Origin: Sulfurospirillum halorespirans DSM 13726
GTDB taxonomy: Bacteria; Campylobacterota; Campylobacteria; Campylobacterales; Sulfurospirillaceae
Assembly: GCF_001723605.1 (NCBI RefSeq)
Contig: NZ_CP017111.1
Span: forward strand, 310,001 to 374,000
Direction of reading: 5' to 3'
Length of the DNA: 64,000 nt
Under the pieces are notes generated by a model. The model made no database searches. It was given only the letters and a program-made list of their open reading frames with translations, and was not told the DNA's origin. Shown piece by piece: positions 1 to 64,000 of the stretch. Each line of letters starts with the position of its first letter. Within the stretch, counting starts at the first letter, position 1. The translations under genes and the position numbers were made by a program.

Positions 1-981
1 ATTTTGTTGATGGATCAAGATCCTAAAAGTTTCCGAAACGTGCGCGATAAAGTCAAACGCTTGATTCATCATTTAGAGAAAAAAGTCTTCACTATCAAAG
101 GTTATGAAGTTGTGGTAAGGCTGAATGTGGGCGTTGCTGAGGGAAATACCGACGCGATTTACATGCAGTCACACATTGCCCTCAAAGAGGCAAAAATGGA
201 GCATAAAGCGGTGGTGTTTTATGACATTAATCCAGCTCTCAAAGCCAAAACAGAAGAGAACCTTCAGGTCATTCACAAAATCCGCACGGCGATTGAAAAT
301 GACCGAATTGTTCCCTTTTTTCAAGGTATTTACGACAATGAACTGCGTAAAATCACCAAATACGAAGTGCTGATGCGTCTGCAAGAAGAAGACGGCAGTT
401 ATCTGAGTCCTTACTACTTCCTAGATCAAGCAAAAAAGACGAGGCTATATGAAAAATTGACCAAAATCATGATTCACAAATCGTTTGAATATCTGAAAGA
501 TTTTGAAGTGGATTTTTCGATCAACCTGACCAAGGGCGATATTTTATCGCTTTCGGTTAAAGAGTGTTTGTACGAAGCGATCAAAAAATACAACTGCGCA
601 CACCGCGTTATTTTGGAGATCGTCGAGTCTGAGGGCATTGAAAATTTTGGCGAAATTACCGCGTTTATTCATGAAGTCAAAAAGCTAGGATGTCGCATCG
701 CCATCGATGACTTTGGTACAGGTTATTCCAATTTTGCCTACCTTACAAAGCTTGAGGTCGATATAATCAAGATTGATGGCTCTTTGATTAAAGATATTGA
801 CACCAACGAAATCAGTGCCATGACCGTGGAGACCATCATCTCGTTTGCGCAAAAAATGGGCTATACGATTGTCGCTGAATTTGTCGATCGTGAAGCGATT
901 CAAGAGAAGCTTTTGGGTTTACATGTAAACTTCTCGCAAGGCTACCTTTTCAGCAAACCAAGCCCTACTATTTCGCTTTAA
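1..981 (+). CDS. GGDEF-EAL c-di-GMP protein, C-terminal part (5' end outside window)
   Basis: The frame is open to the window edge, so the start is missing. The first ~70 residues look like the end of a GGDEF domain (NVGVAEG then ALKEAK). The rest is a complete EAL phosphodiesterase domain with YEVLMR (EVL in place of the usual EAL), the loop IDDFGTGYS, KIDG, and the closing SQGYLFSKP. Metal-binding and catalytic signatures are present, so I infer an active c-di-GMP phosphodiesterase; whether the GGDEF part is active cannot be judged because its signature lies upstream. A TTTACATGTAAA palindrome sits in the coding sequence near 918-929. The gene ends about 45 bp before psrA and is probably a separate unit. 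Confidence 0.88.
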   Translation: MLLMDQDPKSFRNVRDKVKRLIHHLEKKVFTIKGYEVVVRLNVGVAEGNTDAIYMQSHIALKEAKMEHKAVVFYDINPALKAKTEENLQVIHKIRTAIENDRIVPFFQGIYDNELRKITKYEVLMRLQEEDGSYLSPYYFLDQAKKTRLYEKLTKIMIHKSFEYLKDFEVDFSINLTKGDILSLSVKECLYEAIKKYNCAHRVILEIVESEGIENFGEITAFIHEVKKLGCRIAIDDFGTGYSNFAYLTKLEVDIIKIDGSLIKDIDTNEISAMTVETIISFAQKMGYTIVAEFVDREAIQEKLLGLHVNFSQGYLFSKPSPTISL

Positions 982-1026
982 AGCCAAATTATCATAGAAT
1001 AATAACAAACTAGGAAAGGGCGAAGT

Positions 1027-3312
1027 ATGGCATATCTCCAAGCGCGAAGAGACTTCTTAAAACTCGCAACAACGGGTGCAACTGCAACAGTGTTGATACC
1101 TGGAAGCTTGGGCGCTTTGGGCGAAGTCGCACTTCGGGGCGAAGATAAATTTGTTCGCTCCATTTGTGAGATGTGCAGTAGCAGATGCCCTATGGAAGCA
1201 CGCGTCATCAATGGCAAAACCGTCTTGCTTCAAGGCAATGCCTTTGCCAAAGAGATGGGAACCTCTTTGTGTGCCAAAGGCGTTGCCGGCTCTTCCCAAC
1301 TTTACGACTCCCAACGGCTTGTGAGTCCCTTGATTCGCGTGGGAAAACGTGGTGAAAATAAGTGGAGAGAAGCGAGTTGGGAAGAGGCATTAAACCTTGT
1401 CTCCACCAAACTCTCCGCGCTAAAAGAGCGGTATGGTGCGCGTAGTGTCATCTTTTCGTCTAAAACAGGTGAACATTACGACCTTTTGCGCTCCTTCGCC
1501 TCGGCGTTTGGTTCCCCCAATGTCTTCTCCCATTGGAGCTCCTGTCCCATCGCCATTGAGAGTGCGTTTACGCAGACCTTTGGCGAAAAACTTCACCGTG
1601 ATTTTGAAAATGCGACGTACATTCTCAATTTTGGGCACAACCTTTTTGAGGGCTTAGACATTCCCCTTACCAAAGCGATGGCACATTTTTGCGCCAATCC
1701 TTCTAAAAAATTGGTGGTGCTCGATCCTCGCTTTTCCATCATCGCAGCCAAAGCCGATGAGTGGCATCCCATCAAGCCAGGCAGTGATCTTGCCTTTGTT
1801 CTTGCGCTTTTACATGTATGGATCAGGGATGGCAAATTCGATCATACTTTTGTTGAACAGTACACCATTGGCTTTGATAATTTAGTGGATGCAGTCAAAG
1901 AGACAACGCCTCAATGGCAACAAACACTCAGCGGTATTGACGCCAACGTGGTAGAGCGTATCGCCTCCGAACTGTACGCGGCAGCGCCTCGGTGTATTAT
2001 TGATTGGGGGCACAAAGCGACTACGACGCAGGCGGAGTATCAGCGATCGCGGGCGATTTTGATCGCCAATAGTTTGATGGGCAATGTGGAAAAAGAGGGC
2101 GGTATCTATTTTACAAAGAGTGCAAAGCGTGTCAATGCACTGGCAAAAGAGAGTATTGTTCCCGAATTAAATAACCCATATCCTCGTCCACAGATTAACG
2201 AACCACGCATCGATGGGGCAGGAGAAGAGGGCGCGTACCGTTTTGTCTCAAAACAACACGGTGTTTTAACCTCGATCCCTGAAGCCATACTCTCTCAAAA
2301 ACCGTATGAAATTAAGGGATGGTTTTTAACCCGTCACAATCCGCTCATCACCGTAGCCGATCCGCAAAAGATGAAAGAGGCGATGGAACAGCTTGAATTC
2401 ATCGTAGTCAATGATATTTATCTCTCCGACACCGCTATGATGGCAGATGTCATCTTGCCTGAGTGCACCTATTTGGAGCGCGATGAGGGTATTAGCACGC
2501 TTACATGTAAAGTTCCCACCTATGCCATGCGAAACCGTATAGTTGCTCCTTTGCATGAGAATAAAAGTGCGATTGAGATCATTCGAGCATTGGCGGAGCG
2601 TATGGGATTTGGAAGCCATTACGCGTGGAAAAACAGTAGTGAGCTTCGGGCATTTCAAGCCAAAGGCAATGCGGAGCTTTTACAAACCTTGCTCTTGCGG
2701 GGTGTCGCGTCGTTTGATGTGCCATATTTTTGTGCGCTTGAACCCTCTTTGGTGGAACGTTTTTGTGAACGCTACCCCAAAAGCCGTGTTTGGGTAGATG
2801 CACAGGGCTGTTTTGGGCATCTTTTGGAGCATCTCAAAACACCTTCGGGAAAAATTGAGATCTATTGCGATGCCGTTGAAAAAGTGTTTAAAGGTTATGG
2901 CGTGCCCAGAAGTGTTGATATGGACGTCACACAAGGATTTCCTTATGTGCTCACCAGTGGTAAAAGTGCGGTGCACACCAATGGGCACACGCAAAATGTT
3001 CCCTACCTTGCGATGCTCCTCTCTTCCAACCCCATTTGGATGCACCCCTCAACCGCAAAGGCGCATGGACTGAAGATGGGCGATACCTTTTACCTTCAAA
3101 ACGCTATTGCTAAGGAGAAGGCGACCGTTTTTATCACCGAGGGCATTCGCCCCGATACACTGTTTGCCTACATGGGCTTTGGTCATGATGCACCTTCTCT
3201 GAAACGAACCCATGGTAAAGGGACAAACCCTTCAACGTTTCTCTCCTTGGAGTCTGCACCGCTTTGTGGCGCCATGATCACCAATGTTGGTGTGAACATC
3301 ATCAAGGCATAG
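1027..3312 (+). CDS. psrA: Polysulfide/thiosulfate reductase molybdopterin catalytic subunit (PsrA/PhsA-like)
   Basis: The 761-residue protein is a molybdopterin-bis(guanine dinucleotide) oxidoreductase of the DMSO reductase family. It starts with a twin-arginine signal (ARRDFLK plus hydrophobic stretch), so it acts in the periplasm. An N-terminal [4Fe-4S] site is formed by Cys47, 50, 54 and 82 (C-x2-C-x3-C-x27-C). Cys173 in the SSCPIAIE segment is the likely Mo ligand. Length, signal and a following PsrB/PsrC pair match Wolinella polysulfide reductase PsrA, which reduces polysulfide with electrons from menaquinol. The gene is followed within 10 bp by psrB. Thiosulfate, tetrathionate or arsenate as substrate cannot be excluded from sequence alone; the short length and gene order favour polysulfide or thiosulfate. 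Confidence 0.88.
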   Translation: MAYLQARRDFLKLATTGATATVLIPGSLGALGEVALRGEDKFVRSICEMCSSRCPMEARVINGKTVLLQGNAFAKEMGTSLCAKGVAGSSQLYDSQRLVSPLIRVGKRGENKWREASWEEALNLVSTKLSALKERYGARSVIFSSKTGEHYDLLRSFASAFGSPNVFSHWSSCPIAIESAFTQTFGEKLHRDFENATYILNFGHNLFEGLDIPLTKAMAHFCANPSKKLVVLDPRFSIIAAKADEWHPIKPGSDLAFVLALLHVWIRDGKFDHTFVEQYTIGFDNLVDAVKETTPQWQQTLSGIDANVVERIASELYAAAPRCIIDWGHKATTTQAEYQRSRAILIANSLMGNVEKEGGIYFTKSAKRVNALAKESIVPELNNPYPRPQINEPRIDGAGEEGAYRFVSKQHGVLTSIPEAILSQKPYEIKGWFLTRHNPLITVADPQKMKEAMEQLEFIVVNDIYLSDTAMMADVILPECTYLERDEGISTLTCKVPTYAMRNRIVAPLHENKSAIEIIRALAERMGFGSHYAWKNSSELRAFQAKGNAELLQTLLLRGVASFDVPYFCALEPSLVERFCERYPKSRVWVDAQGCFGHLLEHLKTPSGKIEIYCDAVEKVFKGYGVPRSVDMDVTQGFPYVLTSGKSAVHTNGHTQNVPYLAMLLSSNPIWMHPSTAKAHGLKMGDTFYLQNAIAKEKATVFITEGIRPDTLFAYMGFGHDAPSLKRTHGKGTNPSTFLSLESAPLCGAMITNVGVNIIKA

Positions 3313-3321
3313 GACACAACG

Positions 3322-3888
3322 ATGGAAAAACAGTACCGACTGCTTTACGACGAGAATCTCTGCATCGGGTGTCAAGCCTGCAGTGTGGCATGTCGTGTGG
3401 AAAACAGCGTGCCTGATGAGGTTTACAGATTGCAAGTCCATCTTCACACCAAAGGCGAATTTCCCAATCTGGGGATGAATTACGAGCGACTCTCCTGTGT
3501 CATGTGCGAAAATCCTCCCTGTGTGAGTGTTTGCCCGACCAACGCTTCATTTCAGAGCAAAGATGGTTTGGTGCATATTGATGAGAGAGCGTGCATTACA
3601 TGTAAATACTGCATCCTCGCCTGTCCTTACCATGCACGTTTTATCAATCCCCTTAAAAACGTCGTGGAGAAGTGTAATTTTTGCTATGAAACACGTGTTT
3701 CCAAAGAGCTTCTGCCCTCATGTGTCAGCATCTGTCCGACCGATGCACTGAGCTTTGGCGATATGCGACACAAACATTCTCTCGTGCATCAAAAATCGCA
3801 CAAAGAGGTTCTGGTGTTTCCCAAAGCGCATCTTGGAACGAAGCCCAAAGTGGCATTTATTCCCAATCGCAAAGGGATGAAATCATGA
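3322..3888 (+). CDS. psrB: Polysulfide reductase iron-sulfur subunit (PsrB-like)
   Basis: A 188-residue ferredoxin-like protein with four cysteine clusters: CIGCQACSVAC, CVMCENPPCVSVC, CITCKYCILAC, and CNFC with a later CVSIC. This is the standard four-[4Fe-4S] electron-transfer subunit of DMSO-reductase-family complexes. It would pass electrons from the NrfD-type membrane subunit to PsrA on the periplasmic face. It has no signal of its own, as expected for a partner exported with the Tat-signal-bearing PsrA. Its stop overlaps the psrC start (ATGA), so translation is coupled. Confidence 0.9.
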   Translation: MEKQYRLLYDENLCIGCQACSVACRVENSVPDEVYRLQVHLHTKGEFPNLGMNYERLSCVMCENPPCVSVCPTNASFQSKDGLVHIDERACITCKYCILACPYHARFINPLKNVVEKCNFCYETRVSKELLPSCVSICPTDALSFGDMRHKHSLVHQKSHKEVLVFPKAHLGTKPKVAFIPNRKGMKS

Positions 3889-4853
3889 GTCCAATGTGGG
3901 GAAGTGTGGCGCAGTACAGTACCATTCATTGGTCGTGGGCGATTGCGATTTATCTCTTTTTAGCGGGACTGAGTTCGGGTTCCATCATCGTGGCACTTTT
4001 GGTCAAATGGAACCGTCATGAGCGCAGTAACTCCTCCATTTGGGATGCGATGATTAAAGCGGGCTCTGTCGTAGCGCCTGTGGCAATCTTCTTGGGGTTA
4101 ATTGTTTTGGTCATTGATTTAGGACGTCCTCTTTCATTTTATTGGTTACTGATTCGCTACAATATCACTTCCGTCATGAGTTTGGGAGTGCTTTTTTTGC
4201 TCATTTACACGCCCATCGTGGTGGTCTTTATGCTGCTTGTTTTTGAGCGCAGTGTGATCAAATATCCGTTTTTTGCCCCACTGGAAAGTTTGATCAATTT
4301 GGTCAAAAGCTTTCATTCGTACGCGAAAATCATTGAGTATTTTCTCTTTGCAGCAGCTCTTTGTGTAGGCTCCTACACGGGGTTTTTACTCTCAGCTTTG
4401 TATGCGATTCCGCTGTGGAACAGCCCGCTTTTACCGATTTTATTTTTAACCTCAAGCCTCTCTTCAGGCGTTGCGGTGAACATTCTCATCGGACTTCTCT
4501 TTTTTAAAAGCACTATTAATGCAGAGAGCATCAAATACCTTTTGGTGCTGGATACCAGAGTTATTTTAACGGAACTTCCTCTTTTAGGGCTCTTTTTTAT
4601 CGGTCTGTTTTACGCAGGAGGTGACGCTCCAAGTGCTGCTAAAATGGCACTGACGGAAGGTTTTTGGGCAGGTATCTTTTGGCTTGGAGTCATTGGTGTG
4701 GGGCTTGGGCTTCCTCTTTTGACGGTCATTATCGCTTTGCGCAGTCATGTGTACCGTGTGGGTTATGTTGTGATTAACTCAATGGTGGTTATTTTAGGCG
4801 TATTGATGCTGCGGTACTACATCATTTACGCAGGACAAATTTATCTTGGTTAA
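3885..4853 (+). CDS. psrC: Polysulfide reductase membrane anchor, NrfD family (PsrC-like)
   Basis: A 322-residue polytopic membrane protein of the NrfD/PsrC family that oxidises menaquinol and anchors PsrAB. The start was set at the ATG overlapping the psrB stop; the frame runs further upstream, but only as an overlap with psrB. Eight or so hydrophobic helices are visible, beginning with a YLFLAGLSSGS segment typical of NrfD proteins. The next gene, a response regulator, begins 10 bp downstream, so reductase and sensor genes probably form one transcript. Confidence 0.9.
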   Translation: MSPMWGSVAQYSTIHWSWAIAIYLFLAGLSSGSIIVALLVKWNRHERSNSSIWDAMIKAGSVVAPVAIFLGLIVLVIDLGRPLSFYWLLIRYNITSVMSLGVLFLLIYTPIVVVFMLLVFERSVIKYPFFAPLESLINLVKSFHSYAKIIEYFLFAAALCVGSYTGFLLSALYAIPLWNSPLLPILFLTSSLSSGVAVNILIGLLFFKSTINAESIKYLLVLDTRVILTELPLLGLFFIGLFYAGGDAPSAAKMALTEGFWAGIFWLGVIGVGLGLPLLTVIIALRSHVYRVGYVVINSMVVILGVLMLRYYIIYAGQIYLG

Positions 4854-4863
4854 GGAAAAAGGC

Positions 4864-5532
4864 ATGAAGATTTTACTCTTAGAAGATGACTACAATTACA
4901 ATGAGAGCATTAAAGAATATTTGGAGCTCTTAGGGTACGAAGTCGATGCCTTTTTTGATGGAGAGAGTGCGCTGGATGCGATTATGGAAAAGTGCTATTA
5001 TCTCTTTTTACTCGATGTTAAAGTGCCAAAGCTCAATGGGCATGAGCTGATCAAATACATCAAAGAGGCGAACATCACGACGCCAATTATCATCATGACC
5101 TCCTTGGTCGACATTGACAACATTGAAATTGGGTATCAGCTTGGGTGTAATGATTACCTCAAAAAACCTTTTGAGCTCAAAGAGTTGGAGCTTCGAGTAC
5201 GTGAGCTTATTAAAAAGCACTATCAAACGAGCAGTGATGGCGAGTTTCGCCTCAGTTGCGGGTTTGTCTTTAACTTTGAGTCGGGAGAGCTTAAAAACGA
5301 GGAAAAAACCGTTTCACTTACCTCCAAAGAGCTCGATTTGGTGCGCTTTTTGATTCGTCGTAAAAACACCTTTTGCGACATTGAGTTGATTCGTGAAAAT
5401 GTGTGGGAAGGCAAAGAGATCAGCTATGCCGATATTCGCATGTACATCAGGAAGATCAGGCTCAAAGTGGGTGAAGATGAGTTTATCAAATCCTCACGTG
5501 GTTTAGGATACCGCATCGATGTTATCGCTTAA
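4864..5532 (+). CDS. OmpR/PhoB-family response regulator
   Basis: A receiver domain (acidic pair E7-D8-D9, phospho-acceptor Asp51 in LLDVK, conserved Lys in YLKKPF) is followed by a winged-helix DNA-binding domain ending in SSRGLGYRI. I chose the ATG preceded by aaggaaaaag rather than the upstream TTG, which overlaps psrC. The gene overlaps the kinase gene by 14 bp. It lies directly downstream of psrABC, so it probably regulates sulfur-compound respiration, though the signal is not known. Confidence 0.88.
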   Translation: MKILLLEDDYNYNESIKEYLELLGYEVDAFFDGESALDAIMEKCYYLFLLDVKVPKLNGHELIKYIKEANITTPIIIMTSLVDIDNIEIGYQLGCNDYLKKPFELKELELRVRELIKKHYQTSSDGEFRLSCGFVFNFESGELKNEEKTVSLTSKELDLVRFLIRRKNTFCDIELIRENVWEGKEISYADIRMYIRKIRLKVGEDEFIKSSRGLGYRIDVIA

Positions 5533-6700
5533 CCCCTTTCGCTCGGTTTTAATCTATACGCTTATCGTGATGGCACTCTTTTGCGTGCCCAGTTATTTTG
5601 CGATTCAAAGCACGATCATGGAGGAAAAATACAAAGCAACGCAGGAGATTTTGGAGTGGGTGGATGCCCACGAGAAGAGCATTTTTGAAAAAGAGCACTT
5701 TGAAATTCCACGAAGCGTGCGTTTTCATATCAACATCTACGATGCCTCTCACCAACTTCTGTACCGAGGTATCCACGAATCTTTAATGGATCTTGACTTT
5801 AAAGTGCATGTGATTTACCCCTTTTTGTATTTTCAAAAAAAAGTTCTTCACAAGAATGAGCTTTTATACCTTGTGGTAGAGTTGCAACTCAACTATGCCA
5901 AAATTATTTTTATTACAACGATGCTCTTCTTTATTGTCCTTTTTTTAATCTATTTGATGAGCAATGTTTTTATTCACTCCAGCATTTATCCCTACAAAAA
6001 GATGCAGCGCTATATGAATGACTTTTTTAATGACTCGATGCACGAACTTAAAACGCCTTTGGGGGTTATCAATATCAACGTTGAACTGCTTTCGAGTTAT
6101 GTAAACTCCACAAAGCATCTTCAGCGCATTAAAGCTGCCACCAAACAGATGCAGATGACCTATGAAGATGTGGAGTACTACATCAAACATAAAAGAGTGA
6201 CTTACAATAAAGAGAGGATGAATCTCTCCGAGTATCTAAACCAACGCATCGCATTTTTTGAAGATATTGCTGTTTCAAAGTCCATTGATTTGGAGCACAG
6301 CGTAGCGCCTGATATGATGATCTATATGAGTAAAGTGGAACTGCAACGCATCATCGACAACACTCTCTCCAATGCGATCAAATACTCCTTTTTTCAAGGC
6401 AAAGTGGAGATAAAACTTCTGCTTAAAGATGAAGAGCATTGTGTTCTTAGTTTTCACGATTACGGTCAAGGCATAAAAGATCTCTACAAAGTATTTCAGC
6501 GCTTTGAACGGGAAGATTCGGTGCAAGGTGGATTTGGTTTGGGACTTAATATCGTTCAAAATATTTGCAATAAAAGTGACATTGACATCAGCATCGAATC
6601 GTATGAAAACAAGGGTTCATGCTTTACGTATATCTTTAGGCTTGATAAAAAGAAGCTCTTAGACAGCGTCGATGATGGAACACTAAAGGGTGAAAAATGA
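5519..6700 (+). CDS. Membrane sensor histidine kinase
   Basis: 393 residues. Transmembrane helix 1 is at about residues 10-30, then a periplasmic region of about 90 residues, helix 2 at about 120-145, and a cytoplasmic HisKA/HATPase core. The H-box is HELKTPLGV, the N-box NTLSNAIKYS, and the ATP-lid boxes DYGQGI and GFGLGLN. The stop overlaps the next start (ATGA). The kinase is encoded between its regulator and a separate periplasmic sensory protein, which suggests a three-component arrangement. There is no recognisable ligand-binding fold in the short periplasmic part. Confidence 0.87.
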   Translation: MLSLNPFRSVLIYTLIVMALFCVPSYFAIQSTIMEEKYKATQEILEWVDAHEKSIFEKEHFEIPRSVRFHINIYDASHQLLYRGIHESLMDLDFKVHVIYPFLYFQKKVLHKNELLYLVVELQLNYAKIIFITTMLFFIVLFLIYLMSNVFIHSSIYPYKKMQRYMNDFFNDSMHELKTPLGVININVELLSSYVNSTKHLQRIKAATKQMQMTYEDVEYYIKHKRVTYNKERMNLSEYLNQRIAFFEDIAVSKSIDLEHSVAPDMMIYMSKVELQRIIDNTLSNAIKYSFFQGKVEIKLLLKDEEHCVLSFHDYGQGIKDLYKVFQRFEREDSVQGGFGLGLNIVQNICNKSDIDISIESYENKGSCFTYIFRLDKKKLLDSVDDGTLKGEK

Positions 6701-7545
6701 AAGAAAAACGGTTTTTTCTCAGTGCGGCACTGATGCTTTTTTTTGGGCTTGTCATGCTTTTTTTGTACGACAAATCCATTGCGTATGAAGAGGAAGCAAC
6801 GCTTAAAAAACAGATGGATGCTCTGCTGTTAACCTTGCACAATAAGATTGAAGAGACGACCAAGGTCTCTTTGGCAAGTTCGGTTATTTTGGCGAAAAGC
6901 CCGCATGTGGTGGCGTGTTTGAACCAACAAGAAAGAGAGCACTGTTTGCAATACTTGCTTGAAATCAGAAACAGTATGGCACAAGCCAACATCTTTGAGA
7001 ATGCACGCCTGCATCTGCATACCAAGGATTTTAAAAGTTTTATGCGCTTATGGGATTACAGCAATCATACCAATGATGATCTTAGCACATTTCGTCATGC
7101 GTTAGAGAAGATCAAACAGAGTAAACAGCCGATTCATGGCATTGAGATTGGAAGACATGGCATGTTTATGCGTGCGATTGCCCCTGTTTTTAGCAAAAGT
7201 GATTATATCGGAACGATTGAAACTGTAGTAGATTTTAAAGACCTGAATGAATACTTTAAAAAAGATGGCATTGAACTGTATGTGCTGATGAAAAATGAGT
7301 ACCTCCCTATCGCCAATGCGGCAAGCTACGGTCAAAAACTGATGCTTGATAACTACACCATTGTCAATCAAGAAATCAACGGTCTGGGTTTCATTAAAGA
7401 GATCAATCTTCAAGGTACGGGGTATCTCAAACGCGGCGATTATTACGTGCTGTATACCCCAATTGTGGACATCAATGGGGAGCATATTGGTTTCTTTGTG
7501 CTTACTTGGAGTGAGAGTCTCTCCCTCGCATCCTTTAAAGGATAA
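6697..7545 (+). CDS. Orphan membrane-anchored double-Cache sensory protein
   Basis: 282 residues. One N-terminal transmembrane helix (about residues 7-27) is followed by a long extracytoplasmic region that reads like a double-Cache module of the kind found in chemoreceptors and kinases: a long helical N-part, then the MFMRAIAPVFS and YIGTIETVVDF strands, ending with YVLYTPIVDINGEHIGFFVL. There is no second membrane helix, HAMP, kinase or GGDEF domain, so no output domain is visible. It is translationally coupled to the kinase and may present the signal to it. The end overlaps the convergent radical SAM gene by 11 bp. The family call (dCache_3-like) is my recognition from pattern only. Confidence 0.7.
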   Translation: MKEKRFFLSAALMLFFGLVMLFLYDKSIAYEEEATLKKQMDALLLTLHNKIEETTKVSLASSVILAKSPHVVACLNQQEREHCLQYLLEIRNSMAQANIFENARLHLHTKDFKSFMRLWDYSNHTNDDLSTFRHALEKIKQSKQPIHGIEIGRHGMFMRAIAPVFSKSDYIGTIETVVDFKDLNEYFKKDGIELYVLMKNEYLPIANAASYGQKLMLDNYTIVNQEINGLGFIKEINLQGTGYLKRGDYYVLYTPIVDINGEHIGFFVLTWSESLSLASFKG

Positions 7546-8800
7546 GTCCTTTGCGCGCATCGTTACGGATGCGATCCATGCCCATGTAAAACTCTTTCAT
7601 CATTACCAAAAAGAGGTAGTCGCCAAACTCAGTCGTGGTGACACTCTCGTGATTCTCTTTGATCGCTTTGGCAAATTTAAGAAGCATCAGCTCCTTTCCA
7701 AGGACGTCGTTAATAGGTAATCCAAACATAGCGGCAAATTTTTTCTTGGAGAGTTTGCCATTGAAAAGATCCACCATCAAGCGATAATACATCCGAGAAT
7801 TGGCAGGAAACGTGCGCTCTTTGGTCACGGCGGAGTGTTTTTCTTCAATTAAAGTGGCATATTTATCCAGAGCAAATTCATTGAGATAGAGGGTATCTTT
7901 AAGGAAACTAAACGAGCCTGAACCTACTCCCACATACTCTTCATTGTCGATGATATACTCATCGATAATCAGCTCGCTCTCTTTCGAAAAAGACCAACCA
8001 TGACGCGCAGGATAGCGCTCTTTCAAAGACTCTTTGATGACACCAAAAAAGGCAAATTCGTTTTCAAGGCTGAATTCACCCAATGTTTTTTTCACACTGT
8101 TTTTCACTAAAGAGGAGGTCATCAGTGGATACACACTGGTTTGTTCAGGACTGAGTTTTTTCAAGAGATCCAAATCTTGAATCAATCCCTCTTTGGTTTG
8201 CGTTGGAAAATTAAAGATCAGATCCACGCTGGTGATGGGCAAGATTCCCAACATGGATGCAATCTTCGCATACACCTCTTCGCCTGAACCAAACTTTTCA
8301 TAACGTCCCAGTTTTTTCAAAAGGGCATCATCAAAGGTTTGAACACCGATGGAGAGACGATCCACCAAACCATCCAATTGGAGTATGGTCTTGGGCTTGA
8401 TATGGTTAGGATCGGTCTCGCACGAGACGTGTTCAATGGAGAAGAGTTTTCGAACCAACTCAATGGTTTTGAGAAGCTCCTCTTCATCAATCAGAGGTGT
8501 ACCGCCACCGATCACCAAATAGTTAAAATCATACCCTAACGCCTTTACATGTAAAATCTCTTCACGTAAATGCGTGTAGTAGTGCGACGCAGCTTCTTTG
8601 GTGTAGGTGAATTTGTTAAAAGAGCAGTACGGGCAAAACATCGTACAAAACGGCACATGAATATACAGAAGATATTTTTTCTCTTCAGGTGGTGGTGGCA
8701 ATCCTAAAGAGGGTTTTTCAACATGTAAATAGTGCTTGGTGTATTGGCTCATAAAATAGCTTGTCGCATTTATAATAAGCTTTGCTTGTCGGGTTTGCAT
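7535..8800 (-). CDS. Radical SAM protein, HemN/HemW-like (coproporphyrinogen III oxidase family)
   Basis: 421 residues. The radical SAM signature is HVPFCTMFCPYCSF (C-x3-C-x2-C), followed by a GGGTP segment that binds S-adenosylmethionine. The residue after the third Cys is Ser-Phe rather than the Cys-containing motif of bona fide HemN, so it is closer to HemW and other HemN-like proteins. The start ATG is preceded by an AAGGAT ribosome site. It may act in haem trafficking or anaerobic haem metabolism; oxidase activity should not be assumed. One exact TTTACATGTAAA palindrome occurs at 8544-8555. Confidence 0.8.
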   Translation of the reverse strand: MQTRQAKLIINATSYFMSQYTKHYLHVEKPSLGLPPPPEEKKYLLYIHVPFCTMFCPYCSFNKFTYTKEAASHYYTHLREEILHVKALGYDFNYLVIGGGTPLIDEEELLKTIELVRKLFSIEHVSCETDPNHIKPKTILQLDGLVDRLSIGVQTFDDALLKKLGRYEKFGSGEEVYAKIASMLGILPITSVDLIFNFPTQTKEGLIQDLDLLKKLSPEQTSVYPLMTSSLVKNSVKKTLGEFSLENEFAFFGVIKESLKERYPARHGWSFSKESELIIDEYIIDNEEYVGVGSGSFSFLKDTLYLNEFALDKYATLIEEKHSAVTKERTFPANSRMYYRLMVDLFNGKLSKKKFAAMFGLPINDVLGKELMLLKFAKAIKENHESVTTTEFGDYLFLVMMKEFYMGMDRIRNDARKGLIL

Positions 8801-9000
8801 ACTAATCCTTATTTACTTTTCGTGCCAAATTAAAGTACATTATAGTGGTTCTATGTGACATTCAGAATGATATAAATTGTCTATAACAAACTTTTAGAAG
8901 TATTATAAACCTATGAACGTAATTTTTATGTAAACAAAAGGTTACGTAAATCAAAATGTTAAGAAATAAAAAAGGAATACTACATGTAAAAAAGGAGAAA
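8801..9000. promoter_or_regulatory. Upstream region of the radical SAM gene; no gene seen
   Basis: AT-rich intergenic stretch. On the minus strand a TATAAT-like -10 lies roughly 45 bp before the radical SAM start. On the plus strand it ends with a partial TACATGTAAA palindrome directly before an aaggag ribosome site that serves the 20-codon frame at 9001. Nothing else is recognised. Confidence 0.35.
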
Positions 9001-9063
9001 ATGAGGGGAAATGCTTTTCACAATGAATCCACGTTATTTAACTATAATAATGAGATCTATTAG
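9001..9063 (+). CDS. Possible 20-residue small protein
   Basis: An ATG four bases after an AAGGAG site opens a 20-codon frame ending in TAG at the edge of the repeat copy at 9063. The predicted product is MRGNAFHNESTLFNYNNEIY and matches nothing I know. The good ribosome site is the only support; it could be a leader peptide or chance. Confidence 0.2.
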   Translation: MRGNAFHNESTLFNYNNEIY

Positions 9064-9194
9064 AGTTCTTGCAGAACTTTTTACACGTCTTTAAAGCAAA
9101 GCTCTAAAGACTACGTTAACACTGTGTTTTGCTCGGCGCAATGCCCACGCACCTTTGGTGCTTTTTCTTCTTGCAAAATGAGTTTCGCAAGAAG
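9063..9194 (-). repeat. Structured intergenic repeat, copy A (inverted relative to copy B)
   Basis: About 130 bp whose reverse complement aligns closely with 21166-21294. Shared blocks include AGCACCAAAGGTGCGTGGGC, CAGTGTTAACGTAGTCTTTA and GAGCTTTGCTTTAAAGA. Internal hairpins are CTTCTTGC/GCAAGAAG (9167-9194), GCACC/GGTGC, and TCTTTA/TAAAGA around AAGCAAAGC. It ends only 26 bp before the ATG of the next gene, so it would form part of that gene's leader or a terminator of something upstream. Confidence 0.75.
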
Positions 9195-9220
9195 TCTATT
9201 TAATGGCTCAAGGAGAGATG

Positions 9221-9694
9221 ATGAAATGTATAAAAATAGTTTTTACCGCGTTTGGAATGATGATGCTTAGCGTATCCGCCCTCAGTGCCGCTGATTTTGA
9301 TTGGATGGTCAATCTCAATCTTCGCTCAAACGCAGATCCTTACGCGTATAAATCAGGGCTTGTCTCACGTTTTGGCGTTCCTGAGTCACAGCTGAGCGTG
9401 ATTCTTAAAAGTGTTGGTGCCCCTGCGGATGCCTATATGATTTTACGATTGTCTGAGCTTTCGGGAAGACCGCCTGAATATGTGCTTAAACACTATCATG
9501 CGAAAAAAGACCGTGGTTGGGGTTCTTTGGCACAAGATCTTGGTGTAAAACCTGGCTCAAATGAGTTTAAAACACTCAAAGGTGGGCATGATATGCGTGA
9601 TATGAATGATGACCGTCATGACGATAAACGAGACGACAAAGGTGATGAGAGAGACCAAGGGCGTGAGAAAGAACACGGCAAAGGCAAACACTAA
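9221..9694 (+). CDS. Exported small protein of unknown function
   Basis: About 157 residues starting at the ATG five bases after AAGGAG; upstream ATGs exist in frame at 9203 and 9218 but fit the ribosome site less well. A signal peptide (FTAFGMMMLSVSALSAA) is followed by a compact domain of ~90 residues (FGVPESQLSVILK, ADAYMILRLSELSG, GWGSLAQDLGVKPGS). The tail is very hydrophilic and rich in Asp, Arg, Lys and His. I have seen similar periplasmic domains in other proteobacteria without a named function. The charged tail could bind metal; that is inference. Confidence 0.7.
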   Translation: MKCIKIVFTAFGMMMLSVSALSAADFDWMVNLNLRSNADPYAYKSGLVSRFGVPESQLSVILKSVGAPADAYMILRLSELSGRPPEYVLKHYHAKKDRGWGSLAQDLGVKPGSNEFKTLKGGHDMRDMNDDRHDDKRDDKGDERDQGREKEHGKGKH

Positions 9695-9709
9695 TCGCTA
9701 CGCTTCAAG

Positions 9710-9735
9710 CGCTTAGAGGGTTTTGCTTCTAAGCG
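9710..9735 (+). terminator. Weak hairpin after the exported protein gene
   Basis: CGCTTAGA and TCTAAGCG form an 8-bp stem with a 10-base loop 16 bp after the stop. No T-tract follows, so intrinsic termination is doubtful. Confidence 0.3.
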
Positions 9736-9798
9736 TGATCCGTGGCTAAATTTTGAGCTAAATCGGTTATAATTACAGAAAAACTAAAGGAATTTTCC

Positions 9799-10716
9799 AT
9801 GAAAACCTACGCATGTGGACATATTAATCCCGATTCTGATTCTGTCGTATCAGCCATTGCTCTCTCGTATCTCAAAACCCAATTAGGCGAGACGTGTATT
9901 CCCGCACGCCAAGGCGAACTTAGTCCTGAGACAGAGTTCATTTTAAAGACATTTAACCTCGAAAAACCGCTGTTAAAAAATGATTTTTCAGGCGAGAATC
10001 TTTACATTACTGACTATTCCGACCTTGCCCAAGCGCCACACAATCTTAAAGAGACGAACATCTTAGGGATTGTCGATCACCATAAACTGGGTGACATTAC
10101 CACCACCACCCCCCTTGAGTGCTGGATTCGTCCTGTTGGGTGTACCAATACGATTGTTAAAGAGATGTTCGACCACTATAAAATTCAAATCCCAAAAGAG
10201 ATTGCGGGTGCGATGATGCTAGCCATTCTCAGCGATACTGTTTTATTCAAATCTCCAACCTGCACCAAAGTCGATACCAAAGCGGTGAAAGAGTTAGCGA
10301 TAATTGCAGGTGTGGTTGATTTTAAAGCACTAGGTATGGAGATGTTTTTAGCAAAATCTGCTGTCCAAGGATCAAGCCCACGTTCACTGCTGCTTCGTGA
10401 TTACAAAGATTTTGAAATGAGTGGCAAGAAAATTGGTATTGGCCAGCTCGAAGTGGTTGATCTCAAAGTGTTTGATGGTATCAAAGAGGCACTTTTTGCT
10501 GAGATGAAAGCTTACAAAGAAGAGGGTGGACGTCATACGGTCATGCTTTTATTGACCGACATTATGATCGAAGGGTCTCAATTTTTAGTTGTGAGTGATG
10601 ATGAAAGTGTGATTGAAAAAGCGATGAATACAAAACTTGTGAATCATGAAATGTGGGTTGATGGCGTATTGAGCCGTAAAAAACAGGTGATTCCTGTTAT
10701 GGAAAAGCAGTTCTAA
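9799..10716 (+). CDS. ppaC: Manganese-dependent inorganic pyrophosphatase (family II)
   Basis: 305 residues with the DHH-family metal sites GHINPDSDS near the N-terminus and VDHH at about residue 94, and a C-terminal DHHA2 domain ending with SRKKQVIP, which is characteristic of PpaC. It hydrolyses pyrophosphate to two phosphates in the cytoplasm. The length matches the family (about 305-310). A ribosome site (aaaggaatt) precedes the ATG. A gene of unknown function starts 10 bp after the stop, possibly cotranscribed. Confidence 0.92.
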   Translation: MKTYACGHINPDSDSVVSAIALSYLKTQLGETCIPARQGELSPETEFILKTFNLEKPLLKNDFSGENLYITDYSDLAQAPHNLKETNILGIVDHHKLGDITTTTPLECWIRPVGCTNTIVKEMFDHYKIQIPKEIAGAMMLAILSDTVLFKSPTCTKVDTKAVKELAIIAGVVDFKALGMEMFLAKSAVQGSSPRSLLLRDYKDFEMSGKKIGIGQLEVVDLKVFDGIKEALFAEMKAYKEEGGRHTVMLLLTDIMIEGSQFLVVSDDESVIEKAMNTKLVNHEMWVDGVLSRKKQVIPVMEKQF

Positions 10717-10726
10717 AAGCGTTTCT

Positions 10727-11506
10727 GTGAAAAAATTTACGCTGAAGCGACGCTATCTGATTCAAAACCCTAAGGAAGTGGTGAAGTCTATTCTCACCAC
10801 GTTTCCTCTTTACAAAAAAAATCTTCAACAACTTTTTATCGAAAACCATCCCGATGCGTCTGCGCGGTTGGCAGTGCTTGGAACACGGTTTCATTCATTG
10901 GGTGAAATGGAAGATTTTGAAGAGGCTTTGAAATCGTTTTTATGCGCGGATGTGAGTGGCGATAAACGTTACAAAAGCCGTTATCTCTCTTTGTTTGGAC
11001 TGCCTCAAACGTATGATTTTTCACTCTATGCAGTCTATAAAAAATGCGACAGAATCGGCATAAAACCCTTTGAATTTGCTTTTGCTTCAGGGATGAGCAC
11101 ACAAAAGGTGCTCAAAGTGCTTCTCTATCGAGAGATGCAATTTTTAGAATACGAAGTGGCACTGCTTTTGGAAGATCACGCTAAAGCGCCTAAAACGATT
11201 GCCAAGCGAGCGGAAAATATTGGTTATCTTTTGAAGGTTTCAACGGTGATTTTCGATGAGGTGATGAGCAAAAAAATGCTCAAAACATTCGCACCCCTGC
11301 TAAGTCAAGACAGAGCGTGTCTGCTGCCTTTTGTGCAAAGTAGGGCCTATGCAACCTTGCTTTTAGATATGCGTTTTTTTCTGCGTGAACAGAGTGGTTT
11401 TTACCTTTTAAAAAAGAGCGAAATGCCACTGCTTTTTTTTGTGAAAAAGTACCTCAAAAAAGAGGAATTTCGCATCGCCAAAAGGCTTAAAAAGGCACTT
11501 TATTAA
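10727..11506 (+). CDS. Protein of unknown function (259 residues)
   Basis: Starts at GTG, 10 bp after ppaC. It is basic, predominantly alpha-helical as judged from the residue pattern, and has no signal peptide or membrane segment. No motif is recognised. Close spacing to ppaC suggests cotranscription. The frame is long, uninterrupted and has host-like codon use, so it is probably a real gene. Confidence 0.6.
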   Translation: MKKFTLKRRYLIQNPKEVVKSILTTFPLYKKNLQQLFIENHPDASARLAVLGTRFHSLGEMEDFEEALKSFLCADVSGDKRYKSRYLSLFGLPQTYDFSLYAVYKKCDRIGIKPFEFAFASGMSTQKVLKVLLYREMQFLEYEVALLLEDHAKAPKTIAKRAENIGYLLKVSTVIFDEVMSKKMLKTFAPLLSQDRACLLPFVQSRAYATLLLDMRFFLREQSGFYLLKKSEMPLLFFVKKYLKKEEFRIAKRLKKALY

Positions 11507-11595
11507 CATTTTATTGTAATTTTTCGGATAAGATTTTAGCAATACTTTGGGATATTTCGATACAATATCACACTCTTTTTAAGAAAGGATAGACA

Positions 11596-12366
11596 ATGAA
11601 AAAAATAGTACATGTAAGCCTTGCACTCAGTGCTGCGCTTGTTTTTATGACAGGATGTGCGACGAGTGAACTGCAAACAAGTGCACGTATGACACAGAGC
11701 GTTTTTATTAATCCTGTGGCGAAAGATAAACGAACCATTTTTGTTTCAACTAAAAATACCAGTGGCGCACCGATTAACCTTGAAAACCGCATGGTTCAAG
11801 CCCTTTATGCCAAAGGCTATACAATTGTGGATGATCCTGAAATGGCAACGTATGTGCTGATGACGAACATTTTATTTTGTAACAAAAAAAGTGAGAACAA
11901 TGTCGTTGCAGGAGCTGTAATGGGTGGTGCTGCAGGTGCGATCGCCAATTCAGGATCGAGTGGAAGAGGCATGGCAGCAGCAGGACTGGGTGGTGCACTT
12001 GTGGGTGGACTCATTGGAAAAGCGACCGAAGATACCATCTTCCAAATGCAAGTGGACATCGTGATTCGTGAAAAAGCCAAAGGTAAAGTGATGGCAAATA
12101 CGGGTAATGTGGGTGGACAAGCTGGCATTAGAGATGGTCAAAAATCGGGTACCATGAACAGCTTTGGCGGACCAATTCACGATGCGGATGCAAGTGGAAA
12201 AATGTACAGCAACACCTACTCATCTGCTTCCCAATCGTATGAGAGTGACTACATCGAACACCGTACGATGATGTTTGCCGAAGCTACGAAAATGGATCTA
12301 ACACTGTCCGAAGCAACACCGATTTTAGAAGATAAAATCGCACAACAAGTCGCAGGACTGTTTTAA
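11596..12366 (+). CDS. traT: TraT-family outer-membrane lipoprotein
   Basis: 256 residues with a lipoprotein signal (VFMTGC, lipidated Cys21). The body matches the TraT complement-resistance/surface-exclusion family: IFVSTKNTSGAPINLENRM near the N-terminus, a Gly-rich membrane-associated segment (VVAGAVMGGAAGAIA and GLGGALVGGLIGKATED), and a C-terminal region of polar repeats. On F plasmids TraT blocks mating with like cells; chromosomal copies have no settled role. No other transfer genes are nearby. A TACAAT -10-like box lies ~30 bp before the ribosome site. Confidence 0.85.
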   Translation: MKKIVHVSLALSAALVFMTGCATSELQTSARMTQSVFINPVAKDKRTIFVSTKNTSGAPINLENRMVQALYAKGYTIVDDPEMATYVLMTNILFCNKKSENNVVAGAVMGGAAGAIANSGSSGRGMAAAGLGGALVGGLIGKATEDTIFQMQVDIVIREKAKGKVMANTGNVGGQAGIRDGQKSGTMNSFGGPIHDADASGKMYSNTYSSASQSYESDYIEHRTMMFAEATKMDLTLSEATPILEDKIAQQVAGLF

Positions 12367-12373
12367 CTTTAAC

Positions 12374-12495
12374 ATTATTACACGCCCCAAAAGCAAAGCT
12401 CTTGGGGCTACGTTACACTAGGTACTGAAGCTTGCCTCTTGCGAGGCAGAATCGTTTGATATGTTTTTAAGCAAAGCTCGCCAATTTTGGCAAGT
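12374..12495 (+). repeat. Structured intergenic repeat, divergent copy C
   Basis: Contains the core TTACACG, then an AAGCAAAGCTC loop, then CTACGTTA as in copy A. The stem has changed on both sides: GCCCCAA/TTGGGGC here versus TCTTTA/TAAAGA in copies A and B, so pairing is kept. A second AAGCAAAGCTC occurs about 60 bp later, followed by CCAATTTTGG. It fills the gap between traT and ubiE. Confidence 0.55.
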
Positions 12496-12516
12496 ATTTT
12501 ACATGTAGGAATTGTT

Positions 12517-13236
12517 TTGGAGAATAACGACAACAAGCAACAAAAAATTGTTCAGATGTTTGATGAGATCGCAGGTACATACGATACGGCTAACCGCGTT
12601 TTAAGCATGGGAATTGACATTCAGTGGCGTAAAACGGCGTGTGATGAGACCTTTGCACGCTACACTAAACCGATCGATCTTATTGTCGATGTCGCATGTG
12701 GTACGGGCGATATGATGGGCTATTGGGCAAAGCAAGCGAAAAAAGCAGGACGCCAGATCGGCAAAATTTTAGGTGTTGATCCCTCCGTTGGAATGACCGA
12801 CGTGGGCAAACAAAAATTTCCCGCGTTTGAATTTGTCATCTCTGAAGCCACACAGATTCCTCTGCCAAACGAAAGTGCCGATATTTTAAGTATCAGCTAC
12901 GGTATTCGCAATGTTGTCCGTCGAGGGGAAGCATTTAGTGAGTTTGCGCGTGTTGTGAAACAAGGCGGTTATGTCGTCATTTTAGAATTTACCAAAGATG
13001 AGAAAAAGGGCTTTTTCTTCACGATCAAAGATTTTTATCTTAACAAGGTGCTTCCAATTTTAGGTGGCATTATCTCTAAAAACAGAGCGGCGTATGAGTA
13101 CCTGCCAACCTCTATCGAAGGGTTTTTAACCGCTTCGATGCTTCAAAAAGAGTTGGATGTCGCGGGCTTTGAAACGGAATTTGTTAAAAGCTTTTCGATG
13201 GATATCTCGACCTTGGTCATTGCTAAAAAACGCTAA
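12517..13236 (+). CDS. ubiE: Demethylmenaquinone methyltransferase (UbiE/MenG)
   Basis: About 239 residues from a TTG start that follows an AGGA site; the frame also runs upstream to TTG 12487 through repeat-like sequence, which I reject. Class I SAM-dependent methyltransferase with VDVACGTGDMM (SAM site), the N-terminal FDEIAGTYDTANRVLS, and the UbiE signature SYGIRNVVRRGEAF. It methylates demethylmenaquinone in the last step of menaquinone synthesis, the quinone used by psr and nos respiration. Its stop overlaps the xseA start. Confidence 0.9.
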   Translation: MENNDNKQQKIVQMFDEIAGTYDTANRVLSMGIDIQWRKTACDETFARYTKPIDLIVDVACGTGDMMGYWAKQAKKAGRQIGKILGVDPSVGMTDVGKQKFPAFEFVISEATQIPLPNESADILSISYGIRNVVRRGEAFSEFARVVKQGGYVVILEFTKDEKKGFFFTIKDFYLNKVLPILGGIISKNRAAYEYLPTSIEGFLTASMLQKELDVAGFETEFVKSFSMDISTLVIAKKR

Positions 13237-14489
13237 TGAGCCAAACGCTTAGTGTTTCAAGTTTAAACAATCAAGTCAAGTCTCTGCTTGAGACCACCTT
13301 TTTACATGTAAGCGTGGAAGGTGAGGTCTCAAGACCCACCTATCACAGCTCAGGACATCTCTACTTTACCCTCAAAGATGCTGACTCTTCCATCTCGTGC
13401 GTGATGTTTAAAGGCAATACCAAAGCGTTAAAATTTCAAGTCGAAGAGGGCATGGCGGTGGTTGTTCATGGCTCGATTTCTGTTTTTTCACCGCGCGGAA
13501 CCTATCAAATCAACTGTACGATGATGGAACCTTCTGGCAGTGGTGCTTTGGCAAAAGCGTATGAACAGCTTAAAGTCAAACTCGGAGCCAAGGGCTATTT
13601 TGAAGCGGAGCGTAAAAAGCCACTGCCTCGTTTTATCAATCACATTGCGTTAGTCACTTCGGGTACGGGTGCGGCGCTGCAAGATATGCTGCGTGTTGCG
13701 ACAAAACGTTGGCCATTGGTGAAGATCACACTGCTTGACACACTCGTTCAAGGTGAGGGCGCAAAGTTTTCCATTGCGACGAACATTGCACGTGCTGACG
13801 CTCTTGGGGCGGATGTCATTATCGTTGGGCGTGGTGGCGGAAGTGTGGAGGATTTGTGGGCGTTTAACGAAGAGATCGTCGCCGATTCGATCTTTACATG
13901 TAAGACTCCTATCGTCTCAGCCGTAGGGCATGAGATAGACTATGTCATCAGTGATTTTGTAGCCGATTTGAGAGCTCCAACGCCCTCCGCTGCGATGGAG
14001 ATGATACTACCTGATAGCGTGGAGATGTTGCAACGCATCGATGGTTTGATGGAGCGCTACACGCTTGTCTTTGGACGAATCTTACGCTCCAAAGAGGAGA
14101 GTTTAACACATCTTTCACGCCTTTTTGCCAAACGCTCCATCGATGAGAAACTCTCGTTATGGAAAAATGAAATCGGCATTTTACAGAGTCAATACAACGA
14201 TAAAATAGCACTTCTCTACCGTGAAAAATCGCGCCAAGTAAATCTTTTCAAAGAGCAAATTGGCTTTCAAACCAGACAAAATATCGCCAAAAAAGAGCAA
14301 CTGCTCTCCTCTTACACGATAGCCCTTCATTCCAAAGAGCCTACACGTGAACAAAAAGAGTGTTATGCACAAATTGTTCAATCAGGTAAAAAAATTGCTC
14401 TTGAAAAAATCATAGAGGGTGATATTTTTGAACTGCAAACACCCCATACCATTGTAAAAGCAAAGGCATTAGAAAAAAAAGTGCTTTAG
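13236..14489 (+). CDS. xseA: Exodeoxyribonuclease VII large subunit
   Basis: 417 residues: an N-terminal OB-fold (VEGEVSRPTYHSSGHLYFTLKD) and the catalytic XseA domain with ITSG-like LVTSGTGAALQDML, the GRGGGSVEDLWAFN motif and SAVGHEIDYVISDFVADLRAPTPSAA. It degrades single-stranded DNA with XseB. TAATG overlap with ubiE implies cotranscription. No xseB is recognised next to it. Two exact TTACATGTAA palindromes occur inside (13302, 13894). Confidence 0.95.
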   Translation: MSQTLSVSSLNNQVKSLLETTFLHVSVEGEVSRPTYHSSGHLYFTLKDADSSISCVMFKGNTKALKFQVEEGMAVVVHGSISVFSPRGTYQINCTMMEPSGSGALAKAYEQLKVKLGAKGYFEAERKKPLPRFINHIALVTSGTGAALQDMLRVATKRWPLVKITLLDTLVQGEGAKFSIATNIARADALGADVIIVGRGGGSVEDLWAFNEEIVADSIFTCKTPIVSAVGHEIDYVISDFVADLRAPTPSAAMEMILPDSVEMLQRIDGLMERYTLVFGRILRSKEESLTHLSRLFAKRSIDEKLSLWKNEIGILQSQYNDKIALLYREKSRQVNLFKEQIGFQTRQNIAKKEQLLSSYTIALHSKEPTREQKECYAQIVQSGKKIALEKIIEGDIFELQTPHTIVKAKALEKKVL

Positions 14490-14674
14490 AGATTGTGTTG
14501 CGCTTTAAACGCTTCTGCCTCGTGAATCGCTTCAACGATTTTGGCGGAGAGTATGGGTAAGTCGTTGTATTTAACCCACAAAGTATCTTCGACAATATCG
14601 TGAATTTCGCCTGCGATCTCAACGGCTAAACGTTTAAGTCTTGCTAACTCTTTTTTGAGCTCTTTTTCATCCAT
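14486..14674 (-). CDS. Rop-like/CCE_0567-type small helical protein
   Basis: 62 residues starting at MDEKELKKELARLKRL after an AAGGAGTG ribosome site; a longer in-frame extension upstream lacks support. The pattern of a helical hairpin with EIHDIVEDTLWVKYNDLP followed by a second helix is like the Rop-like/CCE_0567 family usually seen in nitrogen-fixation clusters. No nif gene is visible here. It overlaps the xseA end by four bases on the opposite strand. Confidence 0.55.
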   Translation of the reverse strand: MDEKELKKELARLKRLAVEIAGEIHDIVEDTLWVKYNDLPILSAKIVEAIHEAEAFKAQHNL

Positions 14675-14833
14675 GGGGCACTCCTTACGTGACATTAGTG
14701 TTTCATTTGCAAGGAGTATTCCGCATGAGAGAATATTTTTTATATTTTTTTGCATACACCATGACAGTTTTGAAACGTTTAACCGATATAGTGGCTGGTG
14801 CTTTTATTATGAGGATTATTGGGAGTAGGTGTA

Positions 14834-15886
14834 ATGCTAAACTTTTTTTACCACTTTTTTATCTCTAACCGCATGCCACTGAGTTCGTATGCAAGCAGGC
14901 AATATTCATTGGTGATGATATTTGCCACATTGGGTGCCGCCACATTTGGCTTTTTCTTTTTTTACAACCTTTTGGTTCTGCACTATTACACAATCGCTCT
15001 AATCGATACGATCTGCTTTGCAACGTCGGTTGGTTCCATATTTTTTTTAAAGAAAACGCACAACATCGAGCTGAGTAGAGTTTTTGTAACTGCCTACTTT
15101 TTTGTTTTCTTTGTTGCGTTTACCTACATTAACAAAAATGAGAGCTTTGGGCTCATTTGGAATATCTTTTTTTGTATGATTGCCATCAATCTCAATGGGC
15201 ATAAAAAAGGGCTTTTCTATACGTTTGTACTTTATGGCTATATCTTTTTGATGGCACATGAGGGCATTGGTGTGTGGCAAAATGGTCTTTGGGATAAGGT
15301 CGCTTTTTTTCGCTATGCTTTTTCAATGGTTTTACTCACCTTCGTGGTGTATGTGATGGAATTAGCCCTCTATCGCTCCTACACAAAGCTTCAAAAATTG
15401 GCCGAAGAGGATGAGTTGACCCAGACATATAATCGTCATAAATTACGCGAAATCTTACAAGCGGAGATCGAGCGTGCAGGGCGCCATGATACGCCTTTAT
15501 GCGTTGTCTTGTTTGATGTGGATAATTTTAAAAGCATCAATGATACGCATGGGCATAATACAGGCGATGCGATGCTTCAACTCCTTGCGAAAATTGTTAA
15601 AAACTCCATACGGGTGAATGACACCTTTGGGCGTTGGGGTGGAGAGGAGTTTTTGTTGGTACTGCCTCATATGAGCATAGAACAGGCGCAAAAGGCGTGT
15701 GAAAAGGTACGTCTTTTAATCGCGCAAAGTGTGTTTGAAAACGTGAGTGCGCTGACCTGCAGTTTTGGGTTGTGTGCGTATGAAAAGGGTATGAGTTTGG
15801 ATGCGTTGGTTAACCGTTGCGATAAGGCAATGTACCAAGCGAAGTTGTTAGGCAAAAATTGTGTTAACGTTTTTGCTCAGTCGTAA
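14834..15886 (+). CDS. Membrane-bound diguanylate cyclase
   Basis: About 350 residues from the ATG preceded by gggag. Six hydrophobic helices (about residues 20-175) precede a GGDEF domain with DELTQTYNRHKL, FDVDNFKSINDTHGH and an intact GGEEF active site. It would make c-di-GMP from two GTP. There is no other sensory domain, so signal input is through the membrane part. It stands alone with a short AT-rich upstream region. Confidence 0.88.
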   Translation: MLNFFYHFFISNRMPLSSYASRQYSLVMIFATLGAATFGFFFFYNLLVLHYYTIALIDTICFATSVGSIFFLKKTHNIELSRVFVTAYFFVFFVAFTYINKNESFGLIWNIFFCMIAINLNGHKKGLFYTFVLYGYIFLMAHEGIGVWQNGLWDKVAFFRYAFSMVLLTFVVYVMELALYRSYTKLQKLAEEDELTQTYNRHKLREILQAEIERAGRHDTPLCVVLFDVDNFKSINDTHGHNTGDAMLQLLAKIVKNSIRVNDTFGRWGGEEFLLVLPHMSIEQAQKACEKVRLLIAQSVFENVSALTCSFGLCAYEKGMSLDALVNRCDKAMYQAKLLGKNCVNVFAQS

Positions 15887-15989
15887 CCGCTTGCATCTTC
15901 TTATAAATATCATTCAGTTTTCTATTATTATTCGCACAGTAGAATTGAGTAGGCATTTTTTGACGAATCGAGCCAAAAAAAGGCGTAAA

Positions 15990-19375
<3,386 letters not shown>

Positions 19376-19492
19376 TTATAGCAAAATTATAGTATTGAAT
19401 AGAAATAGGCAAAGTTAAAAGCGTTCTATGCTAACACTATTTTAGAGCATATGATAGAATTTTAGTTAAGAAATATCTTCTTAGGAGTTACC

Positions 19493-20245
19493 ATGAAAAT
19501 AGCATTAATTACCGGTGGAAGTAGAGGTTTAGGCAAAAGTATGGCATTGCATTTGGCGCAAAAAGGGCATGATGTTATCATTACCTATCAGCATTCAAAA
19601 ATTGAAGCACAAAAGGTGGTGGATGAGATAGTACAAGGCGGTCAAAAAGCAGCTTTACTGCAATTGGATATTGCTCAAACAAAAACGTTTCCTCTGTTTT
19701 TAGAAGCGCTCAAAGCGTTGCTTTCTTCACAGTGGCAAACCGATCGTTTTGACATTCTCATCAACAATGCAGGTATCGGGATCAACACGCCTTTTATGGA
19801 GACAACCGAAGAGCAGTTTGATACCTTGATGAACATTCATCTCAAAGGAACGTTCTTTTTTATTCAAACAATGCTACCCATACTGAATGATGGCGGTAGA
19901 ATTCTCAATATCTCATCAGGTTTAGCTCGTTTTACTATGCCAGGATTTGCAGCGTATGCGATGATGAAAGGTGGCATTGAAGTTTTGACGCGTTACTTAG
20001 CGTTTGAATTGGGAAAACGTAACATCACCGTGAATGTTATAGCCCCCGGTGCGATTGCGACAGATTTTGGTGGCGGTGTGGTAAGAGACAATGCAAACGC
20101 AAATGCTTATATCGCGTCGCAAATTGCACTTGGTCGTGTAGGACTTGCCGATGACATTGGTGCGGCGGTTTCCATGCTCGTATCGGATGATGCGCATTGG
20201 ATCAATGGCGAACGCATCGAAGTTTCGGGTGGAATGCGTTTGTAG
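19493..20245 (+). CDS. Short-chain dehydrogenase/reductase
   Basis: 250 residues with the SDR nucleotide site GGSRGLGKS, the NNAGIG motif, catalytic Ser in NISSG and the Y-x3-K pair in AYAMMKG, and a C-terminal IEVSGGMRL. NAD(P)(H)-dependent, substrate unknown; FabG-like but probably not the fatty-acid enzyme given its solitary setting next to an AraC regulator. An aggag ribosome site precedes the ATG. Confidence 0.85.
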   Translation: MKIALITGGSRGLGKSMALHLAQKGHDVIITYQHSKIEAQKVVDEIVQGGQKAALLQLDIAQTKTFPLFLEALKALLSSQWQTDRFDILINNAGIGINTPFMETTEEQFDTLMNIHLKGTFFFIQTMLPILNDGGRILNISSGLARFTMPGFAAYAMMKGGIEVLTRYLAFELGKRNITVNVIAPGAIATDFGGGVVRDNANANAYIASQIALGRVGLADDIGAAVSMLVSDDAHWINGERIEVSGGMRL

Positions 20246-20281
20246 TACAATAACACTCAAAAAGAGTCAAAAGGGTATTTC

Positions 20282-21181
20282 GTGCAAGTAAAACTAAGAG
20301 AACTCGCTGATTTACTTCAAAAAGAGACTTTACACGAAGGGCTTAATGAGACACGCATCGTTAATGTCAAGTTTTTTAAAGCCTCAAGTGTTACCGAAGC
20401 GTTGCATACGGTGTATGAGCCTTCACTCTTTATCATTGCTCAAGGGGCTAAAATCGTAATCTTGGGCGCTACTACTTATCGTTATGATGCTTCTTCGTAT
20501 TTAGTCTCTTCGATGAATTTACCCATATCGGGGCAAATCATCGAGGCGTCTTTGGAAAAGCCTTTTTTGTCGATGCAACTGTGTTTTACGCCTGAGTCTA
20601 TTTTTGACCTTGTATCTCAGTTGCCTTCTCACAAAGAAGAGGTAGCACAAAGCCCTTTGGCAATGAGTGTTCATCACGTTACCGAAGAGCTGATTGATGC
20701 GGCATTAAGACTTGTAAAACTCCTTCACAAACATGAAGAGATTCCCATCTTAGCACCGCTGATTATCAAAGAGATTCTCTATCGATTGTTGCAAGGCGAG
20801 TATGGTGCTCGTTTGAGACAATTTGCGTTGCATGGCTCTAATGCAAACCGCATTGCTCAGTCGATTGAGCTGATAACCTCGGATATTTCAGAGCCTTTAC
20901 ATGTAGAGGTATTGTCGCAAAAAGTAGGCATGAGTGTTTCGGCTTTTCACAAACATTTTAAACATGTAACCGCGATGAGTCCCATTCAGTACCAAAAACA
21001 GTTACGCTTGCAAAAAGCTCGCGAGCTGTTATTTACCAAGACACATGAAGTCGGTGAAGTGGCGTTTAATGTAGGCTATGAAAGTCCTTCGCAATTTAGC
21101 AGAGAGTATGCGCGATTTTTTGGTCTTTCGCCTCAAAAAGACCTTATGAAATTTAAAATGGAAAGTTCTTGCAAAACTTAA
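20282..21181 (+). CDS. AraC-family transcriptional regulator
   Basis: 299 residues from a GTG. The N-terminal cupin-like domain (AraC_N type: LFIIAQGAKIVILG, YLVSSMNLPISGQI) is followed by two helix-turn-helix motifs (VGMSVSAFHKHFKHVTAMSP and VAFNVGYESPSQFSREYARF). It follows the SDR gene by 36 bp and probably controls it. The C-terminal codons run into the repeat copy at 21166. Confidence 0.87.
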   Translation: MQVKLRELADLLQKETLHEGLNETRIVNVKFFKASSVTEALHTVYEPSLFIIAQGAKIVILGATTYRYDASSYLVSSMNLPISGQIIEASLEKPFLSMQLCFTPESIFDLVSQLPSHKEEVAQSPLAMSVHHVTEELIDAALRLVKLLHKHEEIPILAPLIIKEILYRLLQGEYGARLRQFALHGSNANRIAQSIELITSDISEPLHVEVLSQKVGMSVSAFHKHFKHVTAMSPIQYQKQLRLQKARELLFTKTHEVGEVAFNVGYESPSQFSREYARFFGLSPQKDLMKFKMESSCKT

Positions 21182-21294
21182 TTTTGCAAGAAAAAAGCAC
21201 CAAAGGTGCGTGGGCTTTCAGCCGATGAAAACCCAGTGTTAACGTAGTCTTTAGAGCTTTGCTTTAAAGATGTGTCGAGAGTTCTGTAAGAACT
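21166..21294 (+). repeat. Structured intergenic repeat, copy B
   Basis: Reverse-complement partner of 9063-9194. It begins inside the last codons of the AraC gene with the hairpin TTCTTGCAAAA/TTTTGCAAGAA, then GCACC/GGTGC, then GTGTTAACGTAGTC, GAGCTTTGCTTTAAAG and the terminal AGTTCTGTAAGAACT. The strand of copy B is opposite to copy A. Confidence 0.75.
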
Positions 21295-21353
21295 TTATAG
21301 ATACAAGGGCGTGTGACATTTTTTAAGAAAAGTAGGGTTATACTTTCATTGAA

Positions 21354-21510
21354 ACTTATTTCTCAGGGCAGGGTGCAACTCCCTACTGGCGGTAATCTTG
21401 TAACAAAGAGAGTCCGCGAGCGCTTTTACATGTAAAACGGTAAAAGGTCAAGCAGATTTGGTGTGATTCCAAAACCAACGGTTAAAGTCCGGATGAGAGA
21501 GAATGTAGTG
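21354..21510 (+). ncRNA. FMN riboswitch (RFN element)
   Basis: Conserved RFN blocks are present in order: CTCAGGGCAGGGTGCAACTC, CTGGCGGTAAT, AGTCCGCGAGCGC, GTCAAGCAGATTTGGTG, and AACGGTTAAAGTCCGGATG. It binds FMN and lowers expression of ribB downstream. The variable stem-loop contains the window-wide palindrome TTTTACATGTAAAA, which forms a hairpin by itself. The leader then carries TGCCCTGA (21558-21565), perfectly complementary to TCAGGGCA (21363-21370) at the aptamer's 5' side, so ligand binding likely switches pairing near the ribosome site AGGAG. Confidence 0.95.
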
Positions 21511-21599
21511 CATTATTGCCATTGTTGATGACAAAATCGTGTGTCTATATTTAAAGATGCCCTGATTCTGGTAAGTTTACTCATTCCTAGGAGTAACCC
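21511..21599 (+). promoter_or_regulatory. Expression platform between FMN riboswitch and ribB
   Basis: Contains GCCCTGATTCTGGTAAG, which I recall as nearly the same sequence in the enterobacterial ribB leader, and the ribosome site AGGAG ahead of the ATG at 21600. No T-tract terminator is seen, which favours control of translation initiation or Rho-dependent termination. Confidence 0.6.
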
Positions 21600-22235
21600 A
21601 TGAATCAAATCTGTCGGGAATTTTCCCTTCACCACAATGTTAAGCAAGCCATCGCTTCGCTTCAAAACCACAACGGCGTGATCGTTATGGACAACTTCAA
21701 CCGCGAAAACGAAGCGGACATCATCTTTGGTGCAGAATCTCTTACTACGGAGCAAACGGCACTGCTAATTCGCGAATGCAGTGGCATTGTCTGCCTCTGT
21801 TTACCTCATGAAAAAGTTGATGCACTCGATCTTCCGATGATGGTCACGCATAATCAGTCCAAATTTCAAACCGGTTTTACCATCTCCATCGAAGCCAAAG
21901 AGGGTGTCACCACGGGTGTGAGTGCAAAAGATCGCCTGGCTACGATTCAAGCGGCGATTCATCCTGATGGAAAAACGAAGATCGTTTCGCCTGGGCATGT
22001 TTTTCCGCTTCGCGCGAAAGAGGGTGGCGTGTTAGAGCGTGATGGACACACGGAGGCTTCGGTGGATCTAATGCGTCTTTCTAATCTTTCACCCTATGCT
22101 GTTTTGTGTGAACTCACCAATCCGGATGGCACGATGATGGTGGGTGATGCGATTGATGAGTTTGCTGCAAAGCATGGATTGCCCATGGTGAGCATTGATG
22201 AGATTATTGCGTACCGAAAAGCGCATACACTCTAA
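21600..22235 (+). CDS. ribB: 3,4-dihydroxy-2-butanone 4-phosphate synthase
   Basis: 211 residues, a stand-alone RibB without a RibA domain. Motifs: DNFNRENEADIIF (metal and substrate loop), ECSGIVCLCL, GVTTGVSAKDR, PGHVFPLRAKEGGVLERDGH and ELTNPDGTMM. It converts ribulose 5-phosphate to the four-carbon riboflavin precursor. Size and sequence are close to gammaproteobacterial RibB, as is the leader, whereas RibBA-like proteins are more familiar to me in Campylobacterota; transfer is plausible. Controlled by the FMN riboswitch. Confidence 0.93.
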   Translation: MNQICREFSLHHNVKQAIASLQNHNGVIVMDNFNRENEADIIFGAESLTTEQTALLIRECSGIVCLCLPHEKVDALDLPMMVTHNQSKFQTGFTISIEAKEGVTTGVSAKDRLATIQAAIHPDGKTKIVSPGHVFPLRAKEGGVLERDGHTEASVDLMRLSNLSPYAVLCELTNPDGTMMVGDAIDEFAAKHGLPMVSIDEIIAYRKAHTL

Positions 22236-22243
22236 GCGTTTTG

Positions 22244-22271
22244 CCGACATAGATTTATGTATCTATGTCGG
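22244..22271. terminator. Bidirectional terminator between ribB and the LysR gene
   Basis: CCGACATAGAT/ATCTATGTCGG, 11-bp stem with a 6-base loop, nine bases after the ribB stop. It overlaps the 3' end of the convergent LysR gene. Confidence 0.6.
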
Positions 22272-23145
22272 AGCTCATCTTTGAATGCACAAAATTTCTA
22301 AACTCCGTAAAAAGTCTGCTTTGGTATTTGCTCTTGTGGTAAATGAGGTAAAACGACCGATCAATTTTTAAATTGACAAGTTTCACCTCAAAAAGTTCGC
22401 CACGTTTAAGCTCAGTGGCAACGGCAACTTTGGAGAGACAGGTGATGGTTTGAGGATTGTTCAGCAGAATCGTTTTTGCCTCTTCAAACTCGGAAAACTC
22501 CATAAAAATCGTTAAATCTTTGACGATTTCTCCCAAAGCTTCTAAAAAAACTTCTCTCGTGCCTGAACCTTTTTCCCGTAAAATCCATTTTTTATGAAAC
22601 AGCTCATCAATAAAAAAAGTCCCCTCCGCAAGGCAAGGATCACTACTCACAACGATCAGTTGGTCATCGCCTATCACTTCTTTGTGCAGCTCTAGTTCAT
22701 CACACGAAGACTCGATAAAACCGATGTCGATAGTAGCATTTTTAACCATTTGGATGATCTGCGCCGAGTTTTGAATATCTTTGTGAATCTTCACATGCTC
22801 ATGCTCTGCTAAAAAATCAAACACCATCTGTGGAGTAATAAAATCTCCAATCGTTTTACTCGAAGCGATCGTTAAAATACCCGATATTTTGGTATTTTTA
22901 AAAAAATCTTCCGCATCATTGAGCGCTAAAAAATGGGGTTGGGTTTTCTCTCGAAACAATTTCCCCGTCTCACTAAGCACCAGTTTTTTGCCGATGCGAT
23001 CAAAAAGAGGCTCACCGATGTTTGCTTCAAGCGATTTGATCGCTAACGAGATCGCTGATTGCGTGATGCCAAGCTTTTGTGCCAAATTGGAGATGTGCGA
23101 ATCTTCACAGAGATAATAAAAGAGTCTGAGTTCTTGAAAGGTCAT
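22255..23145 (-). CDS. LysR-family transcriptional regulator (YeiE/CysB-like)
   Basis: 296 residues. The N-terminal winged helix (FYYLCEDSHISNLAQKLGIT then SAISLAIKSLEANIGEPLFD) is followed by a type 2 periplasmic-binding-like effector domain. It is divergent from a YeiH-family transporter with about 100 bp between the starts, the classic layout for a LysR regulator and its target. In enterobacteria YeiE next to YeiH responds to sulfite; the same effector is possible here but not shown. Confidence 0.87.
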   Translation of the reverse strand: MTFQELRLFYYLCEDSHISNLAQKLGITQSAISLAIKSLEANIGEPLFDRIGKKLVLSETGKLFREKTQPHFLALNDAEDFFKNTKISGILTIASSKTIGDFITPQMVFDFLAEHEHVKIHKDIQNSAQIIQMVKNATIDIGFIESSCDELELHKEVIGDDQLIVVSSDPCLAEGTFFIDELFHKKWILREKGSGTREVFLEALGEIVKDLTIFMEFSEFEEAKTILLNNPQTITCLSKVAVATELKRGELFEVKLVNLKIDRSFYLIYHKSKYQSRLFTEFRNFVHSKMSSDIDT

Positions 23146-23173
23146 AGCGCCTCATTGATTAAAAATATTTATG

Positions 23174-23190
23174 ATTATAACGAATATAAT
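23174..23190. promoter_or_regulatory. Candidate LysR operator
   Basis: ATTAT-N7-ATAAT inverted repeat in the divergent promoter between the LysR gene and yeiH, matching the general T-N11-A LysR box form. Position and symmetry are the only evidence. Confidence 0.4.
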
Positions 23191-23248
23191 TTATTTTACT
23201 TGTGAAAAGAATCGTTTTATAATCTCTAAAATCGTTTCAAGGATAACT

Positions 23249-24277
23249 ATGTTTCAAAAAGAGAATCGCACCAATACGCTTAGTGGTATTTTATTGGTTG
23301 CACTTTTTGCGATGAGTGCGACCTATTTGGCGGAGTTTTCATTGTTTCAACGCCTTGGCATCAGTCCTTTGATTATTGGCATCGTTCTTGGGATGATCTA
23401 TGCCAACACACTTCGTACAAAATTTCCTAAAGAGTGGGTTTCTGGCATTCAATTTTGCACTAAAACCATTCTTCGAGTGGGCATCGTTTTATACGGTTTT
23501 CGCATCACCTTTCAAAATATCGAAGCCGTAGGTCTTGCAGGCATTGCAACGAGTGGCTTGGTGGTGAGCTCAACGTTTATTATCGGTTATTTTGTAGGAA
23601 CACGATGGCTTAAACTAGATAAAGAGACAACGATCTTAACCAGTGCTGGAAGCTCCATTTGTGGCGCTGCTGCAGTACTTGCAACGGAGCCTGTGCTGAA
23701 CGCAGAGCCTTACAAAAGTGCTATCGCGGTTTCAACTGTCGTGGTGTTTGGAACGCTTGCGATGTTTTTCTACCCTTTTGCCTACAAATTTGGGGTCATT
23801 CCTTTTACTCCTGAGCAGATGGGCATTTACATCGGAGGAACCTTGCATGAAGTTGCACACGTTGTAGCCGCAGGAAATGCCGTAGGCGTTGAAGCTTCAA
23901 AAACAGCAGTTATCGTCAAAATGATACGGGTTATGATGTTAGCTCCTTTTTTGGTGATTTTAGGATTTTGGTTGGTTCAAACATCGCACGCTGTGAGTCA
24001 AAAACAAAAGAAAAAAATCACAATTCCTTGGTTTGCGGTGTTTTTTATCGTTGTTGCAGGGTTTAACTCGTTAAATCTTGTGCCACTCAATGCAGTAGCT
24101 ACTATCAACGCGATCGATACCTTTTTACTGACGATGGCGATGAGCGCTTTGGGAATGGAGACGAGCATCGACAAATTTAAACATGTGGGCATGAAGCCGA
24201 TCTATTTGGCAAGTATTTTATTTGCATGGTTGACGGTTGGAGGTTTTTACATCGTCAAATTTTCGTTGATGTTATAA
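23249..24277 (+). CDS. YeiH-family (UPF0324) putative sulfate exporter
   Basis: 342 residues from the ATG after AAGGATA; an upstream in-frame start would overlap the operator region. About ten membrane helices, with the family segments [29 protein letters not shown] and [14 protein letters not shown]. The family is thought to move sulfur oxyanions or related anions, based on association with CysB/YeiE-type regulators. The end overlaps the convergent gpx fragment by six bases. Confidence 0.85.
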
Positions 24278-24565
24278 GTAGAGAAGAATGTCCACTTCCA
24301 AAGATTCTGGTTTGGTTGCTGGGGCAAAACGGTTGATGACGACCCCATTTTTATCGACTAAAAATTTGGTGAAATTCCATTTAATCGCTTCAATTCCCAA
24401 AAGCCCCTTTTGCGCCTCTTTGAGGTATTTAAAGAGTGGGTGAGCCTCTTCACCGTTGACATCAATTTTAGCAAACATAGGAAAAGTAACACCATAATTG
24501 AGTGAGCAAAAGCTCTGGATCTCCTCTTCGCTCAAAGGCTCTTGATTCATAAATTGATTGCACGG
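24272..24565 (-). pseudogene. gpx: Glutathione peroxidase, C-terminal 97 codons (gene split by the element)
   Basis: In frame from the CCG codon at 24565: [50 protein letters not shown] and the stop. These are the second half of a GPX fold, including the catalytic Gln of PCNQF and the Trp-Asn of WNFTKF. The first 61 codons with the catalytic Cys are at 60.53-60.71 kb on the same strand. An ATG at 24550 could start a 92-residue product lacking the peroxidatic Cys. Loss of function is nearly certain unless another copy exists. Confidence 0.93.
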
Positions 24566-24570
24566 ACTAT

Positions 24571-24731
24571 CTTTTCTAAAATCAATAAATAGTATAATTA
24601 GCCTATAACACCTATAATAACGATTGTTTGAATGATTAAATTACCCTAAATAGTATAATTAGAAATTTTGTAAAAAAGTACAATTATTTTTCATGTTTTT
24701 AATTATCACAACAATAAAAAAAGTATAATTA
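24571..24731. repeat. Left end of the element: terminal inverted repeat and four iterated sites
   Basis: CTTTTCTAAAAT at the tip, then AGTATAATTA at 24591, 24652 and 24722 and AGTACAATTA at 24678, all in the same orientation. Irregular spacing (61, 26 and 44 bp) is like recombinase or transposase binding arrays rather than a CRISPR array. Confidence 0.8.
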
Positions 24732-25149
24732 AAATAGATGTATATTTAAGTATTATTGATATGACCAAAGATGAGAACTTTGTCTAATAAACTTACAATA
24801 TGATCTGATATTCTAATCGTTTCTTGTAAGTTAACATCATTGACTTATAAATGTGATATTTAACTTATAAAAAAAGCCCTTAAATTAGGCTCTTTATATA
24901 CCTTCCTTAAAAATGTGATATTTATATGGTTGGATTATAGGTTCAGAAATAAGAAATAAAAAGTGAAAGTAGTAAGGCCCGAGCCTTTAGAGCTCCGACC
25001 TTAGCATCATTATGAAAAGATAGTACATGTGAGAAGTGGAAGGACACGGGAATGTCCAACTAAAAGGGGGCATACATCACACTACTTTTGAGATGAAAAT
25101 TGTAGCACAATTTATGATTACTCTTTGACATATTATATTTAATGCCAAA
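24732..25149. other. Non-coding left arm of the element
   Basis: No gene seen. AT-rich, with a direct repeat AAATGTGATATTTA (24849-24862 and 24911-24924) and short hairpins AGCC/GGCT near 24875 and GGACA/TGTCC near 25045. It may hold further recombinase sites or remnants of earlier cargo. Confidence 0.4.
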
Positions 25150-25257
25150 TCAACCTTTTAACTTCTGATAGTCAATGCCTTTTTTTGCAAGCCAAAGATT
25201 GTATTGATTTTGTATTGCTAACCAACTCTCATGTGATCTGCCAAGTGTTGTGAACAT
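25150..25257 (-). pseudogene. Remnant of a HigA-type antitoxin (C-terminus only)
   Basis: A 35-codon frame with LGRSHESWLAIQNQYNLW followed by LAKKGIDYQKLKG. The LGRS-ESWL-QNQYNLW pattern is the C-terminal hallmark of HigA/VapI-type antitoxins. The helix-turn-helix part and the toxin are missing, so this is a decayed fragment in the left arm. Confidence 0.45.
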
Positions 25258-25351
25258 TCAAAGTATTTTGTACTCATTCATACTATAATGAACCAATGTA
25301 CACATCAGCTTCAAACTCGTTACTCATAAAATAGTCTTGATATAAATATTC

Positions 25352-26212
25352 CTATACCTCAATCGTCACAATCTTCATCTCTTTAGCTTCCCCTTTATAA
25401 CCTAATGCATTGGTGATAAAGCGTTTATTATTACGAGTGTAGTCATAAGAGGTATGATTATGCCCATAGATCCAAAGATTGGCACGCATCGTTTGAATAA
25501 GTTCTTCTGCATCAAAGCAAAAAAAGGATGTTGTAGGATTCTTCTCCCAACCAGATATTTGATATTTCATCTCAATGCTTGGATTGTAATGACTAATCAT
25601 AACATCGCAGTGTTGATGAATACTTTCTAATTTGGCATATTCTTCTTTGTACAGGGCATCGAAATAATCAATCTTCATATGTTTTTTGTCATTAATGGCA
25701 TCACCCCAAAGATCTTGTAAGAAAGCTTCAGTATCACCATAGTAATAGGCTAATGTTTGCATAGCTTTAAGAGAGTGTAGGTTTCTTTGAACATACGCAC
25801 TGTTATACCAACCCATAGCACCACCAAAGGTGATTTCCTCTAAGGTCACTGTTGTGCCATCGAGGACAATAAAACCATTATTGCGATACGCTTCTTTGGC
25901 AGCTTCTGCTTTTTGCAGTCCACCTTTTGTATAGGTGGTGATGTATTCATGCCCAATGAGATAATAGTCATGATTGCCTAAGACCAGAATAATCTCTTGA
26001 TAAAAAGCTTCTTTGAGATGTTTGAGAATATGAATATTTTGCTCAATGCTGTGTCCAATATCTCCTGCTAAAACTAAATAATCCCCTTTTGGTTTAAATG
26101 TACGCCAAAAACCAATAACGGTATCTTTGGAAGGAAAAAAGGTAGGGCTTTGGGTATGAGGGTAGCCAAACCAGCTATCAAAATGGGTATCACTGAGAAT
26201 ATCAATTTTCAT
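25352..26212 (-). CDS. Calcineurin-like metallophosphoesterase
   Basis: 286 residues with the metal-binding motifs SDTHFD, LAGDIGH, LGNHDYY and YGHNHTSYDYT in the usual order. Cytoplasmic; substrate unknown. It is transcribed with a second, smaller metallophosphoesterase 27 bp upstream. Probably element cargo. No signal or membrane segment. Confidence 0.85.
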   Translation of the reverse strand: MKIDILSDTHFDSWFGYPHTQSPTFFPSKDTVIGFWRTFKPKGDYLVLAGDIGHSIEQNIHILKHLKEAFYQEIILVLGNHDYYLIGHEYITTYTKGGLQKAEAAKEAYRNNGFIVLDGTTVTLEEITFGGAMGWYNSAYVQRNLHSLKAMQTLAYYYGDTEAFLQDLWGDAINDKKHMKIDYFDALYKEEYAKLESIHQHCDVMISHYNPSIEMKYQISGWEKNPTTSFFCFDAEELIQTMRANLWIYGHNHTSYDYTRNNKRFITNALGYKGEAKEMKIVTIEV

Positions 26213-26239
26213 GAGAAGTCATTTCCTTATTTAAACACT

Positions 26240-26854
26240 CTAGCAGAGCTTTAAAGGCATAAACCGTGTGTGTTCCACACCAACATTCACACAACGCTTA
26301 TCTTCGTTGATTTTAGAGTGAATATGCCCATGATAATTTAAATCACAGTGGCACCAATCAAACAATGTTTCTAATACTGCTTTGCGTTCATTCTCGATCT
26401 CTTGTGCATACACATCATGATAAAAGCAGGGGTAATGGGAGAATAAGATACGTTTGCCTTGAAAGTCTTGAATCCAACAAATGCACGATGACAAAAGTTC
26501 TTGCGAGAACGTATCATGCAAGCGTTGTTCAATCACCTGTTTTTCTTCCAAAGGGATATCAAGTATAATGGAATCAATCACTCTTTCAAAACCATGTTCT
26601 TTTAAAAACGCGGTACTCTTTTTAAAATCATGATTGCCTTTGAGAAGTGTAATCTTTCCTTTAAGCACTTTGGCATAATCCCAACCTTTGGATTTAAATG
26701 CAAAATCACCTAAATGCCAAACTTCATCTTCATCACAAACAACACTATTCCATAAGTCAATCATCATTTCATCATCAATACTCTCACGTAATGGCTCATA
26801 CAGTTTAATATTGTCATGACCAAAATGGGTATCAGCAATAATGAATAATGACAC
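26240..26854 (-). CDS. Small calcineurin-like metallophosphoesterase
   Basis: 204 residues from a GTG start after an aaaggt site. Motifs: ADTHFGHDNI, HLGDFAFKS, KGNHDFKKS, FSHYPCF and NYHGHIHSK. This pattern is like the small phosphoesterases often found on phages and islands. It precedes and probably is cotranscribed with the 286-residue paralogue. Substrate unknown. Confidence 0.85.
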   Translation of the reverse strand: MSLFIIADTHFGHDNIKLYEPLRESIDDEMMIDLWNSVVCDEDEVWHLGDFAFKSKGWDYAKVLKGKITLLKGNHDFKKSTAFLKEHGFERVIDSIILDIPLEEKQVIEQRLHDTFSQELLSSCICWIQDFQGKRILFSHYPCFYHDVYAQEIENERKAVLETLFDWCHCDLNYHGHIHSKINEDKRCVNVGVEHTRFMPLKLC

Positions 26855-26974
26855 AAAGGTACCTTTAAAATAAACGAAATGAATTAGCAGTTATTTTAAC
26901 GAGGATATGATGAGTGGAAGATTAACCTTAAATTTGTGATAGTTAGAACTAAGAATTATATGTCTTTACAGCAT

Positions 26975-27673
26975 TTATGAGAATTTTTGTCTCAAAAGAA
27001 ATAATAGAAGATTATCAATAAGCTGATTTATTGATAAGTAGTGTGTGTTACTTATAGATAAAATTTCATCTTCTGATTGAACAAAAGGAGATATAATTAA
27101 TTCATCTTTACCATTTAAAACCATTTCATGTAAAGTTTGCTTTGTCATTTCGAGATGAAACTGCAATCCTATAATATGACCGCCTAATTGAAATGCTTGA
27201 TTATAACAAGCTTTGCTCTTAGCAAGGCAAATAGCATTTTTCGGTAAATCAAAAGTTTCCCCATGCCAATGAAAGACGGTTGTAGACATCGGGAAATGAA
27301 ATGTTATTTTCTCATCAGAAGTTACTGCTTCTATAGGAAACCAACCAATCTCTTTATCAGTATTAGGATAAACTTTTGCTCCCATTGATGATGCGATTAA
27401 CTGAGCACCAAGGCATATTCCCAATACGGGTTTATTTGTTTCAATAAAAGCTCTAATGAACTCTTTTTCCTTTTTTAACCATGAAAATTTATCTTCATCA
27501 TTAACGCTCATAGGGCCGCCCATGATGATAAGAAAATCAATTTCTTCAAGATTTGGTATTTTAGCATCTTCATAAAATCGTGTATATGAAATCTCAAAAT
27601 GACGAGATTTTAGGAATATTTCAATGCTACCAAGTCCTTCAAATGAAACATGTTGGCAACAATGTGCGCGCAT
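26975..27673 (-). CDS. Class I glutamine amidotransferase-like protein
   Basis: About 232 residues from the ATG preceded by aagg. The nucleophile elbow LGICLGAQLIA holds the catalytic Cys; HWHGETF and the LQFHLEMT segment supply the His-Glu pair. Stand-alone amidotransferases of this type hydrolyse gamma-glutamyl amides; the partner or substrate is not evident. Transcribed divergently from the TonB receptor gene. Confidence 0.82.
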   Translation of the reverse strand: MRAHCCQHVSFEGLGSIEIFLKSRHFEISYTRFYEDAKIPNLEEIDFLIIMGGPMSVNDEDKFSWLKKEKEFIRAFIETNKPVLGICLGAQLIASSMGAKVYPNTDKEIGWFPIEAVTSDEKITFHFPMSTTVFHWHGETFDLPKNAICLAKSKACYNQAFQLGGHIIGLQFHLEMTKQTLHEMVLNGKDELIISPFVQSEDEILSISNTHYLSINQLIDNLLLFLLRQKFS

Positions 27674-27812
27674 AGTCAAGCCTTATACTATCAATTTTCC
27701 AAAGTTGTATATTGCGCACTATAGCTCTATGTAGATAATGTTGTTCTAAAGATTTTAATTTATAGTTTAAATAATTCAAATTATATAACATGAAAAAAAG
27801 AATTTCAGCATA

Positions 27813-27826
27813 TTGATTTATATCAA
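27813..27826. promoter_or_regulatory. FNR/CRP-type operator TTGAT-N4-ATCAA
   Basis: A perfect inverted repeat TTGATTTATATCAA about 55 bp before the TonB receptor start. This is the consensus for FNR-like regulators, including those that respond to anoxia or nitrogen oxides. It links the operon to low oxygen or NO-type signals. Confidence 0.6.
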
Positions 27827-27843
27827 TGATAATCGTAATCATA
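27826..27843. promoter_or_regulatory. Fur-box-like site
   Basis: GATAATCGTAATCAT closely resembles the Fur consensus (repeats of GATAAT) and abuts the FNR-like box. It suggests additional iron control of the TonB receptor operon. Confidence 0.45.
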
Positions 27844-27881
27844 AATAGTATAGTTCTCCAAATTAATCTGGAGGATTTTGT

Positions 27882-30026
27882 ATGAATTATAGAGGCTTAT
27901 GTTTATCGCTTGCAACTGCAAGTTTTTTGATGGCAAATGAGAGTACTGTTTTAGAAGAAATTACAACCATCTCTACCGCAACAAAGTCTGAAAAGAGCAT
28001 TGATGGGGTGAGTGCGAGTGTTATTATCATTGATGAAAAAGATATAGCAATATTAGGGGCAGAATCTCTTAAAGACATCATTAACCAAACCCCAGGTCTT
28101 AATATTCAATATGGCACATTCCCTAGCGCAAGCAGTGTTTCTAAGGGATCCTTGGTTTTAAGAGGGATGGGTGCAAAAGGGACATTACTTTTGGTAGATG
28201 GTAGGCGTTTGAGTGGAGAAGTGGCAAATCCGTATGATTTAGAGAGAATCCCAGCTTCGCAGATTGAGCGTATTGAAATTGTTAAAGGTCCTATGAGCAC
28301 GCTTTATGGAGCAGATGCAACGGGTGGTGTTGTAAACATTATCACAAAAAAACCAAAAAATGAACCTCAGGTGGATGTTGGTGTTCGTTATGGTGCCAAT
28401 GGGGATGGCGATGATGAAAACAAAAATGCCAACATTTCGATTCGTGGAAAAGTAGATAAATTAGGGTATAGCTTCTATGCAAATGAGACCCACACTACGC
28501 CTTACACACGAAAAGAAACAGGAGATGTCTATGCAAAAACTTCGACAGGAAAAGCAAAACCATCTGCATATCCAGCAGGTCAAAATGCGACTTTAAGTTC
28601 AACCTTGCAAGATAGTTATACTACCGATGTGACGTATCGTGATGAGAGTGATGTTTCGACACAAGGTGGACGTTTAACCTACGATATAAGCGATAATGTT
28701 GTAGCAGGTATTGAGTTTAATCACTTTACAGAAGAGCGTGATGGCACGTATCTTAGCTATTTTCACCCAACTAATTATAATTTAGGAGCATCTAGCAATA
28801 AAATCGCAGCTTACAATGTTCCTGTTAATTCTAAGGATGAAAATGAACGCCTTGACCTTGGGGCAGATATTAAAATCAAAGCTACCGATACGTTAAATAT
28901 TATGCTACGAGCGTATAACAGCTCTTACGAAAAGCGAAGCACCATCACTGCGAAATACTGGGCCGATATGGGCTATTCTTCCGAAGCAGCATCTTCTCAA
29001 AATGGCATGGATGCTAATGTGGATACTACGACTTATGAAATAAGCGCAAACTATCTCATACATCCTGATCATCTCTTAACGTTTGGAGTAGACCGTCGTT
29101 TTGAAGAGCGTGAGGGCAGTGTTTTTACATTGGCAAATACGATGACTACCAAAAAAGTGGACTATGCTGCTGGTTATTTGCAAGATGAGTGGCAAGCCAC
29201 TAAAGATTTAAGTATTACACTGGGTGGGCGTTTTGATGAAATTAGCAATGCCGATAGTAAAGCAACGTTTAAAATTGGAGCAGTGAACCGTTTTGATGAG
29301 GCGTTACATGTAAGAGCCAATTTTGCGCAAGGTTATCGCACACCCGATATTAGAGAACTGTACATCTATAAAAATACTGCTACAGGAGTACAGCGTGGTG
29401 CAACTATCATTGATGCGAGTGTTGGAAAAACAACGGCATATGATCTAAAGCCTGAATTCACCAACAGTTATGAAATAGGTGCGAGCGGAAAAGTAGGTGT
29501 TGGAAAGTATGATCTAGCACTTTTCTATAACGATATCGAAGATATGATTTCGGAGGTCAATACAGGGAATTATTATACATTTGTGAATATTCCAAAAACA
29601 AAAACTTACGGTATGGAAGCATCGTGGATGCAGCCTTTATTTGAGAAGCTGGATTTAGGTTTAGCATGGACAGAACTACGTAGCAAGAACAAAGAGAGCG
29701 GCAAAGATTTAGAATTTACACCAGAGCGAACCCTTGGTGCAAGACTTGATTATGCGTTTAGTAAACAGCTTTCAAGTTATATGGGTGTGAATTATATTGG
29801 GGAGCAATATTATCTCAAAACATTAAATCGCGGCACACCAACGCAAAGCCTTGTGGATGCAACAGCGGATGATTATGTGAGTGTGAATTGGGGTGTGAAC
29901 TATGCCATCACTAAAACAGTTACACTTTATGGGGGTATTAACAACCTGACAGATGAAGGGGTGGATAATGTTCTAGGAAGCAGCAGTGGACGTTACTTCT
30001 TTGTGGGTGCGAAGGCGCGTCTATGA
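27882..30026 (+). CDS. TonB-dependent outer-membrane receptor
   Basis: 714 residues. A signal peptide ends near SFLMAN, then a plug domain (VSASVIIIDEKDI, LKDIINQTPGLNIQ, LVDGRRLSG, IERIEIVKGPMSTLYGADA, GGVVNIITKKP) and a 22-strand-type beta barrel ending with a terminal aromatic strand (GRYFFVGAKARL). It imports a chelated metal or similar compound with TonB energy. The stop overlaps the next gene, so it is cotranscribed with the ABC system. The ligand is unknown; because it shares the island with NosZ, a copper or haem-type ligand is possible but not shown. Strong ribosome site (ctggagg). Confidence 0.88.
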   Translation: MNYRGLCLSLATASFLMANESTVLEEITTISTATKSEKSIDGVSASVIIIDEKDIAILGAESLKDIINQTPGLNIQYGTFPSASSVSKGSLVLRGMGAKGTLLLVDGRRLSGEVANPYDLERIPASQIERIEIVKGPMSTLYGADATGGVVNIITKKPKNEPQVDVGVRYGANGDGDDENKNANISIRGKVDKLGYSFYANETHTTPYTRKETGDVYAKTSTGKAKPSAYPAGQNATLSSTLQDSYTTDVTYRDESDVSTQGGRLTYDISDNVVAGIEFNHFTEERDGTYLSYFHPTNYNLGASSNKIAAYNVPVNSKDENERLDLGADIKIKATDTLNIMLRAYNSSYEKRSTITAKYWADMGYSSEAASSQNGMDANVDTTTYEISANYLIHPDHLLTFGVDRRFEEREGSVFTLANTMTTKKVDYAAGYLQDEWQATKDLSITLGGRFDEISNADSKATFKIGAVNRFDEALHVRANFAQGYRTPDIRELYIYKNTATGVQRGATIIDASVGKTTAYDLKPEFTNSYEIGASGKVGVGKYDLALFYNDIEDMISEVNTGNYYTFVNIPKTKTYGMEASWMQPLFEKLDLGLAWTELRSKNKESGKDLEFTPERTLGARLDYAFSKQLSSYMGVNYIGEQYYLKTLNRGTPTQSLVDATADDYVSVNWGVNYAITKTVTLYGGINNLTDEGVDNVLGSSSGRYFFVGAKARL

Positions 30027-31006
30027 AAAAACTTCTTTTTGTGTTGCTAGGGCTTTTAAGCCTTGGCTTTGGAGGAGAAAAACTTGAAAAACTGGTCATT
30101 GCAGGTCCTTTTTCAAGCATCTCACATCCTATGTTACGACTTATTGAAACAGGAGCTTTAAGCGATGTCGCACACAAAGTAGAGTTTAAGCTCTGGCAGA
30201 ATCCAGATGAATTGCGTGCACTTCTTTTGAAAAAAGAGGTGCAGTTTGTTGCCCTTCCAACCAATGTTGCGGCAAATCTTTACAATAAAAAAGAACCTAT
30301 TCGTCTTTTAAATGTACCTGTTTGGGGTATTTTAGAGATTGTATCGCGGGATACAAACTTAAAGCGCATTGAGGATTTTAAAGGCAAAGAGATTATTGTC
30401 CCTTTTCGTGCAGATATGCCTGACATAGTGCTTCAAGCCCTTATTAAACAAGCAGGACTAGATGCTAAAAAAGATTTTACATTGAAGTACGTGCCAAACC
30501 CACCTGATGCGATGCAGATGCTGATTCTTCGCCGTGCCGACCATGTGCTTTTGGCAGAGCCTGCCACATCAATGGCGATGCGAAAAACAGGCTCGTTTCC
30601 TGTAAGCCTCATTGCTCCTGAACTGCATCGAAGTGTGAACCTTCAAAGTGAGTGGGGCAGACTCTTTAAGGCAGAGCCAAAAATTCCACAAGCAGGACTT
30701 AGCGTTGTAGGAGATGTTGATGCCCAAGTGGTGAAACGTTTTAATGAAGAGTATGCTAAAGCATTATCGTGGTATCAAAGCCATCCTCAAGAAGCAGGCG
30801 TTTTGGTCGAAAAAGAGCTGAAAACCTTTAAAGCCGAAGCGATTAGTGATTCCATCGCACATACACAGTTTGAACTCAAAAATGCTCAGCAAAGTAAAGA
30901 AGCGTTAGAACAGTTTTTTAATATTTTGATGCAAATAGAACCAAAGCTGATTGGCTCAAAAATTCCAGATGATGGTTTTTATTACCGTGAAGAAGGTATG
31001 AAATGA
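30023..31006 (+). CDS. ABC transporter substrate-binding protein (NitT/TauT/SsuA-like)
   Basis: 327 residues with a signal peptide (LLFVLLGLLSLGFG) and a type 2 periplasmic-binding fold typical of the SsuA/NMT1 family (LEKLVIAGPFSSI, VQFVALPTNVAANL, ADHVLLAEPATSMAMRK). Periplasmic. The permease and ATPase are encoded two genes downstream. Family members bind nitrate, sulfonates, or pyrimidine precursors; here the linked TonB receptor implies a larger or scarce ligand. ATGA overlaps join it to both neighbours. Confidence 0.82.
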   Translation: MKKLLFVLLGLLSLGFGGEKLEKLVIAGPFSSISHPMLRLIETGALSDVAHKVEFKLWQNPDELRALLLKKEVQFVALPTNVAANLYNKKEPIRLLNVPVWGILEIVSRDTNLKRIEDFKGKEIIVPFRADMPDIVLQALIKQAGLDAKKDFTLKYVPNPPDAMQMLILRRADHVLLAEPATSMAMRKTGSFPVSLIAPELHRSVNLQSEWGRLFKAEPKIPQAGLSVVGDVDAQVVKRFNEEYAKALSWYQSHPQEAGVLVEKELKTFKAEAISDSIAHTQFELKNAQQSKEALEQFFNILMQIEPKLIGSKIPDDGFYYREEGMK

Positions 31007-31407
31007 GTCTCTTCATTGTAGCAAAATTGGCGCATATTACCTCTGCGATTTTTTTTATAGGGTGCGTTTATTTTCGCACTCTTATTGTTCCTCGTATTAA
31101 ACCTGTGGTGGGAGAAGCTGTACTACAACGTATTGAGATGGCACTGGTTAAACCCTCACGAGCTTTTGGTCGAGTGAACAATGCCATACTTTTGCTCAGT
31201 GGAAGTTATCTCTTTTACCACTATTTTGATGCGAGCAATTCCCTTTTACATGTAAAAGCAACGCTAGGTTTTTTGGTGATAGCGTTCTTTTACACTGCAC
31301 CGTTCTTTGTTTTTAGATTGCCCCTTGCGTTGAGGCTTAAAGTGCATCATACGCTTCTGGCGTTTATGCTCGTCATTATCGTTTGTTCACAACTGATGTT
31401 TTATTAA
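31003..31407 (+). CDS. Small four-helix membrane protein (CopD/DUF-like)
   Basis: 134 residues, four predicted membrane helices, with His in the first helix region (AKLAHITSAIFFIGCVYF) and an H-H pair near the end (LKVHHTLLAFML). The arrangement recalls CopD/haem-binding four-helix proteins. Embedded in the TonB/ABC/NnrS operon with overlapping start. Function not known. Confidence 0.65.
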   Translation: MSLFIVAKLAHITSAIFFIGCVYFRTLIVPRIKPVVGEAVLQRIEMALVKPSRAFGRVNNAILLLSGSYLFYHYFDASNSLLHVKATLGFLVIAFFYTAPFFVFRLPLALRLKVHHTLLAFMLVIIVCSQLMFY

Positions 31408-31416
31408 GGATGGAAG

Positions 31417-32199
31417 ATGCGATTTTTATTTAAAGTGATCAAAGATTTTCCATGGTTTTTATGGAGTGGATGGGGGTCTATTGCCTCTATTTTTCTCTTT
31501 TTAGCCCTTTGGGAATTAGGGTTTCAAACGTATGGAGAGCTTATCTTACCCTCGCCAAAAGTGGTGTTGGAGAGTATAGGAACGCTTTTTAGTGATGTGT
31601 CGTTTCATATAGACTTGTATTTAACGGTGAAGAGAGGTTTAATTGGCTTTAGCATATCGCTTCTTTTAGGAACATTTTTAGGACTTACTGCGGGTTGTTT
31701 TATTACCGCTTCAGTGATGAGTCGCCCTATTGTAACGATCTTAGTGGGCATTCCACCGATTGCGTGGATCGTTTTGGCGATGATCTGGTTTGGGCTTGGA
31801 GATGTGACAGTCATGTTCACTGTTGTTATCGCTTCTTTTCCTATCGTTTTTGTAGGAGCATTGCAAGGAAGTCGTACTATGGAGGGAGATTTAAAAGAGA
31901 TGATGGACAGCTTTCACATCGGCTTTTTACAGAAAGTAAGAGATTTGTACTTTCCACATCTGTTCTCTTATCTTTTTCCCTCTTGGGTAAGTGCGCTTGG
32001 CATGAGCTGGAAAATAGTCATTATGGCAGAGCTTCTTAGTAGTAGTGATGGCATAGGTGCTGCTCTTGCGATTGCAAGGAGTCATTTGGACACACCTCTT
32101 GCCTTAGCGCTTGTGAGTGTCATCATAGGCGTGCTCTTTTTTGTAGAGTACATCATTTTAGAGCCAATGAAAAGGGAGATAGAATCATGGCGCAATTAA
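31417..32199 (+). CDS. ABC transporter permease (NitT/TauT-like)
   Basis: 260 residues, six hydrophobic helices, with the BPD_transp_1 coupling region (ILVGIPPIAWIVLAMIWFG and the later EMMDSFHIG). LPSPKVVLESIGTLF near the N-terminus is characteristic of SsuC/TauC permeases. It pairs with the ATPase gene, which it overlaps by 13 bp. Confidence 0.87.
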   Translation: MRFLFKVIKDFPWFLWSGWGSIASIFLFLALWELGFQTYGELILPSPKVVLESIGTLFSDVSFHIDLYLTVKRGLIGFSISLLLGTFLGLTAGCFITASVMSRPIVTILVGIPPIAWIVLAMIWFGLGDVTVMFTVVIASFPIVFVGALQGSRTMEGDLKEMMDSFHIGFLQKVRDLYFPHLFSYLFPSWVSALGMSWKIVIMAELLSSSDGIGAALAIARSHLDTPLALALVSVIIGVLFFVEYIILEPMKREIESWRN

Positions 32200-32924
32200 A
32201 AGTCAGTGAGCTTAGTTTTTATTATGGGTTTACGCAGATTTTAAAGAATCTTGACTTCGTTTTGGATGAGGGTAAAATCATCAGCATTGTTGGCCCAAGT
32301 GGAGGAGGAAAAACAACACTTCTCAAACTGTGTGCTAATCTTTTAGATGTTGTTGAAGGCGAAGTCATAAATAGTTTTAACAGCAGTGCCTTTGCCTTTC
32401 AAGACCCTCGTTTGCTTCCTTGGAAGAGTGCTTTAGAAAACATTATGATGCCTTTACATGTAAAGATGAAAGAGCGGGAACTGAAAGAAAAAGCAACCGC
32501 TTTGGCGCTGAAATTTGGACTAGAGCGAAACGACTTGGTGAAGTACCCTAAAGATTTGAGTGGTGGAATGAGACAAAGAGTAAGTTTTGCCAGAGCGCTC
32601 ATTGGTGAGCCAAAGCTTCTGTTTTTGGATGAACCTTTTTCTGCTTTGGATATTGGGCTTAAAAAAGAGCTACAAAGTTTTGTCTTAGAAGCCTGTGAAC
32701 AACAAAAGATGAGTGTGCTTTTCATCACGCATGATCTAATGGAAGCAATAAAACTAAGCGATACCATTTTGCTTTTAAAAAGTGACCCTGGAGAAATTGT
32801 CGCACGTTATGAGATAGAAACACCTCAAAAAGAGAGGGATGATGCCTTCGTTTTTGAGCAAACAAAAGCCTTTTTAGACGATGCGTTGATTCGTGAAATT
32901 TTTGAGATAAAGGTGAGTGCATGA
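32187..32924 (+). CDS. ABC transporter ATP-binding protein (NitT/TauT-like)
   Basis: 245 residues. Walker [10 protein letters not shown], signature [10 protein letters not shown], Walker [13 protein letters not shown] and the H-loop ITHD. The [10 protein letters not shown] segment is typical of SsuB/TauB ATPases. It energises the neighbouring permease. ATGA overlap to nnrS. Confidence 0.9.
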
Positions 32925-34153
32925 GTGAGCCAACCAATGCAACCAAACATTATAAATACTACCCTGATGAAAAAAATGTACCTCCATTTTTAGCATACGG
33001 TTTTCGTCCAATTTTCTTGATATTACCGTGCTATATGGTTGCGTGTATGCTTCTGTGGGGACTTGTATTTCAAGGAAGCCTTAGTTTTTTGTGGATGCAA
33101 GATCCTCTTTCATGGCACATTTATGAGCTGGTGTTTGGAGTAGGGTATGCAGGAATTATGGCGTTTATTTTTACAGGGCTTCCTGAGCTTTTTCCTGGTC
33201 TTGTGCCTATTATAGGGAAACGCCTTGTGAATATTATGGCGCTGTGGATAGCAGGGCGAGTGAGCTTTTGGTTTATGGATGTTCTCTCCATTTGGGTCGT
33301 GGGCGCTTTAAACCTTACCCTCTCTTTGGTGATTATCGCTTGGGCGTTTAAGCCTGTTGTACTTGACCCACTGCAGCGTCATGCGAGCATTGCTTATACG
33401 ATTGTCGTCATTACCTTTTTACAAGGAGCATTTTTTCTCTCTCATGGAGGCTACATCGCATGGGAAAGTATGGCGATTTTAAAGGCAGGTGTGGGTGCGT
33501 TTATGGTGCTCATTGTCTTAGCGCTTCGTCGGGTCAACATGGAGGCGCTTAACGAGATTTTGACACATGAACAGATTGATGATGTTTTTGTTGCAAAACC
33601 GTATCGTTACAATTTAGCGATTTTTTGTATTGCTTTGTTTAGCGTTGTGGAGTTTTTTTATCCACAAAATAGTGTCCTTGCGTGGCTTGCATTTGCTGCT
33701 GGGGCTTCGAGCCTTGGTATTATCAATGACTACAATTTACCGTATTCACGTATCTTACTAAAGCCCTTTACACTCTATCTTGCCTCCATTGTTCTGTTTA
33801 TGGGTGTGGGCTATTTTGGCTTAGGATGGAGCCATTTGATGGGCTTAGGTATTGAAAATCATATGCGCCACTTGCTGACTTCTGGTGCTTTTGGTCTTAG
33901 TTTTTTTGTGATTATGGTGATTATTACGTATGTTCATACAGGGCGTGTACTTCGTTCGTATCCATGGATTGCATTAGGGGTTTTGATGTTATGTGTGTCA
34001 ACATTTTTACGCGTAAGTGTTGCTTTTTACCCTCAATTTTATGGAGCATTGATGGGTAGTTCTATTCTTCTTTGGATAACACCTTTTATAATTTATTTTT
34101 TTAAAGTACGATTGTTTTTATTACAGCCAAGAGCTGATGGTGTGAAAGGATAA
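32921..34153 (+). CDS. nnrS: NnrS-family membrane protein
   Basis: 410 residues with about twelve membrane helices. The start [11 protein letters not shown] and [14 protein letters not shown] match the NnrS family, haem- and copper-containing membrane proteins that are linked to nitric oxide stress in denitrifiers. Conserved His residues lie in several helices ([26 protein letters not shown]). It is last in the TonB receptor/ABC operon, which suggests that the transported compound and NO metabolism are connected. Confidence 0.87.
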
Positions 34154-34168
34154 CTATTTTCTTAAAGA

Positions 34169-34201
34169 TTAGCGTAGAGAATAGCATATTCTCTACGCTA
34201 A
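34169..34201. terminator. Bidirectional terminator between nnrS and the nosL-like gene
   Basis: A 15-bp perfect stem TTAGCGTAGAGAATA/TATTCTCTACGCTAA with a 3-base loop, placed between convergent operons. Confidence 0.8.
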
Positions 34202-34209
34202 GGATGATT

Positions 34210-34680
34210 TTAACGCAATCTATTATTTAAAAGATTAATAAGTCCATTTGAGACTTGCGGAAAATCAAGAACTCTTCTTCCTTCATATTGTTTGGCAAAC
34301 TTTTCTGCTTTTTCTTTACTTGAAAATGCGGGTAGATCATCTCCTGAAGGGCTTGTTTTCTGGCTCCCATAGACATAAAAAGCTTCTCTTGCTGGAATTT
34401 TTTCTAATGTCTCATAGTCGGTTACATTGATACGCATATCATCATTATGTTTGACCTGATATTCTGGCCAACGAGATGGCTCAAAGTAAAATTCAAACAT
34501 TGATTTTGGGCTTGAAAAATAAATAATTTCACCGCTTCTTACTTGAATAGTGGCTGCCCATTCTGGCGTTTGGTATATTTTAATATGTCGAATAAGACAC
34601 GTTGCATCTTTAGAGATTTCCATTTTAGCTCCAAATAGGGCACCAATTGTTAAAACAATAATGAGTAGTTTTTTAACCAT
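34210..34680 (-). CDS. NosL-like protein, distal copy
   Basis: 156 residues with a cleavable signal peptide. It has a NosL-type pattern (WAATIQVRSGEIIYFSSPKS then MFEFYFEP, with DYETLEKIPAREAFYV), but only one Cys (ATCLIRH) where typical NosL has a CxxC-like metal site and it lacks the DDIGC motif of the other two paralogues here. Last gene of the nos operon, 9 bp after nosY. NosL proteins deliver copper(I) during NosZ maturation; this copy may be specialised or degenerate. Confidence 0.65.
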   Translation of the reverse strand: MVKKLLIIVLTIGALFGAKMEISKDATCLIRHIKIYQTPEWAATIQVRSGEIIYFSSPKSMFEFYFEPSRWPEYQVKHNDDMRINVTDYETLEKIPAREAFYVYGSQKTSPSGDDLPAFSSKEKAEKFAKQYEGRRVLDFPQVSNGLINLLNNRLR

Positions 34681-34689
34681 TTTTTTCTC

Positions 34690-35517
34690 CTAGACTAAAT
34701 CGGTTTTTTTAAATATAGTGAATCCAAAGAATGCAAATCCAAGCCCTAAAAGAATAGGGTATGCAATAGAAAATACAATGAATAGTGAAAGCCGAATATT
34801 ATCTAAAATGTAAAAAGCAACCGGACCCATTACCGTTAATTCTGGATCAAAGAGGCTAATAGCGGCTACCCTAAAAATTTCCATTGGATTGATAAGTGAG
34901 ATAGCAATGATAATTTCTTCACTCAAGCGTTGCTGCATCATAAGGCTAATTAAAGCAATATCGATAAAAGCGAGTAAAACAATCCAAACAAAAAATGAAA
35001 GACCTAATGCAACTTCTGAAGATTTGACAATAGATGATATTAAAAAAGAGATACCTAAGAAAGCGGCACTAAGAGCAAAGAGTAATCCTGAATAAAGTAA
35101 AAAAATATTCCAAGGGATATTGGCACCTTTGATAGTTCCAATCATTAATGCAAGAATCATCGCAAAGAAAACAGGTAAAAAGACCGTTGTAAATCTTCCA
35201 ATAATTTTCCCCCAGTAATATTGTGGTAAAGAAATAGGAAATGAAAGCATATACTCCAATATATGATTGTCTCTATCTCCTGAAATGGAGCGAACGGTGG
35301 TAATAAGAATAAAAATAGGAAGAATAACAATCGTAACTTGTATATACATCAGTAGCAATCGACTAAGCCCACTGAATCCCATCACTTGTGATTCTGTAAC
35401 ACCCGCTATGAAAAAGAGAGCAATTAGACCTCCAAAAACTAACGTATAGACAATAAACCAACGTGCTCTTACTGATTCTTTAATATCGAGAAAAGCAATT
35501 AATAATAAATTTTCCAT
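34690..35517 (-). CDS. nosY: NosY, ABC permease for NosZ maturation
   Basis: 275 residues, six membrane helices, with LRSISGDRDNHILEYMLS-like segment (VRSISGDRDNHILEYMLSF) typical of NosY/ABC-2 permeases. Together with NosF and NosD it forms the ABC complex that helps assemble the CuZ centre. It is separated from nosF by about 4 kb of other genes, whereas in Wolinella nosF and nosY are adjacent. Confidence 0.85.
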   Translation of the reverse strand: MENLLLIAFLDIKESVRARWFIVYTLVFGGLIALFFIAGVTESQVMGFSGLSRLLLMYIQVTIVILPIFILITTVRSISGDRDNHILEYMLSFPISLPQYYWGKIIGRFTTVFLPVFFAMILALMIGTIKGANIPWNIFLLYSGLLFALSAAFLGISFLISSIVKSSEVALGLSFFVWIVLLAFIDIALISLMMQQRLSEEIIIAISLINPMEIFRVAAISLFDPELTVMGPVAFYILDNIRLSLFIVFSIAYPILLGLGFAFFGFTIFKKTDLV

Positions 35518-35518
35518 C

Positions 35519-36025
35519 TTAACTTCCTAGTAGTTTTTTTCGTATTTTTGGATCGCTCATGTTTTCGCCTCTGAGCATGCGAAGACGCATCTCCGTAAAG
35601 TCTATCATACCCTCTTTTGGATTTTCGTAGGCGGCAAAACCATAGAGCATCGGTGTCTCTTCGGTGAACGTGTACGACGCTTTGAGCGCATCGATGTAGC
35701 GATTGATCTCAGTACTAAAGACCCACAGCGTAATGGTTTCGGGGTCAATCTTCTGCTCTTTGAGCCACAAAATAGCACACCCAATGTCATCAAAAAAGTG
35801 CGTTTTAAGATCGTTCGTGATGATCTGCGCTGTGTGTTTTTTACCCACAAGGTACATATTGCAAAGCGCGCAGGTAACGGTATTGTCCTTAAATTCGAGA
35901 GGCATTTTCTCTTTATTGACGATTTGCGTGGGCAGTTGATGCTTTACATGTAAAAACCAAAAGAGACCACCCAGCGCAAGAAGTGGGAAAAGTACGAGAA
36001 TAAAAACTCCTATTTTTTTCTTCAT
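35519..36025 (-). CDS. NosL-like membrane-anchored protein, middle copy
   Basis: 168 residues. An N-terminal anchor helix is followed by TCALCNMYLVGKKHTAQI and FFDDIGCAILWLKEQ, matching NosL (C-x2-C-x-M metal site and DDIGC). It begins with an ATGA overlap to the Cys-rich membrane protein gene and ends one base before nosY. It carries an exact TTTACATGTAAA palindrome (35943), unlike the nos core genes around it. Likely copper handling or a related partner of the neighbouring ABC system. Confidence 0.78.
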   Translation of the reverse strand: MKKKIGVFILVLFPLLALGGLFWFLHVKHQLPTQIVNKEKMPLEFKDNTVTCALCNMYLVGKKHTAQIITNDLKTHFFDDIGCAILWLKEQKIDPETITLWVFSTEINRYIDALKASYTFTEETPMLYGFAAYENPKEGMIDFTEMRLRMLRGENMSDPKIRKKLLGS

Positions 36026-36984
36026 AACCAGACTCCATTGCGTAGAAAATAGACGAGCGGATAGGCGGAAATGCTAAGCAGATAGAGCGTATTAAATGCC
36101 AAAGAAGAACGCATAAATCGAGGCTGAGTTCTTCGTGAAAGAAGCGCTAGGACACCTCCTCCCATTCCCAAAAACGTACCTGCAAACACGAAAGCATACA
36201 GCGCGTACCCGACGTAATAATAATCTTTTTGCAAGAGACAAAACGGACAACGGTGTGTCGGAAGCTCGTACACATAGGTGCTAAAAAAGATGATCAACGA
36301 GATGATCGCAAAAATGAGGAAAAGTGCATTAGAGACAATCAAAAGTAGGCGGTTTTTAAGTCCATACGCCAAGAGTGTGATGCCAAAAGAGCCGTAAAAG
36401 AGCCCAACCCAAACACGCTCATCGACCACAAAAAGCAGTGACATGTACGAATCACTTGCCGCAGAGAAGAGCGTTCCGCAACAGCTGACGATTTTGCTGA
36501 TGTTAAGGCTGGAAAAAAACGAGACTTCAAGCGCAATTTCGGCAAAAAGAGGCAGTGCAAACAGTAAAAACAGCACAAATTTGAGTCGTGTAAAGGGGAG
36601 TTTTTCATCAGTAACATCGGCATAATGCAGGAGCAACCAAAAGCCAAAAAGGTAGAGATTGAGCAGTTTAAACAGCGTCAAATAAAGCCCAAAATCAACC
36701 GAATTAACCACCCCTGCGGCACACATCGCTCCTGCGATGATGGAAGAGAGTTTGTCGCACGTGTAGATAAAAAAGGCAAACAGCGGCAGTTTGAGCATAA
36801 AAATGTACTTGATGATGATGGCACCCAAATAGCTCTGTTTGGAAAGGGTGTATTGAAAGGGTGTCGTTGCTTTGGCGTTCCAGTGAAATGCGATGCGAAA
36901 CGCCACAACCCACGCGATGAGCCCAAAAAAGCAAAAGATGGCATCCAGCGTTAAAAGCGCGATAATTTCAGGTGTCAAACTCAT
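36022..36984 (-). CDS. Polytopic membrane protein with conserved Cys pairs
   Basis: 320 residues, eight or so membrane helices. Cysteines occur in pairs or clusters near membrane edges: SCCGTLFS in the middle and HRCPFCLLQKDYYYVGY late, plus MCAAGVVNS. CPFCLLQ is reminiscent of disulfide-exchange membrane proteins such as DsbB, or of a copper site, but no family is recognised. It is translationally coupled to both a NosL-like gene and a MacB-type ABC ATPase, so a role in thiol or copper delivery is a reasonable inference. Confidence 0.6.
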   Translation of the reverse strand: MSLTPEIIALLTLDAIFCFFGLIAWVVAFRIAFHWNAKATTPFQYTLSKQSYLGAIIIKYIFMLKLPLFAFFIYTCDKLSSIIAGAMCAAGVVNSVDFGLYLTLFKLLNLYLFGFWLLLHYADVTDEKLPFTRLKFVLFLLFALPLFAEIALEVSFFSSLNISKIVSCCGTLFSAASDSYMSLLFVVDERVWVGLFYGSFGITLLAYGLKNRLLLIVSNALFLIFAIISLIIFFSTYVYELPTHRCPFCLLQKDYYYVGYALYAFVFAGTFLGMGGGVLALLSRRTQPRFMRSSLAFNTLYLLSISAYPLVYFLRNGVWL

Positions 36985-37646
36985 ACCAGTTCACCGTTTT
37001 TGATCTCGATGATACGATCGACAAACCCAAGCTCAAAAAAGAGCGGATCGTGCGTTGCGATGAGTTGCGTAATGCCTTGGCGTTTAAGTCTTTCAAACTG
37101 CGCTATCAGCTCACGCGAGAGATTTTCATCGAGATTGGCGGTCGGCTCATCGGCTAAAATAAGCAGAGGGTTATTAACCAAAGCACGCGCAATGGCGACG
37201 CGTTGCTGCTCGCCTCCTGAGAGGCGGTTTACGCGCATCTGCGCTTTATGCGCTATGCCACACTGTTCCATCGATGTTTTGGCTTTTTCATCCAAAAGAG
37301 AGAGCGCAAGGTTTTCAGGAATCAGGGGCGTTATCACATTTTCCAAAGCAGTCAGATGGGGAATCAAATGAAATTTCTGAAAGATAAACCCGATCTTTTG
37401 GCGACGCAGTTTGGCGCTAAACTGTTCAGGCAATTTTGAAATTTCCCTGCCATCCACGCTCACTTCGCCACTGTTGGGTTGCGCAAGTCCTGCGATTAAA
37501 GAAAGCAGCGTACTCTTTCCACTGCCGCTATTTCCTTTGAGCACCACACACTCGCCACGCTTTACATGTAAAGAGATTTGAGTGAGGGCAAATACGCTCT
37601 CATCGCCTTGCATAAAGCTTTTACACACATCATGGAGCTGTATCAT
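36981..37646 (-). CDS. ABC transporter ATPase, LolD/MacB type
   Basis: 221 residues from the ATG that overlaps the permease stop. Walker A GNSGSGKST, signature LSGGEQQRVAIARAL, Walker B LLILADEPTANLD, H-loop ATHD. It belongs to the MacB/LolD/FtsE class that works with FtsX-type permeases in mechanotransmission or export. Pairs with the next upstream gene. Confidence 0.87.
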   Translation of the reverse strand: MIQLHDVCKSFMQGDESVFALTQISLHVKRGECVVLKGNSGSGKSTLLSLIAGLAQPNSGEVSVDGREISKLPEQFSAKLRRQKIGFIFQKFHLIPHLTALENVITPLIPENLALSLLDEKAKTSMEQCGIAHKAQMRVNRLSGGEQQRVAIARALVNNPLLILADEPTANLDENLSRELIAQFERLKRQGITQLIATHDPLFFELGFVDRIIEIKNGELV

Positions 37647-38818
37647 CGCATCACCTCGTCCGCATCTAAACTTGAAGCGCGCCATGAGGGAATCAAGGTT
37701 GCGGCGATGTAAATGGGCACACTGAGTAAAAAAAGCAGTACCACCATGGAAAGATTGAAACTAAAGGGAAGCAAAAAGGTGGGTTTGAGCTCCGAATAGC
37801 CCATGAAAAGGTTTCGCAAGAGCGGTGCTTGCAGTGCATACACGTAAAAAAGAGCGCACGAGATACTCAGTAAAAAAGCGCCCAACGAGAGGATAAAACT
37901 CTCATAAAACTTCTCTTTCACAATGTCATCACTGCTCCAACCAATCGCCTTTAAAATGCCGATTTCCCGCTTCTCTTCGGAGCTTAGCCCGCTGGTTTTA
38001 TCGTAAATGATGATGAAAAAGGCAAACGCACAGACGCTAAAAAGGGAGAGAAAAAAGCCACTTTTATAATCAAAAATATTTTGGTAACTCACCCTGATGT
38101 CATCTTGCGTGATGGCGCGCATATCAGGATAGCGCGCGGTGATTTTCTGCACAATGGTCGCAATCTCTTTGACATTTGCCACTTTGACCACAATGTCAGT
38201 CGCTTTGCTCTCCTCCATACCAAAAATGGCGTAGGCAAGTTTTTTAGGAAGGATGATCAGATCGTTTGACTCCAAAGCAAGATCGGAATGAAAAACCCCA
38301 GCAATCGGCACTCTTTTCCACTGACCATCGGGCGTAATAAAGTTAAAAAAGTCGGTGTAGTAGTTCTCTGCTAAGATTTTTTTCACCCCTTCGCCTACGA
38401 TCATGCTCTCTTTATTGGCGAGCAGTTTCATATCGAAATGTTGGGTCAAAAGCGTAAGCGTTGACGAGTACTGCTCCTCATACGCATCGATGCCCACGAC
38501 CGAAAAGTTCACACCTGCGGGTTTAAAATAGTAGTAACCCCACACACGTGGTGTCACTGCACTGATGCCTTCAATGTCTAAAAGTGCCTCGGCGCGCGCA
38601 ATCGGAACATCACTCTGTTTGCCAGCGATAAAACGCTGCAAGGTGATCTGCGGCAAGGTTTTCAGCGTCGAATTTAGCTCCAACTTGATCGCATCGGCGA
38701 TCATCAAAACCGAAGCGAGCAGAAAAATCAGCAGGCTTAAAATCAAAAAGATAAAAAAATTCTTGCTAAAACGTCGCATCAAAGAGCGAATCGCGTAATC
38801 CAGCAGTAAAAAATTCAT
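37643..38818 (-). CDS. FtsX/MacB-type ABC permease
   Basis: 391 residues from the ATG immediately after the previous stop; the longer in-frame start overlaps that gene. One N-terminal helix, a large periplasmic MacB_PCD-like domain (VVGIDAYEEQY, SMIVGEGVKKIL), then three C-terminal helices with the FtsX segment SSEEKREIGILKAIGWSSDDIVKEKFYES. Such pairs usually extract or export molecules across the periplasmic face; here it is embedded in the nos operon between nosL and nosY. Confidence 0.83.
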   Translation of the reverse strand: MNFLLLDYAIRSLMRRFSKNFFIFLILSLLIFLLASVLMIADAIKLELNSTLKTLPQITLQRFIAGKQSDVPIARAEALLDIEGISAVTPRVWGYYYFKPAGVNFSVVGIDAYEEQYSSTLTLLTQHFDMKLLANKESMIVGEGVKKILAENYYTDFFNFITPDGQWKRVPIAGVFHSDLALESNDLIILPKKLAYAIFGMEESKATDIVVKVANVKEIATIVQKITARYPDMRAITQDDIRVSYQNIFDYKSGFFLSLFSVCAFAFFIIIYDKTSGLSSEEKREIGILKAIGWSSDDIVKEKFYESFILSLGAFLLSISCALFYVYALQAPLLRNLFMGYSELKPTFLLPFSFNLSMVVLLFLLSVPIYIAATLIPSWRASSLDADEVMR

Positions 38819-38819
38819 A

Positions 38820-39143
38820 TTAAAAATCACGTTCGATCCTTGAAGGCTGAGAATTGGGCGCATACTGATAGACAAAAGTGGAGGGAAAATACTCTAAAAG
38901 CTCGGGCGATTCATTAAAATAGGAGAACACATCACTGAGACTGCGGTGGCGAACATAGTGTGCTTCACCCACAAGCGCAAGATCGGGAAGCCCCACAAAT
39001 GCGCTCAATGCTTCTTTACATGTAAGCTTTTCTTGAGTCAGTGCACGCGTGGATGAGAAGTAAAAGAGTTGTGCCATTATCGTGACACAAAGCGTCATAA
39101 AGAGTGCAAAAAACGTGATTCGTGTCTTTAGCTTTATCATCAT
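38820..39143 (-). CDS. Small membrane-anchored protein of unknown function
   Basis: 107 residues: one N-terminal helix (ITFFALFMTLCVTIMAQLFYF) and a periplasmic segment with KLTCKEALSAFVGLPDLALV. Coupled by ATGA overlap to the upstream nosL and followed within two bases by the FtsX-type permease. It could be an accessory or adaptor subunit of that ABC system. Contains one exact TTACATGTAA (39016). Confidence 0.6.
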   Translation of the reverse strand: MMIKLKTRITFFALFMTLCVTIMAQLFYFSSTRALTQEKLTCKEALSAFVGLPDLALVGEAHYVRHRSLSDVFSYFNESPELLEYFPSTFVYQYAPNSQPSRIERDF

Positions 39144-39583
39144 TTCCCTATTTTAATAACGCGTCTTGTGACTTCTTCAAAATTAACCACTTCTTGATCG
39201 GTTGCAATATCCTCTTTTTTTACATGTGCGCCAAAACCATATGCCATAGGAGTAATATTGTCGACATCATAAAATGCTTTTCGTGCATCTATCCATTCTC
39301 CAGTTTTAGCATCATTCACCCATATAACCGCTTTTTCTTTCCATCCAATACTGTTTTCTTTAAACCATAAAATAACACAACCAATATCATCAAAAAAATA
39401 CTTTTTCCCATTATCAGGATTAATAACTTGTGCTGAAAATTTGCGATCACTGAGAACCATTTTGCATCGTTCGCACATATCACGATCCCAGTGAACTTTT
39501 TTTGGACCCAAATCAACCTTATTGTCACATCCACAAACAAAAAATGTCATTAAAAGAAGAAAAAATGTTTTAAAGGGGTTCAT
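39140..39583 (-). CDS. nosL: NosL copper-chaperone lipoprotein
   Basis: 147 residues with a lipoprotein signal (FFVCGC). The metal site DMCERCKM and FFDDIGCVILWFKE match the canonical NosL family. Members bind Cu(I) and support CuZ assembly in NosZ. It overlaps nosF by 14 bp, which places it in the core nos operon. Confidence 0.87.
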   Translation of the reverse strand: MNPFKTFFLLLMTFFVCGCDNKVDLGPKKVHWDRDMCERCKMVLSDRKFSAQVINPDNGKKYFFDDIGCVILWFKENSIGWKEKAVIWVNDAKTGEWIDARKAFYDVDNITPMAYGFGAHVKKEDIATDQEVVNFEEVTRRVIKIGK

Positions 39584-40208
39584 CGGTTAGTACCTTTCCT
39601 AAATCCATATAGATTTGTCGATTGACGAGTTCTTTCATCTCATCAAGTCGGTGCGTGACAAACAGTGCAATTTTAGAACGTGTTTCATTTTTTAAGAGGC
39701 GATGAAAGTTGTCTCGCGCTTTTGGATCAAGATTGGCGGTTGGTTCATCATAAATAATAATATCGCTTTGACGTGCCAAACTGATTGCTATCAGCATTTT
39801 TTGCTTCATCCCACCACTGAGTTTAAAAAATGATTTATTTAAATTTGGCTCTAGATCAAACTCCATCTCTTTCGCAAAATGCAGGATGGCATTTTTTTCT
39901 ATTTTTGTGCTTTTGCAGGCATAACTTATCAACTCGTCCAAATTTAATTTAATGGGTGGAGGAAGTTGAGGAACAAAACTAATGTTTTGTAAAACACGTA
40001 TTCTCTCCTGAATCGGATTAAGCCCATTGACAAGTACCGTGCCACTATTAGGATGATAATAACCTAATATAAGCCTGATTAAAGTGGTTTTCCCCGCACC
40101 ATTGGGCCCCATAAGAGCAATACAATCATCCTTTTTGAATGTCAATGATAAATTATCTAACGAAAGAGCATTCCCGAATTTTTTGCTCACATTGTGAATT
40201 TCTATCAT
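39570..40208 (-). CDS. nosF: NosF, ABC ATPase for NosZ maturation
   Basis: 212 residues, somewhat shorter than most NosF. Walker A GPNGAGKTT, signature LSGGMKQKM, Walker B IIIYDEPTANLD and the H-loop VTHR (Arg rather than Asp next). It energises the NosDFY complex. Overlaps nosH by four bases. Confidence 0.9.
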   Translation of the reverse strand: MIEIHNVSKKFGNALSLDNLSLTFKKDDCIALMGPNGAGKTTLIRLILGYYHPNSGTVLVNGLNPIQERIRVLQNISFVPQLPPPIKLNLDELISYACKSTKIEKNAILHFAKEMEFDLEPNLNKSFFKLSGGMKQKMLIAISLARQSDIIIYDEPTANLDPKARDNFHRLLKNETRSKIALFVTHRLDEMKELVNRQIYMDLGKVLTDEPL

Positions 40209-41113
40209 AGGAGATTCTTTAATCTAAAGGTATAATGTAATGCATCGGTGTGGCAAACATCAATACAACGTCCGCACAGTGTACAATCGCCACTGGCAAC
40301 AATCTCTTTTGTTATGCCAAGCTCTTTATGTTGCTTATCATACTTTGGTTTTGTTATTTCCAAAACGTGATTTTCAAAGCACACGTCATGACAAACCATA
40401 CAATGATCGCAGTTATCGTTCCATTCTATCCTTGAAGCACTCACAACCCCAACAAAACCGTATGTCGTTCCAATAGGACAGATATATTTACACCATGCGC
40501 GTCTTGCGAAAAAAACTTCAATTAAAAAGACAGTAATAACCCACGCTAAAGCAGCACTCCAGCCATAGGCTATAAAGCGACTTAAAATACCAACGACATT
40601 AAAGAGCTCAAAGACTAAGTAGCCGCTGGTAAAAGCAAGAATTAAAAAGATTCCCCAGAAAATATACTTTATACGATGATCAAAGCTTCTTTCTTTAATG
40701 ATATTTTTTTGCACCAAGATACTATGTAATTTTTCACCTATTTCGCTAAGAAGACCATAGGGGCATACCCAAGAACAATAAGTCCTCCCTCCAATAAGCA
40801 AATAAACAATTAAAATACTCACGGTTCCAATAATCATATTGATTGGCATATGATACGTTGCTGCAAAAACTTCTAATGTCGTGAACACATCAATAAGATG
40901 AAACCCTAAAAAACGTGATCCATTGAGCGTTCCTTCCAATATTTGTATATCAATTTTAAACGATAAAAAAAATAAAAGATGAAGACTAATAATAACCAGC
41001 CATCTGATAGCTCGGATACTTAATCTCTTCTTTCCCTCTTTTGTTTCATCAAAAAATGTAGAAAAAAATGATGTTTTGGCAATCGTTTTTCGTTCTTCGT
41101 ATTTACTACTCAC
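40205..41113 (-). CDS. nosH: NosH, membrane iron-sulfur quinol dehydrogenase
   Basis: 302 residues, NapH-like. Five membrane helices, two CxxxCP motifs (CSWVCPYG and CKYICPIG) and two C-terminal [4Fe-4S] clusters (CDHCMVCHDVC and CTLCGRCIDVC). With NosG it can feed electrons from menaquinol to the periplasmic cytochromes and NosZ. The gene order follows the Wolinella nos operon. Confidence 0.9.
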   Translation of the reverse strand: MSSKYEERKTIAKTSFFSTFFDETKEGKKRLSIRAIRWLVIISLHLLFFLSFKIDIQILEGTLNGSRFLGFHLIDVFTTLEVFAATYHMPINMIIGTVSILIVYLLIGGRTYCSWVCPYGLLSEIGEKLHSILVQKNIIKERSFDHRIKYIFWGIFLILAFTSGYLVFELFNVVGILSRFIAYGWSAALAWVITVFLIEVFFARRAWCKYICPIGTTYGFVGVVSASRIEWNDNCDHCMVCHDVCFENHVLEITKPKYDKQHKELGITKEIVASGDCTLCGRCIDVCHTDALHYTFRLKNLL

Positions 41114-41127
41114 AGGATATCCTTTGG

Positions 41128-41613
41128 TTATTTTGCTGCTTCAGCTCTTGCTTTAAATTCACCAATTTCAGTAGAAAGTTCTTTAAAGTCATTGTCATTA
41201 AGATTTAAAATAGCACTTTTCATAATAGGGTTGTCTCTTTTCCCACTTTTAAATTCAAGTAACTTGGTATAAATTTGTTCAGCACTTTGTCCAAACAGAG
41301 GAAGTCCAACAGCACCTTCACCTGTAACACCATGGCACGATGCACATTTGCGTTTGTAGTTATCACTTACTTTGAACGTTGAAACATTACCCGCTTTGTC
41401 TTTCATAGCTTTAATTTTCTCCGCTTCAATATCTCTATCGCTTTTTTCCATAGGGGCTTGTATTTTTGGTTGAGATCCAGTATTTTGAGTTTTTGACACA
41501 TTCTCAATAATTTTAGCCGCATTTCCACCTTGAAATGCAGTACCTTGGCTGATTGTATAAACCATAGCTCCGAAAATCACAAATGTGATGATTCCTACGA
41601 TAATATTTTTCAT
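41128..41613 (-). CDS. nosC2: NosC2, monohaem cytochrome c
   Basis: 161 residues with an N-terminal membrane anchor or signal (FVIFGAMVYTISQGTAF) and one haem site CASCHG. Probable axial Met is in the C-terminal part (NPIMKSAIL). It likely transfers electrons to cNosZ. Overlaps nosC1 by four bases. Confidence 0.85.
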   Translation of the reverse strand: MKNIIVGIITFVIFGAMVYTISQGTAFQGGNAAKIIENVSKTQNTGSQPKIQAPMEKSDRDIEAEKIKAMKDKAGNVSTFKVSDNYKRKCASCHGVTGEGAVGLPLFGQSAEQIYTKLLEFKSGKRDNPIMKSAILNLNDNDFKELSTEIGEFKARAEAAK

Positions 41614-42197
41614 TTTTGTCTCTCTTTTAATTTTTTAACTTCTTGATTAAAGGTATAGATTTCATTGGATAAAGCTTTGATCTCTTTATCATCCATCTGG
41701 GTAACAAGCTCTTTCATTAAAACATTTTTCTTTTCTCCCGTTTTGTATTGGGAAATCGTTTTAAAAATGTATTCGCTATCTTTACTTAAAAGCGATGGAC
41801 CTATAATTCCATTTGCATAGTCATCATGACAAGCAGAGCATTTAACTATAAAATTTTTACTTAATTTACTGACTAAGATGCTTACTTCAACATGTTCATA
41901 AGGACTTCTCACTTTGATGGCAGCGCCAAGAGGTGTATAGTTTTTTTCTTCATCTAGTTGTGCGTTTGCTTTTGTCTCTTGATGATAGTCATAATAAAAG
42001 ACTTTACTCTCATTACTATCATCTTTTTTAACTTGGACTTTCTGTTCTTTGAAATTGTCATTCTCGACAACTTCAATTTTTCCAGCCTGTTGCGAGATAT
42101 TTTTTTCAACAGATTGAATGCTCTTCTCTTCTTTTTTATCAGAGCATGCATTGAAAGTAAGTAAAATCAATAAACAAAGAAAAAAATTCTTTTTCAT
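41610..42197 (-). CDS. nosC1: NosC1, monohaem cytochrome c lipoprotein
   Basis: 195 residues with a lipoprotein signal (LLTFNACSDKK), a charged linker, and a haem site CSACHDD. Like NosC2 it is a candidate electron donor to NosZ. Overlaps nosG by four bases. Confidence 0.83.
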   Translation of the reverse strand: MKKNFFLCLLILLTFNACSDKKEEKSIQSVEKNISQQAGKIEVVENDNFKEQKVQVKKDDSNESKVFYYDYHQETKANAQLDEEKNYTPLGAAIKVRSPYEHVEVSILVSKLSKNFIVKCSACHDDYANGIIGPSLLSKDSEYIFKTISQYKTGEKKNVLMKELVTQMDDKEIKALSNEIYTFNQEVKKLKERQK

Positions 42198-42928
42198 TTT
42201 TGATCCTTGACATAGTATGTTTCATACGTCTCTCTGGGCTTAATAACAATAGAAGGAGACGATGCCGGGCAAAGTTCCTCACATACTCCACATCCAACAC
42301 ACCCTTTGTTAATTTGTGGTTTTTTAATTCCATCTTCTGTTACGATCATCTCAATAGCATTTAAAGGATTTGGAAGAGGGCACATATCAGCACAGATCGT
42401 ACAGTTTTTTCCTTCATACGTGGAAAGTTTTTTTAGGACATCTTCTTCGAGGCTTCTAGTATGAGGATGAGCATAAATTCGTTCTATTTGATTTTTAGGT
42501 ACGATTGTTCTTGTTATGGCTAAACATGTCTCTGGAAATGCAAAAACGGCTATTCCCATCTTCACATCTTCAGGTTTTTCGGCATGGTGATCCAGTGCTC
42601 CTGTGGGACAGGCTAGAACACATGGGAGCGCACCACAGAGGTAACACCCTCGCTCTCTTGCTTCAATATAAGGAGTTCCCATACCATAGCCTTTTGCAAA
42701 ATCTGCTAGCTTGATAGAGTGGTATGGACACACTTGTAAACATTGTCCACATTTAATACAAAGTGAGAGAAATCTATCTTCATCAACTGCTCCAGGAGGG
42801 CGTAATCGTGTCTCTTTTGCTTTAAGATAAGGAGCACCAACAACACCAGCTCCGAGTGCTAAACCTAAAATGCCAAGCGTAGAATAGTGGATAAATTCTC
42901 TTCTTTCTTGTTTTACATGTAATGCCAT
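42194..42928 (-). CDS. nosG: NosG, periplasmic polyferredoxin (NapG-like)
   Basis: 244 residues. A Tat-type start (ERREFIHYS) and hydrophobic region are followed by four [4Fe-4S] clusters: CIKCGQCLQVC, CYLCGALPCVLAC, CTICADMC and CVGCGVCEELC. It partners with NosH. One exact TTACATGTAA overlaps the first codons (42913), the rightmost exact copy before the 20-kb gap. Confidence 0.9.
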   Translation of the reverse strand: MALHVKQERREFIHYSTLGILGLALGAGVVGAPYLKAKETRLRPPGAVDEDRFLSLCIKCGQCLQVCPYHSIKLADFAKGYGMGTPYIEARERGCYLCGALPCVLACPTGALDHHAEKPEDVKMGIAVFAFPETCLAITRTIVPKNQIERIYAHPHTRSLEEDVLKKLSTYEGKNCTICADMCPLPNPLNAIEMIVTEDGIKKPQINKGCVGCGVCEELCPASSPSIVIKPRETYETYYVKDQK

Positions 42929-42939
42929 CTTCTCTCCAA

Positions 42940-44238
42940 TTAATTTGTAAACTTAGGGGTTTTGTCTTCAAGTAAGAAAATTGGTTCTGAGAATGGAGCC
43001 AACTTCGACAAGAAATTTAATAACGTCATGACCGGCGAACCGTAAAAGAATTTTACAGAGGGGTTGTACATCCATAATTTATCAGCATACTGATAAACAC
43101 GATAAGGGTTATCCCCAACCCCATCCATATTCGTATCAAAACCTTCATAATTGTCCCAATAGTTTTGTGTAAATTCATTTTTGAAATTATCGCTACTGCG
43201 TGAGTCATTGACAACATCTTCAATATTGCCTTTGACGACATTGTTCTCAAAGATGCCATTTTCACACAAAGAATGAAAATGCAGCGCTTCTGAATTGAAG
43301 AGGAATTTATTATTCCGAATCCAAAGATGTGCATCTGGCTCAAAAGGAGAACGATCAATGTACATTCCTTGGGCACTATAAACAACTGTATTATTCTCAA
43401 TGGTAAAATTTGAAGCATCTTTAAGACCAATACCGATACCTGTGGCTCCTTGAGAATTTTTTATAACATTCCCCGTTGCAATCGTGTCATTTGAGTACAT
43501 AAAGAAGATACCAACCGAATTGTATTGATAGATATTATTATGGACAAAATTTTTACCTGCATACATGAAATGGAGGGAATACCTTCCATATTCAGCTAAA
43601 TTTTCTTCAATGGTATTACCATGTGAATACCAAACAACCATATCACGTGAGCGATAGAGATGGTTTTTTTGAATCATATTGTCATTGCTGTACCACAATC
43701 TAATCCCATCACCTCGAAGTCCAAGTTCATAATTTTTTGAGGTGATATAATTGTTCTTGATAAGCGAATGGTTGACAATTTCCATATTAATGCCTAAAAG
43801 GGAATCTAAGATTCTGCATTGACTCACTTCATTTTGAACAAGTGCTCCTGTTGATGTGTCTCCACTCATATTAATAGCAGCATCAAGTATGTCTGATCTT
43901 TCTCCACTATTTTGAATGGTTAAGTTTTTAAGCGTAACGTAAGAGCTTTTAACAGTTATGACACTTCCAACACCTAGTCCATCTAAGATAACACCTTCTT
44001 CCACACCGATAATGCTAATAGGCTTTGTAATGACAACATTACCTTCATAAATGCCCGCTTTAAGCTTGATAATTGAGCCTTCTTTCGCATTATCGATGGT
44101 ATCTTGAATGGAACTTCTGCGTGTTTCTTTAATAGGGCCTGTATAAACTGCGGCTTCTTCCCTAGTTTCATATATAAAGTCGCTCTTCGCATAGAGTAAG
44201 GACAATGCTAAAAGACTAAGACAAAGAAGTTGTTTCAT
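42940..44238 (-). CDS. nosD: NosD, periplasmic beta-helix maturation protein
   Basis: 432 residues with a signal peptide (LCLSLLALSLLYA) and a right-handed parallel beta-helix of CASH-type repeats (IQNSGER, NYITSKNYE, LYRSRDMVVWYS, NVVKGNIED). NosD works with NosFY to deliver copper or sulfur for CuZ. Length and position after nosB fit Wolinella. Confidence 0.9.
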   Translation of the reverse strand: MKQLLCLSLLALSLLYAKSDFIYETREEAAVYTGPIKETRRSSIQDTIDNAKEGSIIKLKAGIYEGNVVITKPISIIGVEEGVILDGLGVGSVITVKSSYVTLKNLTIQNSGERSDILDAAINMSGDTSTGALVQNEVSQCRILDSLLGINMEIVNHSLIKNNYITSKNYELGLRGDGIRLWYSNDNMIQKNHLYRSRDMVVWYSHGNTIEENLAEYGRYSLHFMYAGKNFVHNNIYQYNSVGIFFMYSNDTIATGNVIKNSQGATGIGIGLKDASNFTIENNTVVYSAQGMYIDRSPFEPDAHLWIRNNKFLFNSEALHFHSLCENGIFENNVVKGNIEDVVNDSRSSDNFKNEFTQNYWDNYEGFDTNMDGVGDNPYRVYQYADKLWMYNPSVKFFYGSPVMTLLNFLSKLAPFSEPIFLLEDKTPKFTN

Positions 44239-44243
44239 AATAA

Positions 44244-45029
44244 TTATCTTACGTCACTCTCTTTAGTTGCTTTAACTCTTGATAAAAGAGCAAGCAAAGA
44301 AAAGATCCCAATAAAAACTAAACAATAAAATCCAATAGATGGATAAGAATGCGTTGTAAATTGCGCTACTTTCCCATCACCAAAAACAGTAGGCATAAAA
44401 GGCTTTATTTTAAAAGCACCCCAATCATGAAGGTTGTGTCCAAACCAATAGAGCCAATAAGAATAATCCGCTATAAATAGCAATGGTAAAGACGTTGGAA
44501 TGAGCATAAGGTAATTTAAGACTTTGTGGTTATAAGCAATAAAATAAACCATGATTAAACTCAAAAACAATAAGGCATAAATGCCAATTTCACGCTCTAA
44601 AATACCGCCTCTCCACATTGGATCCATTCCAATATAGTGGTTAATAGTATTCATCTCATGCACTTCACCACTAAATCCATCAAAGTGAAAAAAGACAGGG
44701 ATACCTTCTGGGAATGCTTCTTTTGGATAATTTGGAGCTTCAAGTGAACACGACCAAATGGGTAATGAAGCTACACCAATTTCAGAAGAGCTAGTAATCA
44801 TTTTGTCTAAATTATTATGCGCGTCTTTAGGTGTCGTTGTACTTTTATAACGACCTTGATTGTATATTCCCCAAACCATCTTTTGGAAAGATGAAATCTC
44901 CTCTTGTTGACCAGCGTCAATTTTATTCAATACTCCATGAAAACTTATCATTGGGAAGGTAAATGACAGTGTCATGATTAAAAATGCAATACCTGCAAAT
45001 ATTTTTGATTTTATTAAACTTTGATTCAT
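44244..45029 (-). CDS. nosB: NosB, membrane protein of clade II nos operons
   Basis: 261 residues: one N-terminal membrane helix, a periplasmic region of ~120 residues, and four C-terminal helices with WLYWFGHNLHDWGAFKIKPF. NosB is found only with c-type NosZ operons; its job is not established. It follows nosZ, separated by a strong hairpin. Confidence 0.85.
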   Translation of the reverse strand: MNQSLIKSKIFAGIAFLIMTLSFTFPMISFHGVLNKIDAGQQEEISSFQKMVWGIYNQGRYKSTTTPKDAHNNLDKMITSSSEIGVASLPIWSCSLEAPNYPKEAFPEGIPVFFHFDGFSGEVHEMNTINHYIGMDPMWRGGILEREIGIYALLFLSLIMVYFIAYNHKVLNYLMLIPTSLPLLFIADYSYWLYWFGHNLHDWGAFKIKPFMPTVFGDGKVAQFTTHSYPSIGFYCLVFIGIFSLLALLSRVKATKESDVR

Positions 45030-45123
45030 CTTTTCTCCTTAATATCCTTAGCTAAAAACTAAAGTTAAATTTTTAGATAAAAATAGTGTATCTCGAATTC
45101 TTGTTTTTAACATTGACACATGT

Positions 45124-45154
45124 CAACCCACAAAGACTAAATCTTTGTGGGTTG
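45124..45154 (-). terminator. Hairpin between nosZ and nosB
   Basis: A 13-bp stem CAACCCACAAAGA/TCTTTGTGGGTTG with a 5-base loop, seven bases past the nosZ stop. It could act as a partial terminator or an mRNA-stabilising hairpin that makes nosZ transcript more abundant than the accessory genes. Confidence 0.65.
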
Positions 45155-45160
45155 ATGTTC

Positions 45161-47764
45161 TTAAAATAAATTGGCGTTGCTGTCAACCCATTTAAGATAT
45201 TCGATGATATTTTTCACCTCTTCATCTTTCATGTTTTGATCAGGCATTCTTAAGTTAAAGTAATCAATCATCGCTTTAACATAAGGGTCTTCAAACTTCT
45301 CTTTTGGGTTTTTGATAAAATCAGCTACCCATTTTGCACCATTTTCATGACGTCCCAATACACCTGTAAGATCAGGACCTGAACTTACTTTTCCAATAAC
45401 ATGACAACCAGAACATCCACCTTCATTAAAGGCGACTTCTCCTCTTGCTGCTTCTGGAGACTGCTTGGTTGCAACAAATTTAACAAGTAAGTCTTTAGCA
45501 CGAATTCCAACATCTGCTGTTTTAACCATGTATTGCCAGATCATATTTTCAAATAAGACAGCTTTTTCAAAATCACCTTCTTTGATAGCGGCATCTGAGA
45601 GTTTTTTCTGCTCAGGAATTTTGCCGTATTGATCAAGTGCGTCGGTTACAAGATTTTTAACAACCTCGTGTTTCTCGAAATGATTTTCTTTGAGGAATTT
45701 CACAACACTTTGAATAACATCATCTGTTGCTTTATTGACCGCAACAGTTTTGTCGTATTCCGCGTTAAGTTGCTCTTTGCTCATTGTTGCCATTTTGAGT
45801 TTTTGTGCGCTTTCATATTTTTTATTAGGGTCTTTAACCATTAAATAACCCATCATTTCAAGGTGAAGCGCTGAACAGAATTCTGTACAGTAATAAGGGA
45901 ATACACCTTCTAAATCAGCTTTGAACTTCACAGTGGCTACTTTACCAGGCTCTACTGATGCATGGACATTATAATTATCCACAGTAAAACCATGTGTTTC
46001 ATCTTCTGCTCGTTCAAGGTTTGTCATATAGATAGTAACATTGTCACCTTTGTTAACCGTAATGCGCTCTGGATTGATATGTGAACGTACTAGTGTTGCA
46101 TATACTTTGACATCATTGCCTTTACGTTCTATTCTCTCTTGTCCTGCAAGTGTTTTACCCTCACTGATTTGCTCTGTTCTAGAATTGGTGCCCATCTCAT
46201 AGCGTACTTTTGGATGAAGCTTACTAGCACGGATGGTAACAACATCATGTGGCTCACCTAGAGGAATAGGCATATCAACAAGAAGATCCATTTTATTACC
46301 ACTAATATCAATCAATTGATGATTCTGTGGATGTAGAGGTCCTACATTATTAAATCTATCAATGGATAATTTATTGAGTGCAATAATATACTCACCTTGA
46401 GGATCAGCAGTATTACTCTCCATTCCAGCCAAGTGACCAATGTTATAGTGAACATTGACACGATCTAACACTTTCAATGTTTTGAAATTCCACTTAACAA
46501 CTTGACTATCAACATATAATGAAGTGTAGATTTCTCCATCAATTGGCGAATACTGATTATGCAATGGTCCAAGTCCTAATTCAAGCTGGCCATGTAATGC
46601 TTTTTTCATATCAAGAATAGGAATCCCGTAAGGATCTGTACCAGCATAATCTTTATTTTTGATCAATGTTTGAATTTTTGAAAAACTATAAACTGAAGCA
46701 TGTGTATCTAATTTTCCACATACAACGATGTATTCACCTGTTGGGTCAACATCCACACCGTGTGGAGATTTAGGTTCAGGAATTAAAAACAATGCATCAT
46801 TTTTAACAGCAATATCCATAGGAACGACTCTATGCCCATTGATCACTTTAACATTTTTTGGATCTTTTGCAAGTTCTGCAAGCTTTTTCCAATTGTACAC
46901 ATGAAGGTAGTCAGTGTCGTTTCTACTCATACCCGCTTCGTTAGGTGGCATGCCTACTTCAATTCCACCTGTGTACATTTCTGAGTTAAATGAGTTTGTA
47001 AATCCCCATCCATGACTTACTTTTTTACCAGCATCACTTAAGTCTTGCATGTAGGGAGGAAGTTCTATAGTATAAGAGTCTTTTTCTTGGATTCTACCAT
47101 GCTTAGGATCAAACTTCCACATAGTTACACCACCACGATAACTCTCTTTATAGTCTTCAATTGGGTGATAATTATTGTCAAATGGAGCAGCATATTGTGC
47201 GGCTTCAATAATCCATTCAGAATCTTGTGTAAAAAAAGATCCACCATGTTCAGATTTAAAAACTGGATTGACAACAATTTGTTTTGTCTCAAAGTCACTT
47301 AAATCAATAACTGCAATTCTTGGATTAGCTTTGTCATTGATAATCAACCATTTACCATCGGCCTTAGCATCTGTTTCGGAAAGGGCTGGGTGGTGCGTAT
47401 CACCCCAAGTAATATCTTTACCTCGAATTTTGCCTTGATCAAGAACTTTTTTGCTCTCTTCATCAAAACCATATCCTTGCCATGGTTCAGGTGTAAATAC
47501 AGCAATGTATTTTAGTAACCTCATAGAAGGAACACCATATACTAATACCTGCCCAGACTGCCCACCTGAACTAAATGCAAGGTATTTATCATGTACACCC
47601 GTTGGATTATAAGTCTTTGCAGCACGAACAACATCCGCCTCGCTAAGACCTCTTGCTTTCATCACTTTATCTAAAGCACCATCTCCACCAGCAGCAATAG
47701 ATGCTGTGGTGAGTAAAGTACTAGAGAGCACCAGCGATGAAAGAAGTTTGAAACCTCTTTCCAT
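45161..47764 (-). CDS. nosZ: Nitrous oxide reductase, clade II with C-terminal cytochrome c
   Basis: 867 residues from the ATG after AAAGGAGG (an in-frame ATG 21 bp upstream precedes the ribosome site). A Sec-type signal (LLSSLVLSSTLLTTASIAA) marks it as clade II. The seven-bladed propeller includes the CuZ ligand pair in WGDTHHP and later His residues (PLHPQNHQ, GEPHDVV). The CuA site is YCTEFCSALHLEMMGY. A C-terminal haem domain carries GCSGCHVIG. It reduces N2O to N2 in the periplasm. First gene of the nos operon. Confidence 0.96.
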   Translation of the reverse strand: MERGFKLLSSLVLSSTLLTTASIAAGGDGALDKVMKARGLSEADVVRAAKTYNPTGVHDKYLAFSSGGQSGQVLVYGVPSMRLLKYIAVFTPEPWQGYGFDEESKKVLDQGKIRGKDITWGDTHHPALSETDAKADGKWLIINDKANPRIAVIDLSDFETKQIVVNPVFKSEHGGSFFTQDSEWIIEAAQYAAPFDNNYHPIEDYKESYRGGVTMWKFDPKHGRIQEKDSYTIELPPYMQDLSDAGKKVSHGWGFTNSFNSEMYTGGIEVGMPPNEAGMSRNDTDYLHVYNWKKLAELAKDPKNVKVINGHRVVPMDIAVKNDALFLIPEPKSPHGVDVDPTGEYIVVCGKLDTHASVYSFSKIQTLIKNKDYAGTDPYGIPILDMKKALHGQLELGLGPLHNQYSPIDGEIYTSLYVDSQVVKWNFKTLKVLDRVNVHYNIGHLAGMESNTADPQGEYIIALNKLSIDRFNNVGPLHPQNHQLIDISGNKMDLLVDMPIPLGEPHDVVTIRASKLHPKVRYEMGTNSRTEQISEGKTLAGQERIERKGNDVKVYATLVRSHINPERITVNKGDNVTIYMTNLERAEDETHGFTVDNYNVHASVEPGKVATVKFKADLEGVFPYYCTEFCSALHLEMMGYLMVKDPNKKYESAQKLKMATMSKEQLNAEYDKTVAVNKATDDVIQSVVKFLKENHFEKHEVVKNLVTDALDQYGKIPEQKKLSDAAIKEGDFEKAVLFENMIWQYMVKTADVGIRAKDLLVKFVATKQSPEAARGEVAFNEGGCSGCHVIGKVSSGPDLTGVLGRHENGAKWVADFIKNPKEKFEDPYVKAMIDYFNLRMPDQNMKDEEVKNIIEYLKWVDSNANLF

Positions 47765-47847
47765 AATTTCCTCCTTTAAAAACATAAGATTTATGCTAAA
47801 TGAACTGTACTAAAATTGATATGGCCAGTATCCTCTTTATTCTTTCT

Positions 47848-47865
47848 ATTTAACATTAATTTAAC
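47848..47865 (-). promoter_or_regulatory. Candidate response-regulator site upstream of nosZ
   Basis: Two direct repeats GTTAAAT spaced 11 bp (one helical turn) about 85-100 bp before the nosZ start, the spacing favoured by OmpR/PhoB-family regulators such as the one encoded nearby. Confidence 0.3.
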
Positions 47866-47961
47866 ACTTTAAGTTGACTATGGAATTCTATAATAGAGTC
47901 AGTTTCTTTTGAGTCGCTGAAATTTTACATATTAAAAACTTGCGGTAAAAGAGAGGCTTTT

Positions 47962-49608
47962 TTACATATTATCGCAGCAAGAAGGCAGTAATATACTGAA
48001 TTGTGCACCATTATTAATGTTTTTAGCAGTTATTATTCCATGAAATTGATTTTCTATAATTAATTTTGACATATAAAGCCCAATACCTGTTGATAGTTTA
48101 TTCTTATTACTATGAAAAGGCTTGAATATATCATTAATCAAAGGTGTTTGAATGCCTCCAGCGTTATCTGCTATTTTTAAAACAACAAATTTATCTGAGT
48201 CTTCAAGTGTTATATGAATAAAGGGATCTTCTATCTCAGAAATTTTAATAATATCAATCGTGTTTTGTAGAATTGATAAAATAACTTGTGATAAGCTGTT
48301 GGAATTACCAAAAATCTTCATTTTTGAGTCAAATTTTTGAATAAGCTTGATTTGATAGAGCTTTAGCGAAGATTCAAGGAGCAGAAGTGTTTGATTGATT
48401 GATATGGTAGGATTAAAAATAGTGTTATCAACATGTTTATAAAAATTTTCAAAATTTGTGATAGTTTCTGACATAAATTGAATAATTTCTTCATTTTTTG
48501 CAGTCTCCTCCATAAGTTCTGGATCTGTGAGTTTTTTCTTAATATACATACAATTAAAACTAAGTTGCGCAAGTGGTTGTCTCCATTGATGTGCAATAAT
48601 GGCAATCATCTCTCCCAGAGCTGCAAATTTAGCTTGTTGGATCATAATTTTATCTTTAAGAATTTCTTTGGAAATATCCTGCATACTGATGATGAGCATA
48701 TTCTTTTCTTCTCCACTAATACCAAACGAAATTCGAATAGGAAATGTGTGCCCTTTTTTATTGATAGCTTTAATCTCTCGCACTTCTTCTTTATTTTCAA
48801 TCTCTAAAATTTTTTTAAAATTTAAAATACCTTCTTGTTCTACGGGAAGCGACTCTTTCAAAATTATTTTTTGGAAGAAAGGTTCTCCGATAATTTCTTC
48901 TTTTGTATAGCCAAATATCTTTTCTGCCATATGGTTGTATGTTTGGATCTTAAGTGTTGCATCAAGCGTTACAATAGCATTGGTATTAGACTCAATAATT
49001 GTGTTGGCATAATCATGTTGTTTAATAAGTTCTTTTGTCACTTCTGTAATTCTTTTTGTAGCAGGTTTAAAAATAAATATCGCTTCAAAAAAAAGTGTTA
49101 CAAGGGTGAAAATGAAAATAAAAAATTCAACATTTTTTAGTTTTATAGTATTGGATTCAGTTGTTGCAACATAGATTGAAGTGGCAAGATCCAAATTGTC
49201 TAAAAGTTTTTGAGAGTTTTGCAATATATACGTTAGACTTCTTCCATCTCTATTTTCTTCAAAGCGTTTTGCATGGTATAAATATGTTCTAACATTTTTA
49301 TCTAAGAAAAAAGGTTCCTCAAAATAAATTTTTTTCAATTCTTTTGACATAGGAAAAGAAATAAGTAAATTATGAGATTCTTCCATGAGGATAATATTGG
49401 TTCGTAAATTTTCTGTTTTATAATAGATGGCATACAGAGCAATTTGTTGAGAAAGCATTCCTTGTTTACTACTGATATTAATTATTTTTCCATCATTAGA
49501 TTGGCTACTAATAAGGTGATTTAGATTGTAATACGCTAAAATAGAAAGCAGTGCTATGATAGAAAGTGCAGTAATATATCGTTTCGTGAAGCTGATAGTT
49601 TCAATCAT
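47962..49608 (-). CDS. PAS-containing sensor histidine kinase with PilJ-type sensor domain
   Basis: 548 residues. Helix 1 (ALSIIALLSILAYY), a periplasmic four-helix domain of the PilJ type (NISSKQGMLSQQIALYAIYY), helix 2 (FFIFIFTLVTLFFEAIFIF), a PAS domain (IIESNTNAIVTLDATLKIQT), then a HisKA-like AHQWRQPLAQLSF and HATPase (DNAGGI, STGIGLYMSK). PilJ-type sensors are found in nitrate/nitrite kinases NarX-like. Divergent from a response regulator and next to nosZ, so nos control by nitrogen oxides is plausible. Confidence 0.85.
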   Translation of the reverse strand: MIETISFTKRYITALSIIALLSILAYYNLNHLISSQSNDGKIINISSKQGMLSQQIALYAIYYKTENLRTNIILMEESHNLLISFPMSKELKKIYFEEPFFLDKNVRTYLYHAKRFEENRDGRSLTYILQNSQKLLDNLDLATSIYVATTESNTIKLKNVEFFIFIFTLVTLFFEAIFIFKPATKRITEVTKELIKQHDYANTIIESNTNAIVTLDATLKIQTYNHMAEKIFGYTKEEIIGEPFFQKIILKESLPVEQEGILNFKKILEIENKEEVREIKAINKKGHTFPIRISFGISGEEKNMLIISMQDISKEILKDKIMIQQAKFAALGEMIAIIAHQWRQPLAQLSFNCMYIKKKLTDPELMEETAKNEEIIQFMSETITNFENFYKHVDNTIFNPTISINQTLLLLESSLKLYQIKLIQKFDSKMKIFGNSNSLSQVILSILQNTIDIIKISEIEDPFIHITLEDSDKFVVLKIADNAGGIQTPLINDIFKPFHSNKNKLSTGIGLYMSKLIIENQFHGIITAKNINNGAQFSILLPSCCDNM

Positions 49609-49720
49609 TTAAAATTCCTTTATGTGACCAATATTACAGTACACTATGCAAATTATAGCTTTCTTTTAGAAAAAAAAGTGTTACAATTTCTTGAAGCAAG
49701 GTTCAAAATGGAGGGTGCTT

Positions 49721-50410
49721 TTGTTAGACAAATATGAATTTATTTTAAAAAATAGTTCGTTATTACTTGCTGAGGATGAAAAAAATCTTAGAGATAGTTT
49801 TGCAAAAGTTCTATTGTTGTATGTAGACAAAGTTTATACAGCTTCTGATGGAGAAGAAGCCTTAATGCTTTATAATGAGCATCATCCAGATATCGTTATT
49901 ACCGATGTAAAAATGCCGAAATTAAATGGGCTTGAACTCATTAAATGTATTCGAAAAGACAATCCCCATATTCCAATTATTGTTACAAGTGCGTATACTG
50001 ATAAAGATTTTCTATTAGAATCCATCAAACTTTCATTAGTGGATTACATTGTAAAGCCGATTAAAGAAGGGGATCTGACAAGACTCTTAGAAAGCAGTGC
50101 AAGTATTTTACTTGAAAAATCAAAAACTATTGTCAAAATTAATACTACTAGCTTTTATGACTATACCAACAAAACTTTTTTACAAGATAATATTGCTATT
50201 ACATTAACACAAAAAGAAATTGAATTTATTGAAATACTATTGGCGCATAAAGGCAATTTAGTCACAAGGCAAATCCTCGAAGACAAGCTTTATATTTATG
50301 AAGAAGCTCCTCCCTCAGCTCTTAAAAATCTCGTTTTTAAATTACGCAAAAAAATAGCAAATGATGTTATTAAAACTATTGGCAACCTAGGGTATGCTAT
50401 TAAAGATTAA
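49721..50410 (+). CDS. OmpR-like response regulator next to nosZ
   Basis: About 229 residues from a TTG six bases after GGAGG; the longer frame begins without a ribosome site. Receiver domain with LLAEDEK, phospho-Asp in VITDVKMPKLNG and VKPIKE; DNA-binding wing at the end (LKNLVFKLRKKI, IGNLGYAI). It is divergent from the PilJ-type kinase and presumably its partner. Confidence 0.83.
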   Translation: MLDKYEFILKNSSLLLAEDEKNLRDSFAKVLLLYVDKVYTASDGEEALMLYNEHHPDIVITDVKMPKLNGLELIKCIRKDNPHIPIIVTSAYTDKDFLLESIKLSLVDYIVKPIKEGDLTRLLESSASILLEKSKTIVKINTTSFYDYTNKTFLQDNIAITLTQKEIEFIEILLAHKGNLVTRQILEDKLYIYEEAPPSALKNLVFKLRKKIANDVIKTIGNLGYAIKD

Positions 50411-50515
50411 AGCATTTATTTTCATCAAGCGACTAAAAAGAAACTCGCTCTATTATAAAATGTCACTCTATTATTATAAATATATTAAAATATTAATGAA
50501 TGGAGGGACTTAAGA

Positions 50516-50812
50516 ATGAAAAAAGTAGTTTGTCTGCTTATATCGGTGGCTGCTGTATCTCTTATGGCAGCTGATGGAGAAGCAATATACAAAAGTAAAT
50601 GTTTTTCCTGCCATGGAGAGAAGGCTTCAAAACCTGCATTAAACAAATCTCAAATCATTGCTGGTTGGGATGCATCTAAAACCATAGCTTCTATTAATGG
50701 ATATAAAAATGGTGAAGGTGGTGCTATGAAAGGCATTATGAAACCCATTGCAGCAGCATTAAGCGAAGATGATTTAAAAGCAGTGGCAACTGTAATTGCT
50801 TCTTATAAATAA
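50516..50812 (+). CDS. Small monohaem cytochrome c
   Basis: 98 residues: signal peptide (VCLLISVAAVSLMA), haem site CFSCHGEKASKPAL, likely axial Met in GIMKPIAAALS. Class I c553-type cytochrome of Campylobacterota. Located between the nos regulator and bc1 genes, so it may shuttle electrons from the bc1 complex to NosZ. Confidence 0.87.
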   Translation: MKKVVCLLISVAAVSLMAADGEAIYKSKCFSCHGEKASKPALNKSQIIAGWDASKTIASINGYKNGEGGAMKGIMKPIAAALSEDDLKAVATVIASYK

Positions 50813-50813
50813 A

Positions 50814-50839
50814 GATTGTGGTGATAATTCACCACAATC
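50814..50839 (+). terminator. Terminator after the small cytochrome c gene
   Basis: GATTGTGGTGA/TCACCACAATC stem of 11 bp with a 4-base loop and a following short T-run, separating the cytochrome from the bc1 operon. Confidence 0.65.
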
Positions 50840-50904
50840 TTTCCGCATTTTTAATTACTGATATTCATGACTCTTACTATTTAAACAACACGAAAGGAAA
50901 AAGA

Positions 50905-51294
50905 ATGGCTGTTGAAACAAGCAGAAGAGACTTTATCGGCATGGCATTCGGCGGTTTTGCAGCGGCGGGTGGCGTAATAGCCCTTGGTGCTATGAAAAAA
51001 ACTTGGGACCCACTTCCAAGCGTACAATCTGCTGGATTCATCACCGTTGATCTCTCTTCTATGAAAGAGGGAGAAGTTCAAACGATCCAATGGAGGGGCA
51101 AGCCGATTTTCATTTTGAAGAAAAGTGCGGATATGCCAAAGAATGAGAAACGGGACATCGTTGCAGGCGGTAGTAGCTATGCAGTGATGATAGGACTTTG
51201 TACCCATCTTGGGTGTATTCCAACATGGACACCCTCAACGAAACAATTTAAGTGTGCCTGTCATGGTGGCGAGTTTGATACTTGTTCTTGGTGA
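50905..51294 (+). pseudogene. petA: Rieske iron-sulfur protein with internal deletion and frameshift
   Basis: 129 residues from an ATG after a ggaaaaaga site. The Tat-like start SRRDFIGMAF and both Fe-S boxes (CTHLGC and CACHGGEF) are intact. After EFDTC the frame ends in Ser-Trp-stop, and the following bases read LVLGEEGPEYKKLVPKKA in another frame up to the TAA at 51335, which is the expected Rieske C-terminus. About 25-30 residues, including the Gly-Pro-rich loop that covers the cluster, are missing. A deletion at short ACTTGT-like repeats would explain it. Probably non-functional unless another copy complements. Confidence 0.78.
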
Positions 51295-51348
51295 AGAGGG
51301 ACCAGAGTATAAAAAACTTGTTCCTAAGAAAGCGTAAAGGAGACAAAC

Positions 51349-52614
51349 GTGGCAGAAATTAGAAAAGCGACAGGCTTCATCGATTGGCTCGATCAACGAT
51401 TAGCCGTCAACAAGTTCATCAAAGTGATGATGACTGAGTATTGGATTCCTAAAAACATCAACTTCCTTTGGGCAATGGGTGTTGTTTTAATGGTTTTATT
51501 TATGATTCTTATTGTTTCGGGAATCTTCCTTTTAATGTACTACAAACCAGACATTAATCTAGCATTTGACAGTGTCAACTACACAATTATGCAAGAGGTG
51601 GAGTACGGCTGGTTGTGGCGTCATATCCACGGTGTTTCAGCTTCCGTCATTTTCCTTGTCATTTACATTCACATGTTCACAGGCATCTATTACGGTTCAT
51701 ACAAAAAAGGGCGTGAAATTATCTGGTTAACCGGTATGGCACTTTTTGGTATGTTCTCAGCAGAAGCCTTTAGTGGGTATATGCTTCCATGGGGACAGAT
51801 GAGTTACTGGGCAGCACAAGTTATTACCAACCTTTTTGGTGGTATTCCTTTCATTGGTGAAGCTTTAGTGGTTTGGATCAGAGGTGACTTCTTAGTTGCC
51901 GATGCAACCTTAACACGTTTTTTCATGTTACATGTACTCTTATTGCCATTGGTTATTCTTTTACTCATTGCCGTTCACTTCTACTCTTTACGAGTTCCGC
52001 ATGTGAATAACCAAGAATCAGAAGAATTTGATTTTGAAGATGAAGCGAAAAAATACCTTGAGGGTAAAAAAGTAGAATCTAAAGTCGTACCTTTCTGGCC
52101 CGTATTCCTCTCCAAAGATTTCTTTGTTGTAGGTGTTGCTCTTACCATTTTCTTCTATTTGGTCTGTTTCCACTATGACTTTGCAATGGATCCAATTAAC
52201 TTTGAACCTGCAAACAATATGAAAACACCTGCACACATCTACCCTGAGTGGTATTTCTTGTGGAGTTATGAAGTGCTTCGTGGTTTCTTCTTTGACATTG
52301 CTGGCGTTGCTGCTATGGATATTGGTTTGGCTGCGTTTGGTTTTGCAAACGTGATCTTTATGCTTTTACCGTTCCTTGATAGAAATACCGATCATGTAGC
52401 TCCAGCGCATAAACGACCTCTCTTTTTTGTTTGGTTCTGGTTACTGTTAATTGACATGATCGTTTTAACCGTTTATGGCAAACTTCCTCCAACAGGCAAC
52501 AACGCATGGGTTGGCTTTGGTGCGACCATTACGTTTCTTGTCTTATTTATTCTTCTTCCAATCATTACGAAAATGGAAGCGAACTGTAAATGTAATACTG
52601 GAGGTTGCAAATGA
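51349..52614 (+). CDS. petB: Cytochrome b of a bc1-type complex
   Basis: 421 residues from GTG. About eight membrane helices with the bis-haem His pairs (HIHGVSASVIFLVIYIHMFTG and LHVLLLPLVILLLIAVHFY) and a quinol-site PEWYFLW. Fused b/subunit IV form as in Campylobacterota. Oxidises menaquinol and passes electrons to the Rieske protein and cytochrome c1. Its stop overlaps the next start. Confidence 0.92.
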   Translation: MAEIRKATGFIDWLDQRLAVNKFIKVMMTEYWIPKNINFLWAMGVVLMVLFMILIVSGIFLLMYYKPDINLAFDSVNYTIMQEVEYGWLWRHIHGVSASVIFLVIYIHMFTGIYYGSYKKGREIIWLTGMALFGMFSAEAFSGYMLPWGQMSYWAAQVITNLFGGIPFIGEALVVWIRGDFLVADATLTRFFMLHVLLLPLVILLLIAVHFYSLRVPHVNNQESEEFDFEDEAKKYLEGKKVESKVVPFWPVFLSKDFFVVGVALTIFFYLVCFHYDFAMDPINFEPANNMKTPAHIYPEWYFLWSYEVLRGFFFDIAGVAAMDIGLAAFGFANVIFMLLPFLDRNTDHVAPAHKRPLFFVWFWLLLIDMIVLTVYGKLPPTGNNAWVGFGATITFLVLFILLPIITKMEANCKCNTGGCK

Positions 52615-53480
52615 GAGAGTTAAAGATATTAGCCATTGTAATCTTCTTTACCGCGGTTGTCTATTGGGGTGTTGAACCCTTTGCGCATTCTCAAATGCAC
52701 CCTCATGTTGCACCTGCTGATTTTGCCTTTAAAGACTTAGGGGTTAATGCTAAAAAAGGCGATGCCGCAAAAGGGGCTGAAACCTTCTTAAATGCGGGCT
52801 GCATTGGCTGTCATGGTGTGAGTTCACAAGGTATGGCAGCACCCATGGATAATGCCAGTGCATCGGCTTCATTTGGTGTTGTACCACCTGATCTTAGCAC
52901 GGCAGGTGCGATCTATGATAAAAACTTCCTAGCCGCTTTGATTAAAGATCCAACCAAAGCGCTTAAAGTCGAGCATAAGTTTAATGAATCTCGTCCTCAC
53001 CCGATGATCGCATTCTTTGGTCTGGGTGGCGATTTGGATCAAGAGGTTGCTGACATTGTGGCGTACCTTCAAAGTATAGCGCCTGTGACACCACTTGATG
53101 ACAAACAAGTCTATGCTGATGCGTGCCAACGATGTCATGATATTAAATACGACAAAGTGATGAGTACAACCGATAAAACAGCATTGATGGCGTATATGGG
53201 CACACTTCCACCGGATCTTTCAATGATGATTCGTTCCAAAGGGGCTGAATACCTCACAACGTTCATCAACAATCCACAAAAACAGCTTGCAGGCACTTCA
53301 ATGCCACGCGTTGGTTTGAATGAAAAAGCTCAAAACCAAGTGGTTGCTTATATGGAAAAAGTGGGTGATCGCAAAAAAGCTGAACGAGAAGATCTTGGGT
53401 ATAAACTCATTGGTTATATGGTTCTCTTTACACTCCTAGCGTATGCTTGGAAAGTGAAAATCTGGAGAGAAGTTCACTAA
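52611..53480 (+). CDS. petC: Diheme cytochrome c of the bc1 complex
   Basis: 289 residues from the ATG overlapping the petB stop. Membrane anchor at the N-terminus (LAIVIFFTAVVYWGVE), two haem sites CIGCHG and CQRCHD, and a C-terminal helix (YMVLFTLLAYAWKVKIW). Serves as cytochrome c1 and delivers electrons to periplasmic cytochromes. Confidence 0.92.
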   Translation: MRELKILAIVIFFTAVVYWGVEPFAHSQMHPHVAPADFAFKDLGVNAKKGDAAKGAETFLNAGCIGCHGVSSQGMAAPMDNASASASFGVVPPDLSTAGAIYDKNFLAALIKDPTKALKVEHKFNESRPHPMIAFFGLGGDLDQEVADIVAYLQSIAPVTPLDDKQVYADACQRCHDIKYDKVMSTTDKTALMAYMGTLPPDLSMMIRSKGAEYLTTFINNPQKQLAGTSMPRVGLNEKAQNQVVAYMEKVGDRKKAEREDLGYKLIGYMVLFTLLAYAWKVKIWREVH

Positions 53481-53516
53481 ATAAATAAGACTACCAAAAA
53501 GGTAGTCTTATTTATT
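53480..53516 (+). terminator. Terminator after petC
   Basis: A 16-bp stem AATAAATAAGACTACC/GGTAGTCTTATTTATT with an AAAAA loop, overlapping the petC stop region. Confidence 0.85.
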
Positions 53517-53529
53517 ATGGAGGGTATAT

Positions 53530-53958
53530 TTGTCAAAACATAATGATTTTAACCCGTATTTATTAAATCTAAACAATGTTTTTTGTGACAATGTTTATCA
53601 ATATGCATATATAAAACGTTATAATTGCAACGAGACACTATATCAACAAGGGGAAGAACCTTTAAATCTTTATATTTTTCTTTCTGGACAATTAAAAAAA
53701 TTTGGTAAAACAAATAAAATAATGGATTACACAGTTGGTGAATGTATTGGAGCACACGCAAACTTTGCGAATATTTGTTATTTTGAAACTGTTAAAATAT
53801 TTTCTCCTAGTGAAATTTTTGTCATTCAATTTAATTATCTGCAGGAAAGGTTAGAACAACATCCAAATATTTTAGAAGAAGTCGTTGAGGCTTTAGTAAA
53901 AAAGCGAAGTATCATAACAAATATTATAGACATTGACAACAGCATAAACACATTATAA
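53530..53958 (+). CDS. Cyclic nucleotide-binding-fold protein without a DNA-binding domain
   Basis: 142 residues from a TTG five bases after GGAGGG. The sequence is a single CRP-type sensory beta-roll (LYQQGEEPLNLYIFLSGQLKKF, YTVGECIGAHANF) plus the start of a long helix; the winged helix-turn-helix that normally follows is absent. It could be a truncated Crp/Fnr regulator or a stand-alone sensor. Wolinella nos control uses Crp/Fnr-type Nss regulators, so a relation is possible. Confidence 0.65.
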   Translation: MSKHNDFNPYLLNLNNVFCDNVYQYAYIKRYNCNETLYQQGEEPLNLYIFLSGQLKKFGKTNKIMDYTVGECIGAHANFANICYFETVKIFSPSEIFVIQFNYLQERLEQHPNILEEVVEALVKKRSIITNIIDIDNSINTL

Positions 53959-54062
53959 TTATTTATAATGTGTTTTTCGCTTGATCCACATCACCCACAA
54001 ATATTACCATGATATGATAATATCCACTTTAAAAAGTATCTTTTTCTGGATAGAGTTTTCTT

Positions 54063-54567
54063 ATGAAAAAAGCATTATTTTTGACTTCTTTATTTTTCGT
54101 GCTCTATGCCGCACTAACCGCTTGTTCTCATAAGCAGCAGTATGCTTCACCAGCAATGAACCAGGAAAAGCTTATCACGTTATCTCAGTTAAAGAGTTAA
54201 AAACCTTTAGTGGTATTAACTTGTTTTCAAAGATAAGTGAAGAGAAAAAGACACAGCTACTAAGCTTGCCAGCACCCAAAGAGATAAAGCACTAAAAGAC
54301 ACCCTATGATCAAAAACACTACTTTGTATTAATCCCTTTGCTAATGAAGAAGATGTGATGAATTAGATATCGAGAATAGATTTGATAGAATCTCCATACA
54401 TGGTTCTACGGACATTACAAAAAATCAACAAGACTTAGAGTATACCTTTGCCCTTAAGCGTCGAATAGACACTATTATGGAATTCTTAAAACGGCAAGAT
54501 TTACTTGAAAAGATTAGTGTTGAGACTGTGGCTAAAGTTGTGGAGAATCCATTTCAAAAATTTGTAT
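54063..54567 (+). pseudogene. OmpA-type lipoprotein, broken by frameshifts
   Basis: Begins with MKKALFLTSLFFVLYA and the lipobox TACS; the first frame stops after about 45 codons. Further downstream, another frame reads IHGSTDITKNQQDLEYTF, ALKRRIDTIMEFLKRQDLLE, which resembles the peptidoglycan-binding OmpA C-terminal region. Several stops and shifts separate the pieces, and the far end runs into the recombinase gene at 54568. The function is lost. Confidence 0.55.
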
Positions 54568-55944
54568 TTAGAAATCATAAACAACTATTTTCCGTGCGAG
54601 TGCATATTTTAATGCATCAAAACGCTTTTCATCAAAATTGTCTCCAAATTCCATTTTTGCTTCTTCTCGTACGAGTTCTTGGGCTTTTTTATCATGTGTA
54701 AAAGTTTGAAATGACATAATAGGTCCTAACCCACTAGTGACTTCCATAAGAGCCAGTGCAGAGACAATATACTTCATAGTTGTTGATTCATCTACATGCC
54801 CTAATTTTTCAGCTAAGAGTTGTATAAATAAAGGGTGGGGTTTTACTCCTGTATGCTGCAGCGGAATATTTTGACTTCTTGCAAAGTCAATTAATGCCCA
54901 TGTGGCACATGTATGACGCATCCAATGAGGTGTTATGCGATCAACGTTTCTTCCTAAAGCAATAGATGCTATACAAAAAGCTTTATATATGTCTGAATAA
55001 TTAACTTCTCTTCCATTTTCAAGTAACCACATCGCATTTGGAGTATATTTAAATTTCCCTTTTTTACTTTGATTGCTGTGTTTCTTTAGTCGTTTAATAT
55101 ACAATCTTGAGAGATAATCTTTTTGTATCGTTGCAATAGTTCTTATTGGTAAGTCACATTGCAATTTTTTATCCCCTTTTGCAATATAACTCATCTTAAT
55201 ACAACTATCCATGCTAAGTCCTGTATTAAGATATTGAAAATATTTTTTAAAGCTTTCGTGAGTAACAGATAATGCAGCACTAACACGTAAGCCAGTTTCA
55301 ACCATTAAATAAGCAATCATCTCAAAAACAATATCTTGTTTACGTAATTCTCGACGAAGATGTTCGAATACAGTTCTGCTTACAGCATGATATAATCGTT
55401 TTTCTGGAGAGCTTTTGACATATAAATCCCAGACTTCAATTTTTTGATCATCGAAATTTTTTCTTTTTTGTAAATGAGATAATAAGGTATCTTTTCTATA
55501 GAAGTGAACCATTTTTGTAGTCAGAACTAAATCGAATGATTCCCCAATAGATGCCATATGCTTATAAAATTTAAACCACACATTCAATTTAAGATTCATT
55601 GAATTATTTGATACTTGTTTTTCACGATTGTTGCTATTTGAATTATCTTTATTACCATTTGAATCAAGATGCAGCATCTTATTCCGTATTGCTTTGATAT
55701 CAGATTCTGTTGCAGTTTTCCATGTCAATCCCATTTGATGTAAATGCTTGAAAAGTTCTCTTAATTTTATTGCCCGTTCGCGATGCGTCGATATTCCTGA
55801 GATAGATGAAAACCTTCCACCATATCTTGATTCATATGTAAGAAAACGTGTTGATGGCAGGTCAATATCGTTATCAATCAGAATATGCGTAACATTACGG
55901 TTTCTAATTGATGGATGGGGTATTGTTATCAAATCAAATGTCAT
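54568..55944 (-). CDS. Tyrosine recombinase, fourth gene of the integration operon (TnpA-like)
   Basis: 458 residues. Catalytic-domain signatures: ETGLRVSAAL (first Arg), PHWMRHTCATW (H-x-x-R), KLGHVDESTTMKYI (His and nucleophilic Tyr). It begins with an ATGA overlap to the small helical gene. Compared with ordinary integrases it has a long N-terminal arm, as in Tn554 TnpA and GInt recombinases. Probably catalyses strand exchange with its two companions. Confidence 0.85.
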   Translation of the reverse strand: MTFDLITIPHPSIRNRNVTHILIDNDIDLPSTRFLTYESRYGGRFSSISGISTHRERAIKLRELFKHLHQMGLTWKTATESDIKAIRNKMLHLDSNGNKDNSNSNNREKQVSNNSMNLKLNVWFKFYKHMASIGESFDLVLTTKMVHFYRKDTLLSHLQKRKNFDDQKIEVWDLYVKSSPEKRLYHAVSRTVFEHLRRELRKQDIVFEMIAYLMVETGLRVSAALSVTHESFKKYFQYLNTGLSMDSCIKMSYIAKGDKKLQCDLPIRTIATIQKDYLSRLYIKRLKKHSNQSKKGKFKYTPNAMWLLENGREVNYSDIYKAFCIASIALGRNVDRITPHWMRHTCATWALIDFARSQNIPLQHTGVKPHPLFIQLLAEKLGHVDESTTMKYIVSALALMEVTSGLGPIMSFQTFTHDKKAQELVREEAKMEFGDNFDEKRFDALKYALARKIVVYDF

Positions 55945-56396
55945 ATAATCTTAGCCATTGGTTTGAGTGTCTGAAGCTCTTCTTTGAGCCTTTTTATAGT
56001 TAAATCTTTGTTAGCAATGGTTTCTTTTAAAAGTATTTCATTATCGAGCAGTTCAGTAATACGTATAAGAAGATTATCTATTGTATTTTGGAGTTTTCTA
56101 GTATCTTCTTTAATTTTAGAGCTGATAGTATTTCTAATTTTACTGTGTTCATTTTTATATTCACAGATAGCTTGATTTAATTCAATAAAAGGTTGAGTTG
56201 TTGGTTGTTTGAGCGAAGCTAAACTTATTTTTGTATGAAAATTAAGAGAATGCGTGGAAGAGTTAGCCAAATTACATATATTCTCAAATGTTATTTTATT
56301 AGCATTGGTGACAATAGAATTCTTTTTAAGATCTTCAAATGCTTCCCAGAGGGCTTTTAGCTTGAGATCTGTTTGTTCTTTGGATTGTCTAGCCAT
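55941..56396 (-). CDS. Small helical accessory protein of the recombinase operon (TnpC/GinD-like)
   Basis: About 151 residues from the ATG after aaggaagag. Mostly helical with a C-terminal coiled coil (LQNTIDNLLIRITELLDNE, KDLTIKRLKEELQTLK). It overlaps both neighbouring recombinase genes. Size, coiled-coil character and position match the small accessory protein of Tn554-like (TnpC) and GInt operons, which is needed for or modulates integration. Confidence 0.7.
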   Translation of the reverse strand: MARQSKEQTDLKLKALWEAFEDLKKNSIVTNANKITFENICNLANSSTHSLNFHTKISLASLKQPTTQPFIELNQAICEYKNEHSKIRNTISSKIKEDTRKLQNTIDNLLIRITELLDNEILLKETIANKDLTIKRLKEELQTLKPMAKII

Positions 56397-58290
56397 TAGA
56401 AACTCTTCCTTGATCTTCATCATACTTTTTAATTATTTTAGTATATGGATTTGTCATTTCTTCTAAATTTTCATCTGTAAAATAAGTGTTTTGCATAAGG
56501 CGTTCACGTAATTCTTTTGGGTATTGATCTTGTAAAAGCTGAGTTTGTTTTTTCAACTCTTTAATATGTTGTTCTGTAAAAATAGAACTACAACAGATAT
56601 TTCCTTCGCATCTTGCGGGTTGAGGCGATTCTCCTATAAAACTATCCAAGTTAAATCCTCTTTGACATGCCATTTCATTTGGATTGCTTCTATCATGAAT
56701 GCATAAGCAGATTGGAGTTTGCAAAATGGCAAGTTCTCCTTCTTGTACAAGTTGAAGTAAGTCTTGATGTAAAAGATCAGCAAAATCTTCAACATAAGAG
56801 CCTAGGAAGGAAGTGTTATTCATGATATGTTCTCCCTTATAATTGTAAAGCTTATGTCCTTCTTTAATTTCTTTTGAGATTACAAGCAATAAACGTTTAG
56901 CTTCTTGTTCTTCTAAGTCTTTAATTACTTTTTGATAATAAAGATTATAGTGTCCAACATATCGTAAAGTCATCTTAATGGACGTATGCCCAAGAAATAT
57001 TCTAGCAAGTTCAAGGCCATCTTTATCATTCAAATATACGATGATAAAGGCCATTACATGTCGAAGTTGATGAGGCGTAGGTGGGTTTTTTTCATTAATA
57101 AGATTATAGTATGTTTTGAGTATACCTCTTATATAAGATGCATGTGATAGTTCTTTGACTCCCGTATACATGATGGTCGTATTAATCAAAGGCCCAGTTT
57201 CTTGTGAATCCTTGATTTGTGCAATCTTAGATAGGATAAGTAAGGCTTCCTTCGCAATTAACGGTATAGGCATTTCAACTTCTTCGCCACCCTCATCAGC
57301 TGCAGTTTTTCGTACAATACGTGTAAGATGGGCATGGTCATCATGTCTAAATACAGGAAATCGTTCTAATATCATCAGCTCGCTAGCCCGCATACCAGTC
57401 ATCAGAGTAACAATTAATATACAAGCGCCTTCTAATTTTTTCATAGCATTCATAGGAGGTAGATGTGTTGTAGTGATTTTTTTACGATTGATTTTAGATT
57501 GACATAATTTTTGAAATTTTAATAAATCAGGTTCGCTATATTGATGGGTAGTGTTAGCAAAATGGTATCGTAGTTGTGTTTTTTGTTTTGCTTGCGTGAG
57601 AGTTTTTATATATTTATATTGTTCTACAACTAAAAATACATCCTCTGAATAATTTTTTATATATGTCATTGCTTTTTCTAAAACGGGTTTGAGTTGATCT
57701 AAAGGATATGGAGTTCTTTTACTCCCAAGAACTTGACGGTGCCTTTCTTCTTCTTGTGCACCAGCGTTAATTTTGTAGCAAACTGATGCATTAGATAATA
57801 GGCTCTCATCTAATCTTAAAAAATAAGGTAGCTGCGAATTTGCATCCGTTATCCATTCTTTAATTTTGAAGAGTTTCATAGATAAGTGAGAAAAAGAGAG
57901 CCCTTTTTCTATTTTATTGTAAAAATACTTTTCTATATTGGTAGTTGGAATTTCATCAAGCCTTTGTATAGAGGAACCTAAATCATTTTGTATATTTTTA
58001 AGTATATGGTGTAGATCGTAACAATAGGCTTTTTTCCCACTGTTTAGAGGGATGTCACCAACATGGCCATGAAATTTAAGCAAAGTAATAACTCGAAATG
58101 CTAACTCAAAAATGCCTTCTAGCTTTATAGGCATTTTTGATGGCTTTAAAATACTAGTCGGAAGCATAAGTGGATTATTTGCAAAATAAGTATTAAATGT
58201 TCCTGGGAACATTAAATGATTTAGCAGATGATAAACTTCATTTACCGTATGACATTGCTTGAGTTGTAATCTAATATGTTGTGGTATCAT
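56389..58290 (-). CDS. Large tyrosine recombinase (TnpB-like)
   Basis: 633 residues from the ATG following gaggt (another ATG lies 12 bp upstream). Catalytic motifs: MTGMRASELM, TPHQLRHVMAFIIVYL, and IFLGHTSIKMTLRYVGHYN with the Tyr nucleophile. After the catalytic domain comes a Cys-rich tail (CLCIH, MACQRG, ARCEGNICC) that may bind zinc. Size is close to Tn554 TnpB. Overlaps the first recombinase gene by about 20 bp. Confidence 0.85.
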   Translation of the reverse strand: MIPQHIRLQLKQCHTVNEVYHLLNHLMFPGTFNTYFANNPLMLPTSILKPSKMPIKLEGIFELAFRVITLLKFHGHVGDIPLNSGKKAYCYDLHHILKNIQNDLGSSIQRLDEIPTTNIEKYFYNKIEKGLSFSHLSMKLFKIKEWITDANSQLPYFLRLDESLLSNASVCYKINAGAQEEERHRQVLGSKRTPYPLDQLKPVLEKAMTYIKNYSEDVFLVVEQYKYIKTLTQAKQKTQLRYHFANTTHQYSEPDLLKFQKLCQSKINRKKITTTHLPPMNAMKKLEGACILIVTLMTGMRASELMILERFPVFRHDDHAHLTRIVRKTAADEGGEEVEMPIPLIAKEALLILSKIAQIKDSQETGPLINTTIMYTGVKELSHASYIRGILKTYYNLINEKNPPTPHQLRHVMAFIIVYLNDKDGLELARIFLGHTSIKMTLRYVGHYNLYYQKVIKDLEEQEAKRLLLVISKEIKEGHKLYNYKGEHIMNNTSFLGSYVEDFADLLHQDLLQLVQEGELAILQTPICLCIHDRSNPNEMACQRGFNLDSFIGESPQPARCEGNICCSSIFTEQHIKELKKQTQLLQDQYPKELRERLMQNTYFTDENLEEMTNPYTKIIKKYDEDQGRVSNG

Positions 58291-60445
58291 GTTCAACCTC
58301 ATTGAGATTAAGTTTGCGAATACGTTGAAATTTTTTGCTTACAAATGTACTATAATGCCTCATCTCTTGCAGTGCATATTCTTTTTCAAAAGTTGTAAAA
58401 TTTTCTATAGTATTTAGCGCTGCTTGATAGTCTATTAAATATTCTTTTTCCCAATCTGCTTCACTTAGGAAAATTTCTTTTTCTTCTTCCATGTACTTGA
58501 TCCATGCAAAAATAACAGGGCCATGAATTTTTGGAATGACACAACTTTGACTGCATTGAGTTAAACATTTTAACCAATCTGAACATATCTCATCACTTTG
58601 TAGGGATGGTGCATTGGGAAAAGTTGGATTTTTAGGATTTTGACAATTTGCTAATGGTCCTTGAAATATAAACATTTTTGGGTCATCATCTATTATTATT
58701 TTACCACTAAAAATGCCAACAAGCTTGTCTTGAGTTTTTGCGATTTTGTAAAGCTTTCCTTCTTTAAACTCTGCACAGTTTTCATAATGTATTTGAGTAT
58801 TGATATGCTTATGCCCTTTTTTCAGTTGTCGTTCATATTCAGTTAGCCCATGTAGGTAGTTGGTATAATTCTTATTGACTCTAAGTCTCATATGATCTAT
58901 TGAATCAAGCTTTTCCCCCATAGAATCTGTAATTAAATATTTTTTGTATAAAGATTGGTTGGATCGTTTGATACTGTCAAAAAATCTTCTTCTCGTCCAA
59001 ATACTAACACAATTATTTTTAGGTTCCAGAAAATTCAAATATAGAAAAAAATTATTTTGATTAGATCTTTCCCATAAAGGGGTTAACCATTTTAGGTAAA
59101 AACTTAAATATTCAAATGTTAATGAGTTATGTTGTATAACTGTTCTGTATCGCGTATTATTACGACTTTTAATGCCATGTATATCAATTGTAAGTCCTGT
59201 GTTATCACCTAGTTGATATTCTCCGTTATTATCACTATGTACTTTCCAACTTCGAAGTACCTCAGGATTCACTCCTTTGCGAATGAGCAAATAGAGTATC
59301 AAAGGATAAATCTCATGCATAGACGGTAATATCCTAGATGTATAATCAGCTATCTTAAGCCCCAATTTGTAGAAATTACTTGCAATAAAAGAAGCTTCAT
59401 CAACAAATAGAGTTTTATAACACTCTTTGATGGATCTATCAAATGGCCAATCTGTGATTAATTCTTTATGCCAAAAAGCAAATATTTTTTCACTATTAAT
59501 CGTAATATTCATTCCATCTTGAGCTATCATCAGAAGTTTTTTATGTTGTTCTTCTTGTTGTCCGTCTTTATATCGAAAAACACTAGGAGATACGCAACGA
59601 ACCCAACATCGTAAATCGATGTTGTATAGCAACATGGCTATTTTTTTAATGATTAAATTTAATGAGGTCCCTTTATTACCGAGATCTACATTATCAAAAT
59701 AGGTTTTTGCAAGATTTTCTAAACTAAAAAGATTGATTTTTTGGAATTCTTCCATCCATTGTTGATATTCTTTGGCTCTATTTATAATGTAGTTAAGTTC
59801 TTTTCTGGCGCATATATCTAATTGATACAGCGTTGTTGTAGGTAACGCTTTCGTAGGCTTTTTTATACGACGTCCAGCTTTTCGTCTGCTCGTAAAGTGA
59901 GGTACCAATTCAGAAACACGATTGAAAAAAGCAGTTAAGTGTGTCTTATTCGCTCGATTAATCTTTAGATCAAGAATAGTATCCCAAACTATTTCTTGAT
60001 GTTCATTCGTCATATCTTGTAACTTCTCAAGAGAGATACTGTTTTTTTGCATTGCTTTTAAGAAAATACCACAAGCGTATAAACACTCTCGAATTGTCGA
60101 AACATTTGAATTTTCTGGAACTATCTGTAATAAGGAATCTATAATAAAATTAGAATATTGCGGAAATAAGTCTAGTACGTTCTGTTTATTAATTTTACTA
60201 CTAGGTTTTATTGTGCTAGAACCTTTTTTTTGTAGAGCCTTAATAAAATCCACATGATTAGCTAAAGATAGATAGACACGTGCATGCAAATTTGTTGAAT
60301 CTCCAGTGTGTCTATATATTAAATATGTACCATAGTGTTCTATAGCAAATGAAGAATCTACTGTATCAAAATGTTTTTTATAATTTTGTTCTTTTAACGA
60401 AGTGATTGAAGTTTTTGAAATAGAGAGCTTTTTTGCTTTTGGCAT
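58271..60445 (-). CDS. Largest recombinase-like protein, first gene of the operon
   Basis: 724 residues. The C-terminal half has a divergent tyrosine-recombinase pattern: an Arg in RKGVNPEVLRSW, DHMRLRVNKNY in place of the usual HxLR, and LKKGHKHINTQIHYENC with the candidate Tyr. It ends with a Cys-rich segment (ICSDWLKCLTQCSQSC) like that of its neighbour. Ribosome site is weak (aagag). An AGTATAATTA site (60456-60465) lies 11 bp upstream of the start, so recombinase binding could repress the operon. Confidence 0.75.
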   Translation of the reverse strand: MPKAKKLSISKTSITSLKEQNYKKHFDTVDSSFAIEHYGTYLIYRHTGDSTNLHARVYLSLANHVDFIKALQKKGSSTIKPSSKINKQNVLDLFPQYSNFIIDSLLQIVPENSNVSTIRECLYACGIFLKAMQKNSISLEKLQDMTNEHQEIVWDTILDLKINRANKTHLTAFFNRVSELVPHFTSRRKAGRRIKKPTKALPTTTLYQLDICARKELNYIINRAKEYQQWMEEFQKINLFSLENLAKTYFDNVDLGNKGTSLNLIIKKIAMLLYNIDLRCWVRCVSPSVFRYKDGQQEEQHKKLLMIAQDGMNITINSEKIFAFWHKELITDWPFDRSIKECYKTLFVDEASFIASNFYKLGLKIADYTSRILPSMHEIYPLILYLLIRKGVNPEVLRSWKVHSDNNGEYQLGDNTGLTIDIHGIKSRNNTRYRTVIQHNSLTFEYLSFYLKWLTPLWERSNQNNFFLYLNFLEPKNNCVSIWTRRRFFDSIKRSNQSLYKKYLITDSMGEKLDSIDHMRLRVNKNYTNYLHGLTEYERQLKKGHKHINTQIHYENCAEFKEGKLYKIAKTQDKLVGIFSGKIIIDDDPKMFIFQGPLANCQNPKNPTFPNAPSLQSDEICSDWLKCLTQCSQSCVIPKIHGPVIFAWIKYMEEEKEIFLSEADWEKEYLIDYQAALNTIENFTTFEKEYALQEMRHYSTFVSKKFQRIRKLNLNEVEHDTTTY

Positions 60446-60455
60446 TTTGTACTCT

Positions 60456-60532
60456 TAATTATACTTTTTTGAAGTATATCAGAAATACAGAAAATTGTTA
60501 TTAATTATACTTTTTTTAAAATTTTAGAAAAG
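60456..60532. repeat. Right end of the element: terminal inverted repeat and iterated sites
   Basis: TAATTATACT at 60456 and 60502 (complement of AGTATAATTA) and the tip ATTTTAGAAAAG at 60521-60532, mirror image of the left end. The gpx reading frame enters this sequence and stops at 60505. Confidence 0.8.
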
Positions 60533-60714
60533 AAGCCCAAGATAACCAGCCCTTGGTCTTTGTACTTTTCATACAAACGCTCAAGCCCTTCGTACTGGCT
60601 CGTAAAGCCACATTTACTCGCCACATTCACGATGAGTAAAACCTTGTTTTTAAAGCTACTCATTGAGATGATTTCACCGCTAATCGTTTTCACTTCAAAG
60701 TCATAAATACTCAT
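60533..60714 (-). pseudogene. gpx: Glutathione peroxidase, N-terminal 61 codons (gene split by the element)
   Basis: ATG preceded by aaggagc. Residues include [19 protein letters not shown] with the peroxidatic Cys, and end at LVILGF exactly where PCNQF should follow; that continuation is 36 kb away at 24.56 kb. A short hybrid product (69 residues) ending in the element's terminal repeat would be made. Confidence 0.93.
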
Positions 60715-60767
60715 AAAAGCTCCTTGTTTGACACAAACATGAAAAACAGAAAATTATAGCAAAGTTA

Positions 60768-60796
60768 TTGACAAGTAACGCTATATGCACTACAAT
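60768..60796 (+). promoter_or_regulatory. Promoter of the toxin-antitoxin pair
   Basis: TTGACA-N17-TACAAT, near-perfect sigma-70-type spacing. The -10 overlaps a short palindrome ACAATTGT that could be an antitoxin operator. Confidence 0.6.
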
Positions 60797-60824
60797 TGTA
60801 TCTACAAAATAAAAGGTGCTACGT

Positions 60825-61055
60825 ATGAAACAGGCTATTAATATACGTCTCGAAAAAGAGATGATTGACACATTGGATGAATATGCAGGTGAGCTGGATA
60901 AGAGTCGAACCAGTTTGATCGAAAAAGCAATTGAGCTTTACTTTGATACGCTCGATGAGATGGTGGCGGACAAACGCATCGACAATCTCAAAAGTGGCAA
61001 GTCAACCGTAATCTCTTTGGGAGAGGTCTTTAAACAAGCAGGAATCAATGTATAA
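60825..61055 (+). CDS. Ribbon-helix-helix antitoxin (RelB/CopG-like)
   Basis: 76 residues from ATG after aaggtg. An N-terminal beta strand (INIRLEKEMIDTL) and helices (SRTSLIEKAIELYFD) form a ribbon-helix-helix DNA-binding domain; the tail (VISLGEVFKQAGINV) binds and neutralises the toxin. The stop overlaps the toxin start by eight bases. Confidence 0.83.
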   Translation: MKQAINIRLEKEMIDTLDEYAGELDKSRTSLIEKAIELYFDTLDEMVADKRIDNLKSGKSTVISLGEVFKQAGINV

Positions 61056-61299
61056 AGTTGCCTTTGAGCAAGATGCTCAAAAAGAGTTTTTGAAGCTTCA
61101 ACAAAGCATTCAAGCGTTTGTCGCCACAAAGATTTTAGAGCTCCAAGCAGGTAATTTTTTAGGTGATAAGGCTCTAAAGGGAAAACACAAAGGCAAGTTT
61201 AGAAAACGAGCTGGAGATTACCGTATTGTTTACCTCAAAGAGGGAGAGTTGCTTGTTATTACGATCATTCGTGTGGCACATCGGAAAGAGGTGTACTAA
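61048..61299 (+). CDS. RelE/ParE-family toxin
   Basis: 83 residues with the RelE/ParE fold pattern (YKVAFEQDAQKEFLKL, KGKHKGKFRKRAGDYRIVYL, ITIIRVAHRKEVY). Catalytic-type Arg residues in FRKRAGDYRI and HRKEVY suggest an mRNA interferase of the RelE group. Pair with the preceding antitoxin. Confidence 0.87.
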   Translation: MYKVAFEQDAQKEFLKLQQSIQAFVATKILELQAGNFLGDKALKGKHKGKFRKRAGDYRIVYLKEGELLVITIIRVAHRKEVY

Positions 61300-61331
61300 A
61301 ATGTTATTATTAATTCTCAATAAAAAAATAT

Positions 61332-62201
61332 TTGATTAAATCCATAGTATTATCTTTAATTTTTGTTTCATTTAACTACATCATAAAAGAAATTTATGAA
61401 AATGCAAAAATCATAGCCCAAGAAACACAATTAAGTTTTTCATTGAAAGATGGAAAAACAGGAGAAGTTTTTATTGAAAACACAGGAAAATTTAATTTTG
61501 AAATAACCAAGATAACTATAGGTAATTATAAGTCAGAATGCATTTATTTTACAAAACGTAATATAGAAGATGTTAATAATTATTTAAATAAAGAAACAAA
61601 AGAAGCAATAAATGTGGACGCTTTTAAAAAAGTCTTGGAGCTTGAAAGCTTAGTTATTTCAAAAGGAGAAAAAATAGTTAGGCAGTTATTCTCAAAACCA
61701 ACTATAAATGGTTCATTTTGTAGTTATGATATACCAATAACAATAGAATTTAAATCAACTTCATTTTGGGCAAATTTATATTTGAATTTTTTAAAGTTAT
61801 TAGATTTAATTAATCCCAAACAAGAGATATATATTCGCTTTGATGGATGTGAATTTAATCAAATTGGTAAAAAAATTTATGAAAATAGAAGTGAAAATAT
61901 AAAGCAAATACAGAACAAATTAATGCAATGTTTTGAGAAATATTCAAATTTTAATGCCAAAAAGATAGCAATTGAAGATCAGTCTGAAAAGTATAAAGAA
62001 ATACAAAAAAATAGATTAGAGTTAATTTCTAACGATGAATTAATGAAATTATCTGAAAAGCTACTAAAAATGTCGAAAGAAGAGCTGGGTAGTCGAAAGA
62101 TGAGTTATTGCTATGAATATATGATTGTGTTCCAAGAGATGAAAAATAGAGTGTTGACTCATAAAAATGCTGATGTAGCTTTAAATTTTTGTATGAATTG
62201 A
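61332..62201 (+). CDS. AT-rich gene of unknown function
   Basis: 289 residues from a TTG without an obvious ribosome site. An N-terminal hydrophobic helix (SIVLSLIFVSFNYIIKEIY) is followed by a beta-rich region and a Lys/Glu-rich helical tail. Strikingly low GC compared with the flanking genes suggests recent acquisition. No family recognised. Confidence 0.5.
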   Translation: MIKSIVLSLIFVSFNYIIKEIYENAKIIAQETQLSFSLKDGKTGEVFIENTGKFNFEITKITIGNYKSECIYFTKRNIEDVNNYLNKETKEAINVDAFKKVLELESLVISKGEKIVRQLFSKPTINGSFCSYDIPITIEFKSTSFWANLYLNFLKLLDLINPKQEIYIRFDGCEFNQIGKKIYENRSENIKQIQNKLMQCFEKYSNFNAKKIAIEDQSEKYKEIQKNRLELISNDELMKLSEKLLKMSKEELGSRKMSYCYEYMIVFQEMKNRVLTHKNADVALNFCMN

Positions 62202-62270
62202 AATAATGAAAAAGTTCCTTGTGATATTTTTACAATTTTAAAAATATTCGTTTACTAACTCACAGTTTCT

Positions 62271-63122
62271 TTAGTCTCTTCCCAAAAACTCAGAAGCCTC
62301 AGAAATGATCAAAAATGCTTCAGGGTCGTACTCACGGATGATGTCTTTAAGCAGTTGAATTTTTGAGATCTCAACCGAGAGCAAAATCATCGTCTTTGTC
62401 TGCTTTTGATGGTGCAATCCTACACCTGTAAAAATCGTGCCGTGCTCTTCGATGCGCTCTCTGATCTGTTCGGTTAAGGCTTCCACATTATTGGAGACGA
62501 TTTTCACGACTTTTTTAGAGGGACGACCGGTGAGGATGACATCGATGATCTTAGCCGTGACATACACCCCAATCATGCTGTAAAGCGCTTTTTTAAGGTC
62601 TCCATAGACAAAAATATAGGCAAACATGATGGTCACATCGATGCTTAAGAGCACCTCTGAAGCTTTAAATTTACTCTTCATTGCGACGATTTCACCCACC
62701 ACCGATGTGCTGCCTGTAGAGGAGCGTCCTTTGATGACCAAACCAACCCCCAGCCCGATAAAAATACCCCCAAAAACAGCGGCTAACAAAACGTCATCGG
62801 TGAGTGGTTTTAGGTGTAGAAATTCTCGAAAAAGATCGGTAAAAAATGAGGTGGAAAGCATGGCGAGGAGGGTTTTAAAGGTGTACTGCTTTCCAAAATA
62901 GATAAAGCCTAAAAGGATGAAGGGAACACTCACTAACATAATGAGCGTTCCAAGCGTGAGTGAGGTCACGATGTAGTGAAGAATCAGCGCGATACCAATG
63001 CCACCACCCGTGACCATATTGTTAGGCGATAAAAAGCAGACGACGGCAAACGCCATCGACATCGTGCCTAAAAGTACATAGACGTACTGGAGGAGGGCAA
63101 GGGAGCGTGAAGGCTGTTTCAT
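62271..63122 (-). CDS. YitT-family membrane protein (DUF2179)
   Basis: 283 residues with five or six membrane helices in the first 190 residues (FLSPNNMVTGGGIGIALILH, GVGLVIKGRSSTGSTSVVGE) and a C-terminal DUF2179 domain (GTIFTGVGLHHQKQTKTMIL). Transport substrate unknown. ATG overlaps the sppA stop. Confidence 0.87.
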   Translation of the reverse strand: MKQPSRSLALLQYVYVLLGTMSMAFAVVCFLSPNNMVTGGGIGIALILHYIVTSLTLGTLIMLVSVPFILLGFIYFGKQYTFKTLLAMLSTSFFTDLFREFLHLKPLTDDVLLAAVFGGIFIGLGVGLVIKGRSSTGSTSVVGEIVAMKSKFKASEVLLSIDVTIMFAYIFVYGDLKKALYSMIGVYVTAKIIDVILTGRPSKKVVKIVSNNVEALTEQIRERIEEHGTIFTGVGLHHQKQTKTMILLSVEISKIQLLKDIIREYDPEAFLIISEASEFLGRD

Positions 63123-63982
63123 TATTTAAGATACCCCATCAAATTAAAAATAGGCAATTTAGAGCTACTTTCTAATTTTTTCATCCATTTATCCATCGCA
63201 TCTGGTTTTTCCCAAACGGCTGATTTGACTTGGGCGAGCTCTTCGACCTTGTTTTTAGCATCTTGAATGGAACCCACTTCGTCGATGAGGTGTAGCCCCA
63301 GTGCTTTTCGGGCGATAAAAACTTGTGCGTTCGCAAATTCGTTTGGTTTTGCAAGATTAAGCCCACGTGCGGTTGCCACATCGGTGATAAAAAGCGTGTA
63401 CGCATCATCGATCAGCTCTTTAAGCGCACCTCGCTCTTTGGGTGTCCATTCACGTGTAAACGTTCCCATCTGTTTGTACTCACCCGCGGTAATGATCTGC
63501 TCTGAGATACCCAGTTTTTTAGCCAACTCTGCCACGTTAGGCGCTTGGAAAAGCACACCGATGGAGCCTACAAACGCCCCTGGATTGGCAATGATGTGGT
63601 TTGCCCAGATGGAAGCGTAGTAACTTCCACTGGTCATACTTCCTGCGGCATACGCCACGACAGGTTTGTGTACGCTCAAACGTTTCACTGCCATAGAAAG
63701 CTCGATGGAAGGCGCTAAAGCACCACCAGGAGAGTCTACATGTAAAAGCACTCCTTTGATGTGTTCGTCTTTGTCCGCTTTATCGATGTTCTCTAAAATC
63801 TCTTCAATGTTTAAAATCTCACCCTCAATTTTGACAACTGCAAGATTGGGATTGTTCAGCTCTTCTTGGGAACCAAAAATGAGCACCAAAAGCAGTATAA
63901 AAAGCATCGCTTTGAAGTGGTTTTGGATGTAGCCCAAAACGGCGCCTATCCAGATAAAAGGTTTTTTAATCAGGTCTAGCAT
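63122..63982 (-). CDS. sppA: Signal peptide peptidase SppA (S49 family)
   Basis: 286 residues. A membrane anchor (AMLFILLLVLIFGS), then a ClpP-like protease domain with the nucleophile Ser in AAGSMTSGSYYAS and the general-base Lys in GEYKQMGTFTREWTPKERG. Short, single-domain form as in Gram-positives and Campylobacterota. Degrades cleaved signal peptides in the inner membrane. ggagaa ribosome site precedes the ATG. Confidence 0.92.
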   Translation of the reverse strand: MLDLIKKPFIWIGAVLGYIQNHFKAMLFILLLVLIFGSQEELNNPNLAVVKIEGEILNIEEILENIDKADKDEHIKGVLLHVDSPGGALAPSIELSMAVKRLSVHKPVVAYAAGSMTSGSYYASIWANHIIANPGAFVGSIGVLFQAPNVAELAKKLGISEQIITAGEYKQMGTFTREWTPKERGALKELIDDAYTLFITDVATARGLNLAKPNEFANAQVFIARKALGLHLIDEVGSIQDAKNKVEELAQVKSAVWEKPDAMDKWMKKLESSSKLPIFNLMGYLK

Positions 63983-64000
63983 GGTTGTTCTCCGTCAATA

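Follow-up and report, generated by a model that had tools for sequence, protein, structure and literature searches.

A probable 36-kb tyrosine-recombinase transposon of the SE/Tn554/GInt superfamily, with conserved arrays of sites at its ends, in gpx of Sulfurospirillum halorespirans

The window analysed here, a stretch of 64,000 nucleotides from the complete 3.03-Mb genome of Sulfurospirillum halorespirans DSM 13726, holds the glutathione peroxidase gene gpx in two widely separated pieces, with short inverted sequences and iterated sites beside each break. What are these two places, and how are they related? We conclude that they are likely to mark where a single 36-kb transposon, a tyrosine-recombinase element of the SE/Tn554/GInt superfamily, begins and ends within gpx, and we propose for it an array-guided route through a circle. 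How SE, GInt and Tn554-type elements choose strand and end is unsolved, and a countable array offers a direct handle on the problem.

The left-hand ORF corresponds to the C-terminal portion of gpx, and the N-terminal part continues at 60533. Uninterrupted gpx in eight congeners reads, on the plus strand, GCACGGA^AA(G/T/A)CC, i.e. GGA^AA[G/T/A]CCC or GGA^AAACC (^ marks the junction). Because these eight show the empty site, the junctions can be placed between 24566 and 24567 and between 60532 and 60533, for a net gain of 35,966 bp at gpx. The bases next to the operon-proximal right end, AAGCCC, are native; on the distal left side, CTAT separates gpx from the inverted repeat. The first-pass annotation had counted five extra bases, ACTAT, at the left junction. 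CTAT is indeed foreign, but alignment with the uninterrupted congener genes shows the A to be native gpx. The features of the two ends are:

24272..24566, minus strand: 3' part of the interrupted gpx (Pfam GSHPx 3.1e-14; empty-site alignment)
24567..24570: CTAT, foreign bases of the distal junction, read as coupling sequence (a 6-bp spacer would make them CTATCT)
24571..24590, plus strand: distal tip, CTTTTCTAAAAT and the 8 bp up to the first site
24591..24600, plus strand: distal array site 1 (AGTATAATTA), 24 bp from the junction
24652..24661, plus strand: distal array site 2, 85 bp from the junction
24677..24686, plus strand: distal array site 3 (AGTACAATTA), 110 bp from the junction
24722..24731, plus strand: distal array site 4, 155 bp from the junction
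60456..60465, minus strand: proximal array site 2, 67 bp from the junction
60502..60511, minus strand: proximal array site 1, 21 bp from the junction
60512..60532, minus strand: proximal tip, CTTTTCTAAAAT and the 9 bp up to the first site
60533..60715, minus strand: 5' part of gpx; the AAGCCC beside the tip is native target sequence

The element disrupts gpx, in contrast to SE-6283, which supplies a replacement for its target gene bcp; a search with the C-terminal half of gpx found no second copy in the host genome. To the right of the element, and outside it, lies a ParE-type toxin gene (61048-61299), and a small ORF upstream of it resembles its antitoxin.

The inverted tips are exact, as had been described: CTTTTCTAAAAT occurs at 24571-24582 (+) and 60521-60532 (-), and no further exact copy is found elsewhere in the window. 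By itself this tip is statistically unremarkable, with 1.7 chance occurrences of a 12-mer with at most one mismatch expected in the AT-rich window; its meaning comes from its location. The iterated sites had also been described correctly, with exact AGTATAATTA at 24591, 24652 and 24722 (+) and at 60456-60465 and 60502-60511 (-), as had the distances of 20 and 21 bp from tip to first site. The third left site is present too, but it has one mismatch and starts one base to the left of the 24678 given for it. All six AGTAYAATTA sites face inward, four in the outer 170 bp on the left and two in the outer 80 bp on the right, and the 35.6-kb interior (71 kb counting both strands) has none. In 20,000 dinucleotide Markov resamplings of the ends, six sites were never reached, the maximum being two. 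Just inside the distal array lie two near-identical 19-bp direct repeats, CTTATAAATGTGATATTTA, 62 bp apart (24844-24862 and 24906-24924).

Could these sites simply be promoter -10 boxes, spaced as they are for transcribing the recombinase operon and the cargo rather than for recombination? They contain TATAAT or TACAAT, the former matching the -10 hexamer perfectly, and the start codon of o724, one of the core genes listed below, follows about 10 bp after proximal site 2. Nevertheless, we think this quite improbable: consensus scans gave no -35/-10 pair using any of the six sites, promoter-like sites were no commoner than in shuffles, the invariant motif exceeds the hexamer on both sides, every site at either end faces inward, and the distal sites keep their spacing where no gene is conserved. 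A dual role, in promoter and array, is possible for proximal site 2.

Other copies of the element bear directly on its ends. In two other congeners (G146 and G271) an element end interrupts gpx at precisely the base seen here, with different host flanks. The G146 element, 14.76 kb long (L028:2509-17264), has CTAA in place of CTAT and the same distal array. Both its ends are present; the recombinase operon is absent and o724 is reduced to its first 102 codons, and the element may have been mobilised in trans or deleted in place. Its distal-end DNA is 93% identical to that of the window and the host gpx genes are about 80% identical, which implies that the elements moved separately from their hosts; the two insertions look independent. 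In G271 the proximal end sits at the same gpx base beside a full core (43-51% protein identity), and because the 3' part of gpx is missing from that genome, its left end is eroded. Outside the genus, the four-gene core interrupts mutS (G309), gspE (G275), hsdM (G447), a small CPXCG-type gene (G466), a secretin gene (G433) and comM (G294), and it also occurs on Aliarcobacter plasmids (intact in part) and in a Sulfurimonas MAG; except for gpx, mutS, gspE and two plasmid genes, targets were named from translations. The core is conserved in seven further elements, with relatives in Arcobacteraceae and other Campylobacterota. A scan of the genome collection with the TRa alignment gave three loci, and no relative turned up in the phage collection.

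Wherever boundaries could be identified, they fall at the repeats: proximal ones in G146, G271, G309, G275, G447, G466 and G433, and distal ones in G146, G309, G275, G317 and plasmid pM830MA; the sole exception is G294, the most divergent member, which has no clear AGTAYAATTA array. The view that the inverted termini and iterated sites are element ends is thus borne out, both by the sequence itself and by the relatives. The first proximal site lies at 21 bp in the window, G146 (where it reads CGTATAATTA), G271, G309, G447, G466 and G433, the junctions of the last four being placed by this spacing itself, within an ambiguity of 1-3 bases; in G275 it lies at 20 bp from the corrected gspE junction. 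A second proximal site is found at 64-68 bp in five elements, and G275 has one clear proximal site only. Distal sites lie at 24/85/110/155 bp in the window, G146, pM830 and G317 (one more in the last two under the corrected junction), at 24/85/110/156 in G275 (again one more with the corrected gspE junction) and at 23/85/109/154 in G309. This spacing is kept across recombinases that are 33-46% identical among the window, G275 and G309 lineages, and across between-site DNA that is near the AT-rich background (44% identity for window-G275, 37% for window-G309); the sites themselves are 85-89% identical. Of the 397 genomes of the class, four (G000, G146, G275 and G317) contain the three-site geometry exactly, every time at an element end, and none contains a reversed control pattern; two matches with two mismatches, in G066 and G069, we took to be chance. 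Together, a proximal site at about 21 bp and distal sites at about 24, 85, 110 and 155 bp from the junction provide a rule for delimiting such islands.

These comparisons also dispose of the idea that we are looking at short imperfect repeats of AT-rich intergenic DNA at a chance rearrangement junction. The lack of significance of the 12-bp tip on its own speaks for it, but empty sites, recurrent insertion at the same base and conserved geometry in independent elements refute it, and we give it practically no credence.

The extra bases at the left junction had been likened to the coupling sequence of Tn554-type insertion. The polarity does match that published for SE and Tn554, where native target bases lie at the recombinase-gene end and foreign bases at the far end (PMC10214605); the likeness fails for the one base of the five that is native gpx. 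A native proximal flank and a foreign distal flank are seen in every readable case, polarity having been read in gpx and gspE. One subfamily has three copies in which the distal DNA is common down to TTTATAAAC and then diverges, to CTATTT before gspE (G275), CTATTT (pM830) and CAACAA (pAFAEC, G317); each of these flanks was compared against known native target sequence. Orthologues place the gspE junction at CAACAA^TGCC and rule out a reading as CAACA^TTGCC. The distal CAACAA of pAFAEC is identical to the 6 bp of native gspE that adjoin the proximal end in G275. Under the published SE rule (PMC10214605), the bases flanking the donor's operon end travel with the circle and finish up beside the opposite end of the element in its new site, and the match is what this rule predicts if the pAFAEC copy derived from a gspE insertion. 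The flanks thus suggest that the 6 bp next to a donor's proximal end turn up again beside the distal end of the new copy, as in SE and Tn554, with the proviso that this is a single, suggestive case: CAACAA has a frequency of about 5e-4, which is the chance of such a match for one flank, and over the known flanks the chance is a few per thousand. The perfect 12-bp inverted identity in the window implies a spacer of 4 bp and the gspE/pAFAEC comparison fits 6, the usual length in this superfamily; the range to be allowed is 4 to 6 bp.

The proximal end carries four core genes, in the order o724-TRb-o160-TRa:

54568..55944, minus strand: TRa, 458 aa, catalytic tyrosine recombinase, IntA-like (Pfam Phage_integrase 1.3e-8)
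55941..56423, minus strand: o160, helical, with a long C-terminal coiled coil (model pLDDT 84)
56389..58302, minus strand: TRb, 637 aa, large catalytic tyrosine recombinase, IntB-like (Pfam Phage_integrase 1.6e-8)
58271..60445, minus strand: o724, tyrosine-recombinase-like, Arg I replaced by an invariant Asn (N393)

The catalytic sets of TRa (R220, H340, R343, H383, Y392) and TRb (R305, H411, R414, H439, Y448) are invariant in alignments with five and eight relatives, respectively, and the two proteins match SE IntA and IntB with hhalign values of 90% and 84%. R522, H545, Y554 and N393 of o724 are likewise invariant in eight relatives, and the protein is an inactive-looking recombinase; hhalign gives 98% to a 784-aa 'site-specific integrase' of pWTJH6. 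It has no Pfam match, and its AlphaFold model (pLDDT about 45 in the catalytic region) found no significant match in a PDB fold search, XerH ranking third with E 2.4. In o160, which has weak coiled-coil matches only, the predicted C-terminal coiled coil spans 58 residues; it is the positional counterpart of Srap, TnpC and GinD. Searches for the named trio or Tn554 models of NCBIfam returned generic Xer matches only.

Target specificity, tyrosine recombinases and a coupling-like segment would equally fit a Tn916-type reaction, and gpx sites are mostly intact in the genus, as they might be if this were an ordinary ICE- or IME-type element that excises cleanly by paired strand exchange and restores gpx. 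We regard this as unlikely. The cargo ORFs scanned, of which a few small ones lack any family match, include no recognised relaxase or conjugation gene, and no known excisionase or transfer gene was recognised among the genes scanned. Two catalytic recombinases with two further conserved proteins make up the SE/GInt/Tn554 pattern, and all readable cases have one polarity, whereas heteroduplex resolution of the Tn916 kind should yield both.

Within the SE/GInt/Tn554 superfamily the element resembles each group in part. The SE papers (PMC9345347, PMC10214605) describe an ordinary and a large catalytic tyrosine recombinase, a recombinase-fold partner and a small coiled-coil protein, together with a few selected target genes and flanks that are native on the operon side and carried in on the other; the target of SE-6283, bcp, is likewise a peroxidase-type gene. 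By contrast, the SE operon is intA-tfp-intB-srap next to motif C, of which the order here is a permutation, o724 keeps its Tyr, and SEs were reported from Gammaproteobacteria only. Our SE reference was p24845-Ct2, whose SE-type operon was recognised as such from its gene order, the pSEA1 stretch examined containing no SE; o724 and o160 showed no similarity to its Tfp and Srap (hhalign <1%, for single sequences rather than an SE alignment). SE Srap matches DUF6262 (4.7e-5), whereas o160 was not recognised as TnpC/DUF6262, though it is of similar size and has a coiled coil. The passages of the SE papers searched here make no mention of a subterminal array, and a quick 9-mer check saw no subterminal repeats in the p24845 SE or the Pseudomonas aeruginosa elements, whose true ends are undefined.

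GInts share a four-gene operon (ginABCD) at one end, a large cargo, an AT-rich far end and three recombinase-like proteins, of which GinC lacks the first Arg only, as o724 does with N393; their cuts are staggered by 6-7 nt (PMC5385486). Compared by description rather than by Gin sequences, their order is ginA-ginB-ginC-ginD, and their authors found no common far-end feature, in contrast to the strict array here (PMC5385486). Tn554 resembles the element in its short and long tyrosine recombinases, small protein (tnpABC) and site specificity, and in a 6-bp footprint with the same polarity (PMC10214605), but its three-gene core, tnpA-tnpB-tnpC, has no o724 counterpart and a different order. Operons of the same gene order as ours (large inactive-looking recombinase, large recombinase, small protein or proteins, ordinary recombinase) are found on the P. 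aeruginosa plasmids pWTJH6 (L117:2912-9995) and pF068 (L118:1808-7715). That of pWTJH6 is homologous (hhalign 98% for o724, 99% for TRb, 97% for TRa); even so, the sequences are far apart, pWTJH6 has extra ORFs, and the ends are undefined. By the defining features of those groups, then, the element is not an SE, GInt or Tn554, yet it appears to work like them. We rate it as a new variant of the superfamily, which its family extends to Campylobacterota.

The mechanism that we propose builds on the observed termini, target, geometry, catalytic residues and flank polarity. The outer 20-odd bp at each end would be the strand-exchange site, and the inward AGTAYAATTA array would give the element's own proteins accessory or arm-type sites to bind, as the conserved geometry suggests and as the first-pass annotation had supposed in calling the sites recombinase-binding arrays. 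Lambda-type integrases have arm sites of this general layout, several short direct repeats inside the core site and unequal at the two ends; the likeness is one of layout. The unequal arrays, two sites proximal and four distal, could build a nucleoprotein complex that distinguishes the ends. TRa and TRb would then join the ends into a circle, with o724 and o160 as architectural subunits, and the circle would keep a few flanking bases of the proximal end only. Copying-out of this kind would be strand-biased and leave no empty donor site; on insertion, the target's own bases would stay beside the proximal end and the carried-in bases would land at the distal end. More tentatively, as a proposal that we find plausible without favouring it, the elements may form a separate SE-like class in Campylobacterota, with relatives on Pseudomonas plasmids, in which a fixed 4+2 array sets the flank-donating end and so causes the SE strand bias, and the member described here may have captured nos.

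The cargo includes a complete gene set for the removal of nitrous oxide, a greenhouse gas:

34210..53924: clade II nos (nitrous oxide reductase) cluster, two-component regulator and cytochrome b/c1-type genes

The cluster comprises nosZ, nosD, nosG/H-like ferredoxins, ABC genes and nosL, with matches to NosZ (TIGR04246, 4.7e-264), NosD, NapG/NapH-like proteins and NosL; regulators, a cytochrome b/c1-type gene set, NnrS and a TonB-dependent uptake system accompany it. NosZ is present in 12 of 24 genomes of the genus, and the host's only nos copy is the one inside the element. In the five congeners inspected, nos lies at other chromosomal sites (82-89% identical DNA in four of the five), and neither paired AGTAYAATWA arrays nor core genes lie beside it. 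Because these copies sit elsewhere without arrays or core genes, the element probably captured its cluster within the genus, from a chromosome of the congener type. If so, it could carry N2O respiration between species, and the superfamily would be linked to the spread of nitrous oxide reduction.

Between cargo and TRa, 53980-54584 is 74-78% like G379 931725-932232, where no core gene was found and which is possibly a remnant of a related element. A phosphoesterase-like gene (26240-26854) is 96% identical to L028:7344-7952 inside the G146 element, so the cargo is partly common to the two elements and otherwise different. The G146 cargo includes a split candidate defence gene (PDC-M11A), an IS3-type transposase, chemoreceptors and diguanylate cyclases.
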